Positions 1 through 64,000 of a DNA stretch of 64,000 nucleotides are shown here, piece by piece. The stretch is from Leptospirales bacterium (GTDB lineage Bacteria; Spirochaetota; Leptospiria; Leptospirales; Leptonemataceae). The stretch's first letter is position 1. Each line of letters opens with the position of its first letter. The notes below the pieces were generated by a model, which was not told the DNA's origin, made no database searches, and saw only the letters and a program-made list of their open reading frames with translations. The stretch lies in assembly GCA_019694655.1 (NCBI GenBank), contig JAIBBN010000010.1:1-64000 (forward strand). Direction: 5' to 3'. The position numbers were made by a program, and so were the translations under genes.

Positions 1-15
1 GAGCGAGGGCCAATC

Positions 16-190
16 GTTTAACTCCCGCTACGCGCTGCGCTCCTCGGCTTCGCCTGCGGTGCTCGGCCCTCGGCCTCTCGCTGCGCTCGCGCGGACAGGC
101 GCTATTCTGGAATATGGCAGGGCGCCTACCGCGACGGCCTTCTGGCACATTGCCGCTTCGCGGCAACGTCGCGTAGCTAGAACGTTAGCC
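16..190 (+). repeat. integron attC site 1
   Basis: Imperfect palindrome. It opens with GTTTAAC (R'', 16-22) and closes with GTTAGCC (R', 184-190). The inner arms GCTACGCG near the start and CGCGTAGC near the end are exact 8-base complements, as L''/L' boxes should be. The central part resembles the other attC sites of the array. The cassette that owned this site lies left of the window. Confidence 0.8.
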
Positions 191-209
191 GACATCCGCA
201 AAAGCTTAA

Positions 210-228
210 GCCGGCCGTCCTGGCCGGC
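210..228 (+). terminator. GC-rich hairpin at the head of cassette 1
   Basis: GCCGGCC, a 5-base loop, then GGCCGGC, followed by AATTTTGTC. This looks like a Rho-independent terminator with a weak T-tract. It lies between attC 1 and the gene at 274, where it could stop read-through from upstream cassettes. The folding is clear; the function is inferred. Confidence 0.45.
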
Positions 229-273
229 AATTTTGTCATCGTCAAAACCAGCGGTTCGCTGGGAAAACAGTGT

Positions 274-711
274 ATGACAGGATCAGAGTACGTCAGCCTC
301 ATCATCTTTCTTATCATTGTCAGTCTCGTCGGAATTCTTTTGTTCGCGCCATTGCGCCGCATTTTCCGTCGCCGTCGCGAGGAAGCGCTCGCCGATCAGC
401 AGATGCGCATGCGTGAAAACGGCCTTTTGCCACCCCCCGTTTACTCGAAAACGGATCTTCAATCTGAGGCCGAGAAGATCATGGCTCGCCCGGGCTTCTA
501 TGAAAACCAGCTGACATTGTCCCCTCTATACAGTTCAGACGACGCTCTTGACCGCGAATACCCTGATGCGGACAAGTACACGATCGGTCGCAACCTGCCC
601 GACGGGATGAAAGAGGGATGGATTGTCGAGCACCCGTACATTAAGCAGATTCTCGTTCGTGAATTGAAACGGCATCATCGAATTCGCGACTCATGGGACT
701 TGGACGCTTGA
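274..711 (+). CDS. cassette protein with one N-terminal membrane segment
   Basis: 145 residues, family not recognised. Residues about 7-27 form one hydrophobic helix followed by an Arg-rich stretch (RRIFRRRRE), so the N terminus should be outside and the rest, about 110 charged residues, in the cytoplasm. The ATG at 274 follows the attC boundary and the hairpin at 210. It is the only gene of its cassette and reads in the array direction. About 85 bases separate its stop from the next attC. Confidence 0.6.
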   Translation: MTGSEYVSLIIFLIIVSLVGILLFAPLRRIFRRRREEALADQQMRMRENGLLPPPVYSKTDLQSEAEKIMARPGFYENQLTLSPLYSSDDALDREYPDADKYTIGRNLPDGMKEGWIVEHPYIKQILVRELKRHHRIRDSWDLDA

Positions 712-796
712 TCAATGGGTCTTCACCCAGCAGTGGGCCATTCAAGTGTTTCCCCGAGTCGCCCATCCGTGGGCTCCCGACCCCTTGCGGACGATC

Positions 797-996
797 GGCT
801 AACTTCCGGGTAACCGCTGCGCCCTCGACAGGCTCGGGCTCGGCCGCTCGGCCCTCTCCGCCCAAACGGCTCCGCCTCTTTGGGCTACGTCCGGACACGC
901 GCCGCCTTACGGCAGAATAAATGGCGCGTGCCGGAGCGGGCCTTCGGGCAAATCGTTCGCTTCGCTCACGACTTCGGTTACCCTCTTTCGTTAGGC
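797..996 (+). repeat. integron attC site 2
   Basis: R'' GGCTAAC at 797-803 and R' GTTAGGC at 990-996. The inner arms GGGTAACC and GGTTACCC are perfect 8-base complements. The centre shares the blocks CGCGCCGCC and GGCGCGTGCCGGA with attC sites 3, 8 and 11. Confidence 0.87.
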
Positions 997-1000
997 GAAA

Positions 1001-1411
1001 TCAGCGGGCCGGGGAATGCAAGTCTATCGGTAGGATCTTGCTATATTGAACAAAGTCCTTGTCCATCGTGAAGATTGCCAACTCATGGTTCACCGCTACC
1101 GCACAGATCAGAAAGTCCGTAAACGATCCCTGCACTCCTTTGGCTCGGCACCTGTTGAAATACTCTGCAGCCGTTTCGTAATCCTCGGTCCGGATCTCTT
1201 CATCGGGAAAGGCCCGTAACTTGGCCCGCAATTCTTTGAAATCCTCTTCTTTCCTTATCCCGGACAACAGCTCCTGTCGCACCAAGCCCATCAAAACAGC
1301 ACGGTGCGCATCCACGAGCTCTATCAGCGTTTCCCGGACTCCGGGAGAATGCTCGGGTTTGCGCCGCAGGACTTCCGACCAAACGCTCGTATCTATAAGC
1401 ACCCTCGTCAT
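1001..1411 (-). CDS. vapC: VapC-type PIN-domain toxin
   Basis: 136 residues, the usual PIN toxin length. PIN RNases cut RNA with Mg2+ held by acidic residues. Visible here are the N-terminal DTSVW (Asp near position 7), the Glu of RQELLSG, the Asp of SFTDFLI and the late Asp of FTMDKDF, in the normal order. The start overlaps the end of vapB by four bases, antitoxin first. Both genes read against the array direction, so they need their own promoter; the 3' end lies four bases from the attC 2 core. Cassette-borne toxin-antitoxin pairs are known to stabilise long integron arrays. Confidence 0.88.
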   Translation of the reverse strand: MTRVLIDTSVWSEVLRRKPEHSPGVRETLIELVDAHRAVLMGLVRQELLSGIRKEEDFKELRAKLRAFPDEEIRTEDYETAAEYFNRCRAKGVQGSFTDFLICAVAVNHELAIFTMDKDFVQYSKILPIDLHSPAR

Positions 1412-1617
1412 CGCGGTTGCCGTTTCATGCGCGTCTTCTTGTAATCATAGCCCGGATCATACTCTATGCTGTTGAAAAGCTTCTTGATCTCAACCTGCCG
1501 GCGCCTTTGAATGAACTCTTCCAACGCAGAATTCACGGTCTCCCGCTTGGTCTTGAAATGCCCCAGTTTCTTTGCCTCCGTCAGCAGGCGTTCATTTATT
1601 GACAGGTTTGTGGCCAT
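1408..1617 (-). CDS. vapB: VapB-type antitoxin
   Basis: 69 residues. The N-terminal part (ATNLSINERLLTEAKKLG) fits the short antitoxins of the VapB/DUF2191 group, which have a beta strand plus a helix for DNA binding. The basic C-terminal tail should wrap the PIN toxin. It lies immediately upstream of vapC with a four-base overlap. An imperfect palindrome between promoter boxes upstream suggests autoregulation. There is no Shine-Dalgarno sequence before its ATG, so the message may be leaderless. Confidence 0.85.
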   Translation of the reverse strand: MATNLSINERLLTEAKKLGHFKTKRETVNSALEEFIQRRRQVEIKKLFNSIEYDPGYDYKKTRMKRQPR

Positions 1618-1623
1618 TTACAC

Positions 1624-1652
1624 AACATGGCACACATTGTACTGTGTGTCAA
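1624..1652 (-). promoter_or_regulatory. vapBC promoter with operator palindrome
   Basis: On the minus strand a perfect -35 box TTGACA (1652-1647) is followed after 17 bases by a weak -10 CATGTT (1629-1624). The ATG at 1617 comes six bases later, leaving almost no leader. CACACA (1631-1636) and TGTGTG (1643-1648) form an inverted repeat inside the spacer, well placed for VapB or VapBC to block polymerase. Confidence 0.55.
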
Positions 1653-1677
1653 TTCCGAAAAACGGCCCGCTGACTTC

Positions 1678-1880
1678 GCCTAACTTCCGGACAACCGCGG
1701 CGTCGCCCCTGTCGGGGCTCCTTGGGTCTGCGCCTTCTCCGCGCAACCGGCTCACACGTTCGCCTTGTTGCGCTCCGTCCGGTCACGCGCCGCCCGTTGG
1801 GCTGAATAAATGGCGCGTGCCGGATCAGGCTTGACCAAAGACTCGCTCCGCTCGTCCTTCGGTTGTCCTGTCCGTTATGC
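1678..1880 (+). repeat. integron attC site 3
   Basis: R'' GCCTAAC at 1678-1684 and R' GTTATGC at 1874-1880. The inner arms GGACAACC and GGTTGTCC pair perfectly. The centre is close to attC 2 and 8. It ends the VapBC cassette. Confidence 0.88.
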
Positions 1881-1884
1881 GAAA

Positions 1885-2676
1885 TTGTGCGCTCTACCAA
1901 CTTTGAAACCACTCTTAATAATAATACCGCTCGGCTGTGTTTGGGCGCTCTTGGCGATCCATTCTCACGAAGCATCGTTTTGCAGGAATGATGAAGGGTA
2001 CACGATCCTTCTTTTCCTGTACGGATATTCATTCACTGGCTTTGCATCTGGAGTTATCTTGTTCGCAAGACGCAAACTGATTGTCGGATGGCGAATCCTT
2101 TGGATCTTACCTTGGGCTTTCCTCCTTGCCGTGCCTTCCGTATTCCTTATTCACGAATGGGCTGTCCAGACTTGGAGAGAAACTGAGCTCACCGTGCGTC
2201 AATCCCACGCTTCTCTCATTGTTCAGCGTGGCCCTTTTTTTGCCCGGGAGGATATACTGTCCCCGTCCACTAAGTACGGTTCCTGTCTGCCGCAAGGGGT
2301 CCCTTATGAGTCACTTGCCCCCAAAGAGGATGCAGAGAATATGCCTCCTGTGCCCTCCAAGCAGACAATGCTTGAATGGGAAACCAAGTGCAAACCTCAA
2401 TACGCCCTTTCATTCTTCCGACCTGTCACCATCTATGTCCGCGGCTCACCGACGCAATTCAACCGTTTCATTCTCTGGTCACACTGGAAGTGCCAGAACG
2501 CACCCGCCAATTTTGCAGTGTTCCTGAACGACACCGTCGTTGTGGCGATGGCTCGCCAATATTCCTACAGCCGGACAGATGTGTTCGGTCGTTACGTCTG
2601 TCAGTTCCCGGTAGAGACTCGCAAATCTGTCGCTGCATTATTCCCGCTTGAATCGGAACTGAAATGCCAGCATTAA
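1885..2676 (+). CDS. cassette membrane protein of unknown function
   Basis: 263 residues from a TTG at 1885, five bases after the attC 3 core. The same frame stays open upstream into the attC, but that part reads as palindrome, so the TTG is preferred. The first third has three hydrophobic helices (about LLIIIPLGCVWALLA, then IILFLYGYSF-like and ILWILPWAFLLAV regions). The remaining 170 residues are mostly polar, with several Cys, and probably lie outside the membrane. No family recognised. Sole gene of its cassette. Confidence 0.6.
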   Translation: MCALPTLKPLLIIIPLGCVWALLAIHSHEASFCRNDEGYTILLFLYGYSFTGFASGVILFARRKLIVGWRILWILPWAFLLAVPSVFLIHEWAVQTWRETELTVRQSHASLIVQRGPFFAREDILSPSTKYGSCLPQGVPYESLAPKEDAENMPPVPSKQTMLEWETKCKPQYALSFFRPVTIYVRGSPTQFNRFILWSHWKCQNAPANFAVFLNDTVVVAMARQYSYSRTDVFGRYVCQFPVETRKSVAALFPLESELKCQH

Positions 2677-2692
2677 AATCGCGCACAACTTC

Positions 2693-3058
2693 GCATAACT
2701 TCCGTTGCCCGCTCCGCCCTACGCCGCACTTCGTTTCGCTCCGGTGCTCGGTCCTGGCACTCTCGCGGAACCATTTCATTTGTTCCGCTCGCGCGGATGC
2801 GCGCAGGTTTAGGAATATTAGAAGTGCGCGCACCGCGTCGTGCTGCGGACAAATTGACCGGCACGCCGGACAGTCTCGCAAGTCATGCGTAGTACAACAT
2901 TTATATGTTGATACGGGATTTTAGGAATACCTCGCTCCGCTCGAAATGCCTTTAGATAGAAGAAGCAAAAGTTAAGGCGGGCTTTCTCTGAATTCAGCTC
3001 GCTGCCCGGCTCTGCGCTTCGCTCGGCCGGTCAACTTCGGGCAACTAATACGTTATGC
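2693..3058 (+). repeat. integron attC site 4, unusually long
   Basis: R'' GCATAAC at 2693-2699 and R' GTTATGC at 3052-3058 are 366 bases apart, against about 200 for most sites here. The arms GTTGCCCG (2704-2711) and CGGGCAAC (3038-3045) pair perfectly over eight bases, so the two ends belong together. The extra length is in the middle, about 2885-3000, where an AT-richer stretch without a gene interrupts the usual centre. Confidence 0.75.
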
Positions 3059-3089
3059 GAAAGAGGCCGGGCTACAAAACTAGACTACT

Positions 3090-4205
3090 ATGGAACATCT
3101 ATTCATTCAAAAGTCAAAGCTTGAACTCGAGGCACTGTATCGCGCACTCACAGAAACTTTTCCGAATGTTGAATTCAGTCTCTCGGGTGCCAACCTGTCC
3201 GGTAAGGTAAAAGAATTCGGCGTTTTCCGTATTTCGTCGCGCGGCCGTATTCCAAAGCCACAATCGGTCCCTTGCCCATCGCAACTGGACGGACAAATAT
3301 GCCTTGACCTCTTCCTTGCTGCTGTCTGTTCAAAGGTTACGGAAACATGCCTCTGCTGGTTCGATGATGACATCGGATCTGCCTTTGCGATATTCTCAAA
3401 GGGAGCAATAACTGAATTCCGAGGGGAAAGCGAAGACTACCTTTTTGCCCTACGGGGAGAAAAGATTGATGTCACAGACCGTGCACTTTCTGACGAAAGC
3501 CCGCCGATATACGTATTTGCAGTGCTCGACGCCGGACTCTCAGAGTTTCTGGGAACTGTTGATTACGCATATGAGACCGTCTCAAAGCAATATCATGAAT
3601 CCCCGAATCGTGTAAGCTGGCCATCAAAGGAGGCTCCTTCTGTCGCCGGATCACACCCAGTCCTGCGTCTGTGGACGCGTTATGAAGATATATTCAATGC
3701 GGATACTTTCGTCCATCTCGTGTCTGCGACAAGAGAATCAAACTCGGCCGACAAGACGGCCGCGCTCGCTCTGGACTTTCTCAAGCACCCATCGTGCAAA
3801 AAGCCAGGCACCTCTTCACAGGCTCTGGCGCTATCCGGCGCTACTTCCCTGTCTGAATCAATTGAATTGCTAATCTCGGACCCAGTACGACCCGGTGACT
3901 GGGTTCTCGCTTTGGCATATAGTCATCCAACGCCTTCTGAACTTCGTTCCCTTTTGAAAAAAGGTCGCCCCTATTCCTTCGTGGCTCTGGAGACCATTGA
4001 ATACCTAATGAGTCGTGGACAGCGCCCGGAAAAACTCGGACTTGTCCCAGCAGTACGCGAGTTCATCCAGCGGCATCCGTTGAAGTTTAGTTTCACTCAG
4101 GTTGCAAAGACCGAGATCAAGAAGGCCGTCATGGAGTTCGCGGCCGAATCTAACCCTGGGCTCCGCGAAAGAAAATCCATCGAATTCTGCCTGAAGTGCC
4201 TCTAG
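3090..4205 (+). CDS. large cassette protein, unknown
   Basis: 371 residues, soluble, no signal peptide or membrane helix, no family recognised. It is the largest cassette gene here. The N-terminal half is mixed alpha/beta; residues about 215-371 look helical and could be a repeat superhelix (ALALDFLKHPS, EYLMSRGQRPEKLG, EFIQRHPLKF). The ATG at 3090 is the first in frame after the attC 4 core at 3058. The following attC is cut off by the IS1182-like insertion. Confidence 0.65.
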   Translation: MEHLFIQKSKLELEALYRALTETFPNVEFSLSGANLSGKVKEFGVFRISSRGRIPKPQSVPCPSQLDGQICLDLFLAAVCSKVTETCLCWFDDDIGSAFAIFSKGAITEFRGESEDYLFALRGEKIDVTDRALSDESPPIYVFAVLDAGLSEFLGTVDYAYETVSKQYHESPNRVSWPSKEAPSVAGSHPVLRLWTRYEDIFNADTFVHLVSATRESNSADKTAALALDFLKHPSCKKPGTSSQALALSGATSLSESIELLISDPVRPGDWVLALAYSHPTPSELRSLLKKGRPYSFVALETIEYLMSRGQRPEKLGLVPAVREFIQRHPLKFSFTQVAKTEIKKAVMEFAAESNPGLRERKSIEFCLKCL

Positions 4206-4223
4206 ATAGGCCCGGCCTCCCTC

Positions 4224-4230
4224 GCCTAAC
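4224..4230 (+). repeat. truncated attC core
   Basis: GCCTAAC, identical to the R'' of attC 3, sits 18 bases after the stop of the 371-residue gene. The palindromic centre found after every other R'' is missing; IS1182-related DNA follows. This is best read as an attC broken by the insertion or a later deletion. Confidence 0.45.
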
Positions 4231-5938
4231 CAGACTGACGAATAAGTACAGAATTTGAAGCTGCCTGTCCTCGCCTGCCCCTTCGGACAGATCGAGGCGA
4301 ACTTTTTGGATCGGAGCCAGCCGATTCGACGTTTTTCGCAGGGCGGTGCGCGAATGGCGGCCCGGGCGCACGGATTGCGCGATCACAAACGCCGGAGATC
4401 AGCAGCGTTGGCGATCTTTTCGATGTTGTGGACCATGCAATAGAGCAGCCATTGGGCGTTTACTTTTTGTTGACCACGCAGCGTGAAACGATTGAGCCCT
4501 TTCTGGAAGGTAATGTTCGCAAACACGGGCTCCACGATGCCCATGCGTTTTGAATAGAGCCGGCGACCTCGAAGGGTGTCGATCTTTGCCTTCATGCGGG
4601 TGGCGTGCGTCGCTTCGCCGCGATTGTTGATGATGTGTAAATTTCGCCGCCTGGCTGTGTCTGTTCCGAGACAGCGCTTTCGCAGCTGGCACGCTGAGCA
4701 GTCCGAAGCCCTGGCCGCATAGCGGCGAAAATTCGTATCATGAATCCACATCGAAGCCGTTGTCTGACGCAGCGTCTTGCTCGCCGGGCAGGAGTAGGTG
4801 TTGCTCTGTTTGTTGAATCGGAAATCGTCGACAGTGAACTTCGGCGTCGTCGGCTTGCGTCGCTGTCGCCCCTGGATGCGATCTTTGTACCGGCGAGCGG
4901 TTACAAATCGATCATCGCGCCGGCGGTAGCCCTGGTCTGGAATCACTGCCTCAATCTGTCGCCTTGCAAGATAGGCCAGATTATCTTCCGAGAAGTAGCC
5001 TGTGTCTCCCAGCAAGATCGTGCGCCGGATATCAAATCCATGACGATGACGGCGCTTAAGATTTATGTCCAGATTTTCCAGTGTCGGTCGCAACAGTTCG
5101 TGTTCCGGGCCGCGGCCGTGCGCGCCAGCCGAGAGCACAATCTGATGTCTGGCATCCACCAGCGCGATTCCGTTGTAGCCCTGAATCATGCCGCGTGAGG
5201 ACTTGATCTTCGCGCTTTCGTTGTCCGTAACGTTGCTCTGGATTTCATTGTTCCGCTGACCGCGACGCGGCTCATTCTCGCGCAAAAATTTCTCGATGCG
5301 CTTTGATGGCGAAGCTTCGCAACCCGGCTGGCTTTACGGTCGTTCTGCCTGTGGCTGCGCATTACGAGCTGTACTTGAGCTTTGAGCTTGTCGCGTTTCT
5401 TTCGTAGATCGCTGAATGTTCCGCTCCATTCGCGGCTGGCATTCGAGGCCAGTTTACAACCGTCGATCGCCAGTATTCGTCCGCCCACCAGACCCAGCCG
5501 CAGACACACCGCAAGCGCGTCGGCGAAGAGGTCGGCAACCTCGTCACCAAGGGAGGCGACAAAGGCTGCAATCGTTGTACAGTCCGGCATCGCGCAGCCG
5601 GAGAGCGCCATGAAGGTTACATTTGTGGGGCACGCCTCCTCAATCGCCCGCGAGGAATACAGGCCGCGCGAATAGGCATACAGAATGATCTTAAGCAAAG
5701 TACGCGGGTCGAATGCTGGAGCGCCGGTTTCGTCGTTCCTGCAGCGCGTATCCAGACTGCTAAAGCGAAAACGCCGATCAATAATGTCTATCGAAATCAA
5801 CGACGATCATGCGGCATTGTGTGCGATCATGGCGTTTGTAGCGGGCCATCTGCGCTCTCCTTCCGAAACTTCAGAGGCATGACGGCAAGTTGCGTCAATT
5901 TTTGGCGCTTCTTTTCCAAAAGCGGGCTTTTTCGACAA
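4231..5938 (-). mobile_element. IS1182-family insertion sequence, decayed
   Basis: The block between the broken attC core (4224-4230) and the intact attC 5 (from 5939) holds one disrupted transposase of the IS1182 family. The limits given are those of the block; I could not find convincing terminal inverted repeats or a target duplication, so the true ends may lie inside. Confidence 0.65.
4383..5849 (-). pseudogene. IS1182-family transposase, broken in two places
   Basis: The start is an ATG at 5849 with AGGAG upstream, giving MARYKRHD, typical of IS1182 transposases. After about 20 residues the frame is lost, apparently by a small deletion, because the family's N-terminal segment is missing. 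It resumes at about 5800 with the conserved YRNDETGAPA-like block (here CRNDETGAPAFDPRTLL) and the Asp of AIDGCK. A second shift near 5290-5330 leads into the block with EIQSNVTDNESAK, GYNGIALVD and the catalytic C-terminal part (VEPVFANIT). Together the pieces cover almost a whole transposase. It should be inactive. Confidence 0.85.
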
Positions 5939-6140
5939 ACTCAACTTCGGCTTTGCGCTGCGTCACTCGCTTCGCTCGCTCCTCGGGTTTCGCGCTCTCC
6001 GCGCAGCCGGCTCACCGGTTCGCCTTGCTGCGCTCCATCCGGACGGGCGCGATATTTGGAAGATAAGATGCGCGCCCGCCGGAACGCGCTCAACCAAATT
6101 GGCCCTTCGGGCCAACTTCGCAAACCCTAGAACGTTATGC
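5939..6140 (+). repeat. integron attC site 5
   Basis: R'' ACTCAAC (5939-5945) fits RYYYAAC exactly and R' GTTATGC lies at 6134-6140. The inner arms GGCTTTGCG and CGCAAACCC pair with one mismatch. The centre is of the type seen in attC 2, 3 and 8. It lies directly right of the IS1182 block. Confidence 0.8.
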
Positions 6141-6188
6141 GAAATTTTTCCGCGTGGGAAAATGTCCACCAAAAGCGGCTTTTTCTGC

Positions 6189-6224
6189 TTGCCTCCCGGT
6201 CGCCCGTATATATCCTGTATATAC
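6189..6224 (+). promoter_or_regulatory. brnTA promoter and operator
   Basis: A -35-like TTGCCT (6189-6194) and -10-like TATCCT (6211-6216) are 16 bases apart. GTATATA (6206-6212) and TATATAC (6218-6224) form a perfect inverted repeat around the -10 box, a likely site for the BrnA repressor. The toxin's GTG starts at 6226, so there is no room for a normal leader. Confidence 0.45.
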
Positions 6225-6225
6225 A

Positions 6226-6540
6226 GTGATTGATCTCTCGTCTCTGACTGGTTTTCAATGGGATTCGGGTAATTCCGAGAAGAATTGGACGCTGCACCAG
6301 GTGACCAACGGTGAATCAGAAGAAGTGTTCTTCAATGAGCCTATCCTGGTTCGGTCGGATGGCCCACATTCCTCCAAAGCGGAGGGTCGGTACTATGTCC
6401 TCGGACAAACCAACGTGGTAAGGCATCTATTCGTTGTCTTCACTGTCCGAAAAAATCTGATCCGCGTGATTTCAGCCCGAGACATGAATCAGAACGAAGA
6501 TCGCATATATGAAAAACTTAAAAAAGATTCCCCACTTTAA
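6226..6540 (+). CDS. brnT: BrnT-type toxin
   Basis: 104 residues from a GTG at 6226; the frame extends upstream but that part has no family match. BrnT toxins are small RNase-fold proteins that stop translation. Recognisable features are FQWDSGNSEKNW near the N terminus (the family's F-x-W-D-x-x-K/N segment), GRYYVLGQT in the middle and IRVISARDMNQNE near the end. Toxin precedes antitoxin, the usual BrnTA order, and the genes overlap by 32 bases. Confidence 0.85.
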   Translation: MIDLSSLTGFQWDSGNSEKNWTLHQVTNGESEEVFFNEPILVRSDGPHSSKAEGRYYVLGQTNVVRHLFVVFTVRKNLIRVISARDMNQNEDRIYEKLKKDSPL

Positions 6541-6829
6541 GTCCGAAGACGCTGAGCGCGAGTTCTGGGCCTCGCACGATGCCGCAGACTATGTAAACTT
6601 TGAGACTTCCGAGAAGGTATCCTTCGCGGAGCTGCGTCCAACCACGCGCAGTATTTCAATACGTTTACCTGTCCCGCTCATGGACCGGCTTCGAGCCCTG
6701 GCCAACAAAAGAGACGTCCCGTATCAGTCTCTGATTAAGCTGTTCCTCGCCGAACGGGTGGAGACGGAAACCAAACGCTCATCCTCAAGGGAACACCCGC
6801 GAAGCGGCACGCGGAAAAACTTCGCATAA
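6509..6829 (+). CDS. brnA: BrnA-type antitoxin
   Basis: 106 residues. The N-terminal part (IPHFKSEDAEREFWASHD) and the ribbon-helix-helix segment (SISIRLPVPLMDRLRALA, then KRDVPYQSLIKLFL) match the antitoxin of BrnTA modules, which neutralises BrnT and represses the operon. The ATG lies inside brnT. The C-terminal 15 residues are read from cassette-specific DNA, and the stop codon is the TAA of the attC core GCATAAC, so the end of this protein is defined by the recombination site. Confidence 0.85.
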   Translation: MKNLKKIPHFKSEDAEREFWASHDAADYVNFETSEKVSFAELRPTTRSISIRLPVPLMDRLRALANKRDVPYQSLIKLFLAERVETETKRSSSREHPRSGTRKNFA

Positions 6830-7027
6830 CTCCATGTAGCCGCTCCGCTCCTCGGCGGTCAGGCCGCCTGCGGTGCTCGGTCCTTGCACTCTCGACAAAC
6901 GGCTCACTGGTTCGCCTTTTTGTCTCGCGCGGTTGCGCGCGAATTTCGTAATATTAGAAGCGCGCGCACTGCGCCGTGCTGCGGACAAATGCGCTTCGCG
7001 CACTTCTGGTAACTCACCACGTTATGC
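6824..7027 (+). repeat. integron attC site 6
   Basis: R'' GCATAAC at 6824-6830 and R' GTTATGC at 7021-7027. The centre contains GGCTCACTGGTTCGCC, CTCGCGCGG and AATATTAGAAGCGCGCGCAC, shared with attC 4 and 10 rather than 2, 3 and 8. The R'' core overlaps the end of brnA. Confidence 0.85.
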
Positions 7028-7052
7028 GCAATTGCGCGAAAGGAGAACACCG

Positions 7053-7646
7053 TTGATATTCTTGGACGATCACGCAGACGGCTGGCACGCTCATATGCAT
7101 CCAAAAACTCACATACTGGGGATGGCAAAGTCCCCGCTGAATCTGAAAGGCGCAAAATCACGTTCGGTCGAACTTGATTACCTACGCCTTCTGCACACCG
7201 TCATTGCGATCCGCCACTGCCCAAAGATACCAGAGTATCAAGCGTTGATCCCACACTTCCACTCCCACGATGCTCACGGGTATCTGTTCGTCATTGCCGA
7301 GGACATTCGCAGGGCTTTGATTTCCAATCTCGCTTCAAAGTATGACCCCGAACAAACGACAGTTCGCCTATTGTCCCTTGAGGCCGCATATCCTCATGTC
7401 TACGCCGAGCACATCCAGCGTCTCCGTGACGAAAAGAGCCGGAACGCCTCCGCCATTGTACCCGGTGCCCATCCCGGAAGAGCCGCCGCCAATCTCGGAC
7501 GTTTGCTCGGTGAGAAATACTTGGAACTCTGGATTCGCGAAAACTACGCGGACTTCAACGATCCTATCGAACACCCTTTTGGAGTTCAATGGGACTTCTA
7601 TCAGTGGATCCCCGGGAAAATCGCGTGGCCCGCGGCGCCCTCCTGA
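7053..7646 (+). CDS. cassette protein, unknown
   Basis: 197 residues from a TTG at 7053. A strong AAAGGAG lies nine bases upstream, which decides this start over in-frame codons inside attC 6. Soluble, no signal peptide. The N terminus MIFLDDHADGWHAHMHPK is rich in Asp and His, and HFHSHDAHGY follows in the middle, so metal binding is possible but unproved. The C terminus is rich in Trp and Pro. Sole gene of its cassette. Confidence 0.65.
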   Translation: MIFLDDHADGWHAHMHPKTHILGMAKSPLNLKGAKSRSVELDYLRLLHTVIAIRHCPKIPEYQALIPHFHSHDAHGYLFVIAEDIRRALISNLASKYDPEQTTVRLLSLEAAYPHVYAEHIQRLRDEKSRNASAIVPGAHPGRAAANLGRLLGEKYLELWIRENYADFNDPIEHPFGVQWDFYQWIPGKIAWPAAPS

Positions 7647-7663
7647 CCCTTTCGCGGAACGGC

Positions 7664-7945
7664 ATATAACTTCGCGTAACCGCTCCGCTCCTCGGCTTTG
7701 CCTCCGGTGCTCGGACCTCGCGCTCTCGCCGGAGTCGCGGCACGAAGAAAGCGGAAATCACTTCGTGATTCCGCAAAATATGCGCCGCTCCTTCCGGCTC
7801 GTGCGGACGCGCGCATAGGTGAAGAATGAATGCGCGCGTCGCACCGCCGCTCGCCCACAGTTTCGCGCGCCGTAAGGTCGAAAGCCTTCGGCTTTCTCCG
7901 AAATAACGGCGCACGAAACCGTCGAATACTGGCGGTACGTTATGC
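7664..7945 (+). repeat. integron attC site 7, long form
   Basis: R''-like ATATAAC (7664-7670) follows the stop of the 197-residue gene, and R' GTTATGC lies at 7939-7945. At 282 bases it is longer than most sites. Next to the cores GTAACCGC and GCGGTAC nearly pair. The centre contains an extra hairpin (GAAAGCCTTCGGCTTTC near 7880). Confidence 0.72.
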
Positions 7946-8037
7946 GCCATTCCGCATGGGGTCGATCGAGCCAACATGTTCGTCACAGCGAAATTTTCTT
8001 TTTTTAGTCAATATCCTAGTACCCGGAGAGTGTATCG

Positions 8038-8532
8038 ATGAATCCGATTATTGCTTTTGTGAGTCAATTCTTTTGGTTTTCGATCGTTTGGACGGTTGTC
8101 GTTCTTGTTTGGCTTGCCCCGGCAATCCGCGATTCTGAGCGTACAACCCAGCTCAAAGTCTGGCTGACTCCCCAGCTCTTCCGCGTGTTAGGACTCGGGT
8201 TGACCGTGGAAAATCTCGCTCCAGCACTACCACAATCCTTCGCACTTCCAACGGCAATCGGAGATTCATTAACAGCATTGCTCTCCCTCGTGGCGATCCT
8301 GCTTTTGCATCACCGGATCCGCTTCTCAATCGGTTTTGCTTGGGCATGCACCTTGTTCGGTTTGCTCGATCTGCTCATCGCCCTTCCGCATGCGGCTAGC
8401 ATTCATGCAGCCCGCTACCTCCATGGACAATGGTTTGTCCCGGCCGTCTGCGTTCCGCTTATGCTCGTTTGTCATGTCATGGCACTCAAGGCGCTCCTCA
8501 AACCTAAATCATTGGATCTCCATTCCAAGTAG
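8038..8532 (+). CDS. cassette integral membrane protein, unknown
   Basis: 164 residues with about four or five hydrophobic helices covering most of the chain (FFWFSIVWTVVVLVWLA; LTALLSLVAILLL; FAWACTLFGLLDLLIAL; FVPAVCVPLMLVCHVMAL). The ATG at 8038 has GGAGAG upstream. No family recognised. Sole gene of its cassette, reading in the array direction. Confidence 0.7.
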   Translation: MNPIIAFVSQFFWFSIVWTVVVLVWLAPAIRDSERTTQLKVWLTPQLFRVLGLGLTVENLAPALPQSFALPTAIGDSLTALLSLVAILLLHHRIRFSIGFAWACTLFGLLDLLIALPHAASIHAARYLHGQWFVPAVCVPLMLVCHVMALKALLKPKSLDLHSK

Positions 8533-8548
8533 TCACATGCGGAACGGC

Positions 8549-8758
8549 GCATAACTTACGGCTGGCCGCTCCGGTCCTCGGCCAAGGGCCTGCGGTCCTC
8601 GGATTTCGCGCTCTACGCGGAACCGGCTCACCAGTTCGCCTCGTTCCGCTCCGTCCGGACACGCGCCGCCCTTTGGGCGGAACAAACGGCGCGTGCCGGA
8701 CCGCGCTTCAACCACATTGGCGCGGGCGCGCCAACGTCGGCTAGCTTCAACGTTATCT
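8549..8758 (+). repeat. integron attC site 8
   Basis: R'' GCATAAC at 8549-8555 and R' GTTATCT at 8752-8758. The outer arms GGCTGGC and GTCGGCTAGC pair. The centre (CACGCGCCGCCCTTTGGGCGG, GGCGCGTGCCGGACCGCGC) is shared with attC 2, 3 and 11. Confidence 0.85.
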
Positions 8759-8775
8759 GAAATGGCGCAGAGGGG

Positions 8776-9495
8776 ATGACAGTGACTCGCCGCAATCTCT
8801 ACTTCATTGTTGCCGTCATTCTTGGAGCAACGCTAGCTATCTTGGGTCTGTTCTTCTTCGGCATCATATGGTTCAACGACCCTTCAATCAATGAATTCCC
8901 CGCCCGAGGTATCGACGTATCCAATCACCAGGGAGCGATTGACTGGAGGGAGGTGCGCGGAGCCGGAATTTCCTTCGCCTTTATCAAAGCAACCGAAGGT
9001 GCAGACTTCGTTGACAAGCGCTTCCGGAAGAACTGGAGCTCGTCCAGACAGCATGGCATTCTTACCGGAGCATACCTTTTTTATACCCTATGCCGCTCTG
9101 GTGCTGACCAAGCCCGCAACTTTATCGCAACGGTTCCAAGAGTTCCTGATTCCCTGCCTCCCGCCATTGACCTTGAATTCACGGGAAACTTTCGGCTCCG
9201 CCCTGCCAGCCTTGACTTTCGACGTGACATTGAAGTCTTCTATACTATGGTAAAAGACCACTACGGTCAAGAGCCCGTGGTCTACACGACCTACGAGTTT
9301 CTGGACCAGTACCCGATCTCCAAATACTTGAAGCGCCTGTGGATTCGCGACATCTTTACCCGGCCGCGCGCGGGGCTCCGCTGGGCCTTTTGGCAGTACT
9401 CCAACCGGGGCTCAATCAGTGGAGTACCCGGCTTTGTGGACCTGAACGTGTACGCGGGTAGTCTCGCTGAACTTTCCCGCCCGTGGAACCGATGA
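8776..9495 (+). CDS. membrane-anchored GH25 lysozyme
   Basis: 239 residues. Residues about 8-30 form one transmembrane anchor or uncleaved signal; the rest is a full glycoside hydrolase 25 domain, which cuts the MurNAc-GlcNAc bond of peptidoglycan. Visible family motifs are RGIDVSNHQGAIDW (first catalytic-site Asp), FIKATEG (Glu), PPAIDLEF (the DxE pair) and the late WQYSNRG with VDLNVYAG. With the basic residues before the helix the catalytic domain should be in the periplasm, where it could trim the cell's own wall or act on invaders. It overlaps the next gene by four bases in a two-gene cassette. Confidence 0.9.
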   Translation: MTVTRRNLYFIVAVILGATLAILGLFFFGIIWFNDPSINEFPARGIDVSNHQGAIDWREVRGAGISFAFIKATEGADFVDKRFRKNWSSSRQHGILTGAYLFYTLCRSGADQARNFIATVPRVPDSLPPAIDLEFTGNFRLRPASLDFRRDIEVFYTMVKDHYGQEPVVYTTYEFLDQYPISKYLKRLWIRDIFTRPRAGLRWAFWQYSNRGSISGVPGFVDLNVYAGSLAELSRPWNR

Positions 9496-9974
9496 AAGGC
9501 TATTCGGATTTCGGTAACTCGGACGTTGCAAAGGCTGCAGAGTCACTCCATCGGTTGTCTGATATTGACTCTGCCACGCGTCTGTCCAAGTTGCAACCTG
9601 ATCTTGCCGTAGCCGTGCTCTCGGCAGTGGATGTTGAGTCGGAGTGTAGGTGGCTCTCAGCACTCTTTGGTCTCCATCCAGAGAAGGCCCTCTCACTTAA
9701 GTGTCGCCTTACGCACCCGCATCACGTTCTTGATCTTCGGCCAGAATGGCGCAAGGAGTTCCTCGCCCTGATTAGCGTTCGTGTTCTACTGCCAGTCTAC
9801 AAACAGGCTGATCTTGACGAAAGAGCCGCGCTACGCGACTCGTTGTCCCTGGCCCGGGGGTTGCTGCTCCGGATCCTCGCAACTTTTCCCGGCCGAAGCG
9901 ATACCCGGTCGTTCGTTGAGAAGCTGTCCTTGTTTCTGATCAAATCGGGTCCCTCGGTCCTGCTACGGTATTGA
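9492..9974 (+). CDS. partner of the GH25 cassette, unknown
   Basis: 160 residues from the ATG at 9492, which overlaps the lysozyme stop (ATGA). No signal peptide or membrane helix. It looks helical and Leu-rich (ADLDERAALRDSLSLARGLLLRILATF). No family recognised. The tight coupling suggests translation together with the lysozyme. A role as regulator or immunity protein is possible, but with no visible export signal it could only meet a periplasmic domain indirectly. Confidence 0.65.
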   Translation: MKGYSDFGNSDVAKAAESLHRLSDIDSATRLSKLQPDLAVAVLSAVDVESECRWLSALFGLHPEKALSLKCRLTHPHHVLDLRPEWRKEFLALISVRVLLPVYKQADLDERAALRDSLSLARGLLLRILATFPGRSDTRSFVEKLSLFLIKSGPSVLLRY

Positions 9975-9988
9975 CGGGCGGGAACGTC

Positions 9989-10192
9989 GCATAACTCCCG
10001 CTGGCCGCTGCGCGCCTCCGCTACGCTCCGGTGCTCGGCCGCTCGTTCCTCTCGGGAAACATTCGGGCTTTGCCCTCATTTTTTTCCCTCGTGCGGAAAC
10101 GCGCCGGGGAGGAGAAAAGAAGGCGCGTTCCGCACCGGAACTCGGGCACATGCTCGCTGCGACCGCACGTCGGCTAGCTTGATACGTTAGGC
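9989..10192 (+). repeat. integron attC site 9
   Basis: R'' GCATAAC at 9989-9995 and R' GTTAGGC at 10186-10192. The arms CGCTGGC and GTCGGCTAGC pair in part. The palindromic centre is built around GCGCC and GGCGCG. Confidence 0.85.
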
Positions 10193-10216
10193 GAAATACC
10201 CTGTCGGGAGGAAACC

Positions 10217-10693
10217 ATGTCTTGGAAAATCGGGGTTTATGAACTAGAGCACGAGCCACAGACCGTTCGTGACGCCATTCAGAAAATCTACTCTGAGCAT
10301 CAACCTGCTGCCGTTCGAAAAGAATCCTATTCATTTCAACATGATTATGATCCCCTACCCGACAAAGACATACAAGAAATTCTAGGCGCGGCAGCTAAGC
10401 ACAACTCGCCTATTGGTCTCTATGCAAATTTTGAAGCTTTCCTGGTTAATCCCGGACAAAAACGCGGAGAGTATTTGCTGTTCTCCGTTCCAATTCTACT
10501 GAAGCAAATCACGTCATTGTTCCCTCAATTTGTCGGAACTTTTTCTACTGTTCCAGATCCGGTGCGTCAGCTGGATTCTAAAAGTATCTCCGCAAAGGGA
10601 ATCCGCTACGAAAAGGCTAGGCTAATCGCATCGGTTGTGGAGATCGCTCACGCTCCGATCGGAGATGATTGCATCGTTCGCATTTTTTGGTAA
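10217..10693 (+). CDS. cassette protein, unknown
   Basis: 158 residues, soluble, mixed alpha/beta, no recognised family. The ATG at 10217 has GGGAGGAAA upstream, one of the best ribosome binding sites of the array. A conserved-looking segment LYANFEAFLVNPGQKRGEYLLFSVP occupies the middle. Sole gene of its cassette; base composition is lower in GC than the chromosome to the right. Confidence 0.65.
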   Translation: MSWKIGVYELEHEPQTVRDAIQKIYSEHQPAAVRKESYSFQHDYDPLPDKDIQEILGAAAKHNSPIGLYANFEAFLVNPGQKRGEYLLFSVPILLKQITSLFPQFVGTFSTVPDPVRQLDSKSISAKGIRYEKARLIASVVEIAHAPIGDDCIVRIFW

Positions 10694-10712
10694 CCCCCCC
10701 GCAGGGTACTGC

Positions 10713-10926
10713 GCATTACTCTCGCAAACAGCTCCGCGCCTCCGCTACACTACGTTCCGCTACGGTACTCGGTCCTGGCACTCTCAGCAAACGGCTCACA
10801 AGTTCCTTTTTTTTGCTCGCGCGGGCGCGTGCGGATTCAGGAATATCAAAAAGCGCAGGCGCCGCGCCGTGCTGCGGACAATTTGCTCGCTTCGCTCGCA
10901 ACTTCTGTTAGCTTCATACGTTATGC
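10713..10926 (+). repeat. integron attC site 10
   Basis: The R'' is slightly degenerate (GCATTAC, 10713-10719); R' GTTATGC lies at 10920-10926. The centre (GGCTCACAAGTTCC, GCTCGCGCGGGCGCG, AATATCAAAAAGCGC, GTGCTGCGGACAA) matches attC 4 and 6. Confidence 0.8.
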
Positions 10927-11339
10927 GCAATTGGGCGAGCTCAACGGGCCTAGCCACGAACGACACCTTTACGTTCCGGTATTTCTCCTACTTCTCGATC
11001 CTGCCGTACGTAACTATCGTCGGTTCCGGCAAAATGACCGGCACGGGAAGTCCGTTGGTGATTCACTACTCCCTACGCACCTTTGAAAAAGTCATTTGCG
11101 GGGCAGGCGTGGTTTTGCTTGCCTTGACAGGCTTGGGCGCCGCCCTCACGCAAACTCTGCCCGCTCTCCTTGAGGCCATCCCCATCGCCTTGGCTCTGAC
11201 CGCCCACTACACGCTTTTGCGCAGCAACGTTTTCAAGCTCATCAAGGTATTCCGGACAGCCGTTGAAACAACTCAACCCGGTCCAGCGCGCGCAAACGCT
11301 CGCATAACTTCGGGTAAACGCTCCGCTCCTCGGGCATAG
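10923..11339 (+). CDS. cassette membrane protein starting inside the attC core
   Basis: 138 residues if it starts at the ATG of the core GTTATGC (10923). The next in-frame ATG is at 11035 and would still leave the membrane part. Residues about 55-95 hold two hydrophobic helices (VICGAGVVLLALTGLGAAL; LLEAIPIALALTAHYTLL). The frame runs about 38 bases into attC 11 before a TAG, so the last dozen residues are attC-encoded. No family recognised. The start is uncertain. Confidence 0.5.
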   Translation: MRNWASSTGLATNDTFTFRYFSYFSILPYVTIVGSGKMTGTGSPLVIHYSLRTFEKVICGAGVVLLALTGLGAALTQTLPALLEAIPIALALTAHYTLLRSNVFKLIKVFRTAVETTQPGPARANARITSGKRSAPRA

Positions 11340-11500
11340 CCCTGCGGTGCTCGGGTTTCGCCCCTCTCCGCAGAACGGCTCACATGTTCGCCTTTTCTGC
11401 TCCGTCCGAATGCGCGCCGCCCTTTGGGCTGAAAATATGGCGCGCACCGGACCGCACTCAACCACATTGGCGCTCCGCGCCAACGTCGGTTACCCTTGAC
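11302..11500 (+). repeat. integron attC site 11, right core lost
   Basis: R'' GCATAAC at 11302-11308, then GGGTAAACG and a normal centre (GCGCCGCCCTTTGGGC, GGCGCGCACCGGACC). The L' box GGTTACCC is present near 11489-11495, but the expected GTTATGC is replaced by GACGTGCCCCC. It is the last recognisable site of the array. Confidence 0.75.
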
Positions 11501-11503
11501 GTG

Positions 11504-11518
11504 CCCCCGCGCAGGGGG
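11504..11518 (+). other. small hairpin replacing the last attC core
   Basis: CCCCC, loop GCGCA, GGGGG. There is no T-tract, so it is not a standard terminator. It occupies the place where the R' core of attC 11 should be. Confidence 0.4.
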
Positions 11519-11540
11519 TAGACTCTTTGAAAATCGAAGC

Positions 11541-11580
11541 TTGACGTCAAGTGGATGATTTATTACATTGTAATACAATG
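11541..11580 (+). promoter_or_regulatory. RHH-PIN module promoter and operator
   Basis: A -35 box TTGACG (11541-11546), 17 bases, and a -10 box TACATT (11564-11569). The perfect palindrome CATTGTAATACAATG (11566-11580) covers the -10 and the ATG of the antitoxin at 11578, which lies eight bases after the -10. This predicts a leaderless message repressed by its own product. Confidence 0.6.
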
Positions 11581-11796
11581 AGGCAGGTGGTTTCAATCAG
11601 CATGGGCGATGACCTCGTCCGCAAGCTCAACCGGCTTGCAAAGCAAAAGCACGCCACGAGGAGCGACATCGTTCAAGAGGCGGTTCGTCAGTACGTCTTC
11701 CTCCAAGAAACTGCACGCATTCGAGGGCAACTACGCCCTTATGCAGAGAAGGCCGGCATATTTTCCGAGGAAGAGCTTCTTTCTAAACTCAGTTGA
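11578..11796 (+). CDS. ribbon-helix-helix antitoxin
   Basis: 72 residues from the ATG at 11578; a GTG at 11551 is possible but would place the promoter inside the gene. RQVVSISMGDDLVRKLNRLA followed by ATRSDIVQEAVRQYV is a clear ribbon-helix-helix DNA-binding fold. The C-terminal part (EKAGIFSEEELLSKLS) should bind the PIN toxin. It overlaps the toxin by four bases. A former cassette is plausible, since the module lies just past the last attC. Confidence 0.82.
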   Translation: MRQVVSISMGDDLVRKLNRLAKQKHATRSDIVQEAVRQYVFLQETARIRGQLRPYAEKAGIFSEEELLSKLS

Positions 11797-12197
11797 AGCT
11801 CGTCCTGGACACGAATATTCTCGTATCTGCCCTCGTTTTTTCGGGTGTCGCCGCTGATATTTTCGAAGAAGCTGTTCGTAAGCACGAAGTGTACCTCACG
11901 GAAGAAATCCTTAAGGAGTTCACCCGGATTGTCCAGAAGAAGCTCAAAGTCCCGAAAGCAGCAACGACTCAATATGCGAAGCATCTTCGATCAGGATTCT
12001 TTGTCGTCTCCTCCGACAACAGTCCGCCAGAAATCTGCCGAGATCCCAAAGATAATCTCATACTCCAATTGGCAGACTTCGTGAGTGCGGACTTTATCAT
12101 TACGGGGGACAAGGACCTTCTTGTTCTGGAGAAATTTGGGCAGACCATCATCGTCGATATGCGGACTTTTCGCGCTCAAAATCCAAGTCTTCCGTAG
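11793..12197 (+). CDS. PIN-family toxin (COG1569 type)
   Basis: 134 residues from a TTG that overlaps the antitoxin stop (TTGA). LVLDTNILVSALVF carries the first Asp, EILKEF the Glu, and RDPKDNLILQLA plus FIITGDKDLL the later Asp residues, in the order of the 'putative PIN family toxin' group. These are Mg2+-dependent RNases. The stop codon lies one base from the IS3 element's inverted repeat. Confidence 0.87.
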   Translation: MKLVLDTNILVSALVFSGVAADIFEEAVRKHEVYLTEEILKEFTRIVQKKLKVPKAATTQYAKHLRSGFFVVSSDNSPPEICRDPKDNLILQLADFVSADFIITGDKDLLVLEKFGQTIIVDMRTFRAQNPSLP

Positions 12198-12198
12198 T

Positions 12199-13432
12199 TG
12201 GACTTCCTCCGCTTTCGTGGACACGCTCATGCCGCCTCCTGTTTGCGGCTGAACTTCTTCGGCGCCAGGCAGCCCAGCGCTGAATGTCTTCTCTGTCAAT
12301 TGTAGAATACTTTAATATAGTCAAACAATTTTCTTTTTGCCGCGGCGAGCGACTCATACGAAGTCCGGTAGATCTCCTCAATCTTGAGCATTGCGAAGAA
12401 TGACTCCATCGGCGCGTTGTTGTAGCAATTGCCCTTTCGGCTCATGCTCTGTCGAAATCTGCCGCGCTTGAGTTCTTTTCGGAAGTCCTTACTTGCATAC
12501 TGTACGCCGCGATCGGAGTGAAAGATCAGCCCGGAAGACGGGCGGCGGCGACAGACCGCCTGATTCAGCGCGCCGAGGACGAGCTCCGTTCGCATATGGC
12601 TGGCCAGATTCCCGCCTGCGATCTGGCGACTGATTAGATCGAGCGTCACACAGGGATATACAGAGGCGCCGGTCGCCAGACGAATATAAGTAATGTCGGA
12701 GAGCCACACCTGGTTGGGCCGCAACGCCTCAAAATCCTGGTTCAGCAGGTTCGGCGAGATCCGTTGATCGTGCTTCGAGTCGGTCGTCGCTACGCGATAA
12801 CGCCGGAATTTCCAGGCAAATATAGCGGCATGACGCTTCAACCGATCGATGCGATTTTTCCCCGCCCGTCGCCGCTTTTTTCGCAGAACTTCCAGAATGC
12901 GCGGCGTACCACAGGCGCCGTGCGACTCCTGGTGAATCTGCCGAATCGACGTAAGCAACTCCGCGTCTTCCTGTGAGCGGGCCGACGGCGGCCGCTACAG
13001 CCAGTGATAGTAATCGCTCCGTGACACATTCAGAACCTGACACATCTTCTTCGCTGGATATACAGAACTGTTCTCCTCGATCCAGAAAAACTTCACTTCT
13101 GCGGTTTCAAGAAGATGGCCACGGACTTTTTTAAGATATCACGCTCCTGGCAAAGATACAGATTCTCCCGGCGCAGCCGATCTACCTAGTTCTTCAAAGC
13201 TTCCGGTTGCGGCCCGCCTTCTTCGGCTACGTACTTCTCGCGCCAGCGCGCCAGGCTGTAGCCGGAAATGCCCAGATCGCTCGCCACCTGGGCGGCCGAC
13301 TTGCCGCTCTTGATCCAGTGAGTAACGGCGTCCCGCTGGAACTGCTCGACATACCTCTTTTCTTGTTTCTCTGCCATGGTTTACCCTCTGACTGATCCAA
13401 ATTGGGGTGTCTATGAAAACGGGGAAGGTGCA
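12199..13432 (-). mobile_element. IS3-family insertion sequence
   Basis: 1234 bases. The left end TGGACTTCCTCCGC and the reverse complement of the right end TGCACCTTCCCCGT begin inverted repeats that agree at 19 of 26 positions. A two-frame transposase fills the interior on the minus strand. I see no target duplication (AGT on the left, TGA on the right). The element separates the toxin-antitoxin module from the chromosome to the right. Confidence 0.85.
12227..13377 (-). pseudogene. IS3-family transposase orfA/orfB with three stops
   Basis: orfA begins at 13377 with an HTH (AAQVASDLGISGYSLARWREKY). A TAG at 13186-13188 interrupts it before the leucine-zipper part RLRRENLYL. The A6G slippage motif AAAAAAG (minus strand, 13132-13126) is present, and a -1 shift there joins orfA to orfB. 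orfB has a second TAG at 12995-12997 inside YYHWL*RPPSAR, then the DDE integrase core (WLSDITYI, FHSDRGVQYAS, NAPMESFFAMLK). A TGA at 12296-12298 interrupts FYN*QRRHSALG. Three stops make it inactive. Confidence 0.87.
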
Positions 13433-13662
13433 TGATCGAACCGAACCCTTATGCGCCGCCGGCGGTCTTTCCTCTCCCTGACAACGCCTGGCAGCGAGTC
13501 AAGTACCGCCTTGCATCGGCTCTTCTATTCTTTGCAATCTTCGTTGGCGACCCCGCGGCAAACTCAGGCGTGACGGGACTGGGAATACTCCGTTCGGCGG
13601 CCGAGCGGATCGATTTTCAGCGCTTTCTTTCAGAACTCTTTGAGGAGCAGCCTCCCGAATAG
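13432..13662 (+). CDS. short protein fragment at the IS3 edge
   Basis: 76 residues. The start MIEPNPYAPP resembles the N terminus of many small bacterial membrane proteins, and one hydrophobic stretch (ASALLFFAIFVG) follows. The ATG overlaps the last base of the IS3 repeat. It may be a whole small gene or a remnant cut by the insertion. Not recognised. Confidence 0.35.
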   Translation: MIEPNPYAPPAVFPLPDNAWQRVKYRLASALLFFAIFVGDPAANSGVTGLGILRSAAERIDFQRFLSELFEEQPPE

Positions 13663-13845
13663 CGTCAGACAGAAAGAGGCCGCTTCGCCGCCCTGCACGT
13701 TCCCGGTTTTCGCAGACGCCCGCACCTGTATTTGATAGAGAGCGTGCTGATTGCCGCTGTTCGGACGACCATTTCGCCTAGAATCTTCCAACAGGACAGG
13801 TCAAAAGCGCTATTCACATTGGGGAACTCTTACATCTGCTGCAGC

Positions 13846-14145
13846 ATGATCCTGGAAGTAGCGATGCTGAATGTCATACCGGGCAGGTCCGAAGAGTTCG
13901 AGGCGAACTTTGCGGCAGCCTCAAGGATCATTTCATCAGCTGCAGGTTACCTCAATCACTCTCTCCGCCGATGCATCGAGGACCCAAACAAATACATTCT
14001 CCTGGTCAACTGGGAAACGCTGGAAGCGCACACGGTGGGCTTCCGGGGCTCCGCCGCTTATCTTGAATGGAAAGCCCTGTTGCATCACTTCTACGATCCT
14101 TTTCCGATCGTAGAGCATTTTGAAGAAATTGGACTCTCGAACTGA
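13846..14145 (+). CDS. antibiotic biosynthesis monooxygenase (ABM) domain protein
   Basis: 99 residues from the ATG at 13846; the frame is open further upstream, but without family similarity. Single-domain ABM proteins are dimeric ferredoxin-like barrels, some of which are quinol or haem mono-oxygenases. Seen here: VIPGRSEEFEANFAAA, YLNHSLRRCIEDPNKYILLVNWE and HFYDPFPIVEHFE, the usual order of strands and helices. No operon partner. Confidence 0.8.
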   Translation: MILEVAMLNVIPGRSEEFEANFAAASRIISSAAGYLNHSLRRCIEDPNKYILLVNWETLEAHTVGFRGSAAYLEWKALLHHFYDPFPIVEHFEEIGLSN

Positions 14146-14207
14146 ACATAGCATCGCGACGCCCCTCGGTCCGGTCCAATTTTTCACCTCACTCGACGGT
14201 CATCGCT

Positions 14208-14453
14208 TTGATCCTGCGAGCGGGAGTTGTTCGCTCCGGCTTGGCGCTTATGCATCGAGACATCGGCATTGAAGCCAATGCGATTCAATACCAGTGCGAC
14301 GCATTGACGGTAGGCATTGCATTTGTCCCGAAACATGTGGAGCTTTCACTACATTTTGTAGTAGCCTGGAATCCAAAACCGGAACGCACGCATCCCTCGT
14401 CCTGGTTTGCCGTAGATGTCGATCACCAAAAGCTTATTGATTTGCTGAGATAG
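14208..14453 (+). CDS. short open frame, doubtful
   Basis: 81 residues from an in-frame non-ATG start, no recognised family and no clear ribosome binding site. The C-terminal half (HFVVAWNPKPER, SSWFAVDVDHQKLIDLL) reads like real protein. It lies alone between the ABM gene and the convergent DoxX gene. Confidence 0.25.
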   Translation: MILRAGVVRSGLALMHRDIGIEANAIQYQCDALTVGIAFVPKHVELSLHFVVAWNPKPERTHPSSWFAVDVDHQKLIDLLR

Positions 14454-14564
14454 CGCTCCCGATTGAAGTTGCGCTGTGGCCTGCTGCCACAGCGACCCGC
14501 GCCGGAGCGCAGCCTGAACAATCATAGCTGCGCCCTGACGCGCCTGAACCCTTTTGGGGTCGAT

Positions 14565-15020
14565 TCAATTCCGATGGACGAAGAGCGCATCGACCGAAAC
14601 GCGGCCGGCGCCTCCGACAAGTAGCGTCAGCGCAATACCTACAGCCAGAATGAAGAACTCCACTCCCTCTCCGCTTTGATTGCCAAACCAGTTCATAAAG
14701 AAGCCGTGCTGGCGGTGCGCCAGAATGGCTGCTGCACTCATTATGATTGCAATCAACAGGCTCCAGAATCTCACGCCCGCGCCGGCGATCAAGAAGAGAC
14801 TGCCGAAGAATTCGGTCAAAATGACGATCAGCGCCAGAATCCATGGCATCCGCATCGTTGCGGTGAAATAGCCCATCGTTCCCGAGAAGCCGTACCCGCC
14901 AAACCAGCCCAGCAGCTTCTGAGCGCCGTGTGGCAGCAACATGATTCCCAGCGCCAATCGCAGGATCGGCCCAGCCCATCCCGCATCGGTCCTTAAAATA
15001 CTAACAGCCAGATCGTTCAC
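14565..15020 (-). CDS. DoxX-family membrane protein
   Basis: 151 residues from a GTG at 15020 with GGGGAGG upstream; the frame extends to 15101 but would cross the operators. Four hydrophobic helices and the family's LRLALGIMLLPHGAQKLLGWFGGYG segment near the N terminus are present. DoxX-like proteins are inner-membrane subunits linked to quinone or thiol redox balance. It is divergent from a MarR regulator with two shared palindromes, so control by that regulator is likely. Confidence 0.88.
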   Translation of the reverse strand: MNDLAVSILRTDAGWAGPILRLALGIMLLPHGAQKLLGWFGGYGFSGTMGYFTATMRMPWILALIVILTEFFGSLFLIAGAGVRFWSLLIAIIMSAAAILAHRQHGFFMNWFGNQSGEGVEFFILAVGIALTLLVGGAGRVSVDALFVHRN

Positions 15021-15043
15021 ACTTTTCCTCCCCTGTCCAGTTA

Positions 15044-15102
15044 GTTGACTACTCAACCATCTGCTCTTCGGGAGGGAAGTCAAATTTGGTTGACCTGTCA
15101 AC
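15044..15102. promoter_or_regulatory. two MarR-type operators between doxX and marR
   Basis: GTTGACTACTCAAC (15044-15057) and GTTGACCTGTCAAC (15089-15102) are near-identical palindromes with the shared half-site GTTGA. Their centres are 45 bases apart in the divergent intergenic region, one near each gene. This is the standard layout for a MarR regulator controlling itself and its neighbour. Confidence 0.65.
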
Positions 15103-15123
15103 TAAAAAAGATGGGCTCTGGGA

Positions 15124-15561
15124 ATGAAACGGATCCAAATGTTGCTGCCGGCCTGGAAGGCGTTCCTGGCCTTTCACTCCTCGGTCATCGCACGCATAGA
15201 GACTGAGCTGCGTGAAAGCGGTCAGATCTCGCTTGCCTGGTATGATATTTTGATCGAACTGGAAAGGGCGCCTGCAGGGCGATTGAAGCAGAATAGCCTG
15301 GCGCAAGCCTGCATTCTCACCAAGAGCGGCATTTCCCGAACCCTGGATGTTCTGCAAAAGGAGCGCCTCCTTCGGCGAGAAACCGATTCTGAGGATCGCC
15401 GCTCCAACTATGCAGTCATTAGCGAGCTGGGACGGCAACGTCTGAAGGAGGCCTGGCCGGTCTATCGATCCTGTATCTTGAAGTACTTTGACCTGGAGCG
15501 GGACGATTTAACTTCGCTGCAAACTGCATTCGTTGCATTGACATTACGATTGCAGAAATGA
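15124..15561 (+). CDS. MarR-family transcriptional regulator
   Basis: 145 residues with a full winged-helix MarR domain. LAWYDILIELERAP leads into the HTH (RLKQNSLAQACILTKSGISRTLDVLQKERLLRRE split around the wing), and the wing carries the DRRSNYAVI signature (consensus D-x-R). The C-terminal helices form the dimer. Start ATG 15124 is just past the second operator. It probably represses itself and the divergent DoxX gene; the ligand is unknown. Confidence 0.88.
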   Translation: MKRIQMLLPAWKAFLAFHSSVIARIETELRESGQISLAWYDILIELERAPAGRLKQNSLAQACILTKSGISRTLDVLQKERLLRRETDSEDRRSNYAVISELGRQRLKEAWPVYRSCILKYFDLERDDLTSLQTAFVALTLRLQK

Positions 15562-15747
15562 ATCGATGCCATAGTCCGGATGTGCATGGCCATTCCACTT
15601 CGATTGCAAACAGCCAGGTTAGCCCTGACCGGACCGGAAATCATCGCCCCTTCTCAGACTATGGCGGCGCGCTGGAAGCTCGCATTGCATTGCGTCTCCG
15701 GCAAGAGACGACGGCCGCAGACAATGACTTCCATTGAGAGATAGATT

Positions 15748-16521
15748 ATGGAAAATCATGTGCACAGGCTATACGGTCCCTGGGCCGCCATTACGGGTGC
15801 GACTGGATTACTGGGACGCGCCTTTTGCATGCAACTGGCATCACGGGGATTCAATCTCCATTTGATTGCCCGCTCCAGCCAAAAGCTGGCCGTTCTGGAA
15901 GCAGAGATCAAGAAGGACTTTGCAGTACAAACAAGCAGTACCGTCTGCGATTTGCTCGAGGCCGAAAAGCATCCCCAGCTTCTATCCCGTTTGAACAGTA
16001 CGGGCGAGATTGGACTGCTTATCCTCAATGCCGGAATTTTTCCCTTCGGTTCTTTCGAACAGATCCAGATTGAGGACCATAGACGGACGGTCGCTCTCAA
16101 CTGCATGTCATCGGTGGAACTGGCGCACCAGTTTCTTGAGCTTGGAGTCCCGCGTTCAACTCGCGGACTTATTTTTGTAAGTTCCGTACAGGCCAAGCAG
16201 GGCGTTCCCTTCATGGCCGCCTATGCCGCCTCGAAAGCCTTCAACGACATTCTGGCCCAGAGCCTCTGGTACGAATCTAAGGACCGCGGCATAGCCGTGC
16301 AATCGCTCTGCCCGGGTCGCATCCAGAGGCCAGATCGGCCTGCAGCGCGCGGCGCCTTATCGCCCGAAACAATTGCATCTTGCTCGCTTGCAAAGCTGGG
16401 CAAGAAGCTCTGTGTCGTTCCAGGCTTTTCCAACCGACTTTTCCTCAGCCTTACTTCAATGCTTTCACCTGAAAGAAGAAGCAGCATAATGGGGAATATG
16501 CTTCGGCCCGCAAGACATTAG
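15748..16521 (+). CDS. short-chain dehydrogenase/reductase
   Basis: 257 residues. The Rossmann motif is ITGATGLLGRAF (TGxxxGxG type), LILNAG fits the family NAG motif, and the catalytic Ser lies in FVSSVQA with the Tyr-Lys pair in YAASK. The enzyme should use NAD(P)H on a carbonyl or alcohol; the substrate cannot be read. The C-terminal quarter is basic. It stands alone, 186 bases after the MarR gene, a gap in which I see nothing else. Confidence 0.9.
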   Translation: MENHVHRLYGPWAAITGATGLLGRAFCMQLASRGFNLHLIARSSQKLAVLEAEIKKDFAVQTSSTVCDLLEAEKHPQLLSRLNSTGEIGLLILNAGIFPFGSFEQIQIEDHRRTVALNCMSSVELAHQFLELGVPRSTRGLIFVSSVQAKQGVPFMAAYAASKAFNDILAQSLWYESKDRGIAVQSLCPGRIQRPDRPAARGALSPETIASCSLAKLGKKLCVVPGFSNRLFLSLTSMLSPERRSSIMGNMLRPARH

Positions 16522-16669
16522 ACTTCGTTATTAAGGAGGCTTAGCTCAGAGATCATTCTCAGGAAGATGGGCGCGAACGCTTTCATCTTCGCCGGCCATC
16601 GCTCAAACCGCGATGCCCTAATGATGTCTGCGCCGCGATTGAATCCGATCAGGAAAAGTTGAGGAAGCT

Positions 16670-16903
16670 ATGAATGACACAGAAGTAAGAAATCCATATC
16701 ATCTCACGTGGCAATCCGCCCCGGTCTCCGCGCGACCGCGGTTCTTTGCGTGGAGCGTAATCGGGCTCGTCGGACTGACATCTACAGCGGCCTCGGCCCT
16801 ATTTCTTTCAATATCTGGTTTCTACTACATACGTCTCATCTATAACATCTCGGCTTCCAGGGAACGCCTTCTGTCGAGCGGCGCAGCGCCCAACGTTGCC
16901 TAA
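16670..16903 (+). CDS. small membrane protein, unknown
   Basis: 77 residues, ATG at 16670 with GAGGAAG upstream. One long hydrophobic stretch (SVIGLVGLTSTAASALFLSI) could form one or two helices. The N terminus has the NPYHLTW pattern of small membrane proteins. Not recognised. Confidence 0.45.
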   Translation: MNDTEVRNPYHLTWQSAPVSARPRFFAWSVIGLVGLTSTAASALFLSISGFYYIRLIYNISASRERLLSSGAAPNVA

Positions 16904-17392
16904 GCCTACGGCGAGTTCCCAATTGCTTTTCCGACGCCGCTTATATCTTTAGCACATGAATATTACATAAACTATAGAGTTGATTATAAACTTAATTCAG
17001 CGCCGATCGTCGGCAGAACGGATCGTGGCGGCCATCGATCGAGGCCAGCCGGTCGATCAAAACTTCCTTTTCGTGGCGCGCACACTGGATGCAGTTCGGG
17101 CTCCAATTGCAGTCATGAGTCTCCCTTCCAGGCAAGAACTGACCCTCCGTAAGAGCCTGATTGAAATGACACAGGCCCTGGAGCAGAAGGCACAGTTGAT
17201 GTGAGGCAATGGCCGCCAGCCTGAAGCCCGCCCGGTATTGTTTCATTTCCTGACACAATCAGGCAATCGCGCGATCCCGACAAATTTGCGAACTTCTGGA
17301 AGAATGCTTGCATTCCGACGCTGCGCAATCAAGCCAATGCCGCGAGGTCTCCGGAACACGATGGACGGAAGATTTCTCTGGATGATTGAATA
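16904..17392. other. 489-base gap with one doubtful frame
   Basis: The plus strand has an open frame of 74 residues at 16980-17204 (ERIVAAIDRGQPVDQNFLFVA, later LRKSLIEMTQALEQKAQLM) with a TTG start and no clear ribosome site. It may be a degraded or real small gene. No RNA gene or repeat was seen here. Confidence 0.3.
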
Positions 17393-18025
17393 ATGTCGGA
17401 ATTGAAAGAAGACCCTCGCGGCCGCAAGCAGATCATTGTCGCGCTGGGCCTGATACTGACCGCCTGGATCATCCTCGCGTTCAGCGCCAAGGGCGCGCGC
17501 CTGAGCTGTGAACCAAACAGCGGTCAGTGTTCATTGCATCGACGAACTCTCTTCAAGTCCACGTCCGAGACTTTTCGCTGGATCGAGGTGCGCGAAGTCA
17601 GCTCGGAATACGCGACTACGCGGTGGACAGCCAGCGGCGGCGGGTCCAGAATCATCGTCAAAGACAATATCTTCCTTCATACAGATCGCCTGATCCCAGT
17701 TCTGAACGAATCTGATGCGTGGCTCTTTGGATCGCTTGGCGAAGAATCGCTGCGCTCCTATATCGGAAATCAACCGCCTGACAACCTCTGGCTAGCTTCC
17801 TTCGGATTGCAACCGTGGTTTCTCTGGTTTGTCGCGGCGGCCGTGGGGGCATTGTTCTTGCTGCTATCGGTGATTCGCAAGATTGAACCAAATATGAGCG
17901 CAGCTGCGTTGCGCTCGGCACGCGTTCACAATCTGACTCGCTTTCTTGGGTTGACGGTCTTTCTTTCGCTGTTCTGGGCGGCGAGTATCTTCGCCATTCT
18001 CTACTTCCAGGTGTTTCGCTCCTGA
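17393..18025 (+). CDS. membrane protein with a central soluble domain, unknown
   Basis: 210 residues. One helix near the N terminus (IIVALGLILTAWIILAF), about 100 polar residues with two Cys close together (LSCEPNSGQCSL), then two helices (FLWFVAAAVGALFLLLSV and FLGLTVFLSLFWAASIFAILY). The soluble part is probably periplasmic. No family recognised. Confidence 0.6.
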   Translation: MSELKEDPRGRKQIIVALGLILTAWIILAFSAKGARLSCEPNSGQCSLHRRTLFKSTSETFRWIEVREVSSEYATTRWTASGGGSRIIVKDNIFLHTDRLIPVLNESDAWLFGSLGEESLRSYIGNQPPDNLWLASFGLQPWFLWFVAAAVGALFLLLSVIRKIEPNMSAAALRSARVHNLTRFLGLTVFLSLFWAASIFAILYFQVFRS

Positions 18026-18147
18026 TGCACAAAGAGGACCCGATCAATTCCAGGCAAAGTCGCCTGCGCGTTCGCACGATGCGGCGCGGCCATCATGCGG
18101 CCGCAACACACTTTCTCCCGGGGTCCTGCGCATCCGGGAGGCGATGA

Positions 18148-18486
18148 CTAGCCAGCCATCTTTTTTCGCCTTAACTTCAGAATGAACAGCAGACAGAATA
18201 GGATCCCGCCGTATATGCTTCCGGAGATTATTGCAATCGGAAACATACTGAGCTGCGATTTTGATTGGCCGCCTTCGCCAATGCAATACCAGGTCTGGCT
18301 GGTCACCGTTTTACCGGGATAAGGCCGGAAGACGCGCGATTCCTGCTGCATTGTTCCATCGGGGCAAACGAATGGCCTGGCAACTTGATTGATTGCCGGA
18401 AAGGCTGCGCCCAGGCCGACCGATATTGCTGTGACCCCCATGAACCAGCAGAATACGACTGCAACAATGAAGGGGCCTGTTTTCAT
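18148..18486 (-). CDS. small two-helix membrane protein, unknown
   Basis: 112 residues from the ATG at 18486; a longer frame begins at 18582, but its extra residues look non-coding. A helix lies at each end (FIVAVVFCWFMGVTAISVGLGA and GSIYGGILFCLLFILKL), with about 55 residues between them containing two Cys (FVCPDGT and WYCIGEGG), probably outside the membrane. The chain ends in a basic tail. Not recognised. Confidence 0.55.
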   Translation of the reverse strand: MKTGPFIVAVVFCWFMGVTAISVGLGAAFPAINQVARPFVCPDGTMQQESRVFRPYPGKTVTSQTWYCIGEGGQSKSQLSMFPIAIISGSIYGGILFCLLFILKLRRKKMAG

Positions 18487-18664
18487 AGGTAATTGATAAC
18501 AGCCAGGCCGCTTCGCAGTGTCAAGGACATGTCTTGAGTCTGAGCGGCGCGCCAACAATTGATACGTAGTAGTATGCCGCAATATACCGCACAGCTATTT
18601 GCACGGACGATTGAGTTTTTTCAGAATAGCGCGAAGCGATACCGTTTCCCAAAATGGAGCTACG

Positions 18665-19315
18665 ATGAGCAAAGTGCGCGTTGCTGCGTTTGGCATTTCC
18701 CTCGACGGTTTCGGCGCCGGGCCAAACCAGAGCCTCGATCACCCGCTTGGCGAGCGCGGTCCGGAGATTATGAATTGGGTCTTCCACACGCGCTTCTTTC
18801 AGCAGATGCACGGCGATGGCGGCGGCGATGGGTCAACGGGCATTGACAATGAGTTTGCGCTGCGATCCTTCGAAAATGTCGGCGCCTGGATTCTGGGACG
18901 CAACATGTTTGGCCCAATTCGCGGCGACTGGGGCGACCAGTCCTGGAAGGGCTGGTGGGGCGACAATCCGCCTTACCACATGCCGGTTTTTGTGCTCACC
19001 CATCATGCGCGCGATCCGCTGCAGATGGAAGGCGGGACCACATTTTACTTTGTTACGGAGGGCATCGATGCCGCGCTTGACCGGGCAAAAGCCGCCGCAA
19101 AGAGCAAAGACGTGCGCATCGGCGGCGGCGTGCAGACCATTCGACAGTACTTACAGAAGGGTCTAATCGATGAAATGCACTTTGCGCATTCGCCAGTTTA
19201 TCTTGGTCGCGGAGAGAATTTGCTGGTCGATCTTGATCTTCCAGAACTGGGCTTCAAGATTGTGGAGCAAAAGCAGGGCGAAGGCGCGCTGCATATGATT
19301 CTCCGCAAGGATTGA
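18665..19315 (+). CDS. dihydrofolate reductase-like (RibD C-terminal) protein
   Basis: 216 residues from the ATG at 18665 with GGAG upstream. VRVAAFGISLDGFGAGPNQ opens the fold; RSFENVGAWILGRNMFGP matches the block of this family in which Gly-Arg binds NADPH; VFVLTHHARDPL and IGGGVQTIRQYLQKGLIDEMH follow in order. Members of this group are NADPH reductases of unknown substrate, related to RibD and yeast-type DHFR-like proteins, and not the folate enzyme itself. Confidence 0.87.
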   Translation: MSKVRVAAFGISLDGFGAGPNQSLDHPLGERGPEIMNWVFHTRFFQQMHGDGGGDGSTGIDNEFALRSFENVGAWILGRNMFGPIRGDWGDQSWKGWWGDNPPYHMPVFVLTHHARDPLQMEGGTTFYFVTEGIDAALDRAKAAAKSKDVRIGGGVQTIRQYLQKGLIDEMHFAHSPVYLGRGENLLVDLDLPELGFKIVEQKQGEGALHMILRKD

Positions 19316-19385
19316 GTGCAGCGCCCGACCGCTGGCCATTTCCAACCGCGCCTCGCGGCATTCCCGGCGTTCCGCACAGTTTCTT

Positions 19386-19420
19386 TATAAAAGCCTGGAA
19401 ACGATATTCATCGTTCCAGG
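19386..19420 (-). terminator. Rho-independent terminator overlapping a stop codon
   Basis: On the minus strand CCTGGAACGAT and ATCGTTTCCAGG form a stem of about 11 pairs with one bulge and a 4-base loop, followed by CTTTTAT. The first arm contains the end of the gene at 19408-19734, including its TGA. It ends the two-gene operon that starts at 20311. Confidence 0.7.
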
Positions 19421-19734
19421 TACTCGCTCACCGCTTTTTGAAATTCCGCCCGTGAAAACATAGGCGGCGCTTCGCTGTCGCTCGCCGGCGTGTTTGCAAT
19501 CTGGCGTAGCAGGTCCTCGTCGCTCAGCGAGTCGTCTACGCCGCAAAGTTCAAAGCGCATGGCGCTCCTTCTGGCCAGACCTCGGCTGCGCAGCATATCC
19601 GCAGCATTGTTGAATTCCTCGTAAGTCAGGATAGCATGATTCAAATAGTCGGCGCGCGCGATGATTTCTCTGAGCGTACTCGACCTGCCGCGCAGGGCGC
19701 CGAGGATCCATAGTGGAATCAAACTATTTGGCAT
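19408..19734 (-). CDS. conserved-looking protein, unknown
   Basis: 108 residues, soluble. The N-terminal 55 residues look like a winged-helix (IPLWILGALRGRSSTLREIIARADYLN, then TYEEFNNAADMLRSRGLA), with an acidic tail after it. A DNA-binding or adaptor role is possible. It overlaps the end of the upstream gene by 11 bases and ends in a strong terminator. Confidence 0.55.
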   Translation of the reverse strand: MPNSLIPLWILGALRGRSSTLREIIARADYLNHAILTYEEFNNAADMLRSRGLARRSAMRFELCGVDDSLSDEDLLRQIANTPASDSEAPPMFSRAEFQKAVSEYLER

Positions 19735-20311
19735 TTTTCAACAGCGCAACATACTCTCCAAAGCGTTGAATCGCTATGGCAATCGGCGGCGCATTTCCAT
19801 TGAGATCGGATCTGCCTTCTCCCAGCGCCCAGATGAAAAGCAAATCGCCCAGATCGCTGCGCCGCGTTTCATTGGCGGCCTTGCTGTCCCCTTTGCTTTC
19901 GTAGCGCTGGATATCGGCCTCATGCAGCCAGTCAAGGGAAAGGCGGCGGCTCAAGGCCTCTTCATGTTGTGCCATGGGCTCGCTGATCTTCTGAATTGTT
20001 GCGGCCGCCAGTGCAGGCTTGCCGGACTGCTCGTGGAGCCAGGCCTGCAGCAGCAGACACTTTTCGATAGGCGTCCAGATATTGAAATCGCCCGCAAATT
20101 TTGCGCCGTCGAGGACGCCAGTGGCCGCCAGCGCCTCCTGATCGTAACCGCACAAGAATAGCTCATAAGCCAGGTCGGCCAGATGATTCAGGTCTGCTGC
20201 GGACTTTGCGGAAAGCTTCTTCCGGCATTTTTTCAGGGCGGAAACAATGCGCTTTTCGCGAAAGCCCCGGTCCGCGAGCCTTTGCAGAGTTTGGTGCTCG
20301 TTCAATTTCAT
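19724..20311 (-). CDS. helical repeat-like protein, unknown
   Basis: 195 residues, almost entirely helical and Ala/Leu-rich, without signal or membrane segment. The pattern (LNHLADLAYELFLCGYDQEAL, LLLQAWLHEQSGKPALAAATIQKI) suggests TPR-like hairpins. First gene of a two-gene operon with 19408-19734. Family not recognised with confidence. Confidence 0.6.
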   Translation of the reverse strand: MKLNEHQTLQRLADRGFREKRIVSALKKCRKKLSAKSAADLNHLADLAYELFLCGYDQEALAATGVLDGAKFAGDFNIWTPIEKCLLLQAWLHEQSGKPALAAATIQKISEPMAQHEEALSRRLSLDWLHEADIQRYESKGDSKAANETRRSDLGDLLFIWALGEGRSDLNGNAPPIAIAIQRFGEYVALLKNAK

Positions 20312-20336
20312 AAGCCGCCCCCCTCCTGACTGCCTG

Positions 20337-20807
20337 CTATCCTGCGCCGCCCAGCAGGCTCAACGCTGTTCCGCCCAATAAAACCCAGACAATGGCGTAG
20401 TTGGGATAGGTAACGAGCAAACTCAGCAGACGTACGCGGTAGTACAGAGGATAATAGAAGATGCGGCCAAAAATATAGGCAAAGCCCAGAAGGCCGCCCC
20501 ACAGCGGACTTACAAATAAGCTGAAGAGCCACAAGCTGCAAAGGAAGGCCGGCATCTGCTCCAGCATATTCAGCACCGTGCGATCAGCTCGAATAAAATT
20601 CAGATCGCCCGCGACGCCAGGCGCGTTGCGTGCATGCGAATACAACTCCGCCGGCGCTCCCTCCACAATCTTCTGCTGCGCTTTGAGCTTGGCCGCCTGC
20701 TTCACCTTCAAGTGAATCAAGATGAAACTATAGTAAAGCAAGAAGTAAACTACGGTGGCCAGGATGGGCAGCGTGAATAGCTGCGCGTATTCTCGAAATG
20801 GACTCAT
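20337..20807 (-). CDS. MAPEG-family membrane protein
   Basis: 156 residues with four hydrophobic helices. The segment following the first helix (RNAPGVAGDLNFIRADRTVLNMLEQMPAFL) carries the family's R-x-x-x-N-x-x-E-x-x-P pattern for glutathione or lipid binding. MAPEG proteins are glutathione transferases or isomerases acting on lipids and quinones. The ATG at 20807 has GAGGAAC upstream. The 195-base gap to the divergent DinB gene shows nothing clear. Confidence 0.85.
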   Translation of the reverse strand: MSPFREYAQLFTLPILATVVYFLLYYSFILIHLKVKQAAKLKAQQKIVEGAPAELYSHARNAPGVAGDLNFIRADRTVLNMLEQMPAFLCSLWLFSLFVSPLWGGLLGFAYIFGRIFYYPLYYRVRLLSLLVTYPNYAIVWVLLGGTALSLLGGAG

Positions 20808-21002
20808 AGGTTCCTCGAAGATTTCTCAACCAGTCAGTGCGCACCGGGGCCGCCCGCAGCGTAAAGCCCGTTTGTTCTTGTTGAAATTCAAATTCGGCAG
20901 CGACTGGCGATTTGCCCTGGCCTTCCGGCAGCGGGGCCGGATGAGAGGCGCCGGGCCAAGAATCCTGGTGACGGGGCAGTCGCTCAACTCACCCTGCGTC
21001 GA

Positions 21003-21521
21003 ATGAGGATCAACTTCGATTATTGTTTGCTGATGGCGGACTACAATCAATGGATGAACCAGCGTCTGTACGATCTGTGCGGCGGACTCAGCGATTCCGA
21101 ACTCCGTCTGGATCGCGGCGCCTTTTTCAAATCCATCTATTCCACCCTGAATCATATTGTCTACGGCGACCTTGCCTTCATGTCGCGCTTCACCGGCGAC
21201 CCGCAAGAGGTTCCCGATCTCAACGCAGAACTCTTTTCCAATTTTTCCGATCTGGCCGAAGCAAGGCGCCGGCTTGATGCGCGGATCCGCGCCTGGGCTA
21301 AGTCGCTTACGAACGAGTGGCTCAGTGAAACCCTCAGCTATCGCAGCAAGGTAGACGGAAAACTCAGAACTGTCCAGAAATGGATTCTGGTTGTTCACAT
21401 GTTCAACCACCAGACGCATCATCGAGGTCAGATTACAACTCTGCTGACTCAGCTTGGTCTGGATATTGGGCCTACAGACATTCCGTTCATGCCCCAATTT
21501 GATGTTTGGCAGGCGATCTAA
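21003..21521 (+). CDS. DinB-family protein
   Basis: 172 residues, a four-helix bundle. The three His ligands of the metal site are in LNHIVYGDLAF and HMFNHQTHHRGQI (consensus H...HxxxH), both present. DinB/YfiT-like proteins bind a divalent metal; some are thiol transferases, while the role of most is unknown. The ATG is at 21003. Confidence 0.9.
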   Translation: MRINFDYCLLMADYNQWMNQRLYDLCGGLSDSELRLDRGAFFKSIYSTLNHIVYGDLAFMSRFTGDPQEVPDLNAELFSNFSDLAEARRRLDARIRAWAKSLTNEWLSETLSYRSKVDGKLRTVQKWILVVHMFNHQTHHRGQITTLLTQLGLDIGPTDIPFMPQFDVWQAI

Positions 21522-21587
21522 ACAAACAATTGTGGACAAGGATTACCGCCGCCGCTCCGCCAACCAGTTTTGAAAGAGGAGCCGAAA

Positions 21588-22781
21588 TTGATTGGACGGC
21601 AAATTGGGCGTTCTAAGATTCGGCCGACTTGCCGGCGGCGAACTTTGAACATTAACGCGCTTCTAAAACGCAGTTCTGGCGCCGTATTCCTCGCTGCCGC
21701 CGGCCTGCTTCTGACTCGCTGCTCTGCAGGGACGGCCGCCTGCGCCGAAGGCGATGCCAACTGCGGACTCCTGGCCGTTCTGTCCTATGCCGGTAGCTTT
21801 GTTCCAAAGTTTGTATATGTTTTGAATCAAAATGCGGCGGGCACGATATCGATGTATTCCGTAAATCGAGTGTCGGGCGCGATCGATCCGTTGAATCCGC
21901 CGTCCATAGCTTGCTGTAATTCGGGAAGCTACATGACTTTCGATCCCGCCGGTCGCTTTGCCTTTGCCGACGATCTTGGCGCCAGCGTTTTCACCTACGC
22001 CGTAGACCGCAGCTCTGGCCTGCTGACGCAAACTGCAACGACCAGCAGCGGCGGCAACGCGAATCCTTTTGTAGTGGAGCCCGGCGGCAGATTCGCCTAT
22101 GGCTCAAACAACGGGACTACCACGATCAACGTCTACGCCTACAATACGATCACAGGAGCTGTGTCGCTGCGCAGTACTGCGACCAATACCGGCGCTGCCG
22201 CTACGCAGGGCAGCTTTATAGATCGACGCGGCCGTTATCTCTATACTGCAAACCAGGGAAGCAACAATGTCTCGCAGTTCGCCATTGATTCCGTCAGCGG
22301 CGCCCTGGCGCCGCTAGGCCCGGCAGTTCCAGCGACCGGCGCCGGCTATATCTGTATTGATCCGCTCGATCGCTGGCTTTATGCCACCAATCCGGCCGGA
22401 ACGACGATCGCCGCCTACGCTATCCAGTCCAATGGCGCCCTGGTCAGCATCGGCGTATTTACGACGCCGGTCGCCGGACCTTCCTACTGTGCCATCACGC
22501 CCGATAGTTTATTCTTGATTGCAGGCGGCGCAGGATTGTCGGTCATGCCAATCGATCCTGCGACCGGGGCGCTGGGCACAGGCGCCAGCTATTCTTCCGG
22601 CGTGCACTCCGGTCTCGCAATTTCCGCTTCTGGCGAATTCGTCTTCTCAGCGGAACAGACGACGATGTCCTTGCGCACATTCTTGCGCAATCGCAGCAGC
22701 GGAGCGCTCACGCAAATTGACTCGAAACTCACTGGCACTGGGCCTTCGGGGGTGCTGCTGGGTAGCCACTATTCTCTGTAG
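21588..22781 (+). CDS. lipoprotein with lactonase-type beta-propeller
   Basis: About 397 residues from a TTG at 21588 with AGAGGAG upstream. The signal peptide ends in LLLTRCSAG, a spirochaetal lipobox, so it should be lipid-anchored. The rest consists of about seven repeats with the pattern YVLNQNAAGTISMYSVN, FAYGSNNGTTTINVYAYN, YLYTANQGSNNVSQFAID, each ending in a variant of S-G-A-L. This is the 6-phosphogluconolactonase/YncE fold. No catalytic role can be assigned; binding at the cell surface is as likely. Confidence 0.85.
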   Translation: MIGRQIGRSKIRPTCRRRTLNINALLKRSSGAVFLAAAGLLLTRCSAGTAACAEGDANCGLLAVLSYAGSFVPKFVYVLNQNAAGTISMYSVNRVSGAIDPLNPPSIACCNSGSYMTFDPAGRFAFADDLGASVFTYAVDRSSGLLTQTATTSSGGNANPFVVEPGGRFAYGSNNGTTTINVYAYNTITGAVSLRSTATNTGAAATQGSFIDRRGRYLYTANQGSNNVSQFAIDSVSGALAPLGPAVPATGAGYICIDPLDRWLYATNPAGTTIAAYAIQSNGALVSIGVFTTPVAGPSYCAITPDSLFLIAGGAGLSVMPIDPATGALGTGASYSSGVHSGLAISASGEFVFSAEQTTMSLRTFLRNRSSGALTQIDSKLTGTGPSGVLLGSHYSL

Positions 22782-23048
22782 CGCTCGCGTTTTTTTGCGA
22801 TGGCTGAACTCCATGGCATTGCACTGGATCAGCAGAGTGCTGCTTGCGGTTCTGGCGGTGGTCATGCAAATGTCCAGCCGCCACAATCAGGAAGCTGACA
22901 GTTGTACGCTGATTCGTTCCATCGTGATCAAGACCTCGATCCCGGCAGATCACGATCCTTTCCCGGCTGCCGGCGCCGTCAGATCCATAATCGTTTCGGT
23001 TAGCCGAAAGGTCCTTGCAAGGCGGCCGGAATCAACTAGCTTTTGAGC

Positions 23049-23543
23049 ATGAAGGTAGTCTTGATTGTCCTCCTCATCCTGGTCTTGCTGGTTCTGGCAA
23101 TCTACCTGGCTGGAACTCTGCTGCCCGTAAGGCACACGGCGCAAGTACATGTTACGCTTCAGGCGCCGGCTGGCAAGGTCTGGGATCGACTCAGCGATTT
23201 TTCAAAATACCCTGCCTGGCGCACAGGGATTCAAAGCGTAGAACGTCTCGAAGATCGCAACGGCTTGCCGTTGTGGCGCGAAACCTCCGCCCACGGCGCG
23301 GTCGACTATCTGACCGAGGAGTCTCTGCCGCCGCAGCGAATGCGACGCCGGATCGTCGACAACAAGAACTTCGGCGGCGCCTGGACCATGGAACTCAAGG
23401 AGCGCGGCGGTACAACTGAACTTGAGATCACCGAAGAGGGGGAGGTCTACAATCCGGTCTTTCGACTGATCTCTCGTTTGATCATCGGACACCAGGCAAC
23501 CATGCGCGGATTCGTCGATGATTTGCAGCGCTCTTTGCAGTAG
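23049..23543 (+). CDS. SRPBCC (polyketide cyclase-like) protein with membrane anchor
   Basis: 164 residues from the ATG at 23049. One hydrophobic helix at the N terminus (VLIVLLILVLLVLAIYLAGTLL), then a START-like ligand-binding fold opening with VHVTLQAPAGKVWDRLSDFSKYPAWR, the family signature. It could bind a lipid or other hydrophobic molecule at the membrane. The 267 bases before it hold no convincing gene. Confidence 0.85.
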   Translation: MKVVLIVLLILVLLVLAIYLAGTLLPVRHTAQVHVTLQAPAGKVWDRLSDFSKYPAWRTGIQSVERLEDRNGLPLWRETSAHGAVDYLTEESLPPQRMRRRIVDNKNFGGAWTMELKERGGTTELEITEEGEVYNPVFRLISRLIIGHQATMRGFVDDLQRSLQ

Positions 23544-23576
23544 ATGCTTCGCTTGCTTGATGGCAGGCGCGCTCGA

Positions 23577-24185
23577 CTAGGCCTCAATTCCAGGCATGCT
23601 CACAAAACCGGGCATGGCCCGAATCCGACGCATCCAGGCCAGAATTGCCGGGTAAGGCGAAAGATCAAATTTTCCCTCGTGCGCCAGCGCCAGATAGGGA
23701 TACACGGCAAGGTCGGCGATGGTAGGCGCAGCGCCGACCAACCATTCTGCTTTTGACAGTTGTCCATCCACGACGGAGCAAACGCTGGCCGCCATCTTCT
23801 CCGCCGCTTCCAGATCCAGCGCCCGGCCGAACTTGTAGTGCGCACGCATCGCCGCCGGTCCGCGTGTGATTTCGTTTGCGGCCGTTGAGAGCCAGGCTGC
23901 CGTCTGAGCAACCCCCGCCGGATCTTCCGCCAGCCAGACGCCGCGGCTGTACTTCATCGCCAGATAGACCAGGATTGCCTGACTATCGCGCACTGCCAGT
24001 CCATCCTCAACTAGAAGCGGAACCTGGCCAAAGGGATTCATTGCGAGAAATTGCGGGCTCTTCTGCTCGCCGGCAGCCCCGTTCACAATGCGGCTGCGGT
24101 ATTGCAGTTTGAGAAAGGAGAGAAGCATCCTGACCTTGTGGCAGTTGCCGGAGATCGGAAATTCGTAGAGCTCGATGTTGGACAT
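23577..24185 (-). CDS. glutathione S-transferase family protein
   Basis: 202 residues. The thioredoxin-like N-terminal domain has ISGNCHKVRMLLSFL and FGQVPLLVEDGLAVRDSQAILVYLA, with the cis-Pro of QVPLL and the glutathione-binding E/D-S motif (here DSQAI). The helical C-terminal domain contains the family's APTIADLAVYPYLALA motif. Its substrate is unknown. It converges with the SRPBCC gene, 33 bases apart. Confidence 0.92.
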   Translation of the reverse strand: MSNIELYEFPISGNCHKVRMLLSFLKLQYRSRIVNGAAGEQKSPQFLAMNPFGQVPLLVEDGLAVRDSQAILVYLAMKYSRGVWLAEDPAGVAQTAAWLSTAANEITRGPAAMRAHYKFGRALDLEAAEKMAASVCSVVDGQLSKAEWLVGAAPTIADLAVYPYLALAHEGKFDLSPYPAILAWMRRIRAMPGFVSMPGIEA

Positions 24186-24671
24186 TCCCTGAAAAGAAGA
24201 ACGGCGACGGCGGGACTGGCCAGTCCTTTTCGTCGCTTAAGCGGAGGAGCAAGGCGTCAGCGGCGCGCATCGTAATCTCCCTCCTCCCGTGAGACAGCGG
24301 CCTTCCATGGCATTTCCGCGCCATGCCCGGTTGTTCCGACCGCCATTGGCGAGGGCCGACGGCCGGTAGTATACCGTAGCTCGCATCGGGAAAACGAACA
24401 CGGTCCCTCTATTTTTGGCGAACTTCCCGATTGCGCAATCGTCTCACTTGGGACGATAGACTGTCTTCGCGCGCCGCCGAAACTTTCAGCGCATGGACAG
24501 GCAGAGTTCAAGCGAAAGCTCACGTTAGACCCTGCCATCCAAGTCAAGAAAACAATTCCGGTAAGCGGCGGGGCGTTTCATTTTGTCCCCTCAGGCAGCG
24601 TTGGTTCTGCCGGCCGTGTTAGGTTTCTCAGTTGTATTGACATCTCCACCAGTATCTATACTTGTGGAAAC
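24186..24671. other. 486-base gap without a convincing gene
   Basis: No frame here has protein-like composition. A TTGACA (24637-24642) and a TATACT (24657-24662) precede the lipoprotein gene at 24672, but their 14-base spacing is too short for a standard promoter. Confidence 0.4.
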
Positions 24672-25082
24672 ATGAATAAATTCACTTCTCTTATGCTTAT
24701 AGCCATCTTCAGCGTAAGCATATTCAGTTGCGGCCCTTCTCAAGAAGAACAGGAAGCTCAAGACAGCGAGAACTTCCTTACGCTGTTATTTGCATATATA
24801 CTTCTGGCGCCAAAGCCGGTGGTTCGATTTGTCAATAACTCCGGCGGCTCGGAGAGTTACGCAATTCGATCGTATCCTTGCGCCGGAACGGTATTTACTT
24901 TTCCTGATAACCCGGTAGCCAACGGCGTCACCACGGCATATCGCAGCATTGGAGCTGCCGGCAACTTTTCTATCCAATACACGTCCGGCGGCAGCTGCAC
25001 TACCGGCCCCTACAACTTTGTCTTAAACGGCAGCTACACCTGTACGTCAGGAGTATCAACCATCACTTGTTCGTCGCCCTGA
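24672..25082 (+). CDS. small lipoprotein, unknown
   Basis: 136 residues. The signal peptide has a hydrophobic core and the lipobox SIFSC at about residues 16-20. After an acidic linker (SQEEQEAQDSEN) comes a Ser/Thr/Gly-rich beta domain with three Cys near the end (SYPCAG, GGSCTTG, SYTCTSG, ITCSSP), probably disulphide-linked. This is typical of spirochaetal lipoproteins. The base composition is more AT-rich than its neighbours. Confidence 0.7.
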   Translation: MNKFTSLMLIAIFSVSIFSCGPSQEEQEAQDSENFLTLLFAYILLAPKPVVRFVNNSGGSESYAIRSYPCAGTVFTFPDNPVANGVTTAYRSIGAAGNFSIQYTSGGSCTTGPYNFVLNGSYTCTSGVSTITCSSP

Positions 25083-25174
25083 TCTAGGCTCGGATCGTCA
25101 CGCGGGCCGCCTTTTGCTTTGCCAGCAAGCGGTCTGCGTTGATGTTCGGAATCGACGGGGAACTTCGGCACGAC

Positions 25175-26107
25175 ATGAACGATTGGCTTAGAAGAGCTCG
25201 ATCTTTGCCAGTTTTACTGATGCTGACAGTGCTCCGCCTTGGTTGCACCGTGCAACCGCCATCGCCAGAGGTTCCCGTTGCCCAGGTCCGCATCCTGCTC
25301 GATGGCGGCTGGGTTCCGCTATCTGATAGCGGCGCTTTTGATTTTTCTGCGCTTTTGGGCGACGATTTGCCGCCATTTGTTTTTCGATTTCTTGGCGAAC
25401 CAGATTTCTACCTTGTCGGGGTGAACGCTTTTATTGCCGATATTTGGAACTATAATCTCAGACTCGAATCGGCCGGCGCGGGAACCTACCGGCTCGCCGC
25501 ACCGGATGGATCGCAGCGTCTTCTCTTGCGCATCGTCGACACTGAAACAATCGCTATAATCAGCGATCAACTTGCGCCCGGCGGTAGCGCTCTACCGCGG
25601 GGGATCCGACTGCGCAAAATCTCGCCGGCGATTCGCGAGCAATTATCGCACAATGTACACATTCGCGCCGCAGCAGATCATCGAAGCATATCACATCTGG
25701 CAGTTGGACTGGCAGTCAGCGAAGCTTCTCCAGTCGGCGCGGTGGCGGCAGGCGTTGTCGTCCGTGCGCAGAATCGGGGGCCGTATGGCGGCTTTGTTAT
25801 GATCCACCACGGCGACGGCCTGGTAAGCGGATATCTGCCGCTCAGCAGGATCTTTGTACGAAGCGGCGATGAAGTGCGGCCGGGAACCGTAGTTGGCGTT
25901 TCAGGCACATCCTCTCACTGGCCATTTATCGCCGGCGAACTCGAATTTGCTATATGGACCAATACACCTTCGCCTTTCAACAACCCCTACCATCCGCAGA
26001 CAGAGGCAATCGATCCTGAAAATTTTGACTGGCGTACACGCACCTCCGCTCCAGTTGGACAGCCAGCCCTGCTTGGTCCAGAGCGCAGCAACGCGACGGG
26101 CCAATAG
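25175..26107 (+). CDS. M23-family (LytM-like) lipoprotein
   Basis: 310 residues from the ATG at 25175, chosen because the signal peptide (LPVLLMLTVLRLGC) then has normal length; the frame begins at 25139. The C-terminal half is an M23 fold: GAVAAGVVVRAQNRGPYGGFVMIHHGDGLVSGY, then GDEVRPGTVVGVSGTSS and a strand with ELEFAIW. The active enzymes have HxH in the last strand; here it reads EFAIW, so a zinc ligand is missing and this is probably a non-catalytic LytM, as in amidase activators. Confidence 0.8.
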   Translation: MNDWLRRARSLPVLLMLTVLRLGCTVQPPSPEVPVAQVRILLDGGWVPLSDSGAFDFSALLGDDLPPFVFRFLGEPDFYLVGVNAFIADIWNYNLRLESAGAGTYRLAAPDGSQRLLLRIVDTETIAIISDQLAPGGSALPRGIRLRKISPAIREQLSHNVHIRAAADHRSISHLAVGLAVSEASPVGAVAAGVVVRAQNRGPYGGFVMIHHGDGLVSGYLPLSRIFVRSGDEVRPGTVVGVSGTSSHWPFIAGELEFAIWTNTPSPFNNPYHPQTEAIDPENFDWRTRTSAPVGQPALLGPERSNATGQ

Positions 26108-26133
26108 TATAGGATGCGGCTTCTAAATTCAAT

Positions 26134-26385
26134 ATGCACTACAAAACAATCGAATTACCTTCGCGAGACGAGCTTCCCATAACGGCTGACCTCTACGCTG
26201 TCCATAAGCCGAAGGCTTTCTGTTGCTCTGTCATTGATCACACTCGACGCATGGACCGCAAATACGTAAGCCAATTCACTCCCTATACCGGCGGCTTCCA
26301 TGGTTCAAGAACGCTCTGGGAAGAGGTAGAGGGATCGGAAGATTGCCGGCAGGCGCCAGGGGCCTTTCTCGCCCGGCTGGATTAG
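26134..26385 (+). pseudogene. alpha/beta hydrolase remnant
   Basis: 83 residues. The opening YKTIELPSRDELPITADLYAV looks like the start of dienelactone hydrolase-type proteins, but nothing after residue about 35 resembles the fold and no nucleophile motif follows. A 44-residue frame at 26428-26562 is also unrecognised. Best read as a decayed gene; a short real protein cannot be excluded. Confidence 0.4.
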
Positions 26386-26634
26386 CAGGCCGCTGAGCTG
26401 TTTCGCCAGCCGAGATGCGCTCCACATGAAATGTCACAAATTGATGAATACAGCTATTTTTTTGGCTGCCCGTTCAAAGCTGTGACCGTGCAGCGGGGCA
26501 TTGCTGCGGGCCTTCGCTATGCAATCATCTTGACTTCTGGCCAGCATCGAACATCCTATTACTGACTGGCCGCTGCCTCGGCGGAACTTTCAAAGTCACG
26601 GTCGCTTCCGACATTGGACAATTCAAGACCGACT

Positions 26635-27006
26635 ATGCCCTACACAGTAACCTACTTGAACGAATGGCAGGTCGTCCAGATCGCCTACGAGGGCGAGGTG
26701 AGCCCCGCTGATCTGGAGGCCGCACTTTACCAGGCTGCGGCTCTGGCCCAGGAACACGGCACGGAAAAATTTCTGGCGGATTGCAGCTTGATGGAGGGCG
26801 GTCACTCAGTCACCGACCTGTTTTCCACCGTTCACTCCCTCGACGAAGCAAAGATCAGCCACCAAATGAAAGAGGCGATTGTCTTTGATCCGGCCTCAAC
26901 TATGGCGCAATACATCTCATTTTACGAGACCGCTGCAATGAATCGCGGCTATAATGTCCGCCTTTTCAGCGATCGCAGCGCCGCTCTGGCGTGGCTTAAA
27001 GACTGA
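26635..27006 (+). CDS. STAS/SpoIIAA-like protein
   Basis: 123 residues from the ATG at 26635. The pattern of strands and helices (YTVTYLNEWQVVQIAYEGEVS, LEAALYQAAALAQEHG, FLADCSLMEGGHSVTDLF, AIVFDPASTMAQYISFYETAA, NVRLFSDRSAALAWL) fits the SpoIIAA-like/DUF-type STAS fold in which the last helix follows an R-x-F segment. A role in signalling or stress is usual; no partner gene is adjacent. Confidence 0.65.
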   Translation: MPYTVTYLNEWQVVQIAYEGEVSPADLEAALYQAAALAQEHGTEKFLADCSLMEGGHSVTDLFSTVHSLDEAKISHQMKEAIVFDPASTMAQYISFYETAAMNRGYNVRLFSDRSAALAWLKD

Positions 27007-27281
27007 GCGGACCGGGAGACGTTGCAAATTCGCACCGCACAGTTTCCAATTTCAGGCATGAACGCATTGCGCTATCCATCTTACGAATTACCAATGCTGC
27101 TGAGCCATACTGGTATGCTTTGAAATCGCGGCGCTCTCCGCGTCAGCGAATACGGCCGGCAGGAAATTGCATCGGCAACAGGCGATCTACGTCCGAAATC
27201 AGGATTCCGGACGACATTTGCGCCCTGACATGCGAGATTCAAGTCCGGCGGCCGTTCGCCGCAACTGGCAGGAGGAGAATC

Positions 27282-27704
27282 GTGAAATTGAGCGTCAACA
27301 TAGGTCGCTGGATCCCGCGCACAGTAGCCCTGGCTTTTGCGCTGGCCGAAATCAATGGCACCCGAAAGCACTTCATGTATGAATCCTGGCCGCCGCACGC
27401 TCAATTCCACAGTTTGACTGGATTGAGCTTTTACCTGGGACTGACGATTTTCTTTTTTCTGATTACTGAGATTCCCTTTCGCCGGCGCGAATGGTGGGCT
27501 TGGTGGTCGATCGTCATCATGGGCGTTTGTGTGCACGGCGCCCAATTGCTTGTCGATGCGCTCAACGCCGGGCTTCGCGGCGGCGGAACATCGCAGGGAC
27601 CGGGCGTTATGTTCTGGTATCTGGCCATGGTTGGCTTTTCCCTGTACGCCGTCGGCGCCGCTTTGACGCTTCCCCATTTTCTGAAATCCGGGATAGACAA
27701 ATAG
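27282..27704 (+). CDS. four-helix membrane protein, unknown
   Basis: 140 residues from a GTG at 27282 with GGAGGAG upstream. Four hydrophobic helices (VALAFALAEI; LSFYLGLTIFFFLI; WWSIVIMGVCVHGAQLLV; VMFWYLAMVGFSLYAVGAAL) with short loops. Not recognised. Its stop is 25 bases before the HAD gene, so the two may be co-transcribed. Confidence 0.65.
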   Translation: MKLSVNIGRWIPRTVALAFALAEINGTRKHFMYESWPPHAQFHSLTGLSFYLGLTIFFFLITEIPFRRREWWAWWSIVIMGVCVHGAQLLVDALNAGLRGGGTSQGPGVMFWYLAMVGFSLYAVGAALTLPHFLKSGIDK

Positions 27705-27729
27705 TCGCCATGCAGTCGCCTGTCCGTGG

Positions 27730-28407
27730 ATGAAACCGGTCCATGCGATCCTCTTTGACTATGACGACACTCTGGTGCGCACGCGAGAGATTCGCTACGG
27801 CACAATCAAGAAGATGGCGCGTGACGCCTTTCGCTTCTCGATATCTGACAGTGAAATAGACGCCGCTTGGGGAACGCCAGGCGACGTGTTCCTCTTGAAG
27901 CTGTTTGGACAGTACGCCGGCGGCGATATGCAGCGCCTGTGGACTACCTACAATGACTATTGCAGCTCGGACCCCAATCAATTTCACGCTGGCGCTGAGG
28001 ACTTTCTAAGGGAGTTCGGCGGACGATTCAAGTTTGGCATTGTAACTTCATCCAGCCGAAAACGAGTCGATCCAGAACTATCCGCGCTTGGCCTGAGCTT
28101 CGAACAATTTGTCGCCATCCAGACCGCCGAAGATTCCAGCGCCCATAAGCCTGATCCGCTGGTCTTTGAACCGATCTGCGCCCGCTTCAAACAGCTTGGC
28201 ATCCTTCCGGAGAACATACTTTATGTGGGCGACGCACGCTATGATTTTGTAGCATCCACTGGTTTTGGCCTGCAGTTTATTGGAATGGCTCACGGTCCGC
28301 GAGAACTGGCCGGATTCCAGCAGCACTCCATTGCCTATGTTCAGAGCTTTCAGGAACTGGAAGCCCTCATGAACAGGGGCCAGAGCGACGCGTCTCAGAT
28401 GGAGTAA
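27730..28407 (+). CDS. HAD-superfamily hydrolase
   Basis: 225 residues. Motif I is FDYDDTLV (DxD with the nucleophile Asp), motif II VTSSS, motif III the Lys of SAHKPDPLVF and motif IV VGDARYDFVAS. The four-helix cap between motifs I and II is that of phosphoglycolate phosphatase-like enzymes (subclass I). The substrate cannot be read. All catalytic residues are present. Confidence 0.92.
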   Translation: MKPVHAILFDYDDTLVRTREIRYGTIKKMARDAFRFSISDSEIDAAWGTPGDVFLLKLFGQYAGGDMQRLWTTYNDYCSSDPNQFHAGAEDFLREFGGRFKFGIVTSSSRKRVDPELSALGLSFEQFVAIQTAEDSSAHKPDPLVFEPICARFKQLGILPENILYVGDARYDFVASTGFGLQFIGMAHGPRELAGFQQHSIAYVQSFQELEALMNRGQSDASQME

Positions 28408-28411
28408 TTGA

Positions 28412-28624
28412 ATGAAGCTTCGCCTCCCCAATAAGCAAAGCAGGCCAATGCAACTCAGTCGACGTTCCTTTCATTCCTGGACGGCGGCCGGCGCAAAATG
28501 GTTTGGCTATCCCACCTACTGGACGAACCGAGCAGGCGCGCCCAGCGAGGAGTTAAGCGCAACGCCGGATGGCATTGGCGCCAGTCTGGCCGATTTGCTC
28601 CGCTTCATCGAAGCAGAAGGATAA
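28412..28624 (+). pseudogene. C-terminal remnant of a type II haloacid dehalogenase-like gene
   Basis: The frame's last 50 residues (WTAAGAKWFGYPTYWTNRAG, then PSEELSATPDGIG and LADLLRFIE) match the end of (S)-2-haloacid dehalogenases, where the G-A-K/N-x-F-G and W-x-N-R elements follow motif IV. The first 18 residues look non-coding, and no N-terminal part (nucleophile Asp) lies upstream; another HAD gene ends five bases before. The remaining 200 bases up to 28822 hold no clear gene. Confidence 0.55.
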
Positions 28625-28821
28625 CGCGGGCCCTATTTGCCAATCAATACACAACGGTATTACCGCCCCGCAAGTCATAGGAACATTTCGTCGCGTCTCC
28701 TGAGGCGGCTGACAGCGAACCAATGCGAAACATCCTCGACTCTCGGACTTGAAAAGCCAATTGCAATGCAGCGCAGGCAGAACGAAATACGCCTGATTCT
28801 ACCAAATTTCATGGAACGTAT

Positions 28822-29166
28822 ATGAGCATCAAAGGGTTGGAAGGGCTCAGTGACGAGCGAATTCACTATGAACTGCAAAAGGGGGCCAAGTTCGTTCTGT
28901 ACGAGTATGCCATTTCAGTAATCGTAATGAGTTTCAAGAACCCATCAAAGCTACACTTCATAAAGGCCGGCGAAAGCCGCGTTGTTCCAGGTCTGATCTA
29001 CACCCTGATCTCGCTGCTCTTCGGCTGGTGGGGATTTCCTTGGGGTCCAATCTATACCATTGGAAGCCTCATTGTCAATTTGACAGGCGGCAAAGACGTC
29101 ACCCCGGAAGTGCTTGAAAACTTACAAAAAATGGCCGCGGCTGACGCGCAACCTCAGCCCACATAG
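28822..29166 (+). CDS. small protein with a membrane hairpin, unknown
   Basis: 114 residues, ATG at 28822. A charged N-terminal helix region (LSDERIHYELQKGAKFVLYEY) precedes hydrophobic stretches (YAISVIVMSF; LIYTLISLLFGWWGFPWGPIYTI), and the tail is Ala/Gln-rich. GWWGFPWGPIYTI recurs in small membrane proteins of unknown function. No family name can be given. Confidence 0.6.
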   Translation: MSIKGLEGLSDERIHYELQKGAKFVLYEYAISVIVMSFKNPSKLHFIKAGESRVVPGLIYTLISLLFGWWGFPWGPIYTIGSLIVNLTGGKDVTPEVLENLQKMAAADAQPQPT

Positions 29167-29225
29167 CCCATCCTTCGCCTCACCGCTGCGGGCGCTATTC
29201 CACAATGGGCGCCAGAGATCTAACT

Positions 29226-29537
29226 CTATCGCTCGAGACGCTCGTTGGCCTGCTCCGGCGTCAGTCGCGTCAGGAACTGCTCATCCTCCGATCCGCCGGC
29301 CAGAAACTCATAGTCCGTCTGGTAGAGGTAGCATGTTCCACACTGTGGGCAACGCTTGAGCAGTTTGCTGCGGCTGCCGCCCGGGGCCAGATCGCGAATC
29401 GTTTCAAGCTTGCCGGCAGCATCGGGCAAGGACGTATCGTCATCAGGCCAGCCGTACTTTTGCATGGCATACTCGCGATCTGCCAGCTGACTGCAGATGC
29501 TGCATTGTGCGTGCAATGAATTGGAATCAACTGTCAT
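29226..29537 (-). CDS. zinc-ribbon-like protein, unknown
   Basis: 103 residues. Two Cys pairs, CSIC near residue 12 and CPQC near residue 63, plus GTCYLYQTDYEF after the second, suggest one zinc site or ribbon. The rest is polar and acidic. No partner gene; it converges with 28822-29166. Confidence 0.6.
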   Translation of the reverse strand: MTVDSNSLHAQCSICSQLADREYAMQKYGWPDDDTSLPDAAGKLETIRDLAPGGSRSKLLKRCPQCGTCYLYQTDYEFLAGGSEDEQFLTRLTPEQANERLER

Positions 29538-29984
29538 AGACTTAGCCCGTATTCAGAAATCGAAAGGATCTCTCAGTAGTTGGCAAGCACATTGCATGGC
29601 AAATCTCTACCTTCTTTTCAGCCCGCAGGCCAGATCGAATCCGTGAAATCCAATTCCGACGAATCGCCGGATCCCCGACCGGCCTTCGCCATTTGCGGCT
29701 TAGCTCCTGGCGACCGGAGGCGATGCGGGAGCTGCCGCCGGATTTCTTGCTGGCGGCATCGCCCGGTTGCTGGCATTCTGGATTTTTCGAGCGCTTCGAT
29801 CGCGGCTTGATTTGTTTCGTTACGAATCTTGAAAGAAAGGATATCTGGCAATGAAGACGATGCGTTCGATAATGGCTCAAGCTCAGGGAATAGAGCAATG
29901 GACGGCTTTGCGCCGCGCCGAATTCAACGCACTGCCTGACGACTGAGCTTCCTGTCGCCAATCCGGACTTGAACCTCCTTCGCC
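29538..29984. other. 447-base gap with a possible 31-residue gene
   Basis: An ATG at 29851 with AAAGGATA upstream opens a frame of 31 codons ending at 29946 (MKTMRSIMAQAQGIEQWTAL...). It may be a small protein or a leftover. Nothing else convincing was seen; the long minus-strand frame across this region has no protein-like composition. Confidence 0.3.
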
Positions 29985-30251
29985 ATGAAGAAACTTTCCT
30001 TCCAGTGCAAACTCTTTCGGCATCCCGGCGCCGGCGGTTGGACCTTTGCAACGGTACCCCCGGAATGCGCGCCGCCTTACAAGCTGTCCTGGGGACGCAC
30101 GCCGGCGCGGGCCGGATTGGACGGAAAGGAATGGGATACAAGCGTCTGGACGGAGCGTTCCGGCAGAATTCTCCTGCCCATTCCGGCAAAGGTGCGCGGA
30201 AAGCGCAAGGCGGGAGAGCTGGTCAAGCTTACGCTCAGCTATGATCGCTAG
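29985..30251 (+). CDS. DUF1905-family protein
   Basis: 88 residues. It fits the family pattern: FQCKLFRHPGAGGWTFATVP at the start, WGRTPARAGLDGKEWDTSVW in the middle and GRILLPIPAKVRGKRKAGELVKLTL at the end. DUF1905 is a small beta-barrel of unknown function. The ATG is at 29985. Confidence 0.85.
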   Translation: MKKLSFQCKLFRHPGAGGWTFATVPPECAPPYKLSWGRTPARAGLDGKEWDTSVWTERSGRILLPIPAKVRGKRKAGELVKLTLSYDR

Positions 30252-30256
30252 ACCAA

Positions 30257-30796
30257 TTACTGCTCTCTACCCCTGACCAGCTCCAGCAATTTCCGGTTCA
30301 GCTTGCGAGTGACCTGCGGCCCCGGTTGGCCCAGCCCCAGAATGGCCGAAAACCAGGCGCCGTCGATCACGTAGCGAATTAATGTAGCCAGGGTCGGATC
30401 GCGCTCCGCTTCCAGTCGCTCCTGCCAGACTCTGTAGCGCTTGCGCAAGGGTTGCAACAGCTCCTCGTTGTGAGCCACGACGGCGATCAAGGCTCGCCCG
30501 GCCTTTGCCGATCGATCCTTTGTGGAAGCCAGAAGGTAGGCCTCCACAAAGCTTTTGCCATTCTTCATCTCCGCCTCGATCACCCCGTCGAATCGATCGA
30601 TCATCCCTTCGATCAGGGCCAGCATCAAGGAATCCTTGTCCGGAAAATGATAGAGCAGGCCGCCCTTGCTCACGCCAGCCAATTCTGCCGTACGTTCCAG
30701 GGTCAGCCCCAGGCCGCCGTAGCGAAGAATCGCCTCCTCAGCGGCCTGCAGAATTTTCGCTCTGGCGTTAGGTCGCGACTTGTTTGCGGGACTCAC
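30257..30796 (-). CDS. TetR-family regulator of the SMR operon
   Basis: 179 residues from a GTG at 30796. The HTH is classical: ILQAAEEAILRYGGLGLTLERTAELAGVSKGGLLYHFPDKDSL. The C-terminal ligand domain is of normal size. It overlaps the preceding gene of the operon by 29 bases, and the SMR pump is two genes upstream. Regulators of this kind usually sense the drugs the pump exports. Confidence 0.9.
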   Translation of the reverse strand: MSPANKSRPNARAKILQAAEEAILRYGGLGLTLERTAELAGVSKGGLLYHFPDKDSLMLALIEGMIDRFDGVIEAEMKNGKSFVEAYLLASTKDRSAKAGRALIAVVAHNEELLQPLRKRYRVWQERLEAERDPTLATLIRYVIDGAWFSAILGLGQPGPQVTRKLNRKLLELVRGREQ

Positions 30797-31184
30797 CAGC
30801 GATCACCAATGCGCGCCACAAGAAGAATGCGCCCACAGATATGGAGTACACTTTGATTGCAATCTCGATGTACTCGTCAACGCTCTGTTGATACAACAAT
30901 CCAGTATTGTGCCCAAAGAGCAAGGCGTTTAGCGCAAGAAACAACAGTCCCGAACCGGCAGCCGCCAGCCAGACGATGCTTTGCACTCTTTTCGTACGCA
31001 GACTGAAAATCGCCAGCATGCTGGCCGCGGCAATCCACAGGTCGGCCAGCGGAAAGGAATAGAACCACGGCAAGAAGCCTGGAACGAGCTCCTGCATCTC
31101 TACCAGGCGAGTTGCCACCGCCCCCCAGTATGCAAGGATGCCAAGGGCGGTCAGGCCCAGAAAACTCAATGTTGCTCTTCTCAT
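30768..31184 (-). CDS. four-helix membrane protein in the SMR operon
   Basis: 138 residues with four hydrophobic helices (LSFLGLTALGILAYWGAVA; FPLADLWIAAASMLAIFSL; IVWLAAAGSGLLFLALNALLFG; IKVYSISVGAFFLWRALVIA). Family not recognised with certainty. It sits nine bases after the SMR gene and overlaps the TetR gene, so it shares their control. Confidence 0.7.
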   Translation of the reverse strand: MRRATLSFLGLTALGILAYWGAVATRLVEMQELVPGFLPWFYSFPLADLWIAAASMLAIFSLRTKRVQSIVWLAAAGSGLLFLALNALLFGHNTGLLYQQSVDEYIEIAIKVYSISVGAFFLWRALVIAGESRKQVAT

Positions 31185-31193
31185 ACACTCTCC

Positions 31194-31508
31194 TCAGATC
31201 AGCTTCAACCACAAGACGCCGACAACGATGAGCGCAATGCCCGCCAGCATCGGCCACGACAGAGTCTCATTAAAGAGGAGCACGCCCGCCACGCTGGCCC
31301 CCGCCGTTCCAATTCCCGACCAGATTGCGTATGCCATCGCCAGCGGCAGCCGATTCAACGACTGCGCCAGAAACGCAAAGGCAAGGCCGTAAAGTCCCAG
31401 GGCGGCGACAGCCGCCGTCCAGCGCGTCATCCCTGCGCTTTGCTTGAGAAGTACAGTCCCGCCGATCTCGCTGAGAATCGCTGCACCCAGAAATAGCCAG
31501 CCGATCAT
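31194..31508 (-). CDS. small multidrug resistance (SMR) transporter
   Basis: 104 residues, four helices, the exact SMR size. The essential Glu is in ILSEIGGTVLLKQSAG (position about 14), and PLAMAYAIWSGIGTAGASVAG with GIALIVVGVLWLKL complete the signature. SMR pumps exchange protons for cationic drugs or guanidinium as dimers; the subtype cannot be decided here. First gene of an operon with a membrane protein and a TetR regulator. Confidence 0.93.
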   Translation of the reverse strand: MIGWLFLGAAILSEIGGTVLLKQSAGMTRWTAAVAALGLYGLAFAFLAQSLNRLPLAMAYAIWSGIGTAGASVAGVLLFNETLSWPMLAGIALIVVGVLWLKLI

Positions 31509-31623
31509 CTTTTATACTTTACCGTCCAGCCGGTACAGTATCAATTACATTTCGGAGGGCAGCCCCTAAAAATGCCAGGGCCCTTTGCTTGACTGACAAG
31601 GGGCAAAGGCCGCCGCTAACGGC

Positions 31624-32184
31624 ATGCCACGCAACAACCCTCATCTTTCGCGCCGCCTGGGCTTTTGGGCTGTAACTGGCGCCCTTCTTGGAAGCTTCAT
31701 GGATGGCTTTCACACCTTTGGCGGAGTTACGAGCTATCCCGGCGCCCTGTTGCTGCGCGCCGCCTGGTGGACTCCGCTGATCTTTGCCCTGGTCTATGTC
31801 CTGATCGCCATGGTATTTGCGGCATTGGTCCGAAACGAAGCAGCGCCTTCGCGTGGCGCAATTTTTGGCGCACTGATCATCTTTGGCGCACTTTACGCCA
31901 TGACCGGCTTTGCGCCACTTTCCACCTGGTTCAAGGCCATCCTGTTGCTACTGGCCTGGGTCGCGCTCTGGTTTCTATCGCGCTGGTCGCGCGCGGCCCT
32001 CGCTGTTGGCTTGATTGGCGCGCTGCTGGGTCCGCTGGCGGAAATTGCACTGGTGCAGCTTGGACTGCTGCGCCATCATCCGGCGGATTTTCTGGGAATT
32101 CCTCTCTGGCTGCCGGCCCTGTATCTATGCTGCGGCGCCGGTCTTGGGCCATTTTTGTATTATTCAGTAGCAAATCACGAATAG
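31624..32184 (+). CDS. polytopic membrane protein, unknown
   Basis: 186 residues with about six helices. GALLGSFMDGFHTFGGVTSYPG near the N terminus and FLGIPLWLPALYLCCGAGLGP near the C terminus recall INSIG-like bacterial membrane proteins, but the likeness is weak. ATG at 31624. It stands alone, converging with the FAD monooxygenase gene. Confidence 0.6.
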   Translation: MPRNNPHLSRRLGFWAVTGALLGSFMDGFHTFGGVTSYPGALLLRAAWWTPLIFALVYVLIAMVFAALVRNEAAPSRGAIFGALIIFGALYAMTGFAPLSTWFKAILLLLAWVALWFLSRWSRAALAVGLIGALLGPLAEIALVQLGLLRHHPADFLGIPLWLPALYLCCGAGLGPFLYYSVANHE

Positions 32185-32197
32185 TTGAGGGAGCAAA

Positions 32198-33361
32198 TCA
32201 GCTATCGTCGCCCAGTACTTTCGCCAGCTGCCGCTGCATGGCCGCCGCTGGCGTAAGCCGCACCATCAGGTTGCGGACGGCACAGGCCACTGCATTCTCC
32301 ATCTGCGCCATGCGACCCAGACGCCAGGATTGATTGGTAATGAAGGCAGTACGCGGCCTGCGTCGCGCTTCGTAGTTCTCAAACGACTGGCTCAGAGCTT
32401 CGTTGCCAGAAATACTCTGCGCCAGCGCATCCGCCGATTCAATGGCCATACAGGCCCCCTGCCCGAGATTGGGCGTCGTGGCGTGCGCTGCATCGCCAAG
32501 CAAGGTGATGCGACCCTGACGCCATCGTCTCATTGGCGCAAAGTCATAGATATCATTGTGCAAAATTGCCTCAGCTGGCGTATCTGCAATCAGCTCGGCT
32601 ATGGGCTTGTGCCAGTCGCCAAACATCTGCAGCAGCGTTTCCTTCTGCTTCGCAGCGGCATCCTCCCGACCAGCAGGCGCGTTGCCGGTGGCAAACCAGT
32701 AGATCCGCTTGCTGTCGAGCGGTATGATTCCGAAACGACGACCTCTTCCCCAGGACTCGGAGCAAGCGACGCCTGTCGTTTCATGGCGCGCCTGGACCAC
32801 GCCGCGCCACGCGCTGTAGCCGGAATAACGCAGCCTGGTCTCCGGAAAAAGATGCTGGCGAACCATGGAGCGTATGCCGTCAGCGCCAATCAGCATCTTT
32901 GCGCGCGCCTGCTCGCCGCCGACAAAGTGCGCCACAACTTCGCCTTCGCTTTGTTCGATACTGGCGCAGCTGCAACCCAGTTTGACGCTTGAGGGCGGCA
33001 ATGCTTCAAGCAATATCCTGTGCAATGCGGCGCGGTGGATCGCGACGCTTGGTTCGCCGTACTGCTCCTTGAAGGTCGACGCATCCGTCGACGAGAGGAG
33101 CTTGCCGTCCGCTTTGCGAATCTGAATCTGTTGCACAATCGATCCTTGCCGGATCACTGCATCGGCGAGGTTCAGTCTACGCAACGAGCGCATGGCGTTG
33201 GCCGCGACGATCAAGCCAGCGCCCACATCACCGGGATTGGCAACACGTTCATAGACGACGGTATCTATGTCTGCTGCACGCAGTGCAATCGCCGCACACA
33301 GGCCGCCAATGCCTCCGCCGACAATGATTGCTGAATCTTCTCTGGCTGCGTTCGCTTGCAT
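32198..33361 (-). CDS. FAD-dependent aromatic-type monooxygenase
   Basis: 387 residues. FAD is bound through IIVGGGIGGLCAAIAL (GxGxxG), the DG motif lies in LIGADGIRSMVRQ, and the second FAD motif is TLLGDAAHATTPNLGQGACMAIESA. This is the group A flavoprotein hydroxylase pattern (salicylate hydroxylase, zeaxanthin epoxidase). It uses NAD(P)H and O2; the substrate is unknown. An epoxide-hydrolase-type gene follows upstream on the same strand, 40 bases away, and may act on its product. Confidence 0.92.
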   Translation of the reverse strand: MQANAAREDSAIIVGGGIGGLCAAIALRAADIDTVVYERVANPGDVGAGLIVAANAMRSLRRLNLADAVIRQGSIVQQIQIRKADGKLLSSTDASTFKEQYGEPSVAIHRAALHRILLEALPPSSVKLGCSCASIEQSEGEVVAHFVGGEQARAKMLIGADGIRSMVRQHLFPETRLRYSGYSAWRGVVQARHETTGVACSESWGRGRRFGIIPLDSKRIYWFATGNAPAGREDAAAKQKETLLQMFGDWHKPIAELIADTPAEAILHNDIYDFAPMRRWRQGRITLLGDAAHATTPNLGQGACMAIESADALAQSISGNEALSQSFENYEARRRPRTAFITNQSWRLGRMAQMENAVACAVRNLMVRLTPAAAMQRQLAKVLGDDS

Positions 33362-33401
33362 CAGTCATTGCTCCCGGATTGGGATGACTTTCCACGCGTC
33401 T

Positions 33402-34274
33402 TTAAGAAGTCGAATCGCTTTTGTTACGCGGCAATTTGCCAGAATCCGCAAGATCCAGCAAGGCGATGAGCGCCTCGGCTACTTCGCGCGGCCTTTCCTC
33501 TGGCGAAAAATGTCCAGCGCCGCGCAGCTGCGTCACCGTGCATTGCTGCAATCGAGCGGCAAGGTCCTTGCCAATCGCAAACGGGAAATAGCGGTCCTCG
33601 TCGCCCCAGATGATAGCAACTGGAAAAGAAAAGCGGCGCGCCCGTTCGCCAAGTTCGCGGCGCGGCGTGGTGCGAAAGTGGCGATAAAAGTGAGCAAACC
33701 ACTTCCGGCCGTGCGGCGAATCCAGAAAAGAAAGGTAATCATCAAGCTCGCTGGAAGAAAAGCAGCCGTTGGCTACAAATGGAGCAAACATCGATTGATG
33801 AATGATTTTGAGCGGTAAGAGCGAAATCAAAACCCGGGTTGCCGGCGTTTGCGCCAATGCCACCATCCCGTTAAGCAGCAGTCTGGTTGCAAAAGCGATC
33901 GCCCCGTGGGCCCGGGTATTGATCAAGGCCAGCGTACGTACGCGCTGCGGATTCTGCGCCGCATAAGCCAGCGCCATCAGGCCGCCATAGTCATGGCCAA
34001 TCAAATCGACCTGTTGAATTCCAAGAAGATCGAGCAACTTGCCAACCCGTGGAAACTCGTCCTCATAACGCAAACTGGCCGTGAGCGAGCGCTCAGAGGC
34101 CCCCCAGCCAAACCAGTCGGGCGCCAGAATACGCCGCTTGCCCTCAAGAAACGGTATGACCTTGCGCCAGCAACGGTGGTCTTGCGGATAACCGTGCAAC
34201 ATCAAGCAGGGCGAGCCGGCGCCGTACTCAAAAAGCTGCAGGCGAAGCCCGTCAATGCTCAGGCTGCGTTCCAT
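33402..34274 (-). CDS. alpha/beta hydrolase with Asp nucleophile (epoxide hydrolase/dehalogenase type)
   Basis: 290 residues from the ATG at 34274; the frame is open to 34316. The nucleophile elbow is GHDYGG, with Asp in place of Ser, as in epoxide hydrolases and haloalkane dehalogenases. The oxyanion region is LHGYPQDHRCWRKV, the acid is in IWGDEDRYFP and the His in GAGHFSPEERP. Co-directional with the FAD monooxygenase, which could supply an epoxide. It diverges from the desaturase gene. Confidence 0.85.
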   Translation of the reverse strand: MERSLSIDGLRLQLFEYGAGSPCLMLHGYPQDHRCWRKVIPFLEGKRRILAPDWFGWGASERSLTASLRYEDEFPRVGKLLDLLGIQQVDLIGHDYGGLMALAYAAQNPQRVRTLALINTRAHGAIAFATRLLLNGMVALAQTPATRVLISLLPLKIIHQSMFAPFVANGCFSSSELDDYLSFLDSPHGRKWFAHFYRHFRTTPRRELGERARRFSFPVAIIWGDEDRYFPFAIGKDLAARLQQCTVTQLRGAGHFSPEERPREVAEALIALLDLADSGKLPRNKSDSTS

Positions 34275-34370
34275 AGGACGACTGAGCACGAGCCCGAGAC
34301 TGGCGCCGTCAACCAAAAGGAAGCCCCGCAGGGGCCACAGCCCGGCCCCGGGCCCTCAAGCGAATACTGC

Positions 34371-34455
34371 TTGTCAAAACTAACGACGTTAATTATAGTG
34401 GCGGAAATAACTAACAAAGTTAGCCATGGCGCATCCAATATCTAACGATGTTAGA
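34371..34455 (+). promoter_or_regulatory. desaturase promoter with three TetR-type operators
   Basis: A -35 TTGTCA (34371-34376), 17 bases and a -10 TATAGT (34394-34399). Three palindromes share the half-site TAAC: TAACGACGTTA (34381-34391, in the spacer), CTAACAAAGTTAG (34411-34423) and TCTAACGATGTTAGA (34441-34455). Their centres (34386, 34417, 34448) are exactly 31 bases apart, three helical turns, so bound dimers would lie on one face of the DNA. The likely ligand is the TetR protein encoded at 35281. Confidence 0.75.
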
Positions 34456-34495
34456 CAATCGACCCGGCGCAAGTCGGAACGGGGAGACTTATCCT

Positions 34496-35257
34496 ATGAT
34501 CGCTATCCTGGCGTTTTTCACGGCCCACTGGTTCCTTTCGGCCTTTGCCCAGACCTTCTTTCTGCATCGCTATGCCTCGCATAAGATGTTTACGATGAGC
34601 AAGGCCTGGGAGCGATTCTGGCACCTCTTCACATTGCTGGCCCAGGGGCCGTCCTATCTAAACCCCTATGGCTACGCAGTTCTGCATCGCATGCACCACG
34701 CCTACAGCGACACCGAAAAGGACCCGCACAGTCCGCATCATTCTGCGAACTTCTTTGACATGATGTGGAAAACCAAGCAACGCTACGACGACTACTGCTA
34801 CCGGCGCGTCACGCCGCCGCGCGAATTCGCTCAGGGCGCGCCACAATGGCCGATGCTTGAGCGCCTCGGGCAATCGTGGATCTTTCGCATCGCCTTTGGC
34901 GCGCTCTACGCCCTTTTCTATATCGCTGTAGTCCCCGAAGGTCAATGGGGCTGGTACCTGCTACTGCCGATGCACTGGCTGATGGGACCAATCCACGGCG
35001 CCATTGTGAACTGGGGCGGCCACAAGTATGGCTATGTAAACTTTCCCAAAACGAAGGATGAATCGCGCAATACTCTGCCGGTGGACTTTCTGGTGCTGGG
35101 CGAACTCTTTCAGAACAACCACCACGGTCGAGCGACATCGCCCAATTTTGCGGCGCGCTGGTTTGAGATCGATCCGGGCTACCAGATCACGCGTCTGCTG
35201 AACGCCCTTGGCGTAATCCGCTTCACAAAGCAGGAAACGCTGGCGGCGGCGAGTTGA
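34496..35257 (+). CDS. acyl-CoA/acyl-lipid desaturase (delta-9 type)
   Basis: 253 residues from the ATG at 34496 with GGGGAGA upstream. Membrane di-iron desaturase: the His boxes are HRYASH, HRMHH and NNHH (in FQNNHHGRA), with the extra GGHKYGY. Two hydrophobic pairs of helices separate them. It should introduce a cis double bond into membrane fatty acids, in the OLE1/COG1398 group. Three operators lie upstream, and a TetR gene follows 23 bases downstream, so control by membrane-lipid state is likely. Confidence 0.92.
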   Translation: MIAILAFFTAHWFLSAFAQTFFLHRYASHKMFTMSKAWERFWHLFTLLAQGPSYLNPYGYAVLHRMHHAYSDTEKDPHSPHHSANFFDMMWKTKQRYDDYCYRRVTPPREFAQGAPQWPMLERLGQSWIFRIAFGALYALFYIAVVPEGQWGWYLLLPMHWLMGPIHGAIVNWGGHKYGYVNFPKTKDESRNTLPVDFLVLGELFQNNHHGRATSPNFAARWFEIDPGYQITRLLNALGVIRFTKQETLAAAS

Positions 35258-35280
35258 CAGATCCAGGGACCGCAGGCGCC

Positions 35281-35955
35281 ATGAACGCGATGGCGCCTGC
35301 ACGAAAACCCGCCGCCCGCGCCCGCCGTTCAGAGCGGCCGGCGCGCCGCACGCGCGGATCGCTCAGTCGTCAGGAGATTCTGGAAGCCTCGCTGGCCATT
35401 CTGATGGAAGAGCAGGTCGAGGCGCTGAGCATGCGCCGCATTGCAGAGCGGCTCAAATGCAGCGTGGCCAGCCCCTATGCGCACTTTACCAGCCGCGAAG
35501 AGATCATTCGCGAGCTGATTGCCGCCGGCGAACGCCAATTGACCGCTGAATTGCGACAGGCCCAGGTCAGTTCGCCCGATGTTTATCTGCAGCTCAACGC
35601 CATTGCCCATGCTTACTGGAGTTTCTCATCGCGCAATCGCGAGTTGCACAAATTGATGTTTAATTCCGGAGGCGGAAAGCTTTACCGCCAGGCCCTGCCG
35701 GCGCTGCCCACGAGCTACCGCGTCTTTCTGGAAACGATTCGTCGCGGCATCCAGAGCGGGGCCATTCGCTTTTCGCGGCGCAGCTATCCTGCCATCGCCC
35801 GCACAATGTGGTCGTGGATGTACGGGCTGATTGTTCTGGAGATGAATGATCTGCTGCGAGCGCGCAAGGCCTCCGATCCGGTCGAAGAGGGAATTGCCCT
35901 GTTTCATATTTTACTGCGCCGCGGCGAAGCCTTCGATTCAGAATCGAAGGCTTGA
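35281..35955 (+). CDS. TetR-family regulator of the desaturase
   Basis: 224 residues from the ATG at 35281. An Ala/Arg-rich leader precedes the HTH (EILEASLAILMEEQVEALSMRRIAERLKCSVASPYAHFTSREEI). The C-terminal part carries the WHG-type dimer and ligand domain of this subgroup (AYWSFSSRNRELHKLMF). It follows the desaturase directly and probably binds the three palindromes upstream of it, by analogy with FabR/DesT-like regulators; this is inferred from position. Confidence 0.88.
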   Translation: MNAMAPARKPAARARRSERPARRTRGSLSRQEILEASLAILMEEQVEALSMRRIAERLKCSVASPYAHFTSREEIIRELIAAGERQLTAELRQAQVSSPDVYLQLNAIAHAYWSFSSRNRELHKLMFNSGGGKLYRQALPALPTSYRVFLETIRRGIQSGAIRFSRRSYPAIARTMWSWMYGLIVLEMNDLLRARKASDPVEEGIALFHILLRRGEAFDSESKA

Positions 35956-35965
35956 CCTGACCCGC

Positions 35966-36778
35966 GTGCGTCCGCTCGCTGTGCTGGTGGGACCCATTGT
36001 ACTGCTTACGGATTTTTCTACGCGCGACTGGTTTGTTGGCGTAATGCGCGGGGTTCTGGCGGAGCGAGCGCCGCAGACTGCGGTGCTGGACCTTTGCCAC
36101 GATGTTCGTCGCGGCGACGTCCGCGAGGGCGCTTTCATGCTGCGGGCCAGCGTGCAGTACTATCCGGCCGGGACCGTATTCTGTTGCGTCGTGGACCCTG
36201 GCGTTGGTTCCAATCGGCGCGCCCTGGCCGCGCGCTGCAACGGCCGTTTTTTTGTGGCGCCGGACAATGGTCTGTTGACGCACATTCTGAACGATTCTGC
36301 AGACGTGCACTCCGTGGAAAATCCCGACTGGCTTTCCAGCAAGCCCTCGGCGACCTTTCATGGCCGTGATATCTTTGCTCCGGTCGCGGCGCGACTGGCC
36401 GGCGGCGCTCCGCTCAAAGAATGCGGACCGCGCCTCGATGATTGGGCGCGACTGGACTGGCCGGCCGTCGCCTGGCGGCGCGAGGGGGCTCATGGAGCAA
36501 TCATCTACGTCGACCGTTTCGGAAATCTGATTACTAACATCGACTGTGAAGAATTTGGAGCAAAATTCCCCAGGGCGGCGGATTCAGCGCTCTTGCTGCG
36601 CGCCGGCAGCGCAGTGATTCAGGGTTGCGTGCTTGGCTATTCCTCCCAGCGTCCTGGAGAGTTGCTTTTCTATCGCGGCTCAGCCGGGCTCTTTGAGATC
36701 GCCGTAAATCTGGGCGACGCAGCCCAGATGCTGCAGCTGCGCGCCGGCGATCCGGTTGAGATTCGCATCCCCGAGTGA
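35966..36778 (+). CDS. SAM hydrolase (SAM hydroxide adenosyltransferase, DUF62 family)
   Basis: 270 residues from a GTG at 35966, ten bases after the TetR stop. The family motifs are VLLTDFSTRDWFVGVMRGV, VVDPGVGSNRR, APDNGLLTHIL and FHGRDIFAPVAARLA; IYVDRFGNLITNI in the C-terminal barrel binds the SAM adenine. Members split SAM into adenosine and methionine with water (or halide in fluorinases). The halide-site changes of fluorinases are not obvious. Confidence 0.92.
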   Translation: MRPLAVLVGPIVLLTDFSTRDWFVGVMRGVLAERAPQTAVLDLCHDVRRGDVREGAFMLRASVQYYPAGTVFCCVVDPGVGSNRRALAARCNGRFFVAPDNGLLTHILNDSADVHSVENPDWLSSKPSATFHGRDIFAPVAARLAGGAPLKECGPRLDDWARLDWPAVAWRREGAHGAIIYVDRFGNLITNIDCEEFGAKFPRAADSALLLRAGSAVIQGCVLGYSSQRPGELLFYRGSAGLFEIAVNLGDAAQMLQLRAGDPVEIRIPE

Positions 36779-36865
36779 TCCGGGGACGGTGCGACAACCG
36801 CATTTTCGTTTTGGACGCGTCACTTTTTGATTGCCTTCCCGATTCCGTGAGCTGGCGTCTGGCCC

Positions 36866-37756
36866 ATGCAAATAGATCAGAACTCGCAAGCCATGCTTGG
36901 GGTCATGCTGGCAGTGGTCATGTTTGGCATGGGCCTCGGTCTGACCTTTCGCGATTTTCGACGCGTTGGCCAGACGCCGTGGCAGGTGCTGATCGGTTCG
37001 GTAGGCCACTTTGTATTGATGCCCATCGCCGCCCTGGCCGTCGTTTTGATCTTAAAGCTGCCGCCGGAACTTGCTGTGGGCGTAATCATTGTGGCCTCCT
37101 GCCCTAGCGGCGCCACTTCCAATCTGCTCAACTTTCTGGCTAAAACCGACGTTGCCCTGGCCGTAATCATTACCGCCCTTTCCACTCTACTCTGTCCGCT
37201 TTTCACGCCCTTGATTGTCAAATTTCTTGGAGGCTATGTGGGCGCCGGTCAGGTCGAAGTTGACGTATCGATGATCGACATGGTAAAATTTGTCGCGGTG
37301 ATCATCGTGATTCCGGTGCTGCTGGGCATGCTGTTGCGCAAATATGCCGGCAAGGTTGCCGGCGCCATCGAGAAGCCGTTCAAGATTTTCGGCATCTTGT
37401 TGCTGCTTGGCCTCATTGCGCTGGTAATCTTTAAGAACCGCGAACAATTCCTGGATATCGTCGGCGCCGTGGGCGTTGCCGTGGTCCTGCACAATAGCCT
37501 GGCGCTGCTGCTTGGCTACTTTACGCCGCGCCTCCTGCGCGTGCCCGTGGCGCAGTCCCGCACCATTGCCATCGAAGTTGCCGTGCAGAATACGACGCTC
37601 GGTCTGGCCATCGCCCTGCAATACTTCAACGCCACGGTGGCCATGCCAGCGGCAATCTTCAGTCTGTGGATGTACATCACCGGATTGACCCTGGCCTTCT
37701 TCTGGTCCAAAAGGCCAGCGCCGGTTGCGCCAGGACTGCATGCCGAAGGCCACTGA
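36866..37756 (+). CDS. bile acid:sodium symporter family (BASS/SBF) transporter
   Basis: 296 residues with nine or ten hydrophobic helices. The sodium-binding segment VASCPSGATSNLLNFLAKTDVALAV and the second crossover EVAVQNTTLGLAIAL are both typical. These carriers move organic acids (bile acids, pantothenate, pyruvate) with Na+. The substrate cannot be read. ATG at 36866; single gene. Confidence 0.92.
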   Translation: MQIDQNSQAMLGVMLAVVMFGMGLGLTFRDFRRVGQTPWQVLIGSVGHFVLMPIAALAVVLILKLPPELAVGVIIVASCPSGATSNLLNFLAKTDVALAVIITALSTLLCPLFTPLIVKFLGGYVGAGQVEVDVSMIDMVKFVAVIIVIPVLLGMLLRKYAGKVAGAIEKPFKIFGILLLLGLIALVIFKNREQFLDIVGAVGVAVVLHNSLALLLGYFTPRLLRVPVAQSRTIAIEVAVQNTTLGLAIALQYFNATVAMPAAIFSLWMYITGLTLAFFWSKRPAPVAPGLHAEGH

Positions 37757-37768
37757 CGCCTTCGATGC

Positions 37769-40594
37769 TTATTCCAGTACATATACTTGCAATAGTTCAA
37801 GCTCTGCGTCGACGCGGCTGTCGCGCCGCACGCGGAGCACGCGACGCTCGCGCTCCTGACGTGCGCGCAGCAGCTCATTTTCCAGCCGCGTAACCTGCGA
37901 GCGCTGGGCGACGGCCTGATTCTGGCGCAGCTTCAAGCGCGCGCGATCCAATCGTTCCTCCAGCTGGCGGATTTTCTTCCCGTAGCTGATCTCCAGCTTG
38001 TACTCTTCGCGCTTGAAGACCGGATGCAAGGCATCTTTCAATTTTTCGGCCCGCCCTTCGGCATCTTTCAAAATGACCTGCAGTGCAGCGGCCGCTGGCG
38101 CCTTCAGCATTGCCAGCAACTCATCATTGGCGGGCAGCGGCAGACTCTGGTAAGCGCTGCCGCGCACGCCTGGCGGAAACAGCGGCTCATCCAGGGCGCC
38201 GACGCGCTCGTAATTCGGACCGCTGGCCAGCGCCCCCTGTAATTCCACACGACTCATTCCATTCTGGTAGTGGCAGAGAAAAACAAAATAGAGGCCGCGC
38301 TTGCCGACGCCGCGCAAGCGGCGGATAGTCTTGCGCCCGGAATGTTCCAGAAAATAGCGCAGCGCCTCGTCGACAAAGGCATGACCGACAGCCAGAAATT
38401 CTACGCTCTCCTGCTCCAGAGCCAGCTCCGAACGAAAGGTGGCCGGGCGTTCGCTGCGCCGCTGCTCGTCGTAGAGCAGATAGTCGGCGGCGGGGGCCGA
38501 GGCAAAGGCCGGCGTCGCCTGCGCGCCAGCGCTGAGCAATGCCGGAGGCGCCTTTCGCAGCTGGAAGCGCGCATTCGTCGATAGAGCGCTGTAGCGCTGG
38601 CAGAGCCGTTCGATCTCGTCATTGTCCAGGCGACGACGCGAACGAGTATGATCGTAGTAGTCGCTCAGATTGAAATCCAGGCAGTGCGGCGTTACCAGAT
38701 CGTTCAGCTTGCGATAACCGCTATCGGCGATGCGCAGCTTGGCTTCCAATTCCTGCTCCAGTTCGGCGCGACTCTTCTGACCGGTAATAAAGCCCATCAA
38801 ACTGTTCTGAAAATCAAACTCATCCTCCAGCACGCCGAGCAGGATATCCGGCGGACCGATCGTTTCCTCGAATAGTTTGATCTTCTTCTCCAGCACTTCC
38901 AGTACGCGTTCCGCGACCGTGTCGCGGGTGGCAAAGTTGACGATGTAGACGTCGCGCGTCTGCCCAAAGCGATGGATGCGGCCGATACGCTGTTCAATTT
39001 TCAGAGGCGACCAGGGCAGATCATAGTTGATTAAGATGGAAGCGAACTGCAGATTGCGGCCTTCGCCGCCAGCTTCAGTGCAAATCAAGACATCGCCCTG
39101 CGCTCGAAATTGCTGAATGGCCTCCTCCTTGGCCTGCAAGCTCAGCGAGCCATGAAAGGAAACGACGCGAAAGCCGGCCGCGCTGAGGCCTTCTTCCAGA
39201 TAGTCCTGCGTGGTGCGAAACTGAGTGAAAATTACGAACTTGGAGTGGCCCTCGCGTCGCATCCGCTCCATGGTCTCGACCATCTTGGTAAATTTGCGAT
39301 CGCCGCGGATGGACCGTCCCATGCGGATCAGAAAGCCCAGGGTCATGGCTTCCTTGCGCATCTCCTTAAAGGTTCGCTGCGGACTGCGCTCCAGAGAGTC
39401 CAGTTCCGTTTCCGGATCGTCGCTGTCTTCCAGCTCCTCCAGCCTGTCCTCCAGATTGAATTCGGCGCCCAGCGCAGCGCGCAGTCCGGTCAGGCTCTGT
39501 TCCAGATTGGCCTTGCGCTTTTCCAGAGCGCGCAGCAATGCGCGCGTCGAGCTGTCCAGCAGCTTCTGGAATACAATCATGATGAAGCTGACGGCACGGT
39601 TCTTTTCGCGCATTGCCAGATTGTATTCCCGACGCACATAGTCCGTAGTCTCATCGTAAAAGGCGCGTTCCTCCGGGCCCAGCTCAAAGCGCACCGTTCG
39701 CGCATGGCGCTTGGTAAATCCGCCCACCTCCACCTTGCGACGCCGCAGCATCACCCTGGCGACCTTGCTGCGCAGTTCCGCCAGACGCCGAGAGTCCGGC
39801 GCATCGTCCATGCCCAGAACATACTCTTGCAGGAAGGACTGATGCGGCCCAAGCAGATGGGGATCAAGCAAACGCACCAGATAGTATAGCTCTTCCAACT
39901 TCCCGCGAAAGGGCGTGGCTGATAGCAAAAGCAGCGCCTCGCAACGCTCGGCAATACGCTCCGCAAAGGCGTAGGCGTGAGTCACTTTGGAATAGTCGCG
40001 ACGCAGGCGATGGGCCTCATCGAAAACCACGACATCCCAGCGCGCCTTGAGCAGCTCATCAGCATAGCGCGGATTCTTTATAAAATCGATAGAAGTCAGG
40101 ATGCGCGGATGCCGGGACCAGGCGGCGGCAAATTCATAAAAGTTGCGCCGCTCTAGTATTTCGTAGTCCTCGTTGAATTTGTTTTTCAGCTCTTGCTGCC
40201 ACTGAATCGTCAGCGGCGCCGGCGCCGCGACCAGCACGCGAGAATAGCCCTTGCGAAAAAGCAATTCCTTCAAGATCAGTCCGGCTTCGACGGTCTTGCC
40301 CAGCCCTACCTCGTCCGCCAGCAGGTAGCGCGGTCGCAGCGCGTTGGCGACGATGTGCGTCGCTTCGATCTGATGCGGCAGCAAACGCGTACGAGAATTG
40401 GACAGACTGGATAGCTTATCGTAGAGATGGGAGAGCTTGATACGATGGGCATCGAGTACGCCAAAGGCAAAATCCAGGTCCTCCGCGCTCTGAGCGCCGC
40501 ACAGCTCGCCCAGTTCAAGATCGGCTGGCCGGCGAACGGCGCTGGCGGGCGGCGCGAAGGCCGCACGCTGAAAGGGCAATAGGTCCTGTTCCAT
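37769..40594 (-). CDS. SNF2/RapA-like helicase
   Basis: 941 residues from the ATG at 40594; the frame opens at 40627. Two RecA domains are complete: motif Ia LLPHQIEATHIV, Walker A LADEVGLGKTVEAG, DEAH box FDEAHRLRRD, SATPFRG, then KFVIFTQFRTTQDYL, GGEGRNLQFAS and QRIGRIHRFGQTRDVYIVNF. The C-terminal 250 residues are charged and coiled-coil-like. It resembles RapA/HepA (RNA polymerase recycling) and the SNF2 proteins of phage-defence sets. No nuclease or methylase lies beside it, which favours a housekeeping role. Confidence 0.9.
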   Translation of the reverse strand: MEQDLLPFQRAAFAPPASAVRRPADLELGELCGAQSAEDLDFAFGVLDAHRIKLSHLYDKLSSLSNSRTRLLPHQIEATHIVANALRPRYLLADEVGLGKTVEAGLILKELLFRKGYSRVLVAAPAPLTIQWQQELKNKFNEDYEILERRNFYEFAAAWSRHPRILTSIDFIKNPRYADELLKARWDVVVFDEAHRLRRDYSKVTHAYAFAERIAERCEALLLLSATPFRGKLEELYYLVRLLDPHLLGPHQSFLQEYVLGMDDAPDSRRLAELRSKVARVMLRRRKVEVGGFTKRHARTVRFELGPEERAFYDETTDYVRREYNLAMREKNRAVSFIMIVFQKLLDSSTRALLRALEKRKANLEQSLTGLRAALGAEFNLEDRLEELEDSDDPETELDSLERSPQRTFKEMRKEAMTLGFLIRMGRSIRGDRKFTKMVETMERMRREGHSKFVIFTQFRTTQDYLEEGLSAAGFRVVSFHGSLSLQAKEEAIQQFRAQGDVLICTEAGGEGRNLQFASILINYDLPWSPLKIEQRIGRIHRFGQTRDVYIVNFATRDTVAERVLEVLEKKIKLFEETIGPPDILLGVLEDEFDFQNSLMGFITGQKSRAELEQELEAKLRIADSGYRKLNDLVTPHCLDFNLSDYYDHTRSRRRLDNDEIERLCQRYSALSTNARFQLRKAPPALLSAGAQATPAFASAPAADYLLYDEQRRSERPATFRSELALEQESVEFLAVGHAFVDEALRYFLEHSGRKTIRRLRGVGKRGLYFVFLCHYQNGMSRVELQGALASGPNYERVGALDEPLFPPGVRGSAYQSLPLPANDELLAMLKAPAAAALQVILKDAEGRAEKLKDALHPVFKREEYKLEISYGKKIRQLEERLDRARLKLRQNQAVAQRSQVTRLENELLRARQERERRVLRVRRDSRVDAELELLQVYVLE

Positions 40595-40781
40595 GAAACG
40601 GTTGAGCAAAGCGCCGCAGCCGGGCAATCTGGAGGATTATGTCTCCCACGGCCAGGAACTTTCTGGCGTCCGGCCGCTGCGGCCGCACTTCATTTTTCGG
40701 GAACGCCGGCCAACTCCGGAGCGCCCAGGCGCGGACGCGGGCTCTGATTGACGCCGGAAAGGCGGCGGGCGGCGCTTCCCT

Positions 40782-41744
40782 GTGTCGCTGCTGCGGACGA
40801 TTGTCCTTCTTGCATTCCTTTCAGTCCCCGCCTGCCAGGGCGCCTTGCGCAATTCCGAACGCAGCGAAAACGATCCGCGCTATCGCTATTGCAATGCCGG
40901 CTTGCGCGAAGCGGAAGTGTCTTCGGCGCTGCAGCAGCTCAGCGCCGCCCAATCAGCCTGTGAACTCAATGATCGAGGATTGTTACAGCTTCGTATCGGC
41001 GACGCACGCCTGGCAGAAAAAGATTGGCAGGCGGCGCAGAGAGCCGGTTCGCTCGAAGCCCTCTGGAATCGATTGCGGCTATTTTCAATCCTGGAAGATT
41101 CCGCGGCAATTGCCGAGGTTGCAGACCAGGGCATAGCAGGCCAGAGCCAGAGCGCCCAGGAGGCCGCCTATTTACAGATGGCGCGCGATTGTGTGCAGCC
41201 CGACCAGGCCCTGGAGCGGCGCATTCTGCTGGAGAGGATATGGATGCAGGGGCGCTCCACAGCCGCAGGGCTGCAGCTGATCGGCGATGCACTGGCCAAC
41301 GAAGATTATGCTTACGCCGAGCAGCAGCTGGATCGCTTGTTGAGCGTGGCGCCGCAACACGCGGAGGCGCCCTTTGGCCTGGCGTGGATTCGCTATCGTG
41401 CGCGCGACTATGCTCGCGCCGCTCCGCTACTGGAGCGCGCCATGGATCTGGGCAGTAGCGAACCGCGACTTTGCGCACTCGCCATTGAGGCGCGGCTTCA
41501 ACTGGGAGAAGCGCAAAGAGCGCTGGCCAATGCCGCGCGCTGTGCTGGCGCAGGCCGCGATCGTGAGGCTACGCTGCAAGAAGGACTGGCGCGCCTGCGG
41601 CTGGATTATCGCGTCGATCTCAAATCCTTGCTGGAAAGACATGAGTCTGCAGCAGATCGACGCTACCTGCTGCGCGCCTGGTACGGAGTAGACCAGGGCG
41701 ACGGCGTTCATTCTTTGAGCGACGAATGGCGCTACCTTCAGTAA
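40782..41744 (+). CDS. TPR-type lipoprotein
   Basis: 320 residues from a GTG at 40782. The signal peptide TIVLLAFLSVPAC ends in a lipobox. The rest is helical: about six TPR-like hairpins (AEQQLDRLLSVAPQHAEAPFGLAWIRYRARDYARAAPLLERAMDLG split over two repeats is the clearest). TPR lipoproteins scaffold envelope complexes. The gene opens a run of four envelope genes reading the same way. Confidence 0.75.
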   Translation: MSLLRTIVLLAFLSVPACQGALRNSERSENDPRYRYCNAGLREAEVSSALQQLSAAQSACELNDRGLLQLRIGDARLAEKDWQAAQRAGSLEALWNRLRLFSILEDSAAIAEVADQGIAGQSQSAQEAAYLQMARDCVQPDQALERRILLERIWMQGRSTAAGLQLIGDALANEDYAYAEQQLDRLLSVAPQHAEAPFGLAWIRYRARDYARAAPLLERAMDLGSSEPRLCALAIEARLQLGEAQRALANAARCAGAGRDREATLQEGLARLRLDYRVDLKSLLERHESAADRRYLLRAWYGVDQGDGVHSLSDEWRYLQ

Positions 41745-41859
41745 GATTTCAAAATTGATACTGCAGTATGCACGGTGTGGAACAGGAAAATCTGCTTGTA
41801 GGCCGTCGCGACCGGCGGCAAGGCTGAGGCCAGTGTATTCTTTTTTTGGAAGGCGCTCG

Positions 41860-43044
41860 ATGAGACAAATTGCAATGCTGCTCTGCGCCGGCGTCGCCGG
41901 CCTTTGCTTCTGGACGGCTTGCGGTCCCGGCGGCGACGCCCAGGCCCCCCAGCTCTTTCCGCTATCGCCGCCGCCGCGCAGCTACTGGCCCACCCGCGAC
42001 TGGCAAATAAGCGCCCCTGAAACCGAGGGCATCGATCCGGCTGCGCTGAAGAAGCTGAGCGACTATCTGTTCACCCGTAGCGGCGACGAGCAGAATCGCG
42101 CGGGAATTCGCACCGACGCCGTTGTCTTGATTCGCAACGGCAAACTTGTCTACGAACAATACGCTCGCGATTTCAACGCCAGCTCTCGACACAATAGCTG
42201 GAGCGTAGCAAAGTCCTTCGTTAACGCGCTGGCCGGCCGTGCGCAACTCCAGGGTCGCATCGATATTGATCAGCCAGCGTGGCGCTATTACCCGCCGCTC
42301 AACACTCCCGGGAAACGGGAAATCAAACTGCGTCATCTATTGAACATGAGTTCCGGACTCTCCTTTCAGGAGGAGTACGAATTCGCGCCGCTTAAATCCA
42401 CTGTGGTGGCCATGCTTTATACCAGCGGTCATCACGATATGGCGCGCTTCACCGGCGAGCAGGAGATGCGCGCCACGCCCGGCGAATACGTCTATTATTC
42501 CAGCGGCGATACCAACGTTGTGATGGCCGCACTGCACAGCGGGCTCAACGACCAGCAGTATGCTTCCTTACCCTGGGACGAACTTTTTAATCCGCTTGGC
42601 ATCCAGGCGGTGTGGGAGACAGATCAAGTCGGGACTTTTATTGGATCTTCTTATCTTTACATGACGGCCCGCGACTATGCCAAGTTTGGCTTCCTCTATT
42701 TGAATGACGGGGTCTGGGAGGGCAAGCGCCTGCTGCCGGAGGGCTGGGTGGATTTCAGCCGTACGCCGGCCCCCGGCTATGCCACCACGAGGCCCTACGA
42801 TGAACTGGAGAATGCAGTTTACGGAGCGCAATTCCATCTGCTGGTCGGCTATCCGCCGACTGGCATACCGAGCAAGTATCCCGATGCGCCGGAGGACGCC
42901 TTCATGGCCAAGGGTCACTGGGGTCAGGTAGTTGCCATAATCCCTTCGCTGGATATTGTGCTGGTGCGGCTTGGCGACGACCGCGATGGCAACTTTGATC
43001 TCAATCAGATGATGCGCTTGCTCAAGGAGGCGGTACGGCGTTGA
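41860..43044 (+). CDS. beta-lactamase-fold serine hydrolase lipoprotein (class C type)
   Basis: 394 residues from the ATG at 41860. Signal peptide with lipobox FWTACGPG. The active site is SWSVAKSF (S-x-x-K), YSSGDTN (Y-x-N-like) and KGHWGQ (the third box, HxG in place of KTG). This is the esterase/DD-peptidase-like group, and not a true beta-lactamase. It overlaps or abuts the next small gene and is followed by an amidase, so a role in the cell wall is plausible. Confidence 0.88.
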   Translation: MRQIAMLLCAGVAGLCFWTACGPGGDAQAPQLFPLSPPPRSYWPTRDWQISAPETEGIDPAALKKLSDYLFTRSGDEQNRAGIRTDAVVLIRNGKLVYEQYARDFNASSRHNSWSVAKSFVNALAGRAQLQGRIDIDQPAWRYYPPLNTPGKREIKLRHLLNMSSGLSFQEEYEFAPLKSTVVAMLYTSGHHDMARFTGEQEMRATPGEYVYYSSGDTNVVMAALHSGLNDQQYASLPWDELFNPLGIQAVWETDQVGTFIGSSYLYMTARDYAKFGFLYLNDGVWEGKRLLPEGWVDFSRTPAPGYATTRPYDELENAVYGAQFHLLVGYPPTGIPSKYPDAPEDAFMAKGHWGQVVAIIPSLDIVLVRLGDDRDGNFDLNQMMRLLKEAVRR

Positions 43045-43064
43045 GCCTGGCGCCAGTAATTACC

Positions 43065-43379
43065 ATGGAAACATTTAAGAAAATATCGTTAACCCTTCTT
43101 TCGATTACAGCGCTCCTGGTGGCGCTCTGGATTGGCGCCAACTGGCGCCATCTCAGCGCCTTTCCATCAATCCTTCCTTCATTTTATGCCAAAGAGTATT
43201 GTTCCTGCTATTTTGTGATGGAGCGCAGCGAAGCGGCCTGCCACGATTTTGCCCGTCAGTGGCTGAAAATTGACAGCTTTGAACTGGACAAAGACGGCCG
43301 GCGGGTCATCGTCCAGGGCATGGGCCGCCAGGCCGTCGCCCGCTACAGCGGCGAGCGCACTGGCTGCCGGCTGGAGTGA
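43065..43379 (+). CDS. small membrane-anchored protein with Cys pair, unknown
   Basis: 104 residues from the ATG at 43065; a TTG at 43041 would overlap the hydrolase stop. One N-terminal helix (ISLTLLSITALLVALWIGA), then about 80 residues with CSCYFVMERSEAACHDFA and a late GERTGC, four Cys that could form disulphides outside the membrane. The stop overlaps the start of the amidase gene, so the three genes form an operon. Confidence 0.6.
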   Translation: METFKKISLTLLSITALLVALWIGANWRHLSAFPSILPSFYAKEYCSCYFVMERSEAACHDFARQWLKIDSFELDKDGRRVIVQGMGRQAVARYSGERTGCRLE

Positions 43380-44044
43380 AAGACTACGCGCCGCGCCGTC
43401 GCTCGGCGAAGTCGACAGAGCGATCGCGGCAGCCGCCCCTCCTGCAGTCCGAGTCGTCGCTGGCGCCGGCTGGATTGCGCCACGAACGCGAAGCCTTGCT
43501 TTCACGCTGGACTCGCAGGGCGCCATGGATCCTGGCGACGCTGGGTCTGGTCGCTTTTGCCGCCATTGGCGCTCGCTACTACTGGCGTGAACTTCGCTTT
43601 CGCTATATCGTTGTACATCATACGGTGGGCGTTTCTGGCAACCTTGCCTATTTCCGTCGCATTCATATGGAAGAGCGACACTGGTCCGACATCGCCTATC
43701 ACTTCGTAGTCAACAACGGGACCTACAATACTTCGATGGGCGAGATTGAAGAGAGCAATCTCTGGAAAGAGCGGGCCCCCAATCATTCTACGCGCATCTG
43801 GTACATGAACTATTTTGGCATCGCCGTTGTGATGGTAGGTAATTTTGATCGCCGCCCGCCTCCGGCCAGACAACTGGACGCCGCCGTGGGCTTGCTGGCG
43901 CGACTGGCGCGCGAATACGATATTCCGCCCGATCGGATTGTCGGCCATCGCGAGGTTCAACAGACCGGTTGCCCGGGCAAATACGTCGATATGGTTGAGC
44001 TACGCCGACTGGTCGCCGAACGCCTGCGAAACAACGCCCCGTAG
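43376..44044 (+). CDS. N-acetylmuramoyl-L-alanine amidase (Amidase_2/PGRP fold), membrane-anchored
   Basis: 222 residues from a GTG that overlaps the previous stop. A basic, Ser/Pro-rich cytoplasmic leader of about 48 residues, one helix (APWILATLGLVAFAAIGARYYW), then the zinc amidase domain. The ligand His is in IVVHHTVG, DIAYHFVVNNG follows, and the last ligands are in GHREVQQTGCPGKYVD (His and Cys). It cuts the bond between MurNAc and the stem peptide in the periplasm. Confidence 0.9.
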   Translation: MKDYAPRRRSAKSTERSRQPPLLQSESSLAPAGLRHEREALLSRWTRRAPWILATLGLVAFAAIGARYYWRELRFRYIVVHHTVGVSGNLAYFRRIHMEERHWSDIAYHFVVNNGTYNTSMGEIEESNLWKERAPNHSTRIWYMNYFGIAVVMVGNFDRRPPPARQLDAAVGLLARLAREYDIPPDRIVGHREVQQTGCPGKYVDMVELRRLVAERLRNNAP

Positions 44045-44047
44045 AAA

Positions 44048-44092
44048 GTTTAGCCGGGGCGGGCATTGGCCTCGCGAAAGCTAAATTTTATC
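44048..44092 (+). terminator. possible terminator after the amidase gene
   Basis: TTTAGC and GCTAAA flank a GC-rich inner part, followed by TTTTATCTT. The outer stem is only six pairs and the loop is long, so this is a weak candidate. It lies right after the stop at 44044. Confidence 0.3.
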
Positions 44093-44153
44093 TTGACCCA
44101 AGGCCGGAAGGGGACCAGCTTCAGGACCGGCCCTTGCGCCGTCTGGTACTGCT

Positions 44154-44378
44154 ATGCGCTTCAAAGGCGCCGCCATCCGACAGTTGCGCGAATCCCGCTC
44201 CTGGACGACCAGGGAGCTGGCGCGGCGCATTGCTGCTACCGGGCATTTCTCCGGCTTCACTCACCAGCGCGTTGAACAACTGGAGCGCTCGGACAATGTA
44301 TCGCATCGCGTAATCTGCGCGCTGTGCGAGGTCTTTCACATTCAACCGGCGGAACTATTCGAAGAAGAAAAGGATTGA
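44154..44378 (+). CDS. XRE-family helix-turn-helix regulator
   Basis: 74 residues, a single HTH domain: IRQLRESRSWTTRELARRIA, then GFTHQRVEQLERSDNVSHRVICALCEVFHIQPAELFE. There is no second domain. It converges with hemE, 29 bases apart. Its targets are unknown. Confidence 0.85.
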   Translation: MRFKGAAIRQLRESRSWTTRELARRIAATGHFSGFTHQRVEQLERSDNVSHRVICALCEVFHIQPAELFEEEKD

Positions 44379-44407
44379 TCGCGGCCCTGCCGCCGCGCCG
44401 CAGCGCC

Positions 44408-45538
44408 TCAAGGGAGAGTGCGCCGCGCCCCTTGAACCGTGCGCACCATCAAAGACACATTGTCCAGGCTGGCGCCGGGATGGATGCCATGACCCAGATT
44501 GAAGACGTAGCCGGGATGTGCATCGAAGAGGCGCAGCGTTTGCTCGATCGCGGCCTGCAGGCGAGCGGCGTCGCCGTGCAAGAGCAAGGGATCGAGGTTG
44601 CCCTGCAGCGCCATCGATTCTGGCGCCACGCGCAGGGCCTCCGCAATCGAGGCGCGCCAATCGAGACTGAGCGCCGATGGATTCTGGGCGCACATCTCGG
44701 TGAGCAGATGCTGACCTCCGCCAACAAACAGAATGACCGGCGTTTGCGGCGACATCGTCCGCAAGCGATCAATGATACGCGCGCTGTAGGGCGCGGCAAA
44801 CTCGCGATAGTCGGCGGCGGACAGCTGACCCGCCCAGCTATCAAAAATCTGTACCGCCTCGGCGCCAGCTTTGATCTGGTACTGTAGATGATCTGCAACC
44901 AGATCGCTGAGGCGCGTACACAGACGGCTAAAGAAGGCGCTGCGCTGAAAACAGGCCTCTTTCGTTTTCTCAAATTTCCGAGAAGTTCCGCCCTCGATCA
45001 AATAGCTGGCCAGGGTGAAGGGTGCGCCGGCAAAACCAAGCAAGCCAGGTCGGCCGCGACCCTTGCGCGATGTTTGCCAGGAATCGACGCCTGCGCCGGC
45101 GACCGTTTCAAAGTCGGCGCCAGCAGCGCTCTCGATGGCCGTACGCAGCCGCCCAAGTATTTCGCCAACGTAAGCGCAATCGCGCGCCGGGTCAAAGCGA
45201 TCCAGACGCGACAGATCGGCATCGGACTCAATCGTCTGTTCCAGCACTGGGCCGCGCTTCTCTTCGAAATGCAGGGCAATGCCGGCGCCGCTCAAGGGCG
45301 TCAAAATATCGCTGAATAGAATCACGCCATCCACGCCAAAGCGCAAATAGGGCTGCAACGAAACGCGGACCGCTCGATCCACATCGCGCATAAAGTCGGT
45401 AAACGGCATCTTCTGCCGCGTTGCCAGGTACTCCGGAAGGTAGCGGCCAGCCTGACGCATAAACCAGATGGGAACCTGTTCGGTTCGTTCGCCGCGCAGA
45501 GCGCGCAGCAGCAGCGGAGATGTATCCAGTGCGTTCAC
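44408..45538 (-). CDS. hemE: uroporphyrinogen decarboxylase
   Basis: 376 residues from a GTG at 45538, of normal family length. Family motifs: PIWFMRQAGRYLPEY (Arg residues of the substrate pocket), FSDILTPL (catalytic Asp), GFAGAPFTLASYLIEGG, FDSWAGQLS and NLGHGIHPGA. The enzyme removes four carboxyl groups from uroporphyrinogen III to give coproporphyrinogen III, in the cytosol. Last gene of the haem operon, three bases after the response regulator. Confidence 0.96.
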   Translation of the reverse strand: MNALDTSPLLLRALRGERTEQVPIWFMRQAGRYLPEYLATRQKMPFTDFMRDVDRAVRVSLQPYLRFGVDGVILFSDILTPLSGAGIALHFEEKRGPVLEQTIESDADLSRLDRFDPARDCAYVGEILGRLRTAIESAAGADFETVAGAGVDSWQTSRKGRGRPGLLGFAGAPFTLASYLIEGGTSRKFEKTKEACFQRSAFFSRLCTRLSDLVADHLQYQIKAGAEAVQIFDSWAGQLSAADYREFAAPYSARIIDRLRTMSPQTPVILFVGGGQHLLTEMCAQNPSALSLDWRASIAEALRVAPESMALQGNLDPLLLHGDAARLQAAIEQTLRLFDAHPGYVFNLGHGIHPGASLDNVSLMVRTVQGARRTLP

Positions 45539-45541
45539 GGA

Positions 45542-46267
45542 CTATTCCTCTGGCGCCAGCTCGTAGCCGACTCCATGTCGTGTGATAAACCAGCGCGGAT
45601 TTTGTGGATCGTCCTCAAAAACTTTTCGAAATTTAACGATGTAATTATCGATGGCGCGATTGGTCGGGTATTCATTCTGACCCCAGACCTGATCGAGGAT
45701 TGTATCGCGATGGACCTGACGGCCGCGCGCTGCCGACAGCAAATTCAGAATTGCAAGCTCGCGTTCGTTGAAGCGAAATATTTCTCCATCGCTGCTGCGG
45801 GCTACGCCGGCGGCCGCATCCAGCCGCCAGCGGCCGATGACCACTTGCGGGTCGGTCGCGCGCAAATCGGATCGCTCGCCGGCCGGCGGCGACGGGCTGT
45901 TGCGCCGCAAGCCGGCCCGGACTCGCGCCAGAAGCTCTTCCAGTTCAAAGGGCTTGGTCAGGTAGTCATCGCCGCCTGCTTCAAAGCCGCGCAGCTTATC
46001 CTTCAGCGCGCCGCGCGCTGTCAAAAAGATAATTGGAAACTGATAATCAAGTTCACGCAAACGACGACAGAGCGCCAGACCGTCCAGCCGGCCTGGCATG
46101 GTCACGTCCAGGATGCCCAGTTCCAGCGGAGAACGCCGCGATTGCAACTCAGCCGCCGCCTGGTCGCCGCTGACATATTCCTCGATACGATGGCCCTCGG
46201 CCTCCAGGTTCAAGCGGATGCCGCGGCGCAGACTGGGTTCGTCTTCCACCAGTAGTATCAGGGCCAT
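45542..46267 (-). CDS. OmpR-family response regulator of the haem operon
   Basis: 241 residues from the ATG at 46267 (a GTG lies at 46270). Receiver domain: VEDEPS (acidic pocket), ILDVTMPG (phosphorylated Asp), FLTARG (Thr) and LTKPFE (Lys). The C-terminal winged helix is of the OmpR/PhoB type (FNERELAILNLLSAARGRQVHRDTILDQVWG; RHGVGYEL). It corresponds in position to the Leptospira regulator called Rrlep. The start overlaps the stop of the kinase gene (TGATG). Confidence 0.93.
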   Translation of the reverse strand: MALILLVEDEPSLRRGIRLNLEAEGHRIEEYVSGDQAAAELQSRRSPLELGILDVTMPGRLDGLALCRRLRELDYQFPIIFLTARGALKDKLRGFEAGGDDYLTKPFELEELLARVRAGLRRNSPSPPAGERSDLRATDPQVVIGRWRLDAAAGVARSSDGEIFRFNERELAILNLLSAARGRQVHRDTILDQVWGQNEYPTNRAIDNYIVKFRKVFEDDPQNPRWFITRHGVGYELAPEE

Positions 46268-47352
46268 CACGCCGCCCCGTCGCTGGCGGCCGGCAGCCGC
46301 AAGGCAAGCGTAAAGCCCTGCGCCGCGGCCGGGGCGTAGGCCGTTCCGCCGGCGGCTTCAGCCAGCTGGCGCACCAGATGCAGACCCAGTCCGGCGCCCT
46401 GAACCGGATGATCCGTATCTGGCAATCGATGAAAGGCTTCGAAGATTCGTTCGCGCTCCGCATCGGGAACGCCAGGGCCATTGTCGCTGAAGTGCAGCTC
46501 AATGTGGCGGCGGTTGCGGCGGGCGACAATGGCAAGCGTCGCCTGTGGGCCCGCGTAGCGCAACGCGTTCTGGATTGCGTTTCCCAGAATGGAACGCAAG
46601 GCCTCGCGGTCCATGCGCACAACTAGATCGGCGGCGACTTCCAGCTGCAGCTCAGCGAGGCCCTCTTCAAGCAAGCGCCGGTGTTGCTGGCAGTAGTCTT
46701 CAATTTCGGAGCGCAGGCTGAGGCTCTCCGAGCCCAGGGATGGATCGCGGTCGATGCGGCGACTGAGCAAAATATTGTTCAGTTGTTCCTCCAGGCGCCA
46801 GATCTGCTGCTGACATTCCTGTAGCAGCTCGCGGCGCTGCTCCTCCGGCAATGCTCTGCGCTCAATTGTCTGCAGGTTGAGCAGCATGGCGGCCAGCGGC
46901 GTTTTCAGTTCATGGGTCAGCGTATCCAGAAATACCTGTCGTTCCTCTTGCAATCGACGCTCGCGCCGCACAGCCAGAACCACGCGCAGGGCGCCAAAAC
47001 TGAAGACCAGAAAAACAAATCCGGTTTCCGATACCATCATTGTCAGTTTTCGATCAAACTCCTCCTGACGACGTTGCTGCTGCAAAGGATTCAACTCAAA
47101 GCGCGGGCCGCGGCGCCGCAACTCGGGAAGCGCATCGCCGTTGATCGCTTCGCCGTTGGCGGCGCGTAACATCCATGTATCCAGCTGCTGGTAGAGCATT
47201 TGAAATTCAAGCTGGTTGCGCTGGAAGAAGATCAGCCACCAGCCAAGCTGCGCCGCCAGCAGTAGAAAGAGAGCTGCCGAAATGGCGCTGGCTGCGCCCA
47301 GCGGAGCGCGGCGGGCGGCGGAGCGCAGACCGGCGGGGCCCTTTCCGATCAT
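46267..47352 (-). CDS. sensor histidine kinase of the haem operon
   Basis: 361 residues from the ATG at 47352, chosen because GAGGGGA lies nine bases before it; a TTG at 47370 is in frame. Two membrane helices flank a periplasmic loop of about 65 residues (IFFQRNQ to ...RRQEEFDRK). No HAMP is evident. The phospho-His is in DTLTHELKTPLAAM, the N box NAIQNALRYA, G1 DNGPGVPD and G2 GAGLGLHL. It is positioned like the Leptospira kinase Hklep, reported to act in haem metabolism. Confidence 0.92.
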   Translation of the reverse strand: MIGKGPAGLRSAARRAPLGAASAISAALFLLLAAQLGWWLIFFQRNQLEFQMLYQQLDTWMLRAANGEAINGDALPELRRRGPRFELNPLQQQRRQEEFDRKLTMMVSETGFVFLVFSFGALRVVLAVRRERRLQEERQVFLDTLTHELKTPLAAMLLNLQTIERRALPEEQRRELLQECQQQIWRLEEQLNNILLSRRIDRDPSLGSESLSLRSEIEDYCQQHRRLLEEGLAELQLEVAADLVVRMDREALRSILGNAIQNALRYAGPQATLAIVARRNRRHIELHFSDNGPGVPDAERERIFEAFHRLPDTDHPVQGAGLGLHLVRQLAEAAGGTAYAPAAAQGFTLALRLPAASDGAA

Positions 47353-47366
47353 CTGCGACGATCCCC

Positions 47367-48677
47367 TCAATTCCTCTGGAAGAATTCGCGCAGGCTGTCC
47401 AGCAGGCGGTCGATTTCCGCTTCAGCCATCGGAGTCGAAAGAAAACCGACTTCGTATCCTGAGGGCGCCAGGTAGATTCCGCGCGCCAGCATGAAGTGAA
47501 ACAGGTGCGCGTAGACCTTCATTGCATCGCGATCGATTTGATCGGCGCGGCGCGGCGCCTCGTTTCCGCGATATAGCCAGAAGATTGAATCGATGCGGCT
47601 CATGTGCCAGGGCAGCGCCAGCGATTCAAAGCCTTCCTGCAATTGTGCGCCCAGGGACTCCAGCCGATCATAGACGTCGGGAGTGAGCAGACGCAGTTGC
47701 GCCAGACCGGCGGACATGGCCACGGGATTTCCAGAGAGCGTCCCCGCCTGGTAGACCGGTCCATCCGGCGCCAGTAGTTGAAAAATATCCGCGCGACCGG
47801 CAAAGGCGCCAACCGGCATGCCGCCGCCGATGATCTTGCCATAGGTCGCCAGATCTGGAGTAATACCATAGCGTTCGGCGGCGCCGCCAAAACCAATGCG
47901 AAAGCCGCTGATCACCTCATCGAAAATCAGAAGCGCCCCGGCGCGCTCGCTGAGCGTTCGCAATCGCTGCAGGAACTCTGGACGTTGCAAGAGCAAACCG
48001 TTGTTGGCCGGAACAGGCTCGATGATTATGGCCGCGATATCGTCGCCGTGACTGAGAAAAGCGGAATCCAGAGCCTCTTCATCATCCAGCGGCAGAACAA
48101 TGGTCTCGCCGCTGAAGGCGGCCGGCACGCCGGCGCTGTCCGGCGTGCCGAGCGTCGCCAGACCGGAGCCGGCCTTGACCAGCATGCTGTCGACGTGGCC
48201 GTGGTAGCAGCCGGCAAATTTGACAATCTTATTGCGCCCGGTGAAGCCTCGCGCCAGACGCAGCGCGCTCATCACCGCTTCCGTGCCTGAGCTGGTAAAA
48301 CGTATGCGCTCCACGCCTGGAACGCGCGGATGCAAGCGACTGACTGCCAGCTCGGCCAGCAGCGCTTCTTCTTCGCAGGGCGTGCCAAAACTGAGCGCGC
48401 GGTCCAGCTGATCCTGCAGCGCATGCAGTATCCCTGGATGACGATGGCCCACAAGCAGCGGTCCCCAGCTGTTGCAAAAATCAATGTACTCGTTGCCGTC
48501 AACGTCGCGCAGCCGACAGCCGGCGCCGCTGTGCATGTAAACTGGCGTTCCGCCTACCGAGCGGAAGGCGCGCACCGGACTGTTCACCCCGCCTGGTATC
48601 ACACGCAAGGCGCGCTCAAACAGTCGCCTCGATTCTGGCCGCAGCGACTCGTCGATTTCAAATTCCTGGTTCTGCAT
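47367..48677 (-). CDS. hemL: glutamate-1-semialdehyde aminomutase
   Basis: 436 residues. Start PGGVNSPVRAFRSVGGTP is typical of HemL. PLP is held by the Lys of LATYGKIIGGGMPVGAFAG, with FTSSGTEAVMSALRLAR (phosphate site), CYHGHVDSML and FDEVISGFR also present. It converts glutamate-1-semialdehyde to 5-aminolevulinate. Twelve bases after hemCD; its stop overlaps the kinase frame. Confidence 0.96.
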   Translation of the reverse strand: MQNQEFEIDESLRPESRRLFERALRVIPGGVNSPVRAFRSVGGTPVYMHSGAGCRLRDVDGNEYIDFCNSWGPLLVGHRHPGILHALQDQLDRALSFGTPCEEEALLAELAVSRLHPRVPGVERIRFTSSGTEAVMSALRLARGFTGRNKIVKFAGCYHGHVDSMLVKAGSGLATLGTPDSAGVPAAFSGETIVLPLDDEEALDSAFLSHGDDIAAIIIEPVPANNGLLLQRPEFLQRLRTLSERAGALLIFDEVISGFRIGFGGAAERYGITPDLATYGKIIGGGMPVGAFAGRADIFQLLAPDGPVYQAGTLSGNPVAMSAGLAQLRLLTPDVYDRLESLGAQLQEGFESLALPWHMSRIDSIFWLYRGNEAPRRADQIDRDAMKVYAHLFHFMLARGIYLAPSGYEVGFLSTPMAEAEIDRLLDSLREFFQRN

Positions 48678-48689
48678 TGCTTCTTGAAC

Positions 48690-50471
48690 TTAATCCTCAA
48701 AAGACACTGGCCGGGAGTCCAGCGCTCCCGACAACTCATCGCAGAGCATCGCGTAGTCGGCTTCGGCGGCCTGAGCATAGCAAGGCAGTCCGCGTTCCCG
48801 CAGGGCCGCCGCCGTAGTCGGACCAATTGCATTGCAGGTGCGATGCTGTCGCAGATAGGCCTGGAGCCAATCGCTGCGCCCCTCAGCAGCGGCCTGCCTC
48901 TCCTCCGCCTCGAAGTAGGCCTTCACTGCCGACGGACTGCCAAAGAGGACGTGCAGCTGTTCCGGAAGCGATTGGAAAAAATGCTCCGGCGCCTCAACCG
49001 ATCGCGTCTCGTAGAGACGCAGTCGAAGCATCTGCGTCTTGTCTTGCAGCAACTGGTAGAAATCCTCGCGTCCGCGTTCAGCGGAGAGAGCCAGTACGGA
49101 CGGCGGAAGGCCTGATTTCAGAAGTTCGCTGGCCAGGGCCCGACCGCTGCCATCGGGACTGCGCACAACAATGTGCGCTTTTGGAAAGCGCTGGGCGACT
49201 GCCGCTTCGGTATGCGCGCCCACCACCGCCCAGCGTTGCGGCAGGGCGGCAAGGCTTGCTGCGTCGATTGTAGAACAGAATTCAGCAAAGGCCTCGACGC
49301 CGCTTGCGCTGAAGGCTGCCAGCATTCCTTCGCCGCCGATTGCGCTCAGCCAGTCCGACAGCTCTGTTTGCAAGGGGCGAAAGTTTTCGCGTAGCGGCGC
49401 AGTCTCCAGCAAGGGCAAAGCGAGAATCGAAGCGCCGGGCCTCGCCGCTTGAATCTCGGCGATGCGCTGACGCTTCCCTGTAAGCAGCAGCGGCCGCGTC
49501 TCGCGAAATTCGGCAGCGACCGCAGTCGCCAGGTCCGTCGCATGACGGCCGCCGCGATTGATCCAGCGCGAACGACGCAAGCGATTGTCGGCGGCCTCGG
49601 CGCCCAGAAAGGCAAAGAGTTGCAGCGGCTGCACGGAACTCCCGCCATCGATGCGCGCGTGTGCTCCAAGCGGCAGGTGGCAGCCGCCCTCCAGCCTGGC
49701 CAGCAGGGCGCGCTCCAGCTCCACGCTTTGCAGCGCGGCGGCGTTGTGGATGCGATCCAGCCAGGACTGTGTGGATCGATCTGCGCTGCGGCATTCGATG
49801 GCCAGCGCACCCTGCGCTGGCGCCGGCGGCATGGCGCGCGGATCAAGCGATTCAATACGCAATTGTTGAAAGATATCCTGTAATTCTGGATCGCGTTCAA
49901 ACAGGCCGACAGCGCGCAGCCGTTCCAGACCGGCGCGCGCCAGCAAAATGGCGTCCGGTCCGTCGGCGTGCGTCAGCTTCTTGATGCGCGTCGGGACGTT
50001 TCCACGCAGATCAACAAGCTTCAGATCGGGGAAGTAACTCTGCACCAGCGCGCGGCGCCGCGCACTGGAGCTTCCCAGAGTCGCCCCGGCTGCAACAAAG
50101 GGAGCGACACCACGCGCCGCCTTCGAAGCCAGAAATACTATGACGTCCTCGCAATAGCTGCGCTCAGGCACGGAGCGAATCGACAATCCGGGCGGCTGCA
50201 GCGATGGCATGTCTTTGTAAGAGTGAACAGCAAAATCAATTGCGCCGGACAGCAGCGCATCCTCCAGCTCTTTGGTGAACAGCCCCTTGGCATCGCCGCC
50301 GATCATTTCGGCGGCGGCGGCCAGCGAGCGGTCAATGATGCGGTCGCCGCTGGTCTGAATGATGCGAATTTCAACTTCCGGGGCTTCCGGCAAGGCGCTC
50401 AGCAGGGCGGCAACGCGCCGCGATTGCGCCAGCGCCAGATCGGAGCCGCGCGTACCCAGTACCAGCTTCAA
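48690..50471 (-). CDS. hemCD: fused hydroxymethylbilane synthase/uroporphyrinogen III synthase
   Basis: 593 residues from a TTG overlapping the hemA stop. Residues 1 to about 310 are HemC: LVLGTRGSDLALAQSRRV, FTKELEDALLSGAIDFAVHSYKDMP, LGSSSARRRALV, DLRGNVPTRIKKL and the cofactor Cys in EGGCHLPLGAHA. Residues about 325-593 are HemD: AAFSASGVEAFAEF, AVVGAHTEAAV, VLFGSPSAVKAYF, CNAIGPTTAAALRERGL. One chain should therefore turn porphobilinogen into uroporphyrinogen III. The fusion is also known in Leptospira. Confidence 0.94.
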   Translation of the reverse strand: MKLVLGTRGSDLALAQSRRVAALLSALPEAPEVEIRIIQTSGDRIIDRSLAAAAEMIGGDAKGLFTKELEDALLSGAIDFAVHSYKDMPSLQPPGLSIRSVPERSYCEDVIVFLASKAARGVAPFVAAGATLGSSSARRRALVQSYFPDLKLVDLRGNVPTRIKKLTHADGPDAILLARAGLERLRAVGLFERDPELQDIFQQLRIESLDPRAMPPAPAQGALAIECRSADRSTQSWLDRIHNAAALQSVELERALLARLEGGCHLPLGAHARIDGGSSVQPLQLFAFLGAEAADNRLRRSRWINRGGRHATDLATAVAAEFRETRPLLLTGKRQRIAEIQAARPGASILALPLLETAPLRENFRPLQTELSDWLSAIGGEGMLAAFSASGVEAFAEFCSTIDAASLAALPQRWAVVGAHTEAAVAQRFPKAHIVVRSPDGSGRALASELLKSGLPPSVLALSAERGREDFYQLLQDKTQMLRLRLYETRSVEAPEHFFQSLPEQLHVLFGSPSAVKAYFEAEERQAAAEGRSDWLQAYLRQHRTCNAIGPTTAAALRERGLPCYAQAAEADYAMLCDELSGALDSRPVSFED

Positions 50472-51769
50472 TTCAGCGACTCGCCGTCGTTCTCCGCAGC
50501 GCCCGCTGCGCCATAGTAGTGACGCAAGATTGCCGCCAATCCGTCGCCGTGCAGTCGATTGAGATCGCGGTTGGCCTGGATCGCCCAGCTATAGAGCAGG
50601 CGGCGATCGCGAGCGCTCAGGTGCTTCAGTCTGCCTTCCAGCAAGTCGTCCAGATGGGCACGCGAGCGTTCGCGCACCTGCGATTGCAGCGAGCTCATCA
50701 CCGGCGCCGCCAGGGCCGCAATCATCTGTCCTTCCATCAACAGCAGATTCTTGTCGATCATGCGATCGGCGGCCTCGGCCGCCTGCCGCCGCCGACTGCG
50801 ATTGTGTTCCAGTTCTGCGCGCATGCCGTCCATGTGGATGACGCGAATTTCTTCCAGTTGCTCCACGCCCGGATCGACGTCGCGCGGCACCGCCAGATCG
50901 ACCAGGCAGAGGCCCGCGCCGTCCGGACCAGGAGCGTTTCCCGAAGCGGCGCCGGTCAGGGCGGGACGACGGGCCTGTAACATGCGCTCGGCAAGGGCGC
51001 GATCCAGCCACGCATCTTCGCGCGAGGTTGCCGTCACCAGAGCGCTGAGAGCGCCGGCGCGCCCTGGATCGGCGTAAAAGTCATCAAAGCTGAGATACTC
51101 CGCCGACAGATCGCGCAACAGGTCGGCGACCTTTTCTTTACTGCGGTTGATCAGCAGAATACGATAGCCCTGCTTGGCCAGGTAACGGGCCGACTGGCGA
51201 CTCATTGGCCCCGAGCCCACCACTGCGGCGCGACGCGCTCCGCTGGCGTCATCGCCCATCAGTTCGTGCAAACGACGCGCGGCCAGCGCCGCAATCGATA
51301 CGGGAAGCTGCCCAAGTGGAATCGAGGCGCGGATGCGTCGCGATTCGCGAAAGACGCGCTGGAAGAGCAAACGCAGACGCTTGTCGAGAGCCGGCGCTTG
51401 CTCAAAGGCCGACTTCAATTGGGCGCGGATCTCGGTCTCGCCGAGGGCCATCGACTCAAGGCCGGCAGCGAGCCGAATCAGGTGGCGAACGGCCTGCTGA
51501 CCGTGCAGAAACTGCGGACGAAGGCCAGCGCGCAGCGGCGGCATCTGCGCCAGAAACTCAAAGGCAAAATGAGTGTGCGCGCCCGGATCGTCGAGGGTAT
51601 AGATTGCCTCAACGCGATTGCAGGTAGAAAGGAAAACAAAGCCGCTGAGCGGGGCCAGGGCGCGCAGCCGGCCACAGAGCTGTGCCGCATCCGCTTCCTT
51701 CCAGGGCGAAAGCTCGCCCAGGTCGCCCACCTCTTCAAAACTGAGAACAATGGCCCCGAAGTGATTCAT
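50468..51769 (-). CDS. hemA: glutamyl-tRNA reductase
   Basis: 433 residues. VFLSTCNRVEAIY holds the catalytic Cys, GLESMALGETEIRAQLKSA the family signature, RRAAVVGSGPMSRQSARYLAKQG the NADPH site, and the C-terminal dimer helix ends the protein. It makes glutamate-1-semialdehyde from Glu-tRNA, the first step of the C5 route to haem and the usual control point. First gene of the operon; its promoter lies in the 99-base region shared with the divergent EamA gene. Confidence 0.96.
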   Translation of the reverse strand: MNHFGAIVLSFEEVGDLGELSPWKEADAAQLCGRLRALAPLSGFVFLSTCNRVEAIYTLDDPGAHTHFAFEFLAQMPPLRAGLRPQFLHGQQAVRHLIRLAAGLESMALGETEIRAQLKSAFEQAPALDKRLRLLFQRVFRESRRIRASIPLGQLPVSIAALAARRLHELMGDDASGARRAAVVGSGPMSRQSARYLAKQGYRILLINRSKEKVADLLRDLSAEYLSFDDFYADPGRAGALSALVTATSREDAWLDRALAERMLQARRPALTGAASGNAPGPDGAGLCLVDLAVPRDVDPGVEQLEEIRVIHMDGMRAELEHNRSRRRQAAEAADRMIDKNLLLMEGQMIAALAAPVMSSLQSQVRERSRAHLDDLLEGRLKHLSARDRRLLYSWAIQANRDLNRLHGDGLAAILRHYYGAAGAAENDGESLN

Positions 51770-51781
51770 CGCACAGATCGC

Positions 51782-51847
51782 GTCGAGTCACAACTCGACA
51801 TCTTATTTAAACATGGCCTGCACACAAAGGTGTCAGGTACTTGTCAG
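51782..51847 (-). promoter_or_regulatory. hemA upstream regulatory region
   Basis: Two elements. GTCGAGT (51782-51788) and ACTCGAC (51793-51799) form a perfect 7-base inverted repeat close to the hemA start, in the probable leader. TGTCAG occurs twice at 51831-51836 and 51842-51847 (CTGACA-N5-CTGACA on the hemA strand), a direct repeat with an 11-base period as OmpR-type regulators prefer. Weak promoter boxes TTGTGT and TAAGAT lie between them. Binding by the operon's own regulator is an inference. Confidence 0.45.
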
Positions 51848-51868
51848 AGCGCACAGCTCAGGACTTAA

Positions 51869-52756
51869 ATGAGATTCAATCTCACAGCGGAGCTCATGCT
51901 CCTTCTTTGCACGGTCATCTGGGGCGGAACCTTCCTGGCGGTAAAATTTGCGCTGCCGTACTGCAGCCCCTGGCTCCTGGTGGCGCTCCGTTTTGGCGTC
52001 GCCGCAGCGCTCTTTGGCCTGATCTTCTGGCGACAGCTCGCTGCGGCCAATCTGCTTGTAGTGCGGCGCGGCTTTGCGCTGGGTCTGGCGCTCTGTATCG
52101 GCTTTGGGCTGCAAACCCTCGGTCTGCAGTACACAAGCGTTTCGCGCTCCGCTTACCTTACTTATGCCCTGATCATCTTCACTCCTTTTCTGTCGCTTGT
52201 GCTGCTTGGCAAACGCCCGGCCTGGACGACTTTAGCTGGCATCCTGGTTGTAGTTGCCGGCCTCTATCTGCTAACGGCGCCGGGCGATGCGCCTGGCTGG
52301 AACCGTGGCGACTGGCTGACTCTTGGCTGCGCCCTGGCCTTCAGCTTCTATATTGTTGGCGTGGATCGTTGGAGCGCGCCAGAGACGCAGGGCGCACTGG
52401 CGGCTGTCCAGAGCGCATCGGTTGGCCTGCTGGCGGCGCCGCTGGCGCTGCTGGAGAACGCGAACTTCGAAGCCTCGCCAGCGCTGCTGTTATCCATCTT
52501 CTATCTGGCCGTACCGGGCGCGCTGATTGTTGTCTACTTACAAATGCGCTACCAGCCGCTTTCGACGCCAGCCAGAGCCAGCGTCATTTTTGCAATGGAA
52601 CCGGTGTTTACGCTGCTCTATGCCGCCGCCCTTGGTCTGGAGCGTCCTGGCAGTCGAGAATTACTTGGTGCGGTTACAGTATTCTGCGGCGTGCTGCTGT
52701 CCGAAGCGGCAGCCTTTCGACGCACTCTTCATTCCGTCGACGTTCGCGATCGCTGA
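51869..52756 (+). CDS. EamA-family (DMT) transporter
   Basis: 295 residues, ten hydrophobic helices in two EamA repeats. The first repeat has VIWGGTFLAVKFAL and the second contains YLQMRYQPLSTPARASVIFAMEPVFTLLYAA, the usual P-x-x-A and E-P-V signatures. It would export metabolites or amino acids. It is divergent from hemA and could share its regulation. Its end overlaps the convergent esterase gene by 28 bases. Confidence 0.92.
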   Translation: MRFNLTAELMLLLCTVIWGGTFLAVKFALPYCSPWLLVALRFGVAAALFGLIFWRQLAAANLLVVRRGFALGLALCIGFGLQTLGLQYTSVSRSAYLTYALIIFTPFLSLVLLGKRPAWTTLAGILVVVAGLYLLTAPGDAPGWNRGDWLTLGCALAFSFYIVGVDRWSAPETQGALAAVQSASVGLLAAPLALLENANFEASPALLLSIFYLAVPGALIVVYLQMRYQPLSTPARASVIFAMEPVFTLLYAAALGLERPGSRELLGAVTVFCGVLLSEAAAFRRTLHSVDVRDR

Positions 52757-53706
52757 ATGATCGCCCAGATGCGATCGGACAGGCTGAAGTCCCGGCTGGT
52801 GCGGCCGACGATCATCTCCGGCAAGTAGGTCATCGCTCCCGGCCACGTATGACCGCCGCCAACGACGCGAATGAGCTCTACAACTGCGCCGCCGCTGCAG
52901 CCTTCGCCGCGTCGTACGAAGGCAGTAGTACTATCTTCAGGATCGGCGTCAGGGATTGGCGTTTCCGGCGCACCGGCGCTGCATCCGCTGCTGCGCAGAA
53001 AAAACTGGAAGCTCTCTTCGGCGGGCAAAGCAACGCCGCGCTCCGTGCCGAAGACGCGCACCTGGCCGCCTCGATACGGCACCAACGGATCGTCCATGCC
53101 AACATAGATGCCAATGTCAAGCGCCGGTCGTGGATGACAGTTGGGCGCCAGATCCGCCGAAAGCTGCGCTGCTACCGCAAAGGCCCCGCGAAACTGCGGC
53201 GCCTGACAGGCCAGACGCACACTCATGAAGCCGCCGTTGGAAATGCCCGTGGCATAGATACGATGACGGTCGACGGGGAATTCGACGCTTAAAACTTCAA
53301 TCATTGCCTGGAAGAAGCCGACATCATCGATGTTCTCGCGATGGGCCAGTGCCCGTACATCAACGCGTCCGTCGTTCCATCCCTTTTCGACTCCTTCCGG
53401 ATAGACAATGATCCCGCCGCCAGCGTCGGCCAGAGTTTCAAAGCGACCGCGGGTAAGCGTGCGGGTGTGCTCGGCCGTGCCGCCGCCGCCATGCAGCACA
53501 AAGAGCAAGGGTCGACCGTCGGCGGGCGGGGCGCCAGAAGGAAGATGCAGCAGGAAGCGCCGTTGGCGGTTGCCGTGTTCCAGCGTTCTCCACTGCTCGC
53601 GATCGGTAATTGGCAATCGCGCCCGGCGAAAGGCGCAGCTGATGGGGGCCGTCATAAACATGAGAAGCAATAACAGTAACGTGAAATATAGTTTCGAGGC
53701 ATTCAT
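52729..53706 (-). CDS. esterase lipoprotein of the PHB depolymerase/feruloyl esterase type
   Basis: 325 residues. Signal peptide with lipobox APISC. LLFVLHGGGGTAEH is the oxyanion loop, ATGISNGGFMSVRLA the nucleophile Ser, GIYVGMDDPLVPYRGG the acid and VVGGGHTWPGA the His, all as in the LpqC/PhaZ group. It probably hydrolyses an ester outside the inner membrane. Third gene of an operon; each neighbour overlaps by four bases. Confidence 0.88.
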   Translation of the reverse strand: MNASKLYFTLLLLLLMFMTAPISCAFRRARLPITDREQWRTLEHGNRQRRFLLHLPSGAPPADGRPLLFVLHGGGGTAEHTRTLTRGRFETLADAGGGIIVYPEGVEKGWNDGRVDVRALAHRENIDDVGFFQAMIEVLSVEFPVDRHRIYATGISNGGFMSVRLACQAPQFRGAFAVAAQLSADLAPNCHPRPALDIGIYVGMDDPLVPYRGGQVRVFGTERGVALPAEESFQFFLRSSGCSAGAPETPIPDADPEDSTTAFVRRGEGCSGGAVVELIRVVGGGHTWPGAMTYLPEMIVGRTSRDFSLSDRIWAIIQRSRTSTE

Positions 53707-54257
53707 CGTACTTTTTCTCTCCAGGAGGGAAATCCGAGACTCTGCAGCGCCAACAGCAGAAGATTGGAAGCCAGGGCAATTGCCGCCGCTGCGGCCAGAA
53801 AAAACAACCAGAAGGACAAATAGCGTTCAAAACTGCTGCGCCAGGAGGGCCAGATCGCAAAGGCGAAATTGACATTTTCGGAAGCGTCGCCAAAAAGACG
53901 CGCCAGGGCCTGGGCGAACAAATACCAGCCAATGGCCCCCAGCCACATACTGCGTCGGACCGGCAGGCGCAGCAGCGCAATTGCCGCGCCAGTCAGGTAG
54001 CTGAAATGCATAATCCACGAGACGCTGTCGTAGGCCTGCGGATGGCTGATCGCGTCCGCCAGCCATCCGCCGAGGCCAATTGTCAGCCACAACCCGCCAA
54101 CCTGAGCAGCCAGATTGTGGCGAACGAGCAGTCCCAGACCGCAAAGCAGCGCCGAAAGATGACAGATCCAGATCATATTCTGCACGCTTCGAAAAATGAG
54201 ATTGCCGCCAATTGCGATGCAAAGCAATAGAATGCCGCCCCAGCGCTGCATGTTCAT
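53703..54257 (-). CDS. membrane protein, unknown
   Basis: 184 residues with six hydrophobic helices covering the whole chain (ILLLCIAIGGNLIF; LSALLCGLGLLV; GGLWLTIGLGGWLADAIS; MHFSYLTGAAIALL; AIGWYLFAQALARLFG; YLSFWLFFLAAAAAIALASNLLLL). No family recognised. ATGA overlaps on both sides tie it to the esterase and to the FliG-like gene. Confidence 0.65.
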   Translation of the reverse strand: MNMQRWGGILLLCIAIGGNLIFRSVQNMIWICHLSALLCGLGLLVRHNLAAQVGGLWLTIGLGGWLADAISHPQAYDSVSWIMHFSYLTGAAIALLRLPVRRSMWLGAIGWYLFAQALARLFGDASENVNFAFAIWPSWRSSFERYLSFWLFFLAAAAAIALASNLLLLALQSLGFPSWREKVR

Positions 54258-55009
54258 CGGCGTCCTCCTTCTACTCTGGCGCCGCGACTGCGCCGATTGA
54301 GCAGGGCGCGTTCCATCGCCCGCAACACTGGCGAATCCGGGTCCGGCCTGGCCAGGCTGGCGGCGCGCTCCAGCACCACACGCGCTTGCGATTCGGGCAG
54401 ACCGTCCAGGTAGCGGCGTAGATTTCGAGCTGGAAGATGCCGATACAGGAAGGCCACTGCGCCATCGGTTTGATCGGCAAGCAAGCCCGCCAGTTCATCG
54501 ATCGACAGCGCCGCCAGCGGAGAACTCAGCGCGTGAAGTTGAGCGCCCAACTCCGGAAAAAAGCGACGTTCTACATCAAAAAAGAAATCAAGCAGCGCGC
54601 CGCGCCGCTCTTCAGGAAAAAATTGTTCGAGGGCATAGGCATCCAGCAAATGGCTGCTGCCGCCAAAAAACTCCAGCAGTAACAAGCCCTTGCCCGGCGA
54701 GGGCCGATGATCGACGTCAATACGCTGCAGCGGAGCAATTGCATGCAGCGCGTCTGCCGCCGCTGACAGCGCATTGCACTCTGCCGCCGCCAGCTGAACT
54801 TCCAGTGTAAGACGGCCCGCACTGGAATCGTTCAGACGTTCTTCTGGGTCTGGCGAGGCGAGCACAATGCCGCTGGCACATAGCTGCCAGCCGTAGCAGG
54901 CGCGTGCATCAGACCAGAAGACAAGTCTGGCAATCCATTGGGAATCGAGCGGGCCGAGCAGATCGGAAAACCAGCGCTGCAGCGCTTCTTGATCAGGAGG
55001 CGATGGCAT
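54254..55009 (-). CDS. FliG/MgtE-N-like helical protein, unknown
   Basis: 251 residues from the ATG at 55009; the longer frame to 55105 has no ribosome site. The C-terminal 90 residues (LAALSIDELAGLLADQTDGAVAFLYRHLPARNLRRYLDGL then RVVLERAASLA) resemble the repeated helical unit of FliG and MgtE N-domains. The N-terminal part is alpha/beta. This could be an adaptor at the membrane. No motor genes are nearby. First gene of a three-gene operon. Confidence 0.5.
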   Translation of the reverse strand: MPSPPDQEALQRWFSDLLGPLDSQWIARLVFWSDARACYGWQLCASGIVLASPDPEERLNDSSAGRLTLEVQLAAAECNALSAAADALHAIAPLQRIDVDHRPSPGKGLLLLEFFGGSSHLLDAYALEQFFPEERRGALLDFFFDVERRFFPELGAQLHALSSPLAALSIDELAGLLADQTDGAVAFLYRHLPARNLRRYLDGLPESQARVVLERAASLARPDPDSPVLRAMERALLNRRSRGARVEGGRR

Positions 55010-55106
55010 GATGAAGCCGGCGACGGATCTTCTATAACTGCTGCCAGGGCAAACTGCAATAGAAAATTTGCATGACCGTCCAGGGCCGAATCGCGGCGCT
55101 GGCAAG

Positions 55107-55526
55107 GTGCCTTACAATGTAGTTGCTGCACTGATTTGCTCGGCCATACTGTTGCTGCTGTCCGGGATTCATATCTTCTGGGCAATCCGCGGAGCAGGCG
55201 ACTTTAGCGGCGTCGTCCCCGAGTTCGAGGGCCGGCCCACAATGAATCCCGGACGCGGCGCCACCCTGCTGGTCGCGGCGGCGCTGCTGGCGGCGGCGTT
55301 TTGCGCGGCCGCCGCCGCTGGCTTCGTTGCAGAGTTTCGCAGCGTCTCGCTCTGGGGCCTGCGCGCCGTAGCGCTGGTCTTCCTCTTGCGAGCAATTGGC
55401 GATTTTCGGATGCTGGGCTTCTTCAAGAAGGTGCGTCACACGCGCTTTGCGCGCAACGATACGCTTTTTTATTCGCCGCTTTGCGCAATGATCTCCTTGC
55501 TGGCAATCGTCGGGAGTCTTCCCTGA
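55107..55526 (+). CDS. DUF3995-family membrane protein
   Basis: 139 residues from a GTG at 55107; a TTG at 55068 is the alternative and no start is well supported. Four helices, with LLSGIHIFWAIRGAGDFSGVVP after the first and LRAIGDFRMLGFFKKVRHTRFARNDTLFYSPLC near the end, both typical of DUF3995. Its function is unknown. Confidence 0.78.
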   Translation: MPYNVVAALICSAILLLLSGIHIFWAIRGAGDFSGVVPEFEGRPTMNPGRGATLLVAAALLAAAFCAAAAAGFVAEFRSVSLWGLRAVALVFLLRAIGDFRMLGFFKKVRHTRFARNDTLFYSPLCAMISLLAIVGSLP

Positions 55527-55567
55527 CGAAGACCCTGAAACGCCACACATAGCCGAGGAATATTAAG

Positions 55568-56134
55568 TTGAAATCAATCTGGAATATTCTTGGAATGAGC
55601 GGAAGTATCCGCACCGAATCTACAAACGGAGCGCTGTTGCGCGCCGCTGCAGGGATGAGTTCCGAGTTTCAATTCGATGTTTGCGCCCAGGAAATAGCAG
55701 CGCTGCCGGCATTTTCGCCAGATCTCGATGGCATGGGCGCCACTCCGCCGCCGGCAGTCGCTGCACTGCGGGCCAGAATTGGCAGGGCCGATGGCGTTAT
55801 CGTCTCCTGCCCGGAATACGCCCATGGCGTTCCGGGGGCTTTCAAAAACGCCCTGGACTGGATCGTATCCTCCGGCGAATTCACCGACAAACCAACGCTG
55901 GTCTGGATGGCTTCGCCCTCCGGCGCTCAGCAAGCGCGCCTCGCCTTGCTGCCAACGCTGAAGATCATCGGCGCACGCATCGTCCACGATCGCTCGATCC
56001 AGCTGGCCCGCCCCAACTTCAACGAAAACGGGGAGCTGCTATCCGAGACCATCGCCGATGCAATTGCCCAGGACTTGAAACTGCTGCAGCAGTTCTTGCG
56101 CGAGGGCCAGTCTGCCGTCGCTGCGGCCAACTAG
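55568..56134 (+). CDS. NADPH-dependent FMN reductase family protein
   Basis: 188 residues from a TTG at 55568. Flavodoxin-like fold with GMSGSIRTESTNGALLRAA at the FMN phosphate site and SCPEYAHGVPGAFKNALDWIVSSGEF, the family signature (P-E-Y-x-x-x-x-P-x-x-x-K-N-A-L-D-W). It reduces quinones, azo dyes or free flavin in the cytosol. A single gene. Confidence 0.92.
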   Translation: MKSIWNILGMSGSIRTESTNGALLRAAAGMSSEFQFDVCAQEIAALPAFSPDLDGMGATPPPAVAALRARIGRADGVIVSCPEYAHGVPGAFKNALDWIVSSGEFTDKPTLVWMASPSGAQQARLALLPTLKIIGARIVHDRSIQLARPNFNENGELLSETIADAIAQDLKLLQQFLREGQSAVAAAN

Positions 56135-56146
56135 ACTTGCCTGCGC

Positions 56147-56527
56147 TCAAGCCGCCGGCGCTACTCGCAGTACGATCCAGCAGGCGACGTAGCTCTCCAG
56201 CAGGCTCAGCGGAATCGCAAAAGGCAAGATCGTCGCCGGCAAGACGCCGAGATTGCCGGCGACCAGCCACATCATGACGAAGGCGAAGAACCAGGACAGT
56301 AAGGCGGCCGGACGCAGCGAAAACTTACGAGATACAAAGTAAATGGCGATGGCCAAACAGAGCGACCACAATCCCCAGACCGCCCCATTGATCGGCGCAG
56401 ATGGAAAAACAACGCCGAGCGCTCCGTAGTGATCCAGCCAGTAGGATTTTAGCAAGAATTCATTGCGCACAAATTCAGAGATGCTGATCCATACGCTTGC
56501 CAGAAGCACTGCCAGGAACTTTCTCAT
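56147..56527 (-). CDS. four-helix membrane protein, unknown
   Basis: 126 residues from the ATG at 56527; the frame is open to 56710, but those residues look non-coding. It has four helices (FLAVLLASVWISIS; GAVWGLWSLCLAIAIYF; AALLSWFFAFVMMWLVAG; LPFAIPLSLLESYVACWIVL). No family recognised. It converges with the FMN reductase gene and diverges from the CPBP gene. Confidence 0.6.
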   Translation of the reverse strand: MRKFLAVLLASVWISISEFVRNEFLLKSYWLDHYGALGVVFPSAPINGAVWGLWSLCLAIAIYFVSRKFSLRPAALLSWFFAFVMMWLVAGNLGVLPATILPFAIPLSLLESYVACWIVLRVAPAA

Positions 56528-56703
56528 CAAGCTGCCGCCTTGCGAAACGCCGCTGTGGCGACCGCTGCGGTCGAATTGCCAGAAGCGCCTTCGACCGGCA
56601 AGCCGCTTTAGCAAATGGAACCTGGGTGTAGCAAGCGCGCTTTGCTTGCCTGCAGCTGTCGACTGCAGAGCGCTGACCTCGGCCGAGCAAAATCGGCAAC
56701 GCC

Positions 56704-57582
56704 ATGCCAATCAATCGAAGCCTTCGCAACCTTTGCATTGTTGCCGTCGCCTCCGCCGGCGGAGGCTGGCTGGCGCTGGCGCTGTTTCACCTGGCCGACG
56801 GAAATGGCCCTGTGGCCAATAGCCCGGCGGCGCTGCTCTGGCTGGCTGCCCCGGCCGGCGCCGGGCTCTTGCTGCGCGCTTTTGGCGGCGATGGCTGGAA
56901 GGACGCCGGTTTTCAGCTGCGGCTGCGAGCAACATGGCCGGCCTACGTGCTGGCGCTCTTCAGCTATCCCATCATCTTCGGCGCGCTGCTGCTGGGCGGA
57001 ATCGCGTTGGGGCTCCTGGACCCCGTCGTCTTCAGCGAGCGCGGGCTTTGGCTTTTCTTGCAAAGCTGTGCTGCGATGTTTCTTGCAGTCAGCTTCAAGA
57101 ACCTCTTTGAAGAATTTGCCTGGCGCGGCTACTTTACTCCGCGCTTGCAAGCAGCCGGTGCGCCGACCTGGCTGAACCACTTGCTCACTGCTTTGATCTG
57201 GATGAGCTGGCATCTGCCCTATTACTACGAGATCCTCGATCGCGATCAGATGCGGGCGGTGTTGAATACGATTCATCTCAGCCTGCCTGCCTTTCTTTTC
57301 AACGGCATGTTGGTGCTGATCCCGACTGCGGCGTTTTTTGGCGAACTGCGCCTCTGGACCGGATCCGTCTGGCCGGTCTTTGTGTTGCACAACATGGTCA
57401 ACGCCTTGAGCCTGCCGCTCTATCTTGATGGCTACCTGCGCCTGTTGCAACCTATGGCGTTTCTGGCTTCGCCCACCAACGAAAGCGCACTGTGCGGCGC
57501 AATTTTTGCGGTCCTTGCCTGGCTGATCTATCGCCGGCGAAAGGCCCGGAGTCCGACAGAAGAAGCGGAACTCCAGGCCTGA
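56704..57582 (+). CDS. CPBP-family intramembrane protease
   Basis: 292 residues with eight or so helices. The active-site motifs are FEEFAWRGYF (E-E-x-x-x-R), WMSWHLPYYY (His) and FVLHNMVNAL (H-x-x-x-N). CPBP/Rce1-type proteins cleave membrane-linked peptides, such as prenylated proteins or leader peptides. Its substrate is unknown. Confidence 0.92.
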   Translation: MPINRSLRNLCIVAVASAGGGWLALALFHLADGNGPVANSPAALLWLAAPAGAGLLLRAFGGDGWKDAGFQLRLRATWPAYVLALFSYPIIFGALLLGGIALGLLDPVVFSERGLWLFLQSCAAMFLAVSFKNLFEEFAWRGYFTPRLQAAGAPTWLNHLLTALIWMSWHLPYYYEILDRDQMRAVLNTIHLSLPAFLFNGMLVLIPTAAFFGELRLWTGSVWPVFVLHNMVNALSLPLYLDGYLRLLQPMAFLASPTNESALCGAIFAVLAWLIYRRRKARSPTEEAELQA

Positions 57583-57589
57583 GGCTTGT

Positions 57590-57946
57590 TCAAAAAGTCA
57601 GGATTGTAAATCCGGCCTTGGCCAACTTCAAGTAGCTCATGTTCTGCTCGAATTCAGCCAGTAGCTGAATACCGGACTTCGTGGCATGCTCCTCCATATT
57701 GAACGCACGCGCACAAAAGGCGCAGGCGCCTTTCACTGTTCCGCGCACATTCATAAAGGCAGAGTGCAAAAGGTGGTCGGACTTCTGCAGTTCCGGGATC
57801 CACTTCGTGCCCGCGCCGGTGAAAATCAACTGCACTTCCGCGCCAGCCTTGACCATCTCCTCGACGGCCTTGATTGCATTTACAGCGCGTCCCAGCGCTT
57901 CGCCGCCCTCGGTATCGCTCATCAGCACCACAGCAAATTTGCTCAT
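57590..57946 (-). CDS. DsrE-family protein
   Basis: 118 residues from the ATG at 57946 with GGAGGAAT upstream. AVVLMSDTEGGEALGRAVNAI, then GAEVQLIFTGAGTKWIPEL, and the Cys pair in GTVKGACAFCARAFN. Members of this group carry sulphur on conserved Cys or act as redox partners. The role is not known here. It converges with the CPBP gene. Confidence 0.87.
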   Translation of the reverse strand: MSKFAVVLMSDTEGGEALGRAVNAIKAVEEMVKAGAEVQLIFTGAGTKWIPELQKSDHLLHSAFMNVRGTVKGACAFCARAFNMEEHATKSGIQLLAEFEQNMSYLKLAKAGFTILTF

Positions 57947-58029
57947 CCCATTCCTCCTGGGTAATGGCAAAAGCTTAGCTTGAAGGGCGGCGAAACGGAA
58001 TGGACTGTTCCAACCAATGCATGGACTTT

Positions 58030-58896
58030 TCAGCCATTCAGGTAGCGGCGGCGAAAATCCTCCGGGGCCATTCCGGCATGCTTCTTGAACGCTCTGCTGA
58101 AATAGAAGGGATCCTCAAAGCCCAGAGCCTGGGCGACATCCTGCACGCGCAGGTCGCTGAGCACAAGTTTGCGCCGCGCCTCAAGCATCACCCTCTCCCG
58201 CCGTAACTGAGCAAGGGTGCGGCCAAAATGCCGCTGCAGAAAGCGACGAAAGCCTGTCGCCGGCATTTGCAACTGTGCGGCAAAGCGACTCTCGGAATGC
58301 GGCAGGCAGTAGCTCTCTTCCAGCAATTGTCGAAATCGTTCGATGATCAGGTGGTCCGGCTGGCGCAGACTCCAGGCGGCCGCCGAATTGCTTTTCATGC
58401 GCGTCGCCCGGATGATGATAATCTTGAGATAGGAAAGCAGCATGGCCGCCTGGCTTTCGCCGCCGCGCTCTGCTTCGGCGCGAAGCTCGTCAAAGAGCGC
58501 CGCGAATTGCGCGGCCTCATCGGCGTTCAGTCGCAACTCGGGAGGGGCCAGAGGCGAGTTGAAGAGTATACCGCTGCAAGAAATGCGATTGTGGTGCATT
58601 TCAATGCAGTAAAAATCGGGGAGAAAGCGCAGCTCCAGGCCGCCAGGCTCTCGAAGTTTTCGAAACTCAAAAAATTGATACGGCGACAGGCAAAGCAAGG
58701 CCGGCGCACGAACCTTTGCACGACCCGAGTTGCAGACCGCCTCCAGGTCGCCGCTTTGTAGAAGTAAAATGCGATAGTAGCGATCGCGCTGCAGGCAAGC
58801 AAGGGCCGCAGCGTCGAAGGGCAGACAGGCAATCTCCGGCATCGAAGCGGCTGGCGCAGATTCGGCGGCAGGCTTCAGAGAATGGAGGGCGCGCAC
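58030..58896 (-). CDS. AraC-family transcriptional regulator
   Basis: 288 residues from a GTG at 58896; an ATG at 58842 is also possible. The N-terminal half is a cupin-like ligand domain (LLLQSGDLEAVCNSGRAKVRAPALLCLSPYQF). The C-terminal half has the two HTHs: ESRFAAQLQMPATGFRRFLQRHFGRTLAQLRRERVMLEARRKL and VQDVAQALGFEDPFYFSRAFKKHAGMAPEDFR. It stands alone, so its targets are unknown. Confidence 0.9.
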   Translation of the reverse strand: MRALHSLKPAAESAPAASMPEIACLPFDAAALACLQRDRYYRILLLQSGDLEAVCNSGRAKVRAPALLCLSPYQFFEFRKLREPGGLELRFLPDFYCIEMHHNRISCSGILFNSPLAPPELRLNADEAAQFAALFDELRAEAERGGESQAAMLLSYLKIIIIRATRMKSNSAAAWSLRQPDHLIIERFRQLLEESYCLPHSESRFAAQLQMPATGFRRFLQRHFGRTLAQLRRERVMLEARRKLVLSDLRVQDVAQALGFEDPFYFSRAFKKHAGMAPEDFRRRYLNG

Positions 58897-58957
58897 GCCT
58901 CTTTGGAATGCGTTCGATCGCAGCGGTCACAGCTCTTTTTCAAACGCAGGCCATCTT

Positions 58958-59584
58958 TCAACCGGAGTCGCGAGGATTCTGGGGATGTGTATAGCCGTTT
59001 GCCAGATAGCGCTGCAGAACCCGCTCCACCAGCATTGCCGGATCAGCGTCATAGACGACCTGGGCGCCGGTATCTTTCATCAGGCGCTGCTCGATTTCGG
59101 GAAGGATATCAGCAATGCCGCCGCTGTCTGGCAGTACGCCGATTAGTTTACCTTCTTCAAAAGCGATGGCAAACTCGCCCAGCGTGCCCGAACGACCGGA
59201 AACAATTAGCACAATGTCGCTGCTGCGAATATTGATCAGTTCGCGTCCCATCGATCCCAGACCGGTATAGATCAGAGTGTCGTACTCGCGGTAGGGACTG
59301 TGATAGCGTTCGACGTGTTCACGAAGATGCTTGGCTGGACTGATGCCCAGAATCCGGCCGCCAACGCTGTGTGCGCCGAGGGCAGTCTCATGGGGCAATC
59401 CAGGACAGGCGCCGGTCAATAAGCAGCAGCCATGCTTTGCGATACTGCGACCCAGCGCCCGGCAACGATGGCGCACCTCGTCCTCAAACTCGCCGCCAGC
59501 CGAACCCATCACGCCAATACGGATCTGCGCTCCGCTGAAGGGGTCGCGAGCAATCGGCGATTGAGCGGTGGGAGACGGGGTCAT
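58958..59584 (-). CDS. LOG-family (TIGR00725-like) protein
   Basis: 208 residues from the ATG at 59584 with AGAGGGA upstream. Rossmann-like fold: IRIGVMGSAGG, LLTGACPGLPHETALGAHSVGG (in place of PGGxGT the second site is SGRSGTLGEFAIAFEEGKLIG). LOG proteins hydrolyse nucleoside 5'-monophosphates such as cytokinin nucleotides; this subgroup lacks a tested function. A single gene. Confidence 0.82.
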   Translation of the reverse strand: MTPSPTAQSPIARDPFSGAQIRIGVMGSAGGEFEDEVRHRCRALGRSIAKHGCCLLTGACPGLPHETALGAHSVGGRILGISPAKHLREHVERYHSPYREYDTLIYTGLGSMGRELINIRSSDIVLIVSGRSGTLGEFAIAFEEGKLIGVLPDSGGIADILPEIEQRLMKDTGAQVVYDADPAMLVERVLQRYLANGYTHPQNPRDSG

Positions 59585-59746
59585 CTGCTTTCCCTCTGAT
59601 TTCAGGATGCATCGCCGTCGTCGCTCAGGCATAGCTCCCTTGCAAGTCCTTGCCTTTTTTTTGGCGGCAATCTTAGCATCGCTTGCCCTGCCCGTTGACC
59701 CCCGCCAGATTCGGACTGAAATTGGCAAAGGCCTTCGGGGGGATTC

Positions 59747-61255
59747 ATGGCGCAGCGCAAGCGAATCATTCTACTGGCGATCCTGATCGATATCCCAATC
59801 TTTGTAGCCATCGGCTTCTACTTGAGCCGCGGCGAAAAATCAACGGAGGCTGTTTATCCAGAACGTTTCACCGATACGGCCGCCTATTGCGTCGGCAAAC
59901 AGACAACGCGACTGCGTTTCGCCGCATCTCAGATCCAGCAGCTGCAAACTGCCTTGAACTCATTGAATGAATGCACCACCATCGAACTGGGCGCTGGAAC
60001 GTTTGTGCTGAACAATGCGCTCACCATCAATGGCGTCGACGGCGTAATGCTGAAGGGCGCTGGCAAGACCGCAACCACGCTGCGCTTCGTCGGCGCTGGC
60101 AATGTCAACGGCGTCGATGTGGAAGCGGCCAGTTCTTTTACAATCCGCGACCTGACGATACTCGATAGCCCCAAGAACGGACTGGAGGTGCGGCTTTCTG
60201 AGAACCTTGTGATCGACAATGTCCGCGTCACCTGGTCCGCTACACAGGGTGCGGCGCGCAGCAACAACGGCGCTTATGGCGTCTATCCGGTGAACGTGGT
60301 CAACGTCCTGCTGCAGAATACCGAAAGTTATTACGCCTCCGACGCCGGGCTTTATGTTGGTCAATGCATCAATGCAATTGTCCGACGCAATCGCGCCGAA
60401 CACAATGTAATGGGCCTGGAAATAGAAAATACCGTGAACGCCGATGTCTATGAAAATACAGTTCGCAATAACACCGGCGGAATGCTGTCCTATGACTTGA
60501 ACAAGAATACCATCGTCTCTCGAAACATTCGCATGCATCATAATACGATCGAGAACAACAACAACGACAATTTTGGCAGCGCCGGAATTGTAAAATCGGT
60601 TCCGGCTGGCGTCGGCCTGATCCTTACTGCTACGCGCGAGGTGGAAGTATATGCCAACAGTTTTGCAAACAACAACACCACGGACCTTGCCATTGTCAAT
60701 GGACTGGTTTCCGAGACGCCGGACTTCAGTCAGTGGCCGATGAACAACTGGCGCGCACACGACATCTATATCCATGACAACGTCTTCAAAGGCGGCTCGG
60801 GAACCTCGGTCGACAATGGCCGCACGGACGAGGCCAATCGCCCGCTTGGATTGCTAACGGCGCTCTTGCTGTCCGAACTCAATCGGCAGCGAGCAGAAGC
60901 CGGCAAGGCGGCGCTGCCCATGGCCAATGTCCTTTACGATGGCGTAGATGACGGCCGCACCATTCTGACGATGACCACTTATTTTGGGAACCATCCGGGC
61001 AACGAAAACGGGATCTGTCTGCGCAACAATAGCGGACAGACTCCTTCGCTGATTGATATGAATTTTCCAGCTCTGCTGCAGAACTCTGAGTCGCCGACGG
61101 ATGCAACCATCAGCAATGCAATCCGAAAAGGGGAGGTGATCTACTACGAGGGGACGGCGGCAGCGGCGGAACTCTATGGCGGCCAGGCGCCGGCCGGTTT
61201 TCAGTGCGAGGGCTTTGTTGCCAGCGGCGTTGCAGTAAATGCGCCGGGTCCCTGA
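59747..61255 (+). CDS. parallel beta-helix repeat protein (TIGR03805-like)
   Basis: 502 residues from an ATG at 59747. One helix at the N terminus (IILLAILIDIPIFVAIGFYL) acts as signal or anchor. The body shows repeated beta-helix turns with N-rich ladders (VRRNRAEHNVMGLEIENT, VYENTVRNNTGGMLSYDL, MHHNTIENNNNDNFG, DIYIHDNVFKGG). Such proteins occur in two-gene pairs with the haem-binding lipoprotein that follows here one base later. Both are exported; their joint function is unknown. Pectate-lyase-like activity is not shown. Confidence 0.85.
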   Translation: MAQRKRIILLAILIDIPIFVAIGFYLSRGEKSTEAVYPERFTDTAAYCVGKQTTRLRFAASQIQQLQTALNSLNECTTIELGAGTFVLNNALTINGVDGVMLKGAGKTATTLRFVGAGNVNGVDVEAASSFTIRDLTILDSPKNGLEVRLSENLVIDNVRVTWSATQGAARSNNGAYGVYPVNVVNVLLQNTESYYASDAGLYVGQCINAIVRRNRAEHNVMGLEIENTVNADVYENTVRNNTGGMLSYDLNKNTIVSRNIRMHHNTIENNNNDNFGSAGIVKSVPAGVGLILTATREVEVYANSFANNNTTDLAIVNGLVSETPDFSQWPMNNWRAHDIYIHDNVFKGGSGTSVDNGRTDEANRPLGLLTALLLSELNRQRAEAGKAALPMANVLYDGVDDGRTILTMTTYFGNHPGNENGICLRNNSGQTPSLIDMNFPALLQNSESPTDATISNAIRKGEVIYYEGTAAAAELYGGQAPAGFQCEGFVASGVAVNAPGP

Positions 61256-61256
61256 A

Positions 61257-62354
61257 ATGGACCGCCGTCCCGCGCTTGCGGCGTTGCTTGCGCTATCGCT
61301 GTTTTTGTTGCCCGGCCTGAGCTGCACGCCAGCCGCCCGGCCCAATCCGGACCCGCAGCCCACCCCCCTGCACCAACGCTTGTCGGAGTACGGGCTGTTT
61401 CAAAAGGCGGAACGCGGCGTTCTGCAGCCGGTTTCCACGGCCGTCGCTTACGATTTGAACACGCCGCTTTTTTCCGACTACGCGCTCAAATATCGGACGC
61501 TGCATATCCCGGCCGGCGCTCAAATGCAGTACGCGGATGATACTATTTTTGCGATGCCCGTTGGCACGATCATCACAAAGACCTTTTCGTTTCCGGCTGA
61601 TTTTCGTCGGCCACAGGAGCGCGTTCGGCGCATCGAAACACGGTTGCTCATTCGCCAGCCAACGGGCTGGGTTGCCGTTCCCTATGTCTGGAACGCCGAT
61701 CAAAGCGATGCTACACAGGCTGCCGGCGGCCTGACAACGCCGATCGATTTTATCGACGCCGACGGAAACAAAGTACATTTCAACTATTCGGTCCCCAGCC
61801 GCAATCAGTGCGGTTCCTGCCATCAAATATACGAAGGACGCCGCCAGATCATTGTACCGATCGGCGTGCGCGCCCGCAATATCAATCGCGACTTTGCCTA
61901 TGCGGAGGGCGTCGAAAACACGCTGCAGCGGCTCAAACGTTTGCAGCTGCTGGTCGGCTTGCCCTGGTTTGGGATTCCGGCAGCAAGCAACTACGCCGAC
62001 GAGTCACAGCCCGTTGCTGAGCGCGCACGCGATTACCTGGACGCCAATTGCGCTCACTGCCATCGCGACAACGCCGCTGCAGGCCTGAATTCAAAGTTGA
62101 TTCTTAGCCACAGTGAAAATGACGCCTCGCGGCTGGGGCTTTGCAAAACGCCTGGCTCGGCCGGCAAGGGCGGCGGCGGATTGACCTACGACATCGTACC
62201 CGGACATCCGGAGCTGTCAATTCTGCACTACCGCATGGCGACAGACCAACCCGGGGCAATGATGCCACAACTGGGTCGCGCCCTGGTACACCGCGAGGCG
62301 GTTGCGCTGATTGCACGCTGGATTCAAGCGATGCCCGAACGCAACTGTCCGTAG
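61257..62354 (+). CDS. cytochrome c-type lipoprotein (HNE_0200/TIGR03806-like)
   Basis: 365 residues from the ATG at 61257, one base after the previous stop. Signal peptide LLALSLFLLPGLSC with a lipobox. Two haem-c motifs, CGSCH near residue 188 and CAHCH near residue 268. The N-terminal part has QRLSEYGLFQ and AVAYDLNTPLFSDYALKYR, typical of this family. It should sit in the envelope with one or two covalent haems and work with the beta-helix protein; its electron partner is unknown. Confidence 0.87.
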   Translation: MDRRPALAALLALSLFLLPGLSCTPAARPNPDPQPTPLHQRLSEYGLFQKAERGVLQPVSTAVAYDLNTPLFSDYALKYRTLHIPAGAQMQYADDTIFAMPVGTIITKTFSFPADFRRPQERVRRIETRLLIRQPTGWVAVPYVWNADQSDATQAAGGLTTPIDFIDADGNKVHFNYSVPSRNQCGSCHQIYEGRRQIIVPIGVRARNINRDFAYAEGVENTLQRLKRLQLLVGLPWFGIPAASNYADESQPVAERARDYLDANCAHCHRDNAAAGLNSKLILSHSENDASRLGLCKTPGSAGKGGGGLTYDIVPGHPELSILHYRMATDQPGAMMPQLGRALVHREAVALIARWIQAMPERNCP

Positions 62355-62443
62355 ACGCCGGTTCCTGCCATTCCGCCGTAAAAAAACTGTAAAGTGTACG
62401 ACTTGCGCAAATCGGCGCCGTCCAATAGGATCTGGCTGTTCCC

Positions 62444-63262
62444 ATGGACGCCTCCGCTGCCAGACTTGTGTCCTGCCTGATGTGCCACGCGCCGATCGTG
62501 GCCCCGGAAATTGCCGGCGATCGCGCCGGCCAGGTGGCGGCGACGACCAGCGCCATGCGGCAGGCGGCGCGGGCAATGATAGCAGCTTCGCCGCAGCTCT
62601 GCATCATCGTTTCACCACACACGCCGCGCCTGCCGGATGCCTTTGCCCTGCTTGGCGAAACGGCCTGCGCCGGAGATTTTGCAGCCTTTGGTTTTCCGCA
62701 GCTACGAGTAAAGACGGCCGGAGCGCCTGAAGCAGCAATGCGTCTGACGCGGCTTGCCGCGCGAGATTCGCTGCCGGTGCGCAATCTGGGCAGCAGCAAG
62801 ATGGATCATGGCGCCCTGGTGCCCCTGCATTTTCTCTGTGAAGCAGGCTGGAGCGGTCCGACATTGATCCTGGGCTTGCGAATGCATGCCGTTGCCGAAG
62901 AACTGCTGGAATTGGGCCGAACCCTGCGTCGCTTGCAAGAGGAATTGAATCAGCCGCTTTGCCTCATCGCCTCCGGCGATATGAGCCATCGCTTGAAGCC
63001 TGGCGCGCCGGCCGGTTTCGATCCGCAAGCGGAACAATTTGATCTTGCTGTTTGCCGGGCTCTGGAACGCGGAGATCTATCCGGCGCGGTCCATGTCGAT
63101 GCGCAACTTCGACAACTGGCCGGCGAAGATGTTATAGATTCACTTACTGTTGCGCTGGGCGCCTGCGACGCCATGCAGGAGGGACGCGTACTGTCCTACG
63201 AGGGTCCCTTTGGAGTCGGCTACTTGATTGCCATTTTGAAGACGGCGGCAGCTGGCAAATGA
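62444..63262 (+). CDS. AmmeMemoRadiSam system protein B (Memo-like)
   Basis: 272 residues. Related to class III extradiol dioxygenases (LigB fold). Its metal-site candidates are CHAPIVAP (His near residue 14), SPHTPR and DHGALVPLHFL, with SGDMSHRL later. Genes for Memo, AMMECR1 and a radical SAM protein occur together widely in bacteria and archaea. Here all three overlap by four bases, so they are co-translated. Confidence 0.87.
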   Translation: MDASAARLVSCLMCHAPIVAPEIAGDRAGQVAATTSAMRQAARAMIAASPQLCIIVSPHTPRLPDAFALLGETACAGDFAAFGFPQLRVKTAGAPEAAMRLTRLAARDSLPVRNLGSSKMDHGALVPLHFLCEAGWSGPTLILGLRMHAVAEELLELGRTLRRLQEELNQPLCLIASGDMSHRLKPGAPAGFDPQAEQFDLAVCRALERGDLSGAVHVDAQLRQLAGEDVIDSLTVALGACDAMQEGRVLSYEGPFGVGYLIAILKTAAAGK

Positions 63263-63798
63263 GCGCAGTGCAGCTGTCACCGGCGCAAAAGTCCAGGTTG
63301 CTTGCTCTTGCGCGGCAGGCAATTGAGGGAGCGCTGCAGAAAGAAACGAGCGCTGTGCATAAGCGCAGCGGCATTGAAGCTTCAGACATCTATGGTATTT
63401 TCGTCACGCTGCGCAAGAGCGGCCAGCTGCGCGGCTGCATTGGCGAACTGGGCGGAATCAAGGGAGACCTGGGCGCCGCCGCCGAGCGCACTGCAATCAA
63501 AGCCGCGTTCTCGGACCCTCGCTTTCCAGCCCTGCAAAGCGAGGAGCTGCCATCTCTGGAGCTGGAGATTTCGTTGCTGGAGCAACCACAGGCCTGTCGT
63601 TTCGGCGATCTTGATCCCTTGCGTTTTGGCGTTATCGTGGAACAGGCTTCGCGTCGCGGCGTGCTGCTGCCCGAAATTGAAGGTCTGAATGACCCGGCCG
63701 AACAACTGCGCATCGTTCTGAATAAGGCCGGCATTGCGCCAGACAGCGAGTATCGCCTGTTTCGATTTGCCGCACATAAATGCGAGGCCGCGCAATGA
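63259..63798 (+). CDS. AmmeMemoRadiSam system protein A (AMMECR1 domain)
   Basis: 179 residues from the ATG at 63259, overlapping the stop of the Memo gene. The signature is GIFVTLRKSGQLRGCIGELG (LRGCIG block), with AFSDPRFPALQSEELPSLELEISLL and a late GVLLPEIE in the right order. The biochemical role of AMMECR1 is not established. It sits between the other two genes of the system. Confidence 0.93.
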   Translation: MSAVQLSPAQKSRLLALARQAIEGALQKETSAVHKRSGIEASDIYGIFVTLRKSGQLRGCIGELGGIKGDLGAAAERTAIKAAFSDPRFPALQSEELPSLELEISLLEQPQACRFGDLDPLRFGVIVEQASRRGVLLPEIEGLNDPAEQLRIVLNKAGIAPDSEYRLFRFAAHKCEAAQ

Positions 63799-64000
63799 GC
63801 GCCGGGCGACAGACCGAAGGGCGGCGACCGGCGCGCTGGTGGTCGAAACAGGCTGACGGCCGTCTGCTTTGCGAACTCTGTCCGCGGGCCTGCACGCTGC
63901 GGCCCGGACAGCAGGGCTTCTGCGTCGTACGTGAAGCAGGCCCGGATGGCATGACGCTCAATAGCTACGGCCGCTCCAGCGGCTTCTGCCTGGATCCCAT
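63795..64000 (+). CDS. amrS: AmmeMemoRadiSam radical SAM protein, cut by window end
   Basis: 68 residues visible from the ATG at 63795, which overlaps the AMMECR1 stop. LLCELCPRACTLRPGQQGFC is the N-terminal Cys-rich segment of the AmrS family, lying before the radical SAM CxxxCxxC site, which would be past base 64000. It shows the third member of the system and completes the set. Confidence 0.9.
   Translation, partial: MSAGRQTEGRRPARWWSKQADGRLLCELCPRACTLRPGQQGFCVVREAGPDGMTLNSYGRSSGFCLDP

Follow-up and report, generated by a model that had tools for sequence, protein, structure and literature searches.

Integron-like cassette arrays associated with a candidate integrase lacking the I2 helix region

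Introduction

Chromosomal integrons of Treponema contain cassette arrays whose attC sites share one orientation, and the integrase gene is read towards the array, since typical IntIs of Spirochaetota are generally in reverse orientation (PMC9668308). In class 1 and Vibrio integrons (IntI1 and IntI4, structure 2A3V), a tyrosine recombinase and a GTT core are associated with arrays of mostly unknown genes and TA pairs, and the I2 helix of the integrase has been described as necessary for cassette capture (PMC7790495). Xer recombinases resolve chromosome dimers, and Xer relatives without I2 act on double-stranded DNA. For CTXphi integration by XerCD, the stem of the phage site was reported to lack extrahelical bases and to mimic double-stranded DNA (PMC4792948). 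Clusters of attC without integrase are classified as CALIN by IntegronFinder, and loss of intI with leftover attC has been reported for T. phagedenis (PMC3607928). No integron with an I2-less integrase was found in a literature search judged by titles and abstract beginnings and excluding most subscription papers and all preprints; for Leptonema only a paper on sewage sludge was returned, and for Turneriella none.

Here, a window of 64,000 nucleotides (the whole stretch of DNA analysed, positions 1 to 64,000 of contig JAIBBN010000010.1, termed C10 below) from a Leptospirales bacterium was investigated. A sequence-only reading had described its first 11.5 kb as a chromosomal integron cassette array in what it took to be a Leptospira-like genome, with intI and attI to the left of base 1.

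Results

attC-like sites in one orientation separate the cassettes

A covariance model (R1) was built from 14 attC of this genome, 6 of them from the window, and was searched against the whole genome of 3.9 Mb. A total of 29 hits were obtained at E<=1e-3, including 11 on C10 (14, 795, 1676, 2691, 5937, 6822, 7662, 8547, 9987, 10711 and 11300), four on contig C17 and 14 on contig C20, and none elsewhere. Fourteen of the 29 hits were training sequences and were not independent. The 11 hits of the window (14-11512), all in one orientation, matched the 11 sites of the sequence-only reading, whose observation was thus confirmed. Rfam gave no hits at gathering thresholds in the window. With the ten window cassettes listed by their R boxes, starts and ends of the same cassette paired as a set (diagonal sum 98, 0 of 100,000 permutations as high), while singly the own end was the best partner for 6 of 10 cassettes and tied best for 1. 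RNAalifold predicted 41 pairs, of which 23 showed compensatory changes.

The features of the array were located as follows, on the plus strand unless stated otherwise. The first site, attC1 (16-190, R'' GTTTAAC to R' GTTAGCC; model hit 14-194), was followed by the cassette 1 ORF (274-711, 145 aa, no Pfam family) and attC2 (797-996; model hit 795-1000), whose L boxes GGGTAACCG/CGGTTACCC paired without bulge. Cassette 2 encoded VapC (PIN, 1001-1411; PF01850, 9.1e-15) and VapB (1408-1617; PF09957, 6.2e-15) on the minus strand (1001-1617), opposite to the array, so that the claim of the sequence-only reading that the cassettes all share one orientation holds for the attC sites but not for the genes of this cassette. 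As a mobile unit, cassette 2 spanned 990-1684, with terminal arms at 990-1011 and 1663-1684 that were 95% complementary. Then attC3 (1678-1880, L boxes GGACAACCG/CGGTTGTCC), the cassette 3 ORF (1951-2676, start uncertain, the listed ORF opening at 1810), the long attC4 (2693-3058, 366 bp; model hit 2691-2892) and the cassette 4 ORF (3090-4205, 371 aa, no Pfam family) were found. The R'' of attC5 (4224-4230, GCCTAAC) was cut off by an insertion sequence on the minus strand (4231-5943, ends uncertain by a few bases) with DDE_Tnp_1_6 and DUF772 reading frames (4383-5800, minus), inserted directly after AAC of R'', and the right part of attC5 followed at 5944-6140 (model hit 5937-6144).

Cassette 5 (6229-6829) encoded a BrnT toxin (to 6540, start uncertain; PF04365, 4.1e-22) and a CopG-type antitoxin (6509-6829; PF12441, 3.2e-30). 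It was followed by attC6 (6824-7027), the cassette 6 ORF (7053-7646, start uncertain, no Pfam family), attC7 (7664-7945; model hit 7662-7903), the cassette 7 ORF (8038-8532, 164 aa, no Pfam family) and attC8 (8549-8758). Both attC6 and attC7 had hardly any L box. Cassette 8 (8776-9974) contained a GH25 lysozyme-like ORF (8776-9495; PF01183, 7.7e-42) and a second ORF (9483-9974), and its terminal arms did not match, which suggested that it is perhaps two fused cassettes. The remaining features were attC9 (9989-10192), the cassette 9 ORF (10217-10693, 158 aa, no Pfam family), attC10 (10713-10926, degenerate R'' GCATTAC), the cassette 10 ORF (10923-11339, start uncertain, reading into the next attC, no Pfam family) and attC11 (11302-11508; model hit 11300-11512), the last site, whose broken R' (GTGCCC) marked the end of the array on this contig.

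A tyrosine recombinase without the IntI insertion stands at the head of arrays in relatives

The sequence-only reading predicted a tyrosine recombinase with the IntI-specific insertion. A search of this genome gave only matches below the TIGR02249 cut-off, and 0 of 22 genomes of the family, this genome included, contained a canonical IntI above it, although 35 of 296 genomes drawn from the phylum had one. Instead, a candidate integrase lacking this insertion of about 41 residues (the I2 helix region) was detected on contig C18 (145-1221, minus), which ended 144 bp after the stop codon at a sequence ending in GTTAT. In this 33-contig draft, array ends were found at contig ends. The candidate integrase and the arrays lay on different contigs, so the link between window and integrase is inferred, and three contigs each carried an array piece that ran into other sequence, which a single array does not explain. 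Base 1 of the window is the end of C10, so the predicted polarity cannot be read here, but it was consistent with relatives.

In the relative G001, the integrase gene (C1:2324384-2325424) was followed by 87 same-orientation sites over 129 kb (C1:2326333-2455381). The integrase was also found next to the array on one contig in genomes G011, G004, G006, G018 and G021. Thus absence of an integrase near the attC cluster, as in CALIN, was true of the window's contigs as assembled but not of the relatives G001, G011 and G004. In the family, 8 of 10 genomes with this integrase had model hits against 1 of 12 without (Fisher p=0.0015). The recombinase of genome G008 (locus L044) gave the best single stretch to the integrase model in the family, but was more distant (41% over 297 residues), showed no array in the 1.7 kb read downstream, and was left out of the integrase profile A1; when it was counted as well, the numbers were 8 of 11 against 1 of 11 (p=0.0075). 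Two family integrases (loci L046 and L048) showed no clear array before their contig ends. In 26 loci picked by eye from pattern hits, a GTT core (attI-like) was located 22-309 bp after the stop codon, with A at -4 in 23 of 26.

The spacing from KG.KDR to HxLRH was 58-65 in the 10 family proteins and 57-68 in 63 of 69 measurable rows of 90, the other 21 lacking one of the two motifs. Of the remaining six rows, four had 100 and are canonical IntI (L134, L138, L141 and L144), and two were unexplained outliers (L117 with 42 and L137 with 16), both outside the I2-less clade of the tree. In comparison, the spacing was 100 in 13 of 13 measured IntI (two of 15 rows, L062 and L063, read in a wrong frame, were left out) and 65 in 6 of 6 measured Xer (4 of 10 rows lacked the motif). 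The IntI of the phylum Spirochaetota, with a spacing of 100, have the insertion. Residues 183-238 of IntI4 (2A3V) faced about 14 profile positions, and the predicted structural model contained only two helices in that stretch, with IntI4 as its best PDB match. The best NCBIfam model for all 5 scanned proteins was NF040815 (XerA/integron type), each below its cut-off. In a tree with Xer as outgroup, ten Xer rows of the family lay on one side of a branch (support 100) and the I2-less rows on the other, so the latter did not group with XerC/XerD.

Similar loci were found in Bacillota, Bacteroidota and other Spirochaetota, including L070 (Saccharibacillus), L073 (Spirochaetota), L075 (Firmicutes MAG), L077 (Peptococcaceae MAG), and L082 and L083 (Bacteroidota), although most of the loci of other phyla showed a single arm pair. 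L078 (Kaistella) showed core and partial arms by eye only, and L080, from an archaeon, showed a core by eye and one site by program, so that presence in an archaeon is probable. Among 54 named loci, contigs ended within 6 kb on the 3' side of the integrase only in 24 and on the 5' side only in 6 (p=0.0014). However, many members of the wider clade showed no array within 6 kb. At low stringency, attC-like structures also occurred upstream (24 in 17 of 64 loci, against 47 in 30 of 64 downstream). Arm pairs also occurred upstream (11 in 427 kb, against 22 in 305 kb downstream).

The sites differ from canonical attC in pairing and folding

Start and end of most cassettes were complementary for about 12-23 bases, with a near-fixed A.C on the top strand (T.G on the bottom strand) at position 11 counted from the GTT. 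Position 11 was A/G in 40 of 45 arm pairs, with that position left out of the scoring; the five exceptions were one cassette of C20 (13859) and L095, L123, L129 and L143, which look like chance. It was also A/G in 32 of 41 cassettes bounded by the model without looking at arms, but in 0 of 6 arm pairs in eight canonical loci, of which only two look like cassette arms. In the 41 cassettes, own-end arms at positions 13-20 matched 5.02 of 8 against 2.90 for other ends (0 of 20,000 permutations). Seven intervals with unresolved cores and one gap were dropped before this count, and some kept cores may be misplaced, including on C20, where only 1 of 7 model-bounded cassettes had 6 or more of 8 matching arm bases. 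Mispairs in the arms outside position 11 favoured the bottom strand only weakly (19 to 8, p=0.052).

R''/R' cores (AAC...GTT) and paired L boxes were present, with hardly any L box in two of 26 sites (attC6 and attC7). The best L-box pairing was without bulge in 26 of 26 sites not interrupted by the IS, whereas the canonical control array G177 had attC of 65-66 bp with a bulged L box; sites in the window's family were usually about 200 bp. The canonical locus G032 also scored as ungapped, although a bulged pairing, worked out by hand, tied, so the contrast rests mainly on G177. The bottom strand folded more stably than the top in 26 of 26 sites as they would be in the excised circle and in 23 of 26 sites alone, a clearer result on strand preference than the count of mispairs in the arms. 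Of these 26 sites, 14 were from G001 and 8 from the window, and sites within an array are relatives, so the counts are not independent.

Discussion

Our results supported the sequence-only interpretation in part: a cassette array of integron type was supported, and a canonical IntI with its specific insertion was not. The window holds part of the cassette array of an integron-like system that differs from known integrons in its enzyme and its sites, a reading to which we assign a probability of about 0.75. The sequences themselves show the one-orientation sites between cassettes, the I2-less recombinase directly upstream of arrays in relatives and read in the same direction, the GTT core between recombinase and array, the complementary cassette ends with their position-11 pair, the unbulged L boxes and the more stable bottom strand. 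The activity of the enzyme, the function of the GTT core as attI, and cassette excision and insertion are inferred. In this view, the recombinase would cut the folded bottom strand of a circular cassette at G^TT and join it to attI. Without I2 and without extrahelical bases, the hairpin stem would be handled as a double-stranded mimic, as XerCD handle the CTXphi hairpin. Strand choice would come from the bottom-strand G.T wobble, an A.C mismatch on the top strand, and the extended stem formed only in the circle would favour capture. Cassettes excised by recombination between neighbouring attC would re-enter at attI.

It is possible, but unlikely, that the I2-less enzyme moves cassettes as double-stranded DNA by an ordinary Xer-type reaction at attI and R' sites, and that the hairpin potential only reflects paired binding sites. 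The behaviour of Xer relatives, the inverted pair formed by L' and R', and the NF040815 matches are in line with this. However, arms beyond position 12 differ between cassettes yet match within a cassette, which a fixed binding site does not explain, and the folding of the bottom strand and the compensatory changes also argue against it. Still less likely, a canonical IntI made these arrays and is missing from the draft or was lost, as reported for T. phagedenis, leaving attC clusters without integrase (CALIN), and the nearby recombinase is incidental. The draft state of the genome would allow this, but it is opposed by the absence of canonical IntI above cut-off in 22 family genomes, by the I2-less gene at the head of the array on the same contig in G001, G011 and other phyla, and by the missing bulge and the position-11 signature. 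Transposon-like elements are very improbable: although several units start and end with a 19-27 bp inverted repeat, no transposase was found among the cassette ORFs of the window apart from the IS, units abut through sites of about 200 bp in one orientation, and the array begins at one GTT core after the recombinase.

Cassette arrays with a reversed integrase gene are already described in Spirochaetota; different here is the association with an enzyme without I2 and with sites without the extrahelical base that I2 docks. More likely than not, a broad lineage of integrons runs without the I2 helix, spans Spirochaetota, Bacillota, Bacteroidota and probably archaea, solves strand choice in another way through enzyme and sites (no extrahelical base, the G.T wobble at position 11, and a stem completed only in the excised circle), and was overlooked because surveys select integrases by the extra domain. 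It may keep the state from which canonical integrons arose. Such a system would give a candidate enzyme for some attC clusters now filed as integrase-less, which is how a tool such as IntegronFinder would probably report these loci, and perhaps, though this link is a guess, for an attC-like resistance-gene insertion in Riemerella for which no mobile element was found (PMC13148043). The I2 helix has been held to have made integron recombination of single strands possible and to be found in no other protein (PMC7790495), and the joint origin of I2 and attC has been called a chicken-egg paradox (PMC4792948). A natural cassette platform with neither I2 nor extrahelical bases would make that question testable.

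attC sites of the genome

The window corresponds to C10:1-64000, that is, to contig C10 of a 3.92 Mb draft assembly in 33 contigs, so that base 1 is a contig end. The R''/R' cores and the palindromes described in the sequence-only reading were found there, and its observation was confirmed. To examine the sites further, 14 attC of the genome were aligned on the bottom strand. A total of 41 pairs were predicted by RNAalifold, 23 of them with changes on both sides that keep the pair. The covariance model built from this alignment detected 29 sites at E<=1e-3 in the genome, including 11 on C10, all in window 14-11512, 4 on contig C17 and 14 on contig C20, and none elsewhere, although 14 of the 29 were training sequences. 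On each contig all hits had one orientation, and each array piece began at or near a contig end.

Complementarity of cassette ends

If the units are cassettes cut at G^TT, the start and the end of a cassette would lie side by side in the excised circle. The ten window cassettes, listed by their cores alone, paired start with own end as a set (diagonal sum 98; 0 of 100,000 permutations reached it), while start and end across one attC paired no better than others (5.33 against 5.56). Singly, the own end was the best partner for 6 of 10 cassettes and tied for 1. When the cores were placed by the covariance model in C10, C20, C17 and part of the related genome G001, 41 cassettes gave 5.02 of 8 matches at positions 13-20 with the own end and 2.90 with other ends (0 of 20,000 permutations), after 8 intervals had been dropped as unresolved or interrupted. 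Six or more of 8 positions matched in 5 of 9 cassettes of C10, 1 of 7 of C20, 2 of 2 of C17 and 15 of 23 of G001. Cassette 8 (window 8776-9974) carries two ORFs and its two ends do not pair, as if two cassettes had fused by loss of an attC.

A near-fixed mismatch was also found in these paired ends (arms). The eleventh base from the GTT is A at the cassette start and C at the cassette end (G when read as reverse complement), which is A.C on the top strand and T.G on the bottom strand. This position was left out of the scoring, yet it was shown by 40 of 45 distinct arm pairs, the others being one cassette of C20 and rows from the loci L095, L123, L129 and L143 that look like chance. In the 41 cassettes bounded by the model it was seen in 32. 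Differently, it occurred in none of six arm pairs from eight loci with canonical IntI, though only two of the six look like cassette arms, and in the canonical array of genome G177 the eleventh base at R' varied (8 sites).

Search for canonical IntI and the integrase of relatives

The sequence-only reading expected a tyrosine recombinase with the IntI-specific insertion, and its interpretation was only partly supported. A profile search with TIGR02249 gave no match above the cut-off in the own genome (0 of 1) or in the family (0 of 22, own genome included), compared to 35 of 296 genomes drawn from the phylum. The best match of the own genome was a protein of 358 aa at C18:145-1221 (minus strand), which ends 144 bp before the end of contig C18, and C18 ends in ...GTATAGAATGAGTTAT.

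Ten family genomes carried this protein, and the ten sequences formed the profile A1; genome G008 has a more distant one that was left out. Most carry an extra N-terminal stretch (e.g. locus L041; IRxIPGxRWxxExxxWxxP in the A1 consensus) outside the part aligned to IntI4, with only a weak HARP likeness in Pfam (E=0.086, below cut-off). In the relatives G011 and G001 the array starts right behind the integrase. In G001, the integrase at C1:2324384-2325424 is followed by 87 sites in one orientation between C1:2326333 and 2455381, about 1 kb from the contig end, while six further sites lie towards the end of C3, one on C2 and one elsewhere on C1 (95 in all). One stretch of 39 kb inside this 129 kb array (C1:2352998-2392355) has no model hit, and could be another attC type or a non-cassette island. 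In G004, G006, G017, G018 and G021, cores or sites follow the integrase up to the contig end, whereas the loci L046 and L048 were unclear. Of the 10 genomes with the protein, 8 had model hits, and of the 12 without it, 1 (P = 0.0015); with G008 counted in, the numbers were 8 of 11 and 1 of 11 (P = 0.0075). As the model is tuned to the attC type of the window, a miss does not mean that no array exists: G017 has a cassette by its arms but no model hit.

Absence of the I2 region

The stretch between KG.KDR and HxLRH was 58-65 residues in the ten family proteins and 57-68 in 63 of 69 measurable rows (of 90), compared to 100 in 13 of 13 measured IntI of the phylum and in four of the scanned hits, and 65 in 6 of 6 measured Xer. 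Against the solved IntI4 structure the profile aligned in two pieces, leaving chain residues 183-238 against about 14 positions. A predicted structural model built from ten named relatives (mean pLDDT 78.8, pTM 0.52) has two helices in that stretch, and its best match in the PDB was IntI4 (TM 0.52-0.58), followed by XerA. A tree of 105 rows put 13 IntI in one clade (SH-aLRT 100) and 60 I2-less rows in another (95), although it was a quick search and did not resolve which is nearer to which. Loss of I2 inside the sampled IntI is therefore not what the tree shows.

Structure and folding of the attC sites

Twenty-seven attC were bounded on both sides without using the L boxes, and one of them is interrupted by an insertion sequence (IS). 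In the 26 others the best L pairing had no bulge, though two (attC6 and attC7) have hardly any L box. By similar scoring, the G177 array had a one-base bulge in 4 of 4 repeat-supported sites read on one strand and in 5 of 6 read on the other, and locus L155 showed bulges. However, locus L156 of genome G032 scored as unbulged in 4 of 4, tying by hand with a bulged pairing, L148 gave only chance-like hits, and L149 to L152 gave none. When folded with DNA parameters, the bottom strand was more stable in 26 of 26 circular attC (mean 4.2 kcal/mol) and in 23 of 26 sites taken from R'' to R', with one tie and two the other way. Fourteen of the 26 sites are from G001 and 8 from the window, and sites of one array are related, so the effective number is smaller.

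Distribution beyond the family

Named genomes were scanned with A1, and the best 80 of the loci obtained were analyzed. Arms with the position-11 signature follow the integrase in Saccharibacillus kuerlensis (L070, two cassettes), Spirochaetota (L073), Firmicutes UBA5388 (L075), Peptococcaceae (L077), Cytophagales (L082), Bacteroidia (L083) and a further bacterium (L084). Rufibacter (L101) and Pontibacter (L124) have 66-68 bp attC-like sites, and in Methanoperedenaceae (L080) a core and one site were seen. The background was not nil: 24 attC-like structures were detected upstream in 325 kb against 47 downstream in 190 kb, and 11 arm pairs upstream in 427 kb against 22 downstream in 305 kb. In the 54 named loci of the clade, the contig stops within 6 kb on the 3' side only in 24, on the 5' side only in 6, on both in 9 and on neither in 15 (P = 0.0014), while the four canonical IntI hits lean the other way (5' only 3, both 1). 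This fits repeats behind the 3' end of the I2-less gene breaking assemblies.

Cassette cargo and neighbouring genes

The window cassettes hold VapBC, BrnT with a CopG-type antitoxin, a GH25 enzyme and proteins without a Pfam family above cut-off. The IS in attC5 (window 4231-5943), with DDE_Tnp_1_6 and DUF772 frames, stands directly behind AAC of R''. The six copies of its left end found in the genome (the window copy, C20:4386, 15346 and 16391, and two copies on C17) all stand directly behind AAC of an R''-like core, as an attC-seeking IS; IS1111-attC elements are another family. A ribbon-helix-helix/PIN pair was located right behind the last, broken attC (window 11551-12197), and is perhaps a former cassette or an array-end TA pair. 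At window 37772-40627 (minus) and 44411-51769 there are a Snf2-type helicase resembling DISARM DrmD, below the curated cut-off, and a heme cluster (hemE, hemL, hemA-like).

Discussion

The anatomy of these loci is that of an integron with a reversed integrase. Enzyme and site miss the two parts that are said to have co-evolved, I2 and extrahelical bases (PMC4792948). As inferred from sequence alone, the simplest mechanism would be a Xer-like enzyme acting on a bottom-strand hairpin that mimics double-stranded DNA, in which the second strand exchange, harmful on such a hairpin, would have to be avoided in a way that remains to be explained. By published definitions the extra domain marks IntI (PMC9024848; PMC9668308; PMC2426708, in which genes were selected by that domain), so the system does not pass as an integron in the strict sense, but, by the same inference, it appears to work like one.

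Follow-up and report, generated by a model that had tools for sequence, protein, structure and literature searches.

Phased operators upstream of a desaturase-tetR operon: a probable lipid-composition switch in Leptospirae

What is the purpose of three short palindromes that stand at equal intervals upstream of a desaturase gene, and which protein binds them? The question is raised by a locus near the middle of the window, by which we mean the whole 64-kb stretch of DNA that was analysed. An earlier, sequence-only reading had proposed that the TetR-family protein encoded immediately after the desaturase binds the palindromes cooperatively. We conclude that the array very probably works as a switch that sets lipid composition, a kind already familiar in general terms. 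The features of the locus are as follows.

34371-34399, + strand: sigma-70-like promoter TTGTCA-17-TATAGT of the desaturase-tetR operon; 10/12 match to consensus, with a geometry that recurs in 23 related promoters
34380-34392, no strand assigned: operator O1, CTAACGACGTTAA, inside the promoter spacer
34411-34423, no strand assigned: operator O2, CTAACAAAGTTAG, 31 bp past O1 and directly 3' of the expected transcription start (near 34406)
34442-34454, no strand assigned: operator O3, CTAACGATGTTAG, 31 bp past O2 and within the expected 5' leader
34496-35257, + strand: PF00487 fatty acid desaturase of 253 aa, read from the ATG at 34496, with homologues aligning from residue 1
35281-35955, + strand: TetR-family regulator, 224 aa, with TetR_N and TetR_C_33 domains; second gene of the operon

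The order of the two genes, a PF00487 desaturase followed on the same strand by a TetR_N/TetR_C_33 protein, is that of the earlier reading. The desaturase scores 45 bits with PF00487 (gathering score 29.7) and contains the histidine boxes HRYASH, HRMHH and NNHHG; at 107 bits it lies below the curated cut-off of 400 bits for the NCBIfam family DesA_fam_desat (NF049918). An alternative ATG at 34448, within O3 and in the same frame, is without support from relatives. The regulator scores above the cut-offs of both PF00440 and PF13305, and its AF2 model (mean pLDDT 82.5) is all-helical with an ordinary TetR fold, giving Z up to 18.5 to TetR-family structures. The top neighbours include Bacillus FadR with stearoyl-CoA and FasR, plus many non-lipid regulators. 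The ATG of tetR lies 23 nt past the desaturase stop codon and a scan of 33800-36600 gave no second promoter-like site, which is consistent with a single operon and hence with autoregulation.

Several other genes lie close by. The longest open reading frame of a SAM hydroxide adenosyltransferase (SAM_HAT_N/C, 35846-36778, + strand) overlaps the end of tetR. On the - strand at 32198-34316 a FAD-dependent monooxygenase (FAD_binding_3) and an alpha/beta hydrolase point away from the operon; the divergent hydrolase (33402-34316) was considered as a second target and rejected, there being no tblastn match at the related desaturase-tetR loci fetched. A second, unrelated TetR-family gene (TetR_C_28, PF17937; 30257-30796, - strand) is found 4 kb away, adjoining a 138-aa membrane protein and a protein named by eye as SMR-type small multidrug-efflux-like (31194-31508). 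Elsewhere in the same genome a paralogue of the window TetR (42% identity; L051:3729-4385, G000:C3) adjoins an amino-oxidase-domain protein, and has no operator nearby.

The palindromes, with half-site TAAC, are centred at 34386, 34417 and 34448 as had been claimed, and the start-to-start distances between O1, O2 and O3 measure 31 and 31 bp. They share the 13-bp consensus CTAACNNNGTTAG, from which O1 departs at one position and O2 and O3 at none. At one mismatch or fewer this motif occurs nowhere in the 64-kb window except at O1, O2 and O3, and at 13 sites in the whole 3.9-Mb genome. None of the other ten, all of them isolated, has a correctly placed -35 box (the best matches 4/6), so they gave no sign of a wider regulon in the organism's own genome. 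A generic search for three identical palindromes with 4-bp halves within 100 bp returned three cases in the window; the array alone is therefore weak evidence and conservation is needed. The weight of the evidence for operators rests on the rarity of the motif genome-wide and on its conservation in relatives.

The first palindrome had been placed within a promoter, and O1 indeed lies wholly inside the 17-nt spacer. TTGTCA-17-TATAGT is the sole sigma-70-like site in 33800-36600, where 0.7 would be expected by chance, and by itself it is not significant. Among 23 related promoters the operator stands between a -35-like hexamer, at a gap of 2-4 nt, and a -10-like hexamer, mostly at a gap of 1 nt. 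In 17 of the 23, a hexamer that agrees with the -35 consensus at five or more of its six positions is located 2-4 nt ahead of the operator, compared with 1.2% at neighbouring control positions; the formal p-value of 2e-28 overstates the case, since related promoters do not count as independent and, for some degenerate ones, the site was a visual choice. An unbiased scan of 48 genomes with TTG-N7/8-TAACN3GTTA-NN-TA gave 20 matches, of which 12 are correctly oriented desaturase promoters; two more precede desaturases but on the opposite strand, and six are elsewhere.

Each palindrome could make a 5-bp stem, and similar hairpins with T runs are found at L079 and L083, so that the palindromes might be RNA hairpins or terminators and not protein operators. 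We find this hardly credible. O1 would not be transcribed from the desaturase promoter because it is upstream of the transcription start, between the -35 and -10 hexamers, and neither O2 nor O3 is followed by a T run or by a terminator-like match on the + strand. Separately, at L079:2980 and L083:3213, in two species, a strict palindrome stands upstream of a secreted alpha/beta hydrolase, and could be an operator or a terminator-like hairpin with its T run.

The position of O1 also bears on the sign of the regulation. One of the structural neighbours of the window TetR, FasR, is an activator (PMC7382501), and a protein bound to a spacer operator might conceivably touch the polymerase and remodel the promoter. 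That the TetR activates in this manner is nevertheless unlikely. The spacers of the related operator promoters are of normal length (16-18 nt) and their -35 boxes are good, so these promoters seem in no need of an activator; the downstream operators in the leader fit repression, and most TetR-family proteins that have been studied are repressors (PMC3511530).

The equal spacing had been read as three helical turns. What is retained in relatives is the helical phase and not the distance itself; with 10.5 bp to the turn, 31 bp makes 2.95 turns. The intervals between operators are 31/31 (window), 31/32, 30/30, 32/21, 30, 31, 32, 21 and 33 bp, with exceptions of 26 and 27 bp, so that related promoters have either 30-33 or 21 bp and the phase is the constant element. 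The spacings cluster at whole 10.5-bp turns (R=0.67 for 17 lineage-collapsed values; p from about 2e-4 to 5e-4 relative to uniform spacings), the data not separating a period of 10.5 from one of 10 or 11 bp. The values of 26 and 27 bp are out of phase; they come from two loci where several sites are degenerate (3 mismatches). It might be that only O1 works, with O2 and O3 being relics or chance occurrences at a functionless spacing: some related promoters (L016, L061) have a single clear site, and the spacing ranges from 21 to 33 bp. We regard this as rather doubtful, because auxiliary sites recur near two or three turns in many genera, and stay palindromic, with 0-2 mismatches, whereas the intervening sequence has diverged. 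The series of 21, 26 and 30-33 bp offers a natural set for phasing effects on the cooperation of TetR-family dimers.

A search of 345 Spirochaetota genomes found TetR homologues (E up to 1e-25) in 26, without exception in the window's own class. A scan of one genome per species over 84,980 species, with a reach limited by the two peptide patterns on which it relied, gave 23 loci, nearly all of them labelled Leptospiraceae, Leptospirales or spirochaetes and one just 'bacterium'. The earlier guess at the order, Leptospirales, agrees with both scans. Strict operators adjoin the genes of TetR homologues in many genomes. When pairs of TAACN3GTTA sites 8-24 nt apart were sought in 48 genomes of the class, 11 distinct loci were found, nine upstream of desaturases and two not. 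The absence of operators near homologous genes had been named as the outcome that would speak against the proposal; in fact sites recur upstream of the desaturases of relatives.

Do the sites follow the desaturase or the regulator? If a desaturase promoter counts as operator-bearing when it holds one or more sites at no more than two mismatches, then 12 of the 13 orthologues (identity of 50% or higher) from TetR-bearing genomes qualify, against none of the three from genomes that lack the TetR (G006, G031 and G039; Fisher p=0.007), this control being small and the genomes related. The thirteenth orthologue (G043) has degenerate sites at the same place. Second copies of the desaturase gene in G043 and G045, both of which have the TetR, are without an operator. 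In G011 the desaturase gene is on contig C9 and the TetR gene on C18, and the sites with their spacer geometry are kept; in G025 a desaturase that does not adjoin a tetR has two sites 31 bp apart. The last two cases are consistent with action in trans, and taken with the others they speak for a factor that acts in trans and goes with the TetR gene. Thus the proposed link of operators, TetR and desaturase is supported, in that the sites track the TetR rather than the desaturase and their spacings stay in phase.

A different DNA-binding protein might bind the palindromes while the TetR responds to something else. Three TetR-bearing genomes could be cited for this: near the homologues at G022:C2, G028:C178 and G023:C70 (42-50% identity) there is no recognisable operator, nor is there an operator-bearing desaturase in these genomes. 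We judge it quite improbable that another protein is the binder, given that desaturase promoters lack operators in the genomes without the TetR, that G011 keeps its operators although its two genes lie on separate contigs, that tetR promoters carry sites even without a desaturase neighbour (G004), and that the recognition-helix region of the TetR (CSVASPY), which is nearly invariant, is conserved together with the site.

In other genera the TetR-operator pair accompanies a PF00487 desaturase about 350-370 aa in length, for which BLASTP finds no significant similarity to that of the window (E 0.2). This second type is either upstream of tetR within the operon, or divergent from it. The arrangements fall into few clades of the TetR tree, with three changes where two is the minimum, the backbone of the tree having weak support. 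As the same regulator-operator pair serves the second desaturase type, the enzyme would have changed while the switch stayed, and this looks like a regulatory switch that outlasted the enzyme it controls. In genus g4 a third desaturase has a single operator close to its start. In G004 two operators 62 bp apart (L070:3204 and 3266) precede a malonyl-transferase (fabD-like) gene; a middle operator was sought between them and none was found (4 mismatches). The pair suggests that in this one species the regulon extends to fatty acid synthesis.

Other candidate targets were set aside. A strict site at FA_hydroxylase genes in G003 and G015 is within coding sequence at a conserved peptide, and is taken as coincidence. 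In G023 there are 15 strict sites, mostly copies of CTAACCCTGTTAG or CTAACAGGGTTAG scattered over the contigs and perhaps a repeated hairpin element; the many CTAACCCTGTTAG copies are unrelated to desaturases, and a site pair on contig C13 forms a long hairpin beside hslV. A pair in G020 has neither a TetR nor a desaturase.

We are inclined to see in all this a module spanning the Leptospirae, with one operator in the promoter spacer and auxiliaries at two or three turns, its enzyme swapped between two desaturase types that BLAST does not align, extended to orphan desaturases in single lineages and possibly to fabD. It would provide a concrete lipid-homeostasis regulon for a class of spirochaetes, with a defined operator and a fixed promoter geometry.

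Beyond the sites, geometry, conservation and co-occurrence with the TetR gene that are observed in the sequence, we infer that the TetR is the binder, that it represses rather than activates, that its sites cooperate and that it has a ligand. It is highly likely that the TetR (35281-35955) is an autoregulating repressor of its own desaturase-tetR operon. A dimer bound at O1 in the promoter spacer would block RNA polymerase, and dimers at O2 and O3, about three turns apart and thus on the same face of the DNA, would stabilize the repression and cover the start region. The protein would sense the acyl pool, most likely as long-chain acyl-CoA or acyl-ACP, and release the DNA, whereupon desaturase would be made and membrane unsaturation adjusted. 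That the ligand is an acyl compound is a fair conjecture, based on the target gene and on DesT, MadR and FasR; its support is weak because the fold neighbours include many non-lipid regulators.

In the largely non-subscription literature that was searched, no publication describing such a regulon in Leptospirae was found. Among the most similar systems is that of DesT in Pseudomonas aeruginosa, a TetR-family repressor that acts on a desaturase operon and on fabAB. It responds in opposite ways to the binding of palmitoyl-CoA and of oleoyl-CoA (PMC4418694); desBC is under its repression, and it also binds at fabA (PMC3462791). Like DesT, the window system combines a TetR-family regulator adjoining a desaturase with a palindromic operator, and presumably senses the acyl pool as well. 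The gene for DesT is divergent from its target across a 158-bp intergenic region (PMC3511530), whereas the window tetR follows its desaturase on the same strand and in the same operon; a divergent order of tetR and desaturase is found only in the relatives with the other desaturase type. The window promoter differs further in having three phased operators, one of them in the promoter spacer. DesT is not among the PDB sequence matches listed for the window TetR (the best 60 of 174 profile matches), though the two may still be related. MadR of mycobacteria, which acts on desA1 and desA2, is likewise a TetR-family, acyl-CoA-responsive regulator of desaturases (PMC8872791); it belongs to another lineage, controls mycolic acid desaturases at unlinked promoters and is not known to use an operator array. 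Bacillus FadR and M. tuberculosis FasR share the TetR fold, lie near the window model (Z about 16-17) and both bind long-chain acyl-CoA, but they have 11-17% identity to the window TetR and their targets are genes of beta-oxidation (FadR) or fatty acid synthase (FasR). In the TetR-tetA system two palindromic operators between the genes also repress promoters (PMC3511530), but there tetR is divergent from its target, which is a drug efflux pump. Control of desaturases by TetR-family proteins is therefore already known from DesT and MadR; notable here are the operator array and the apparent exchange of the enzyme under its control.
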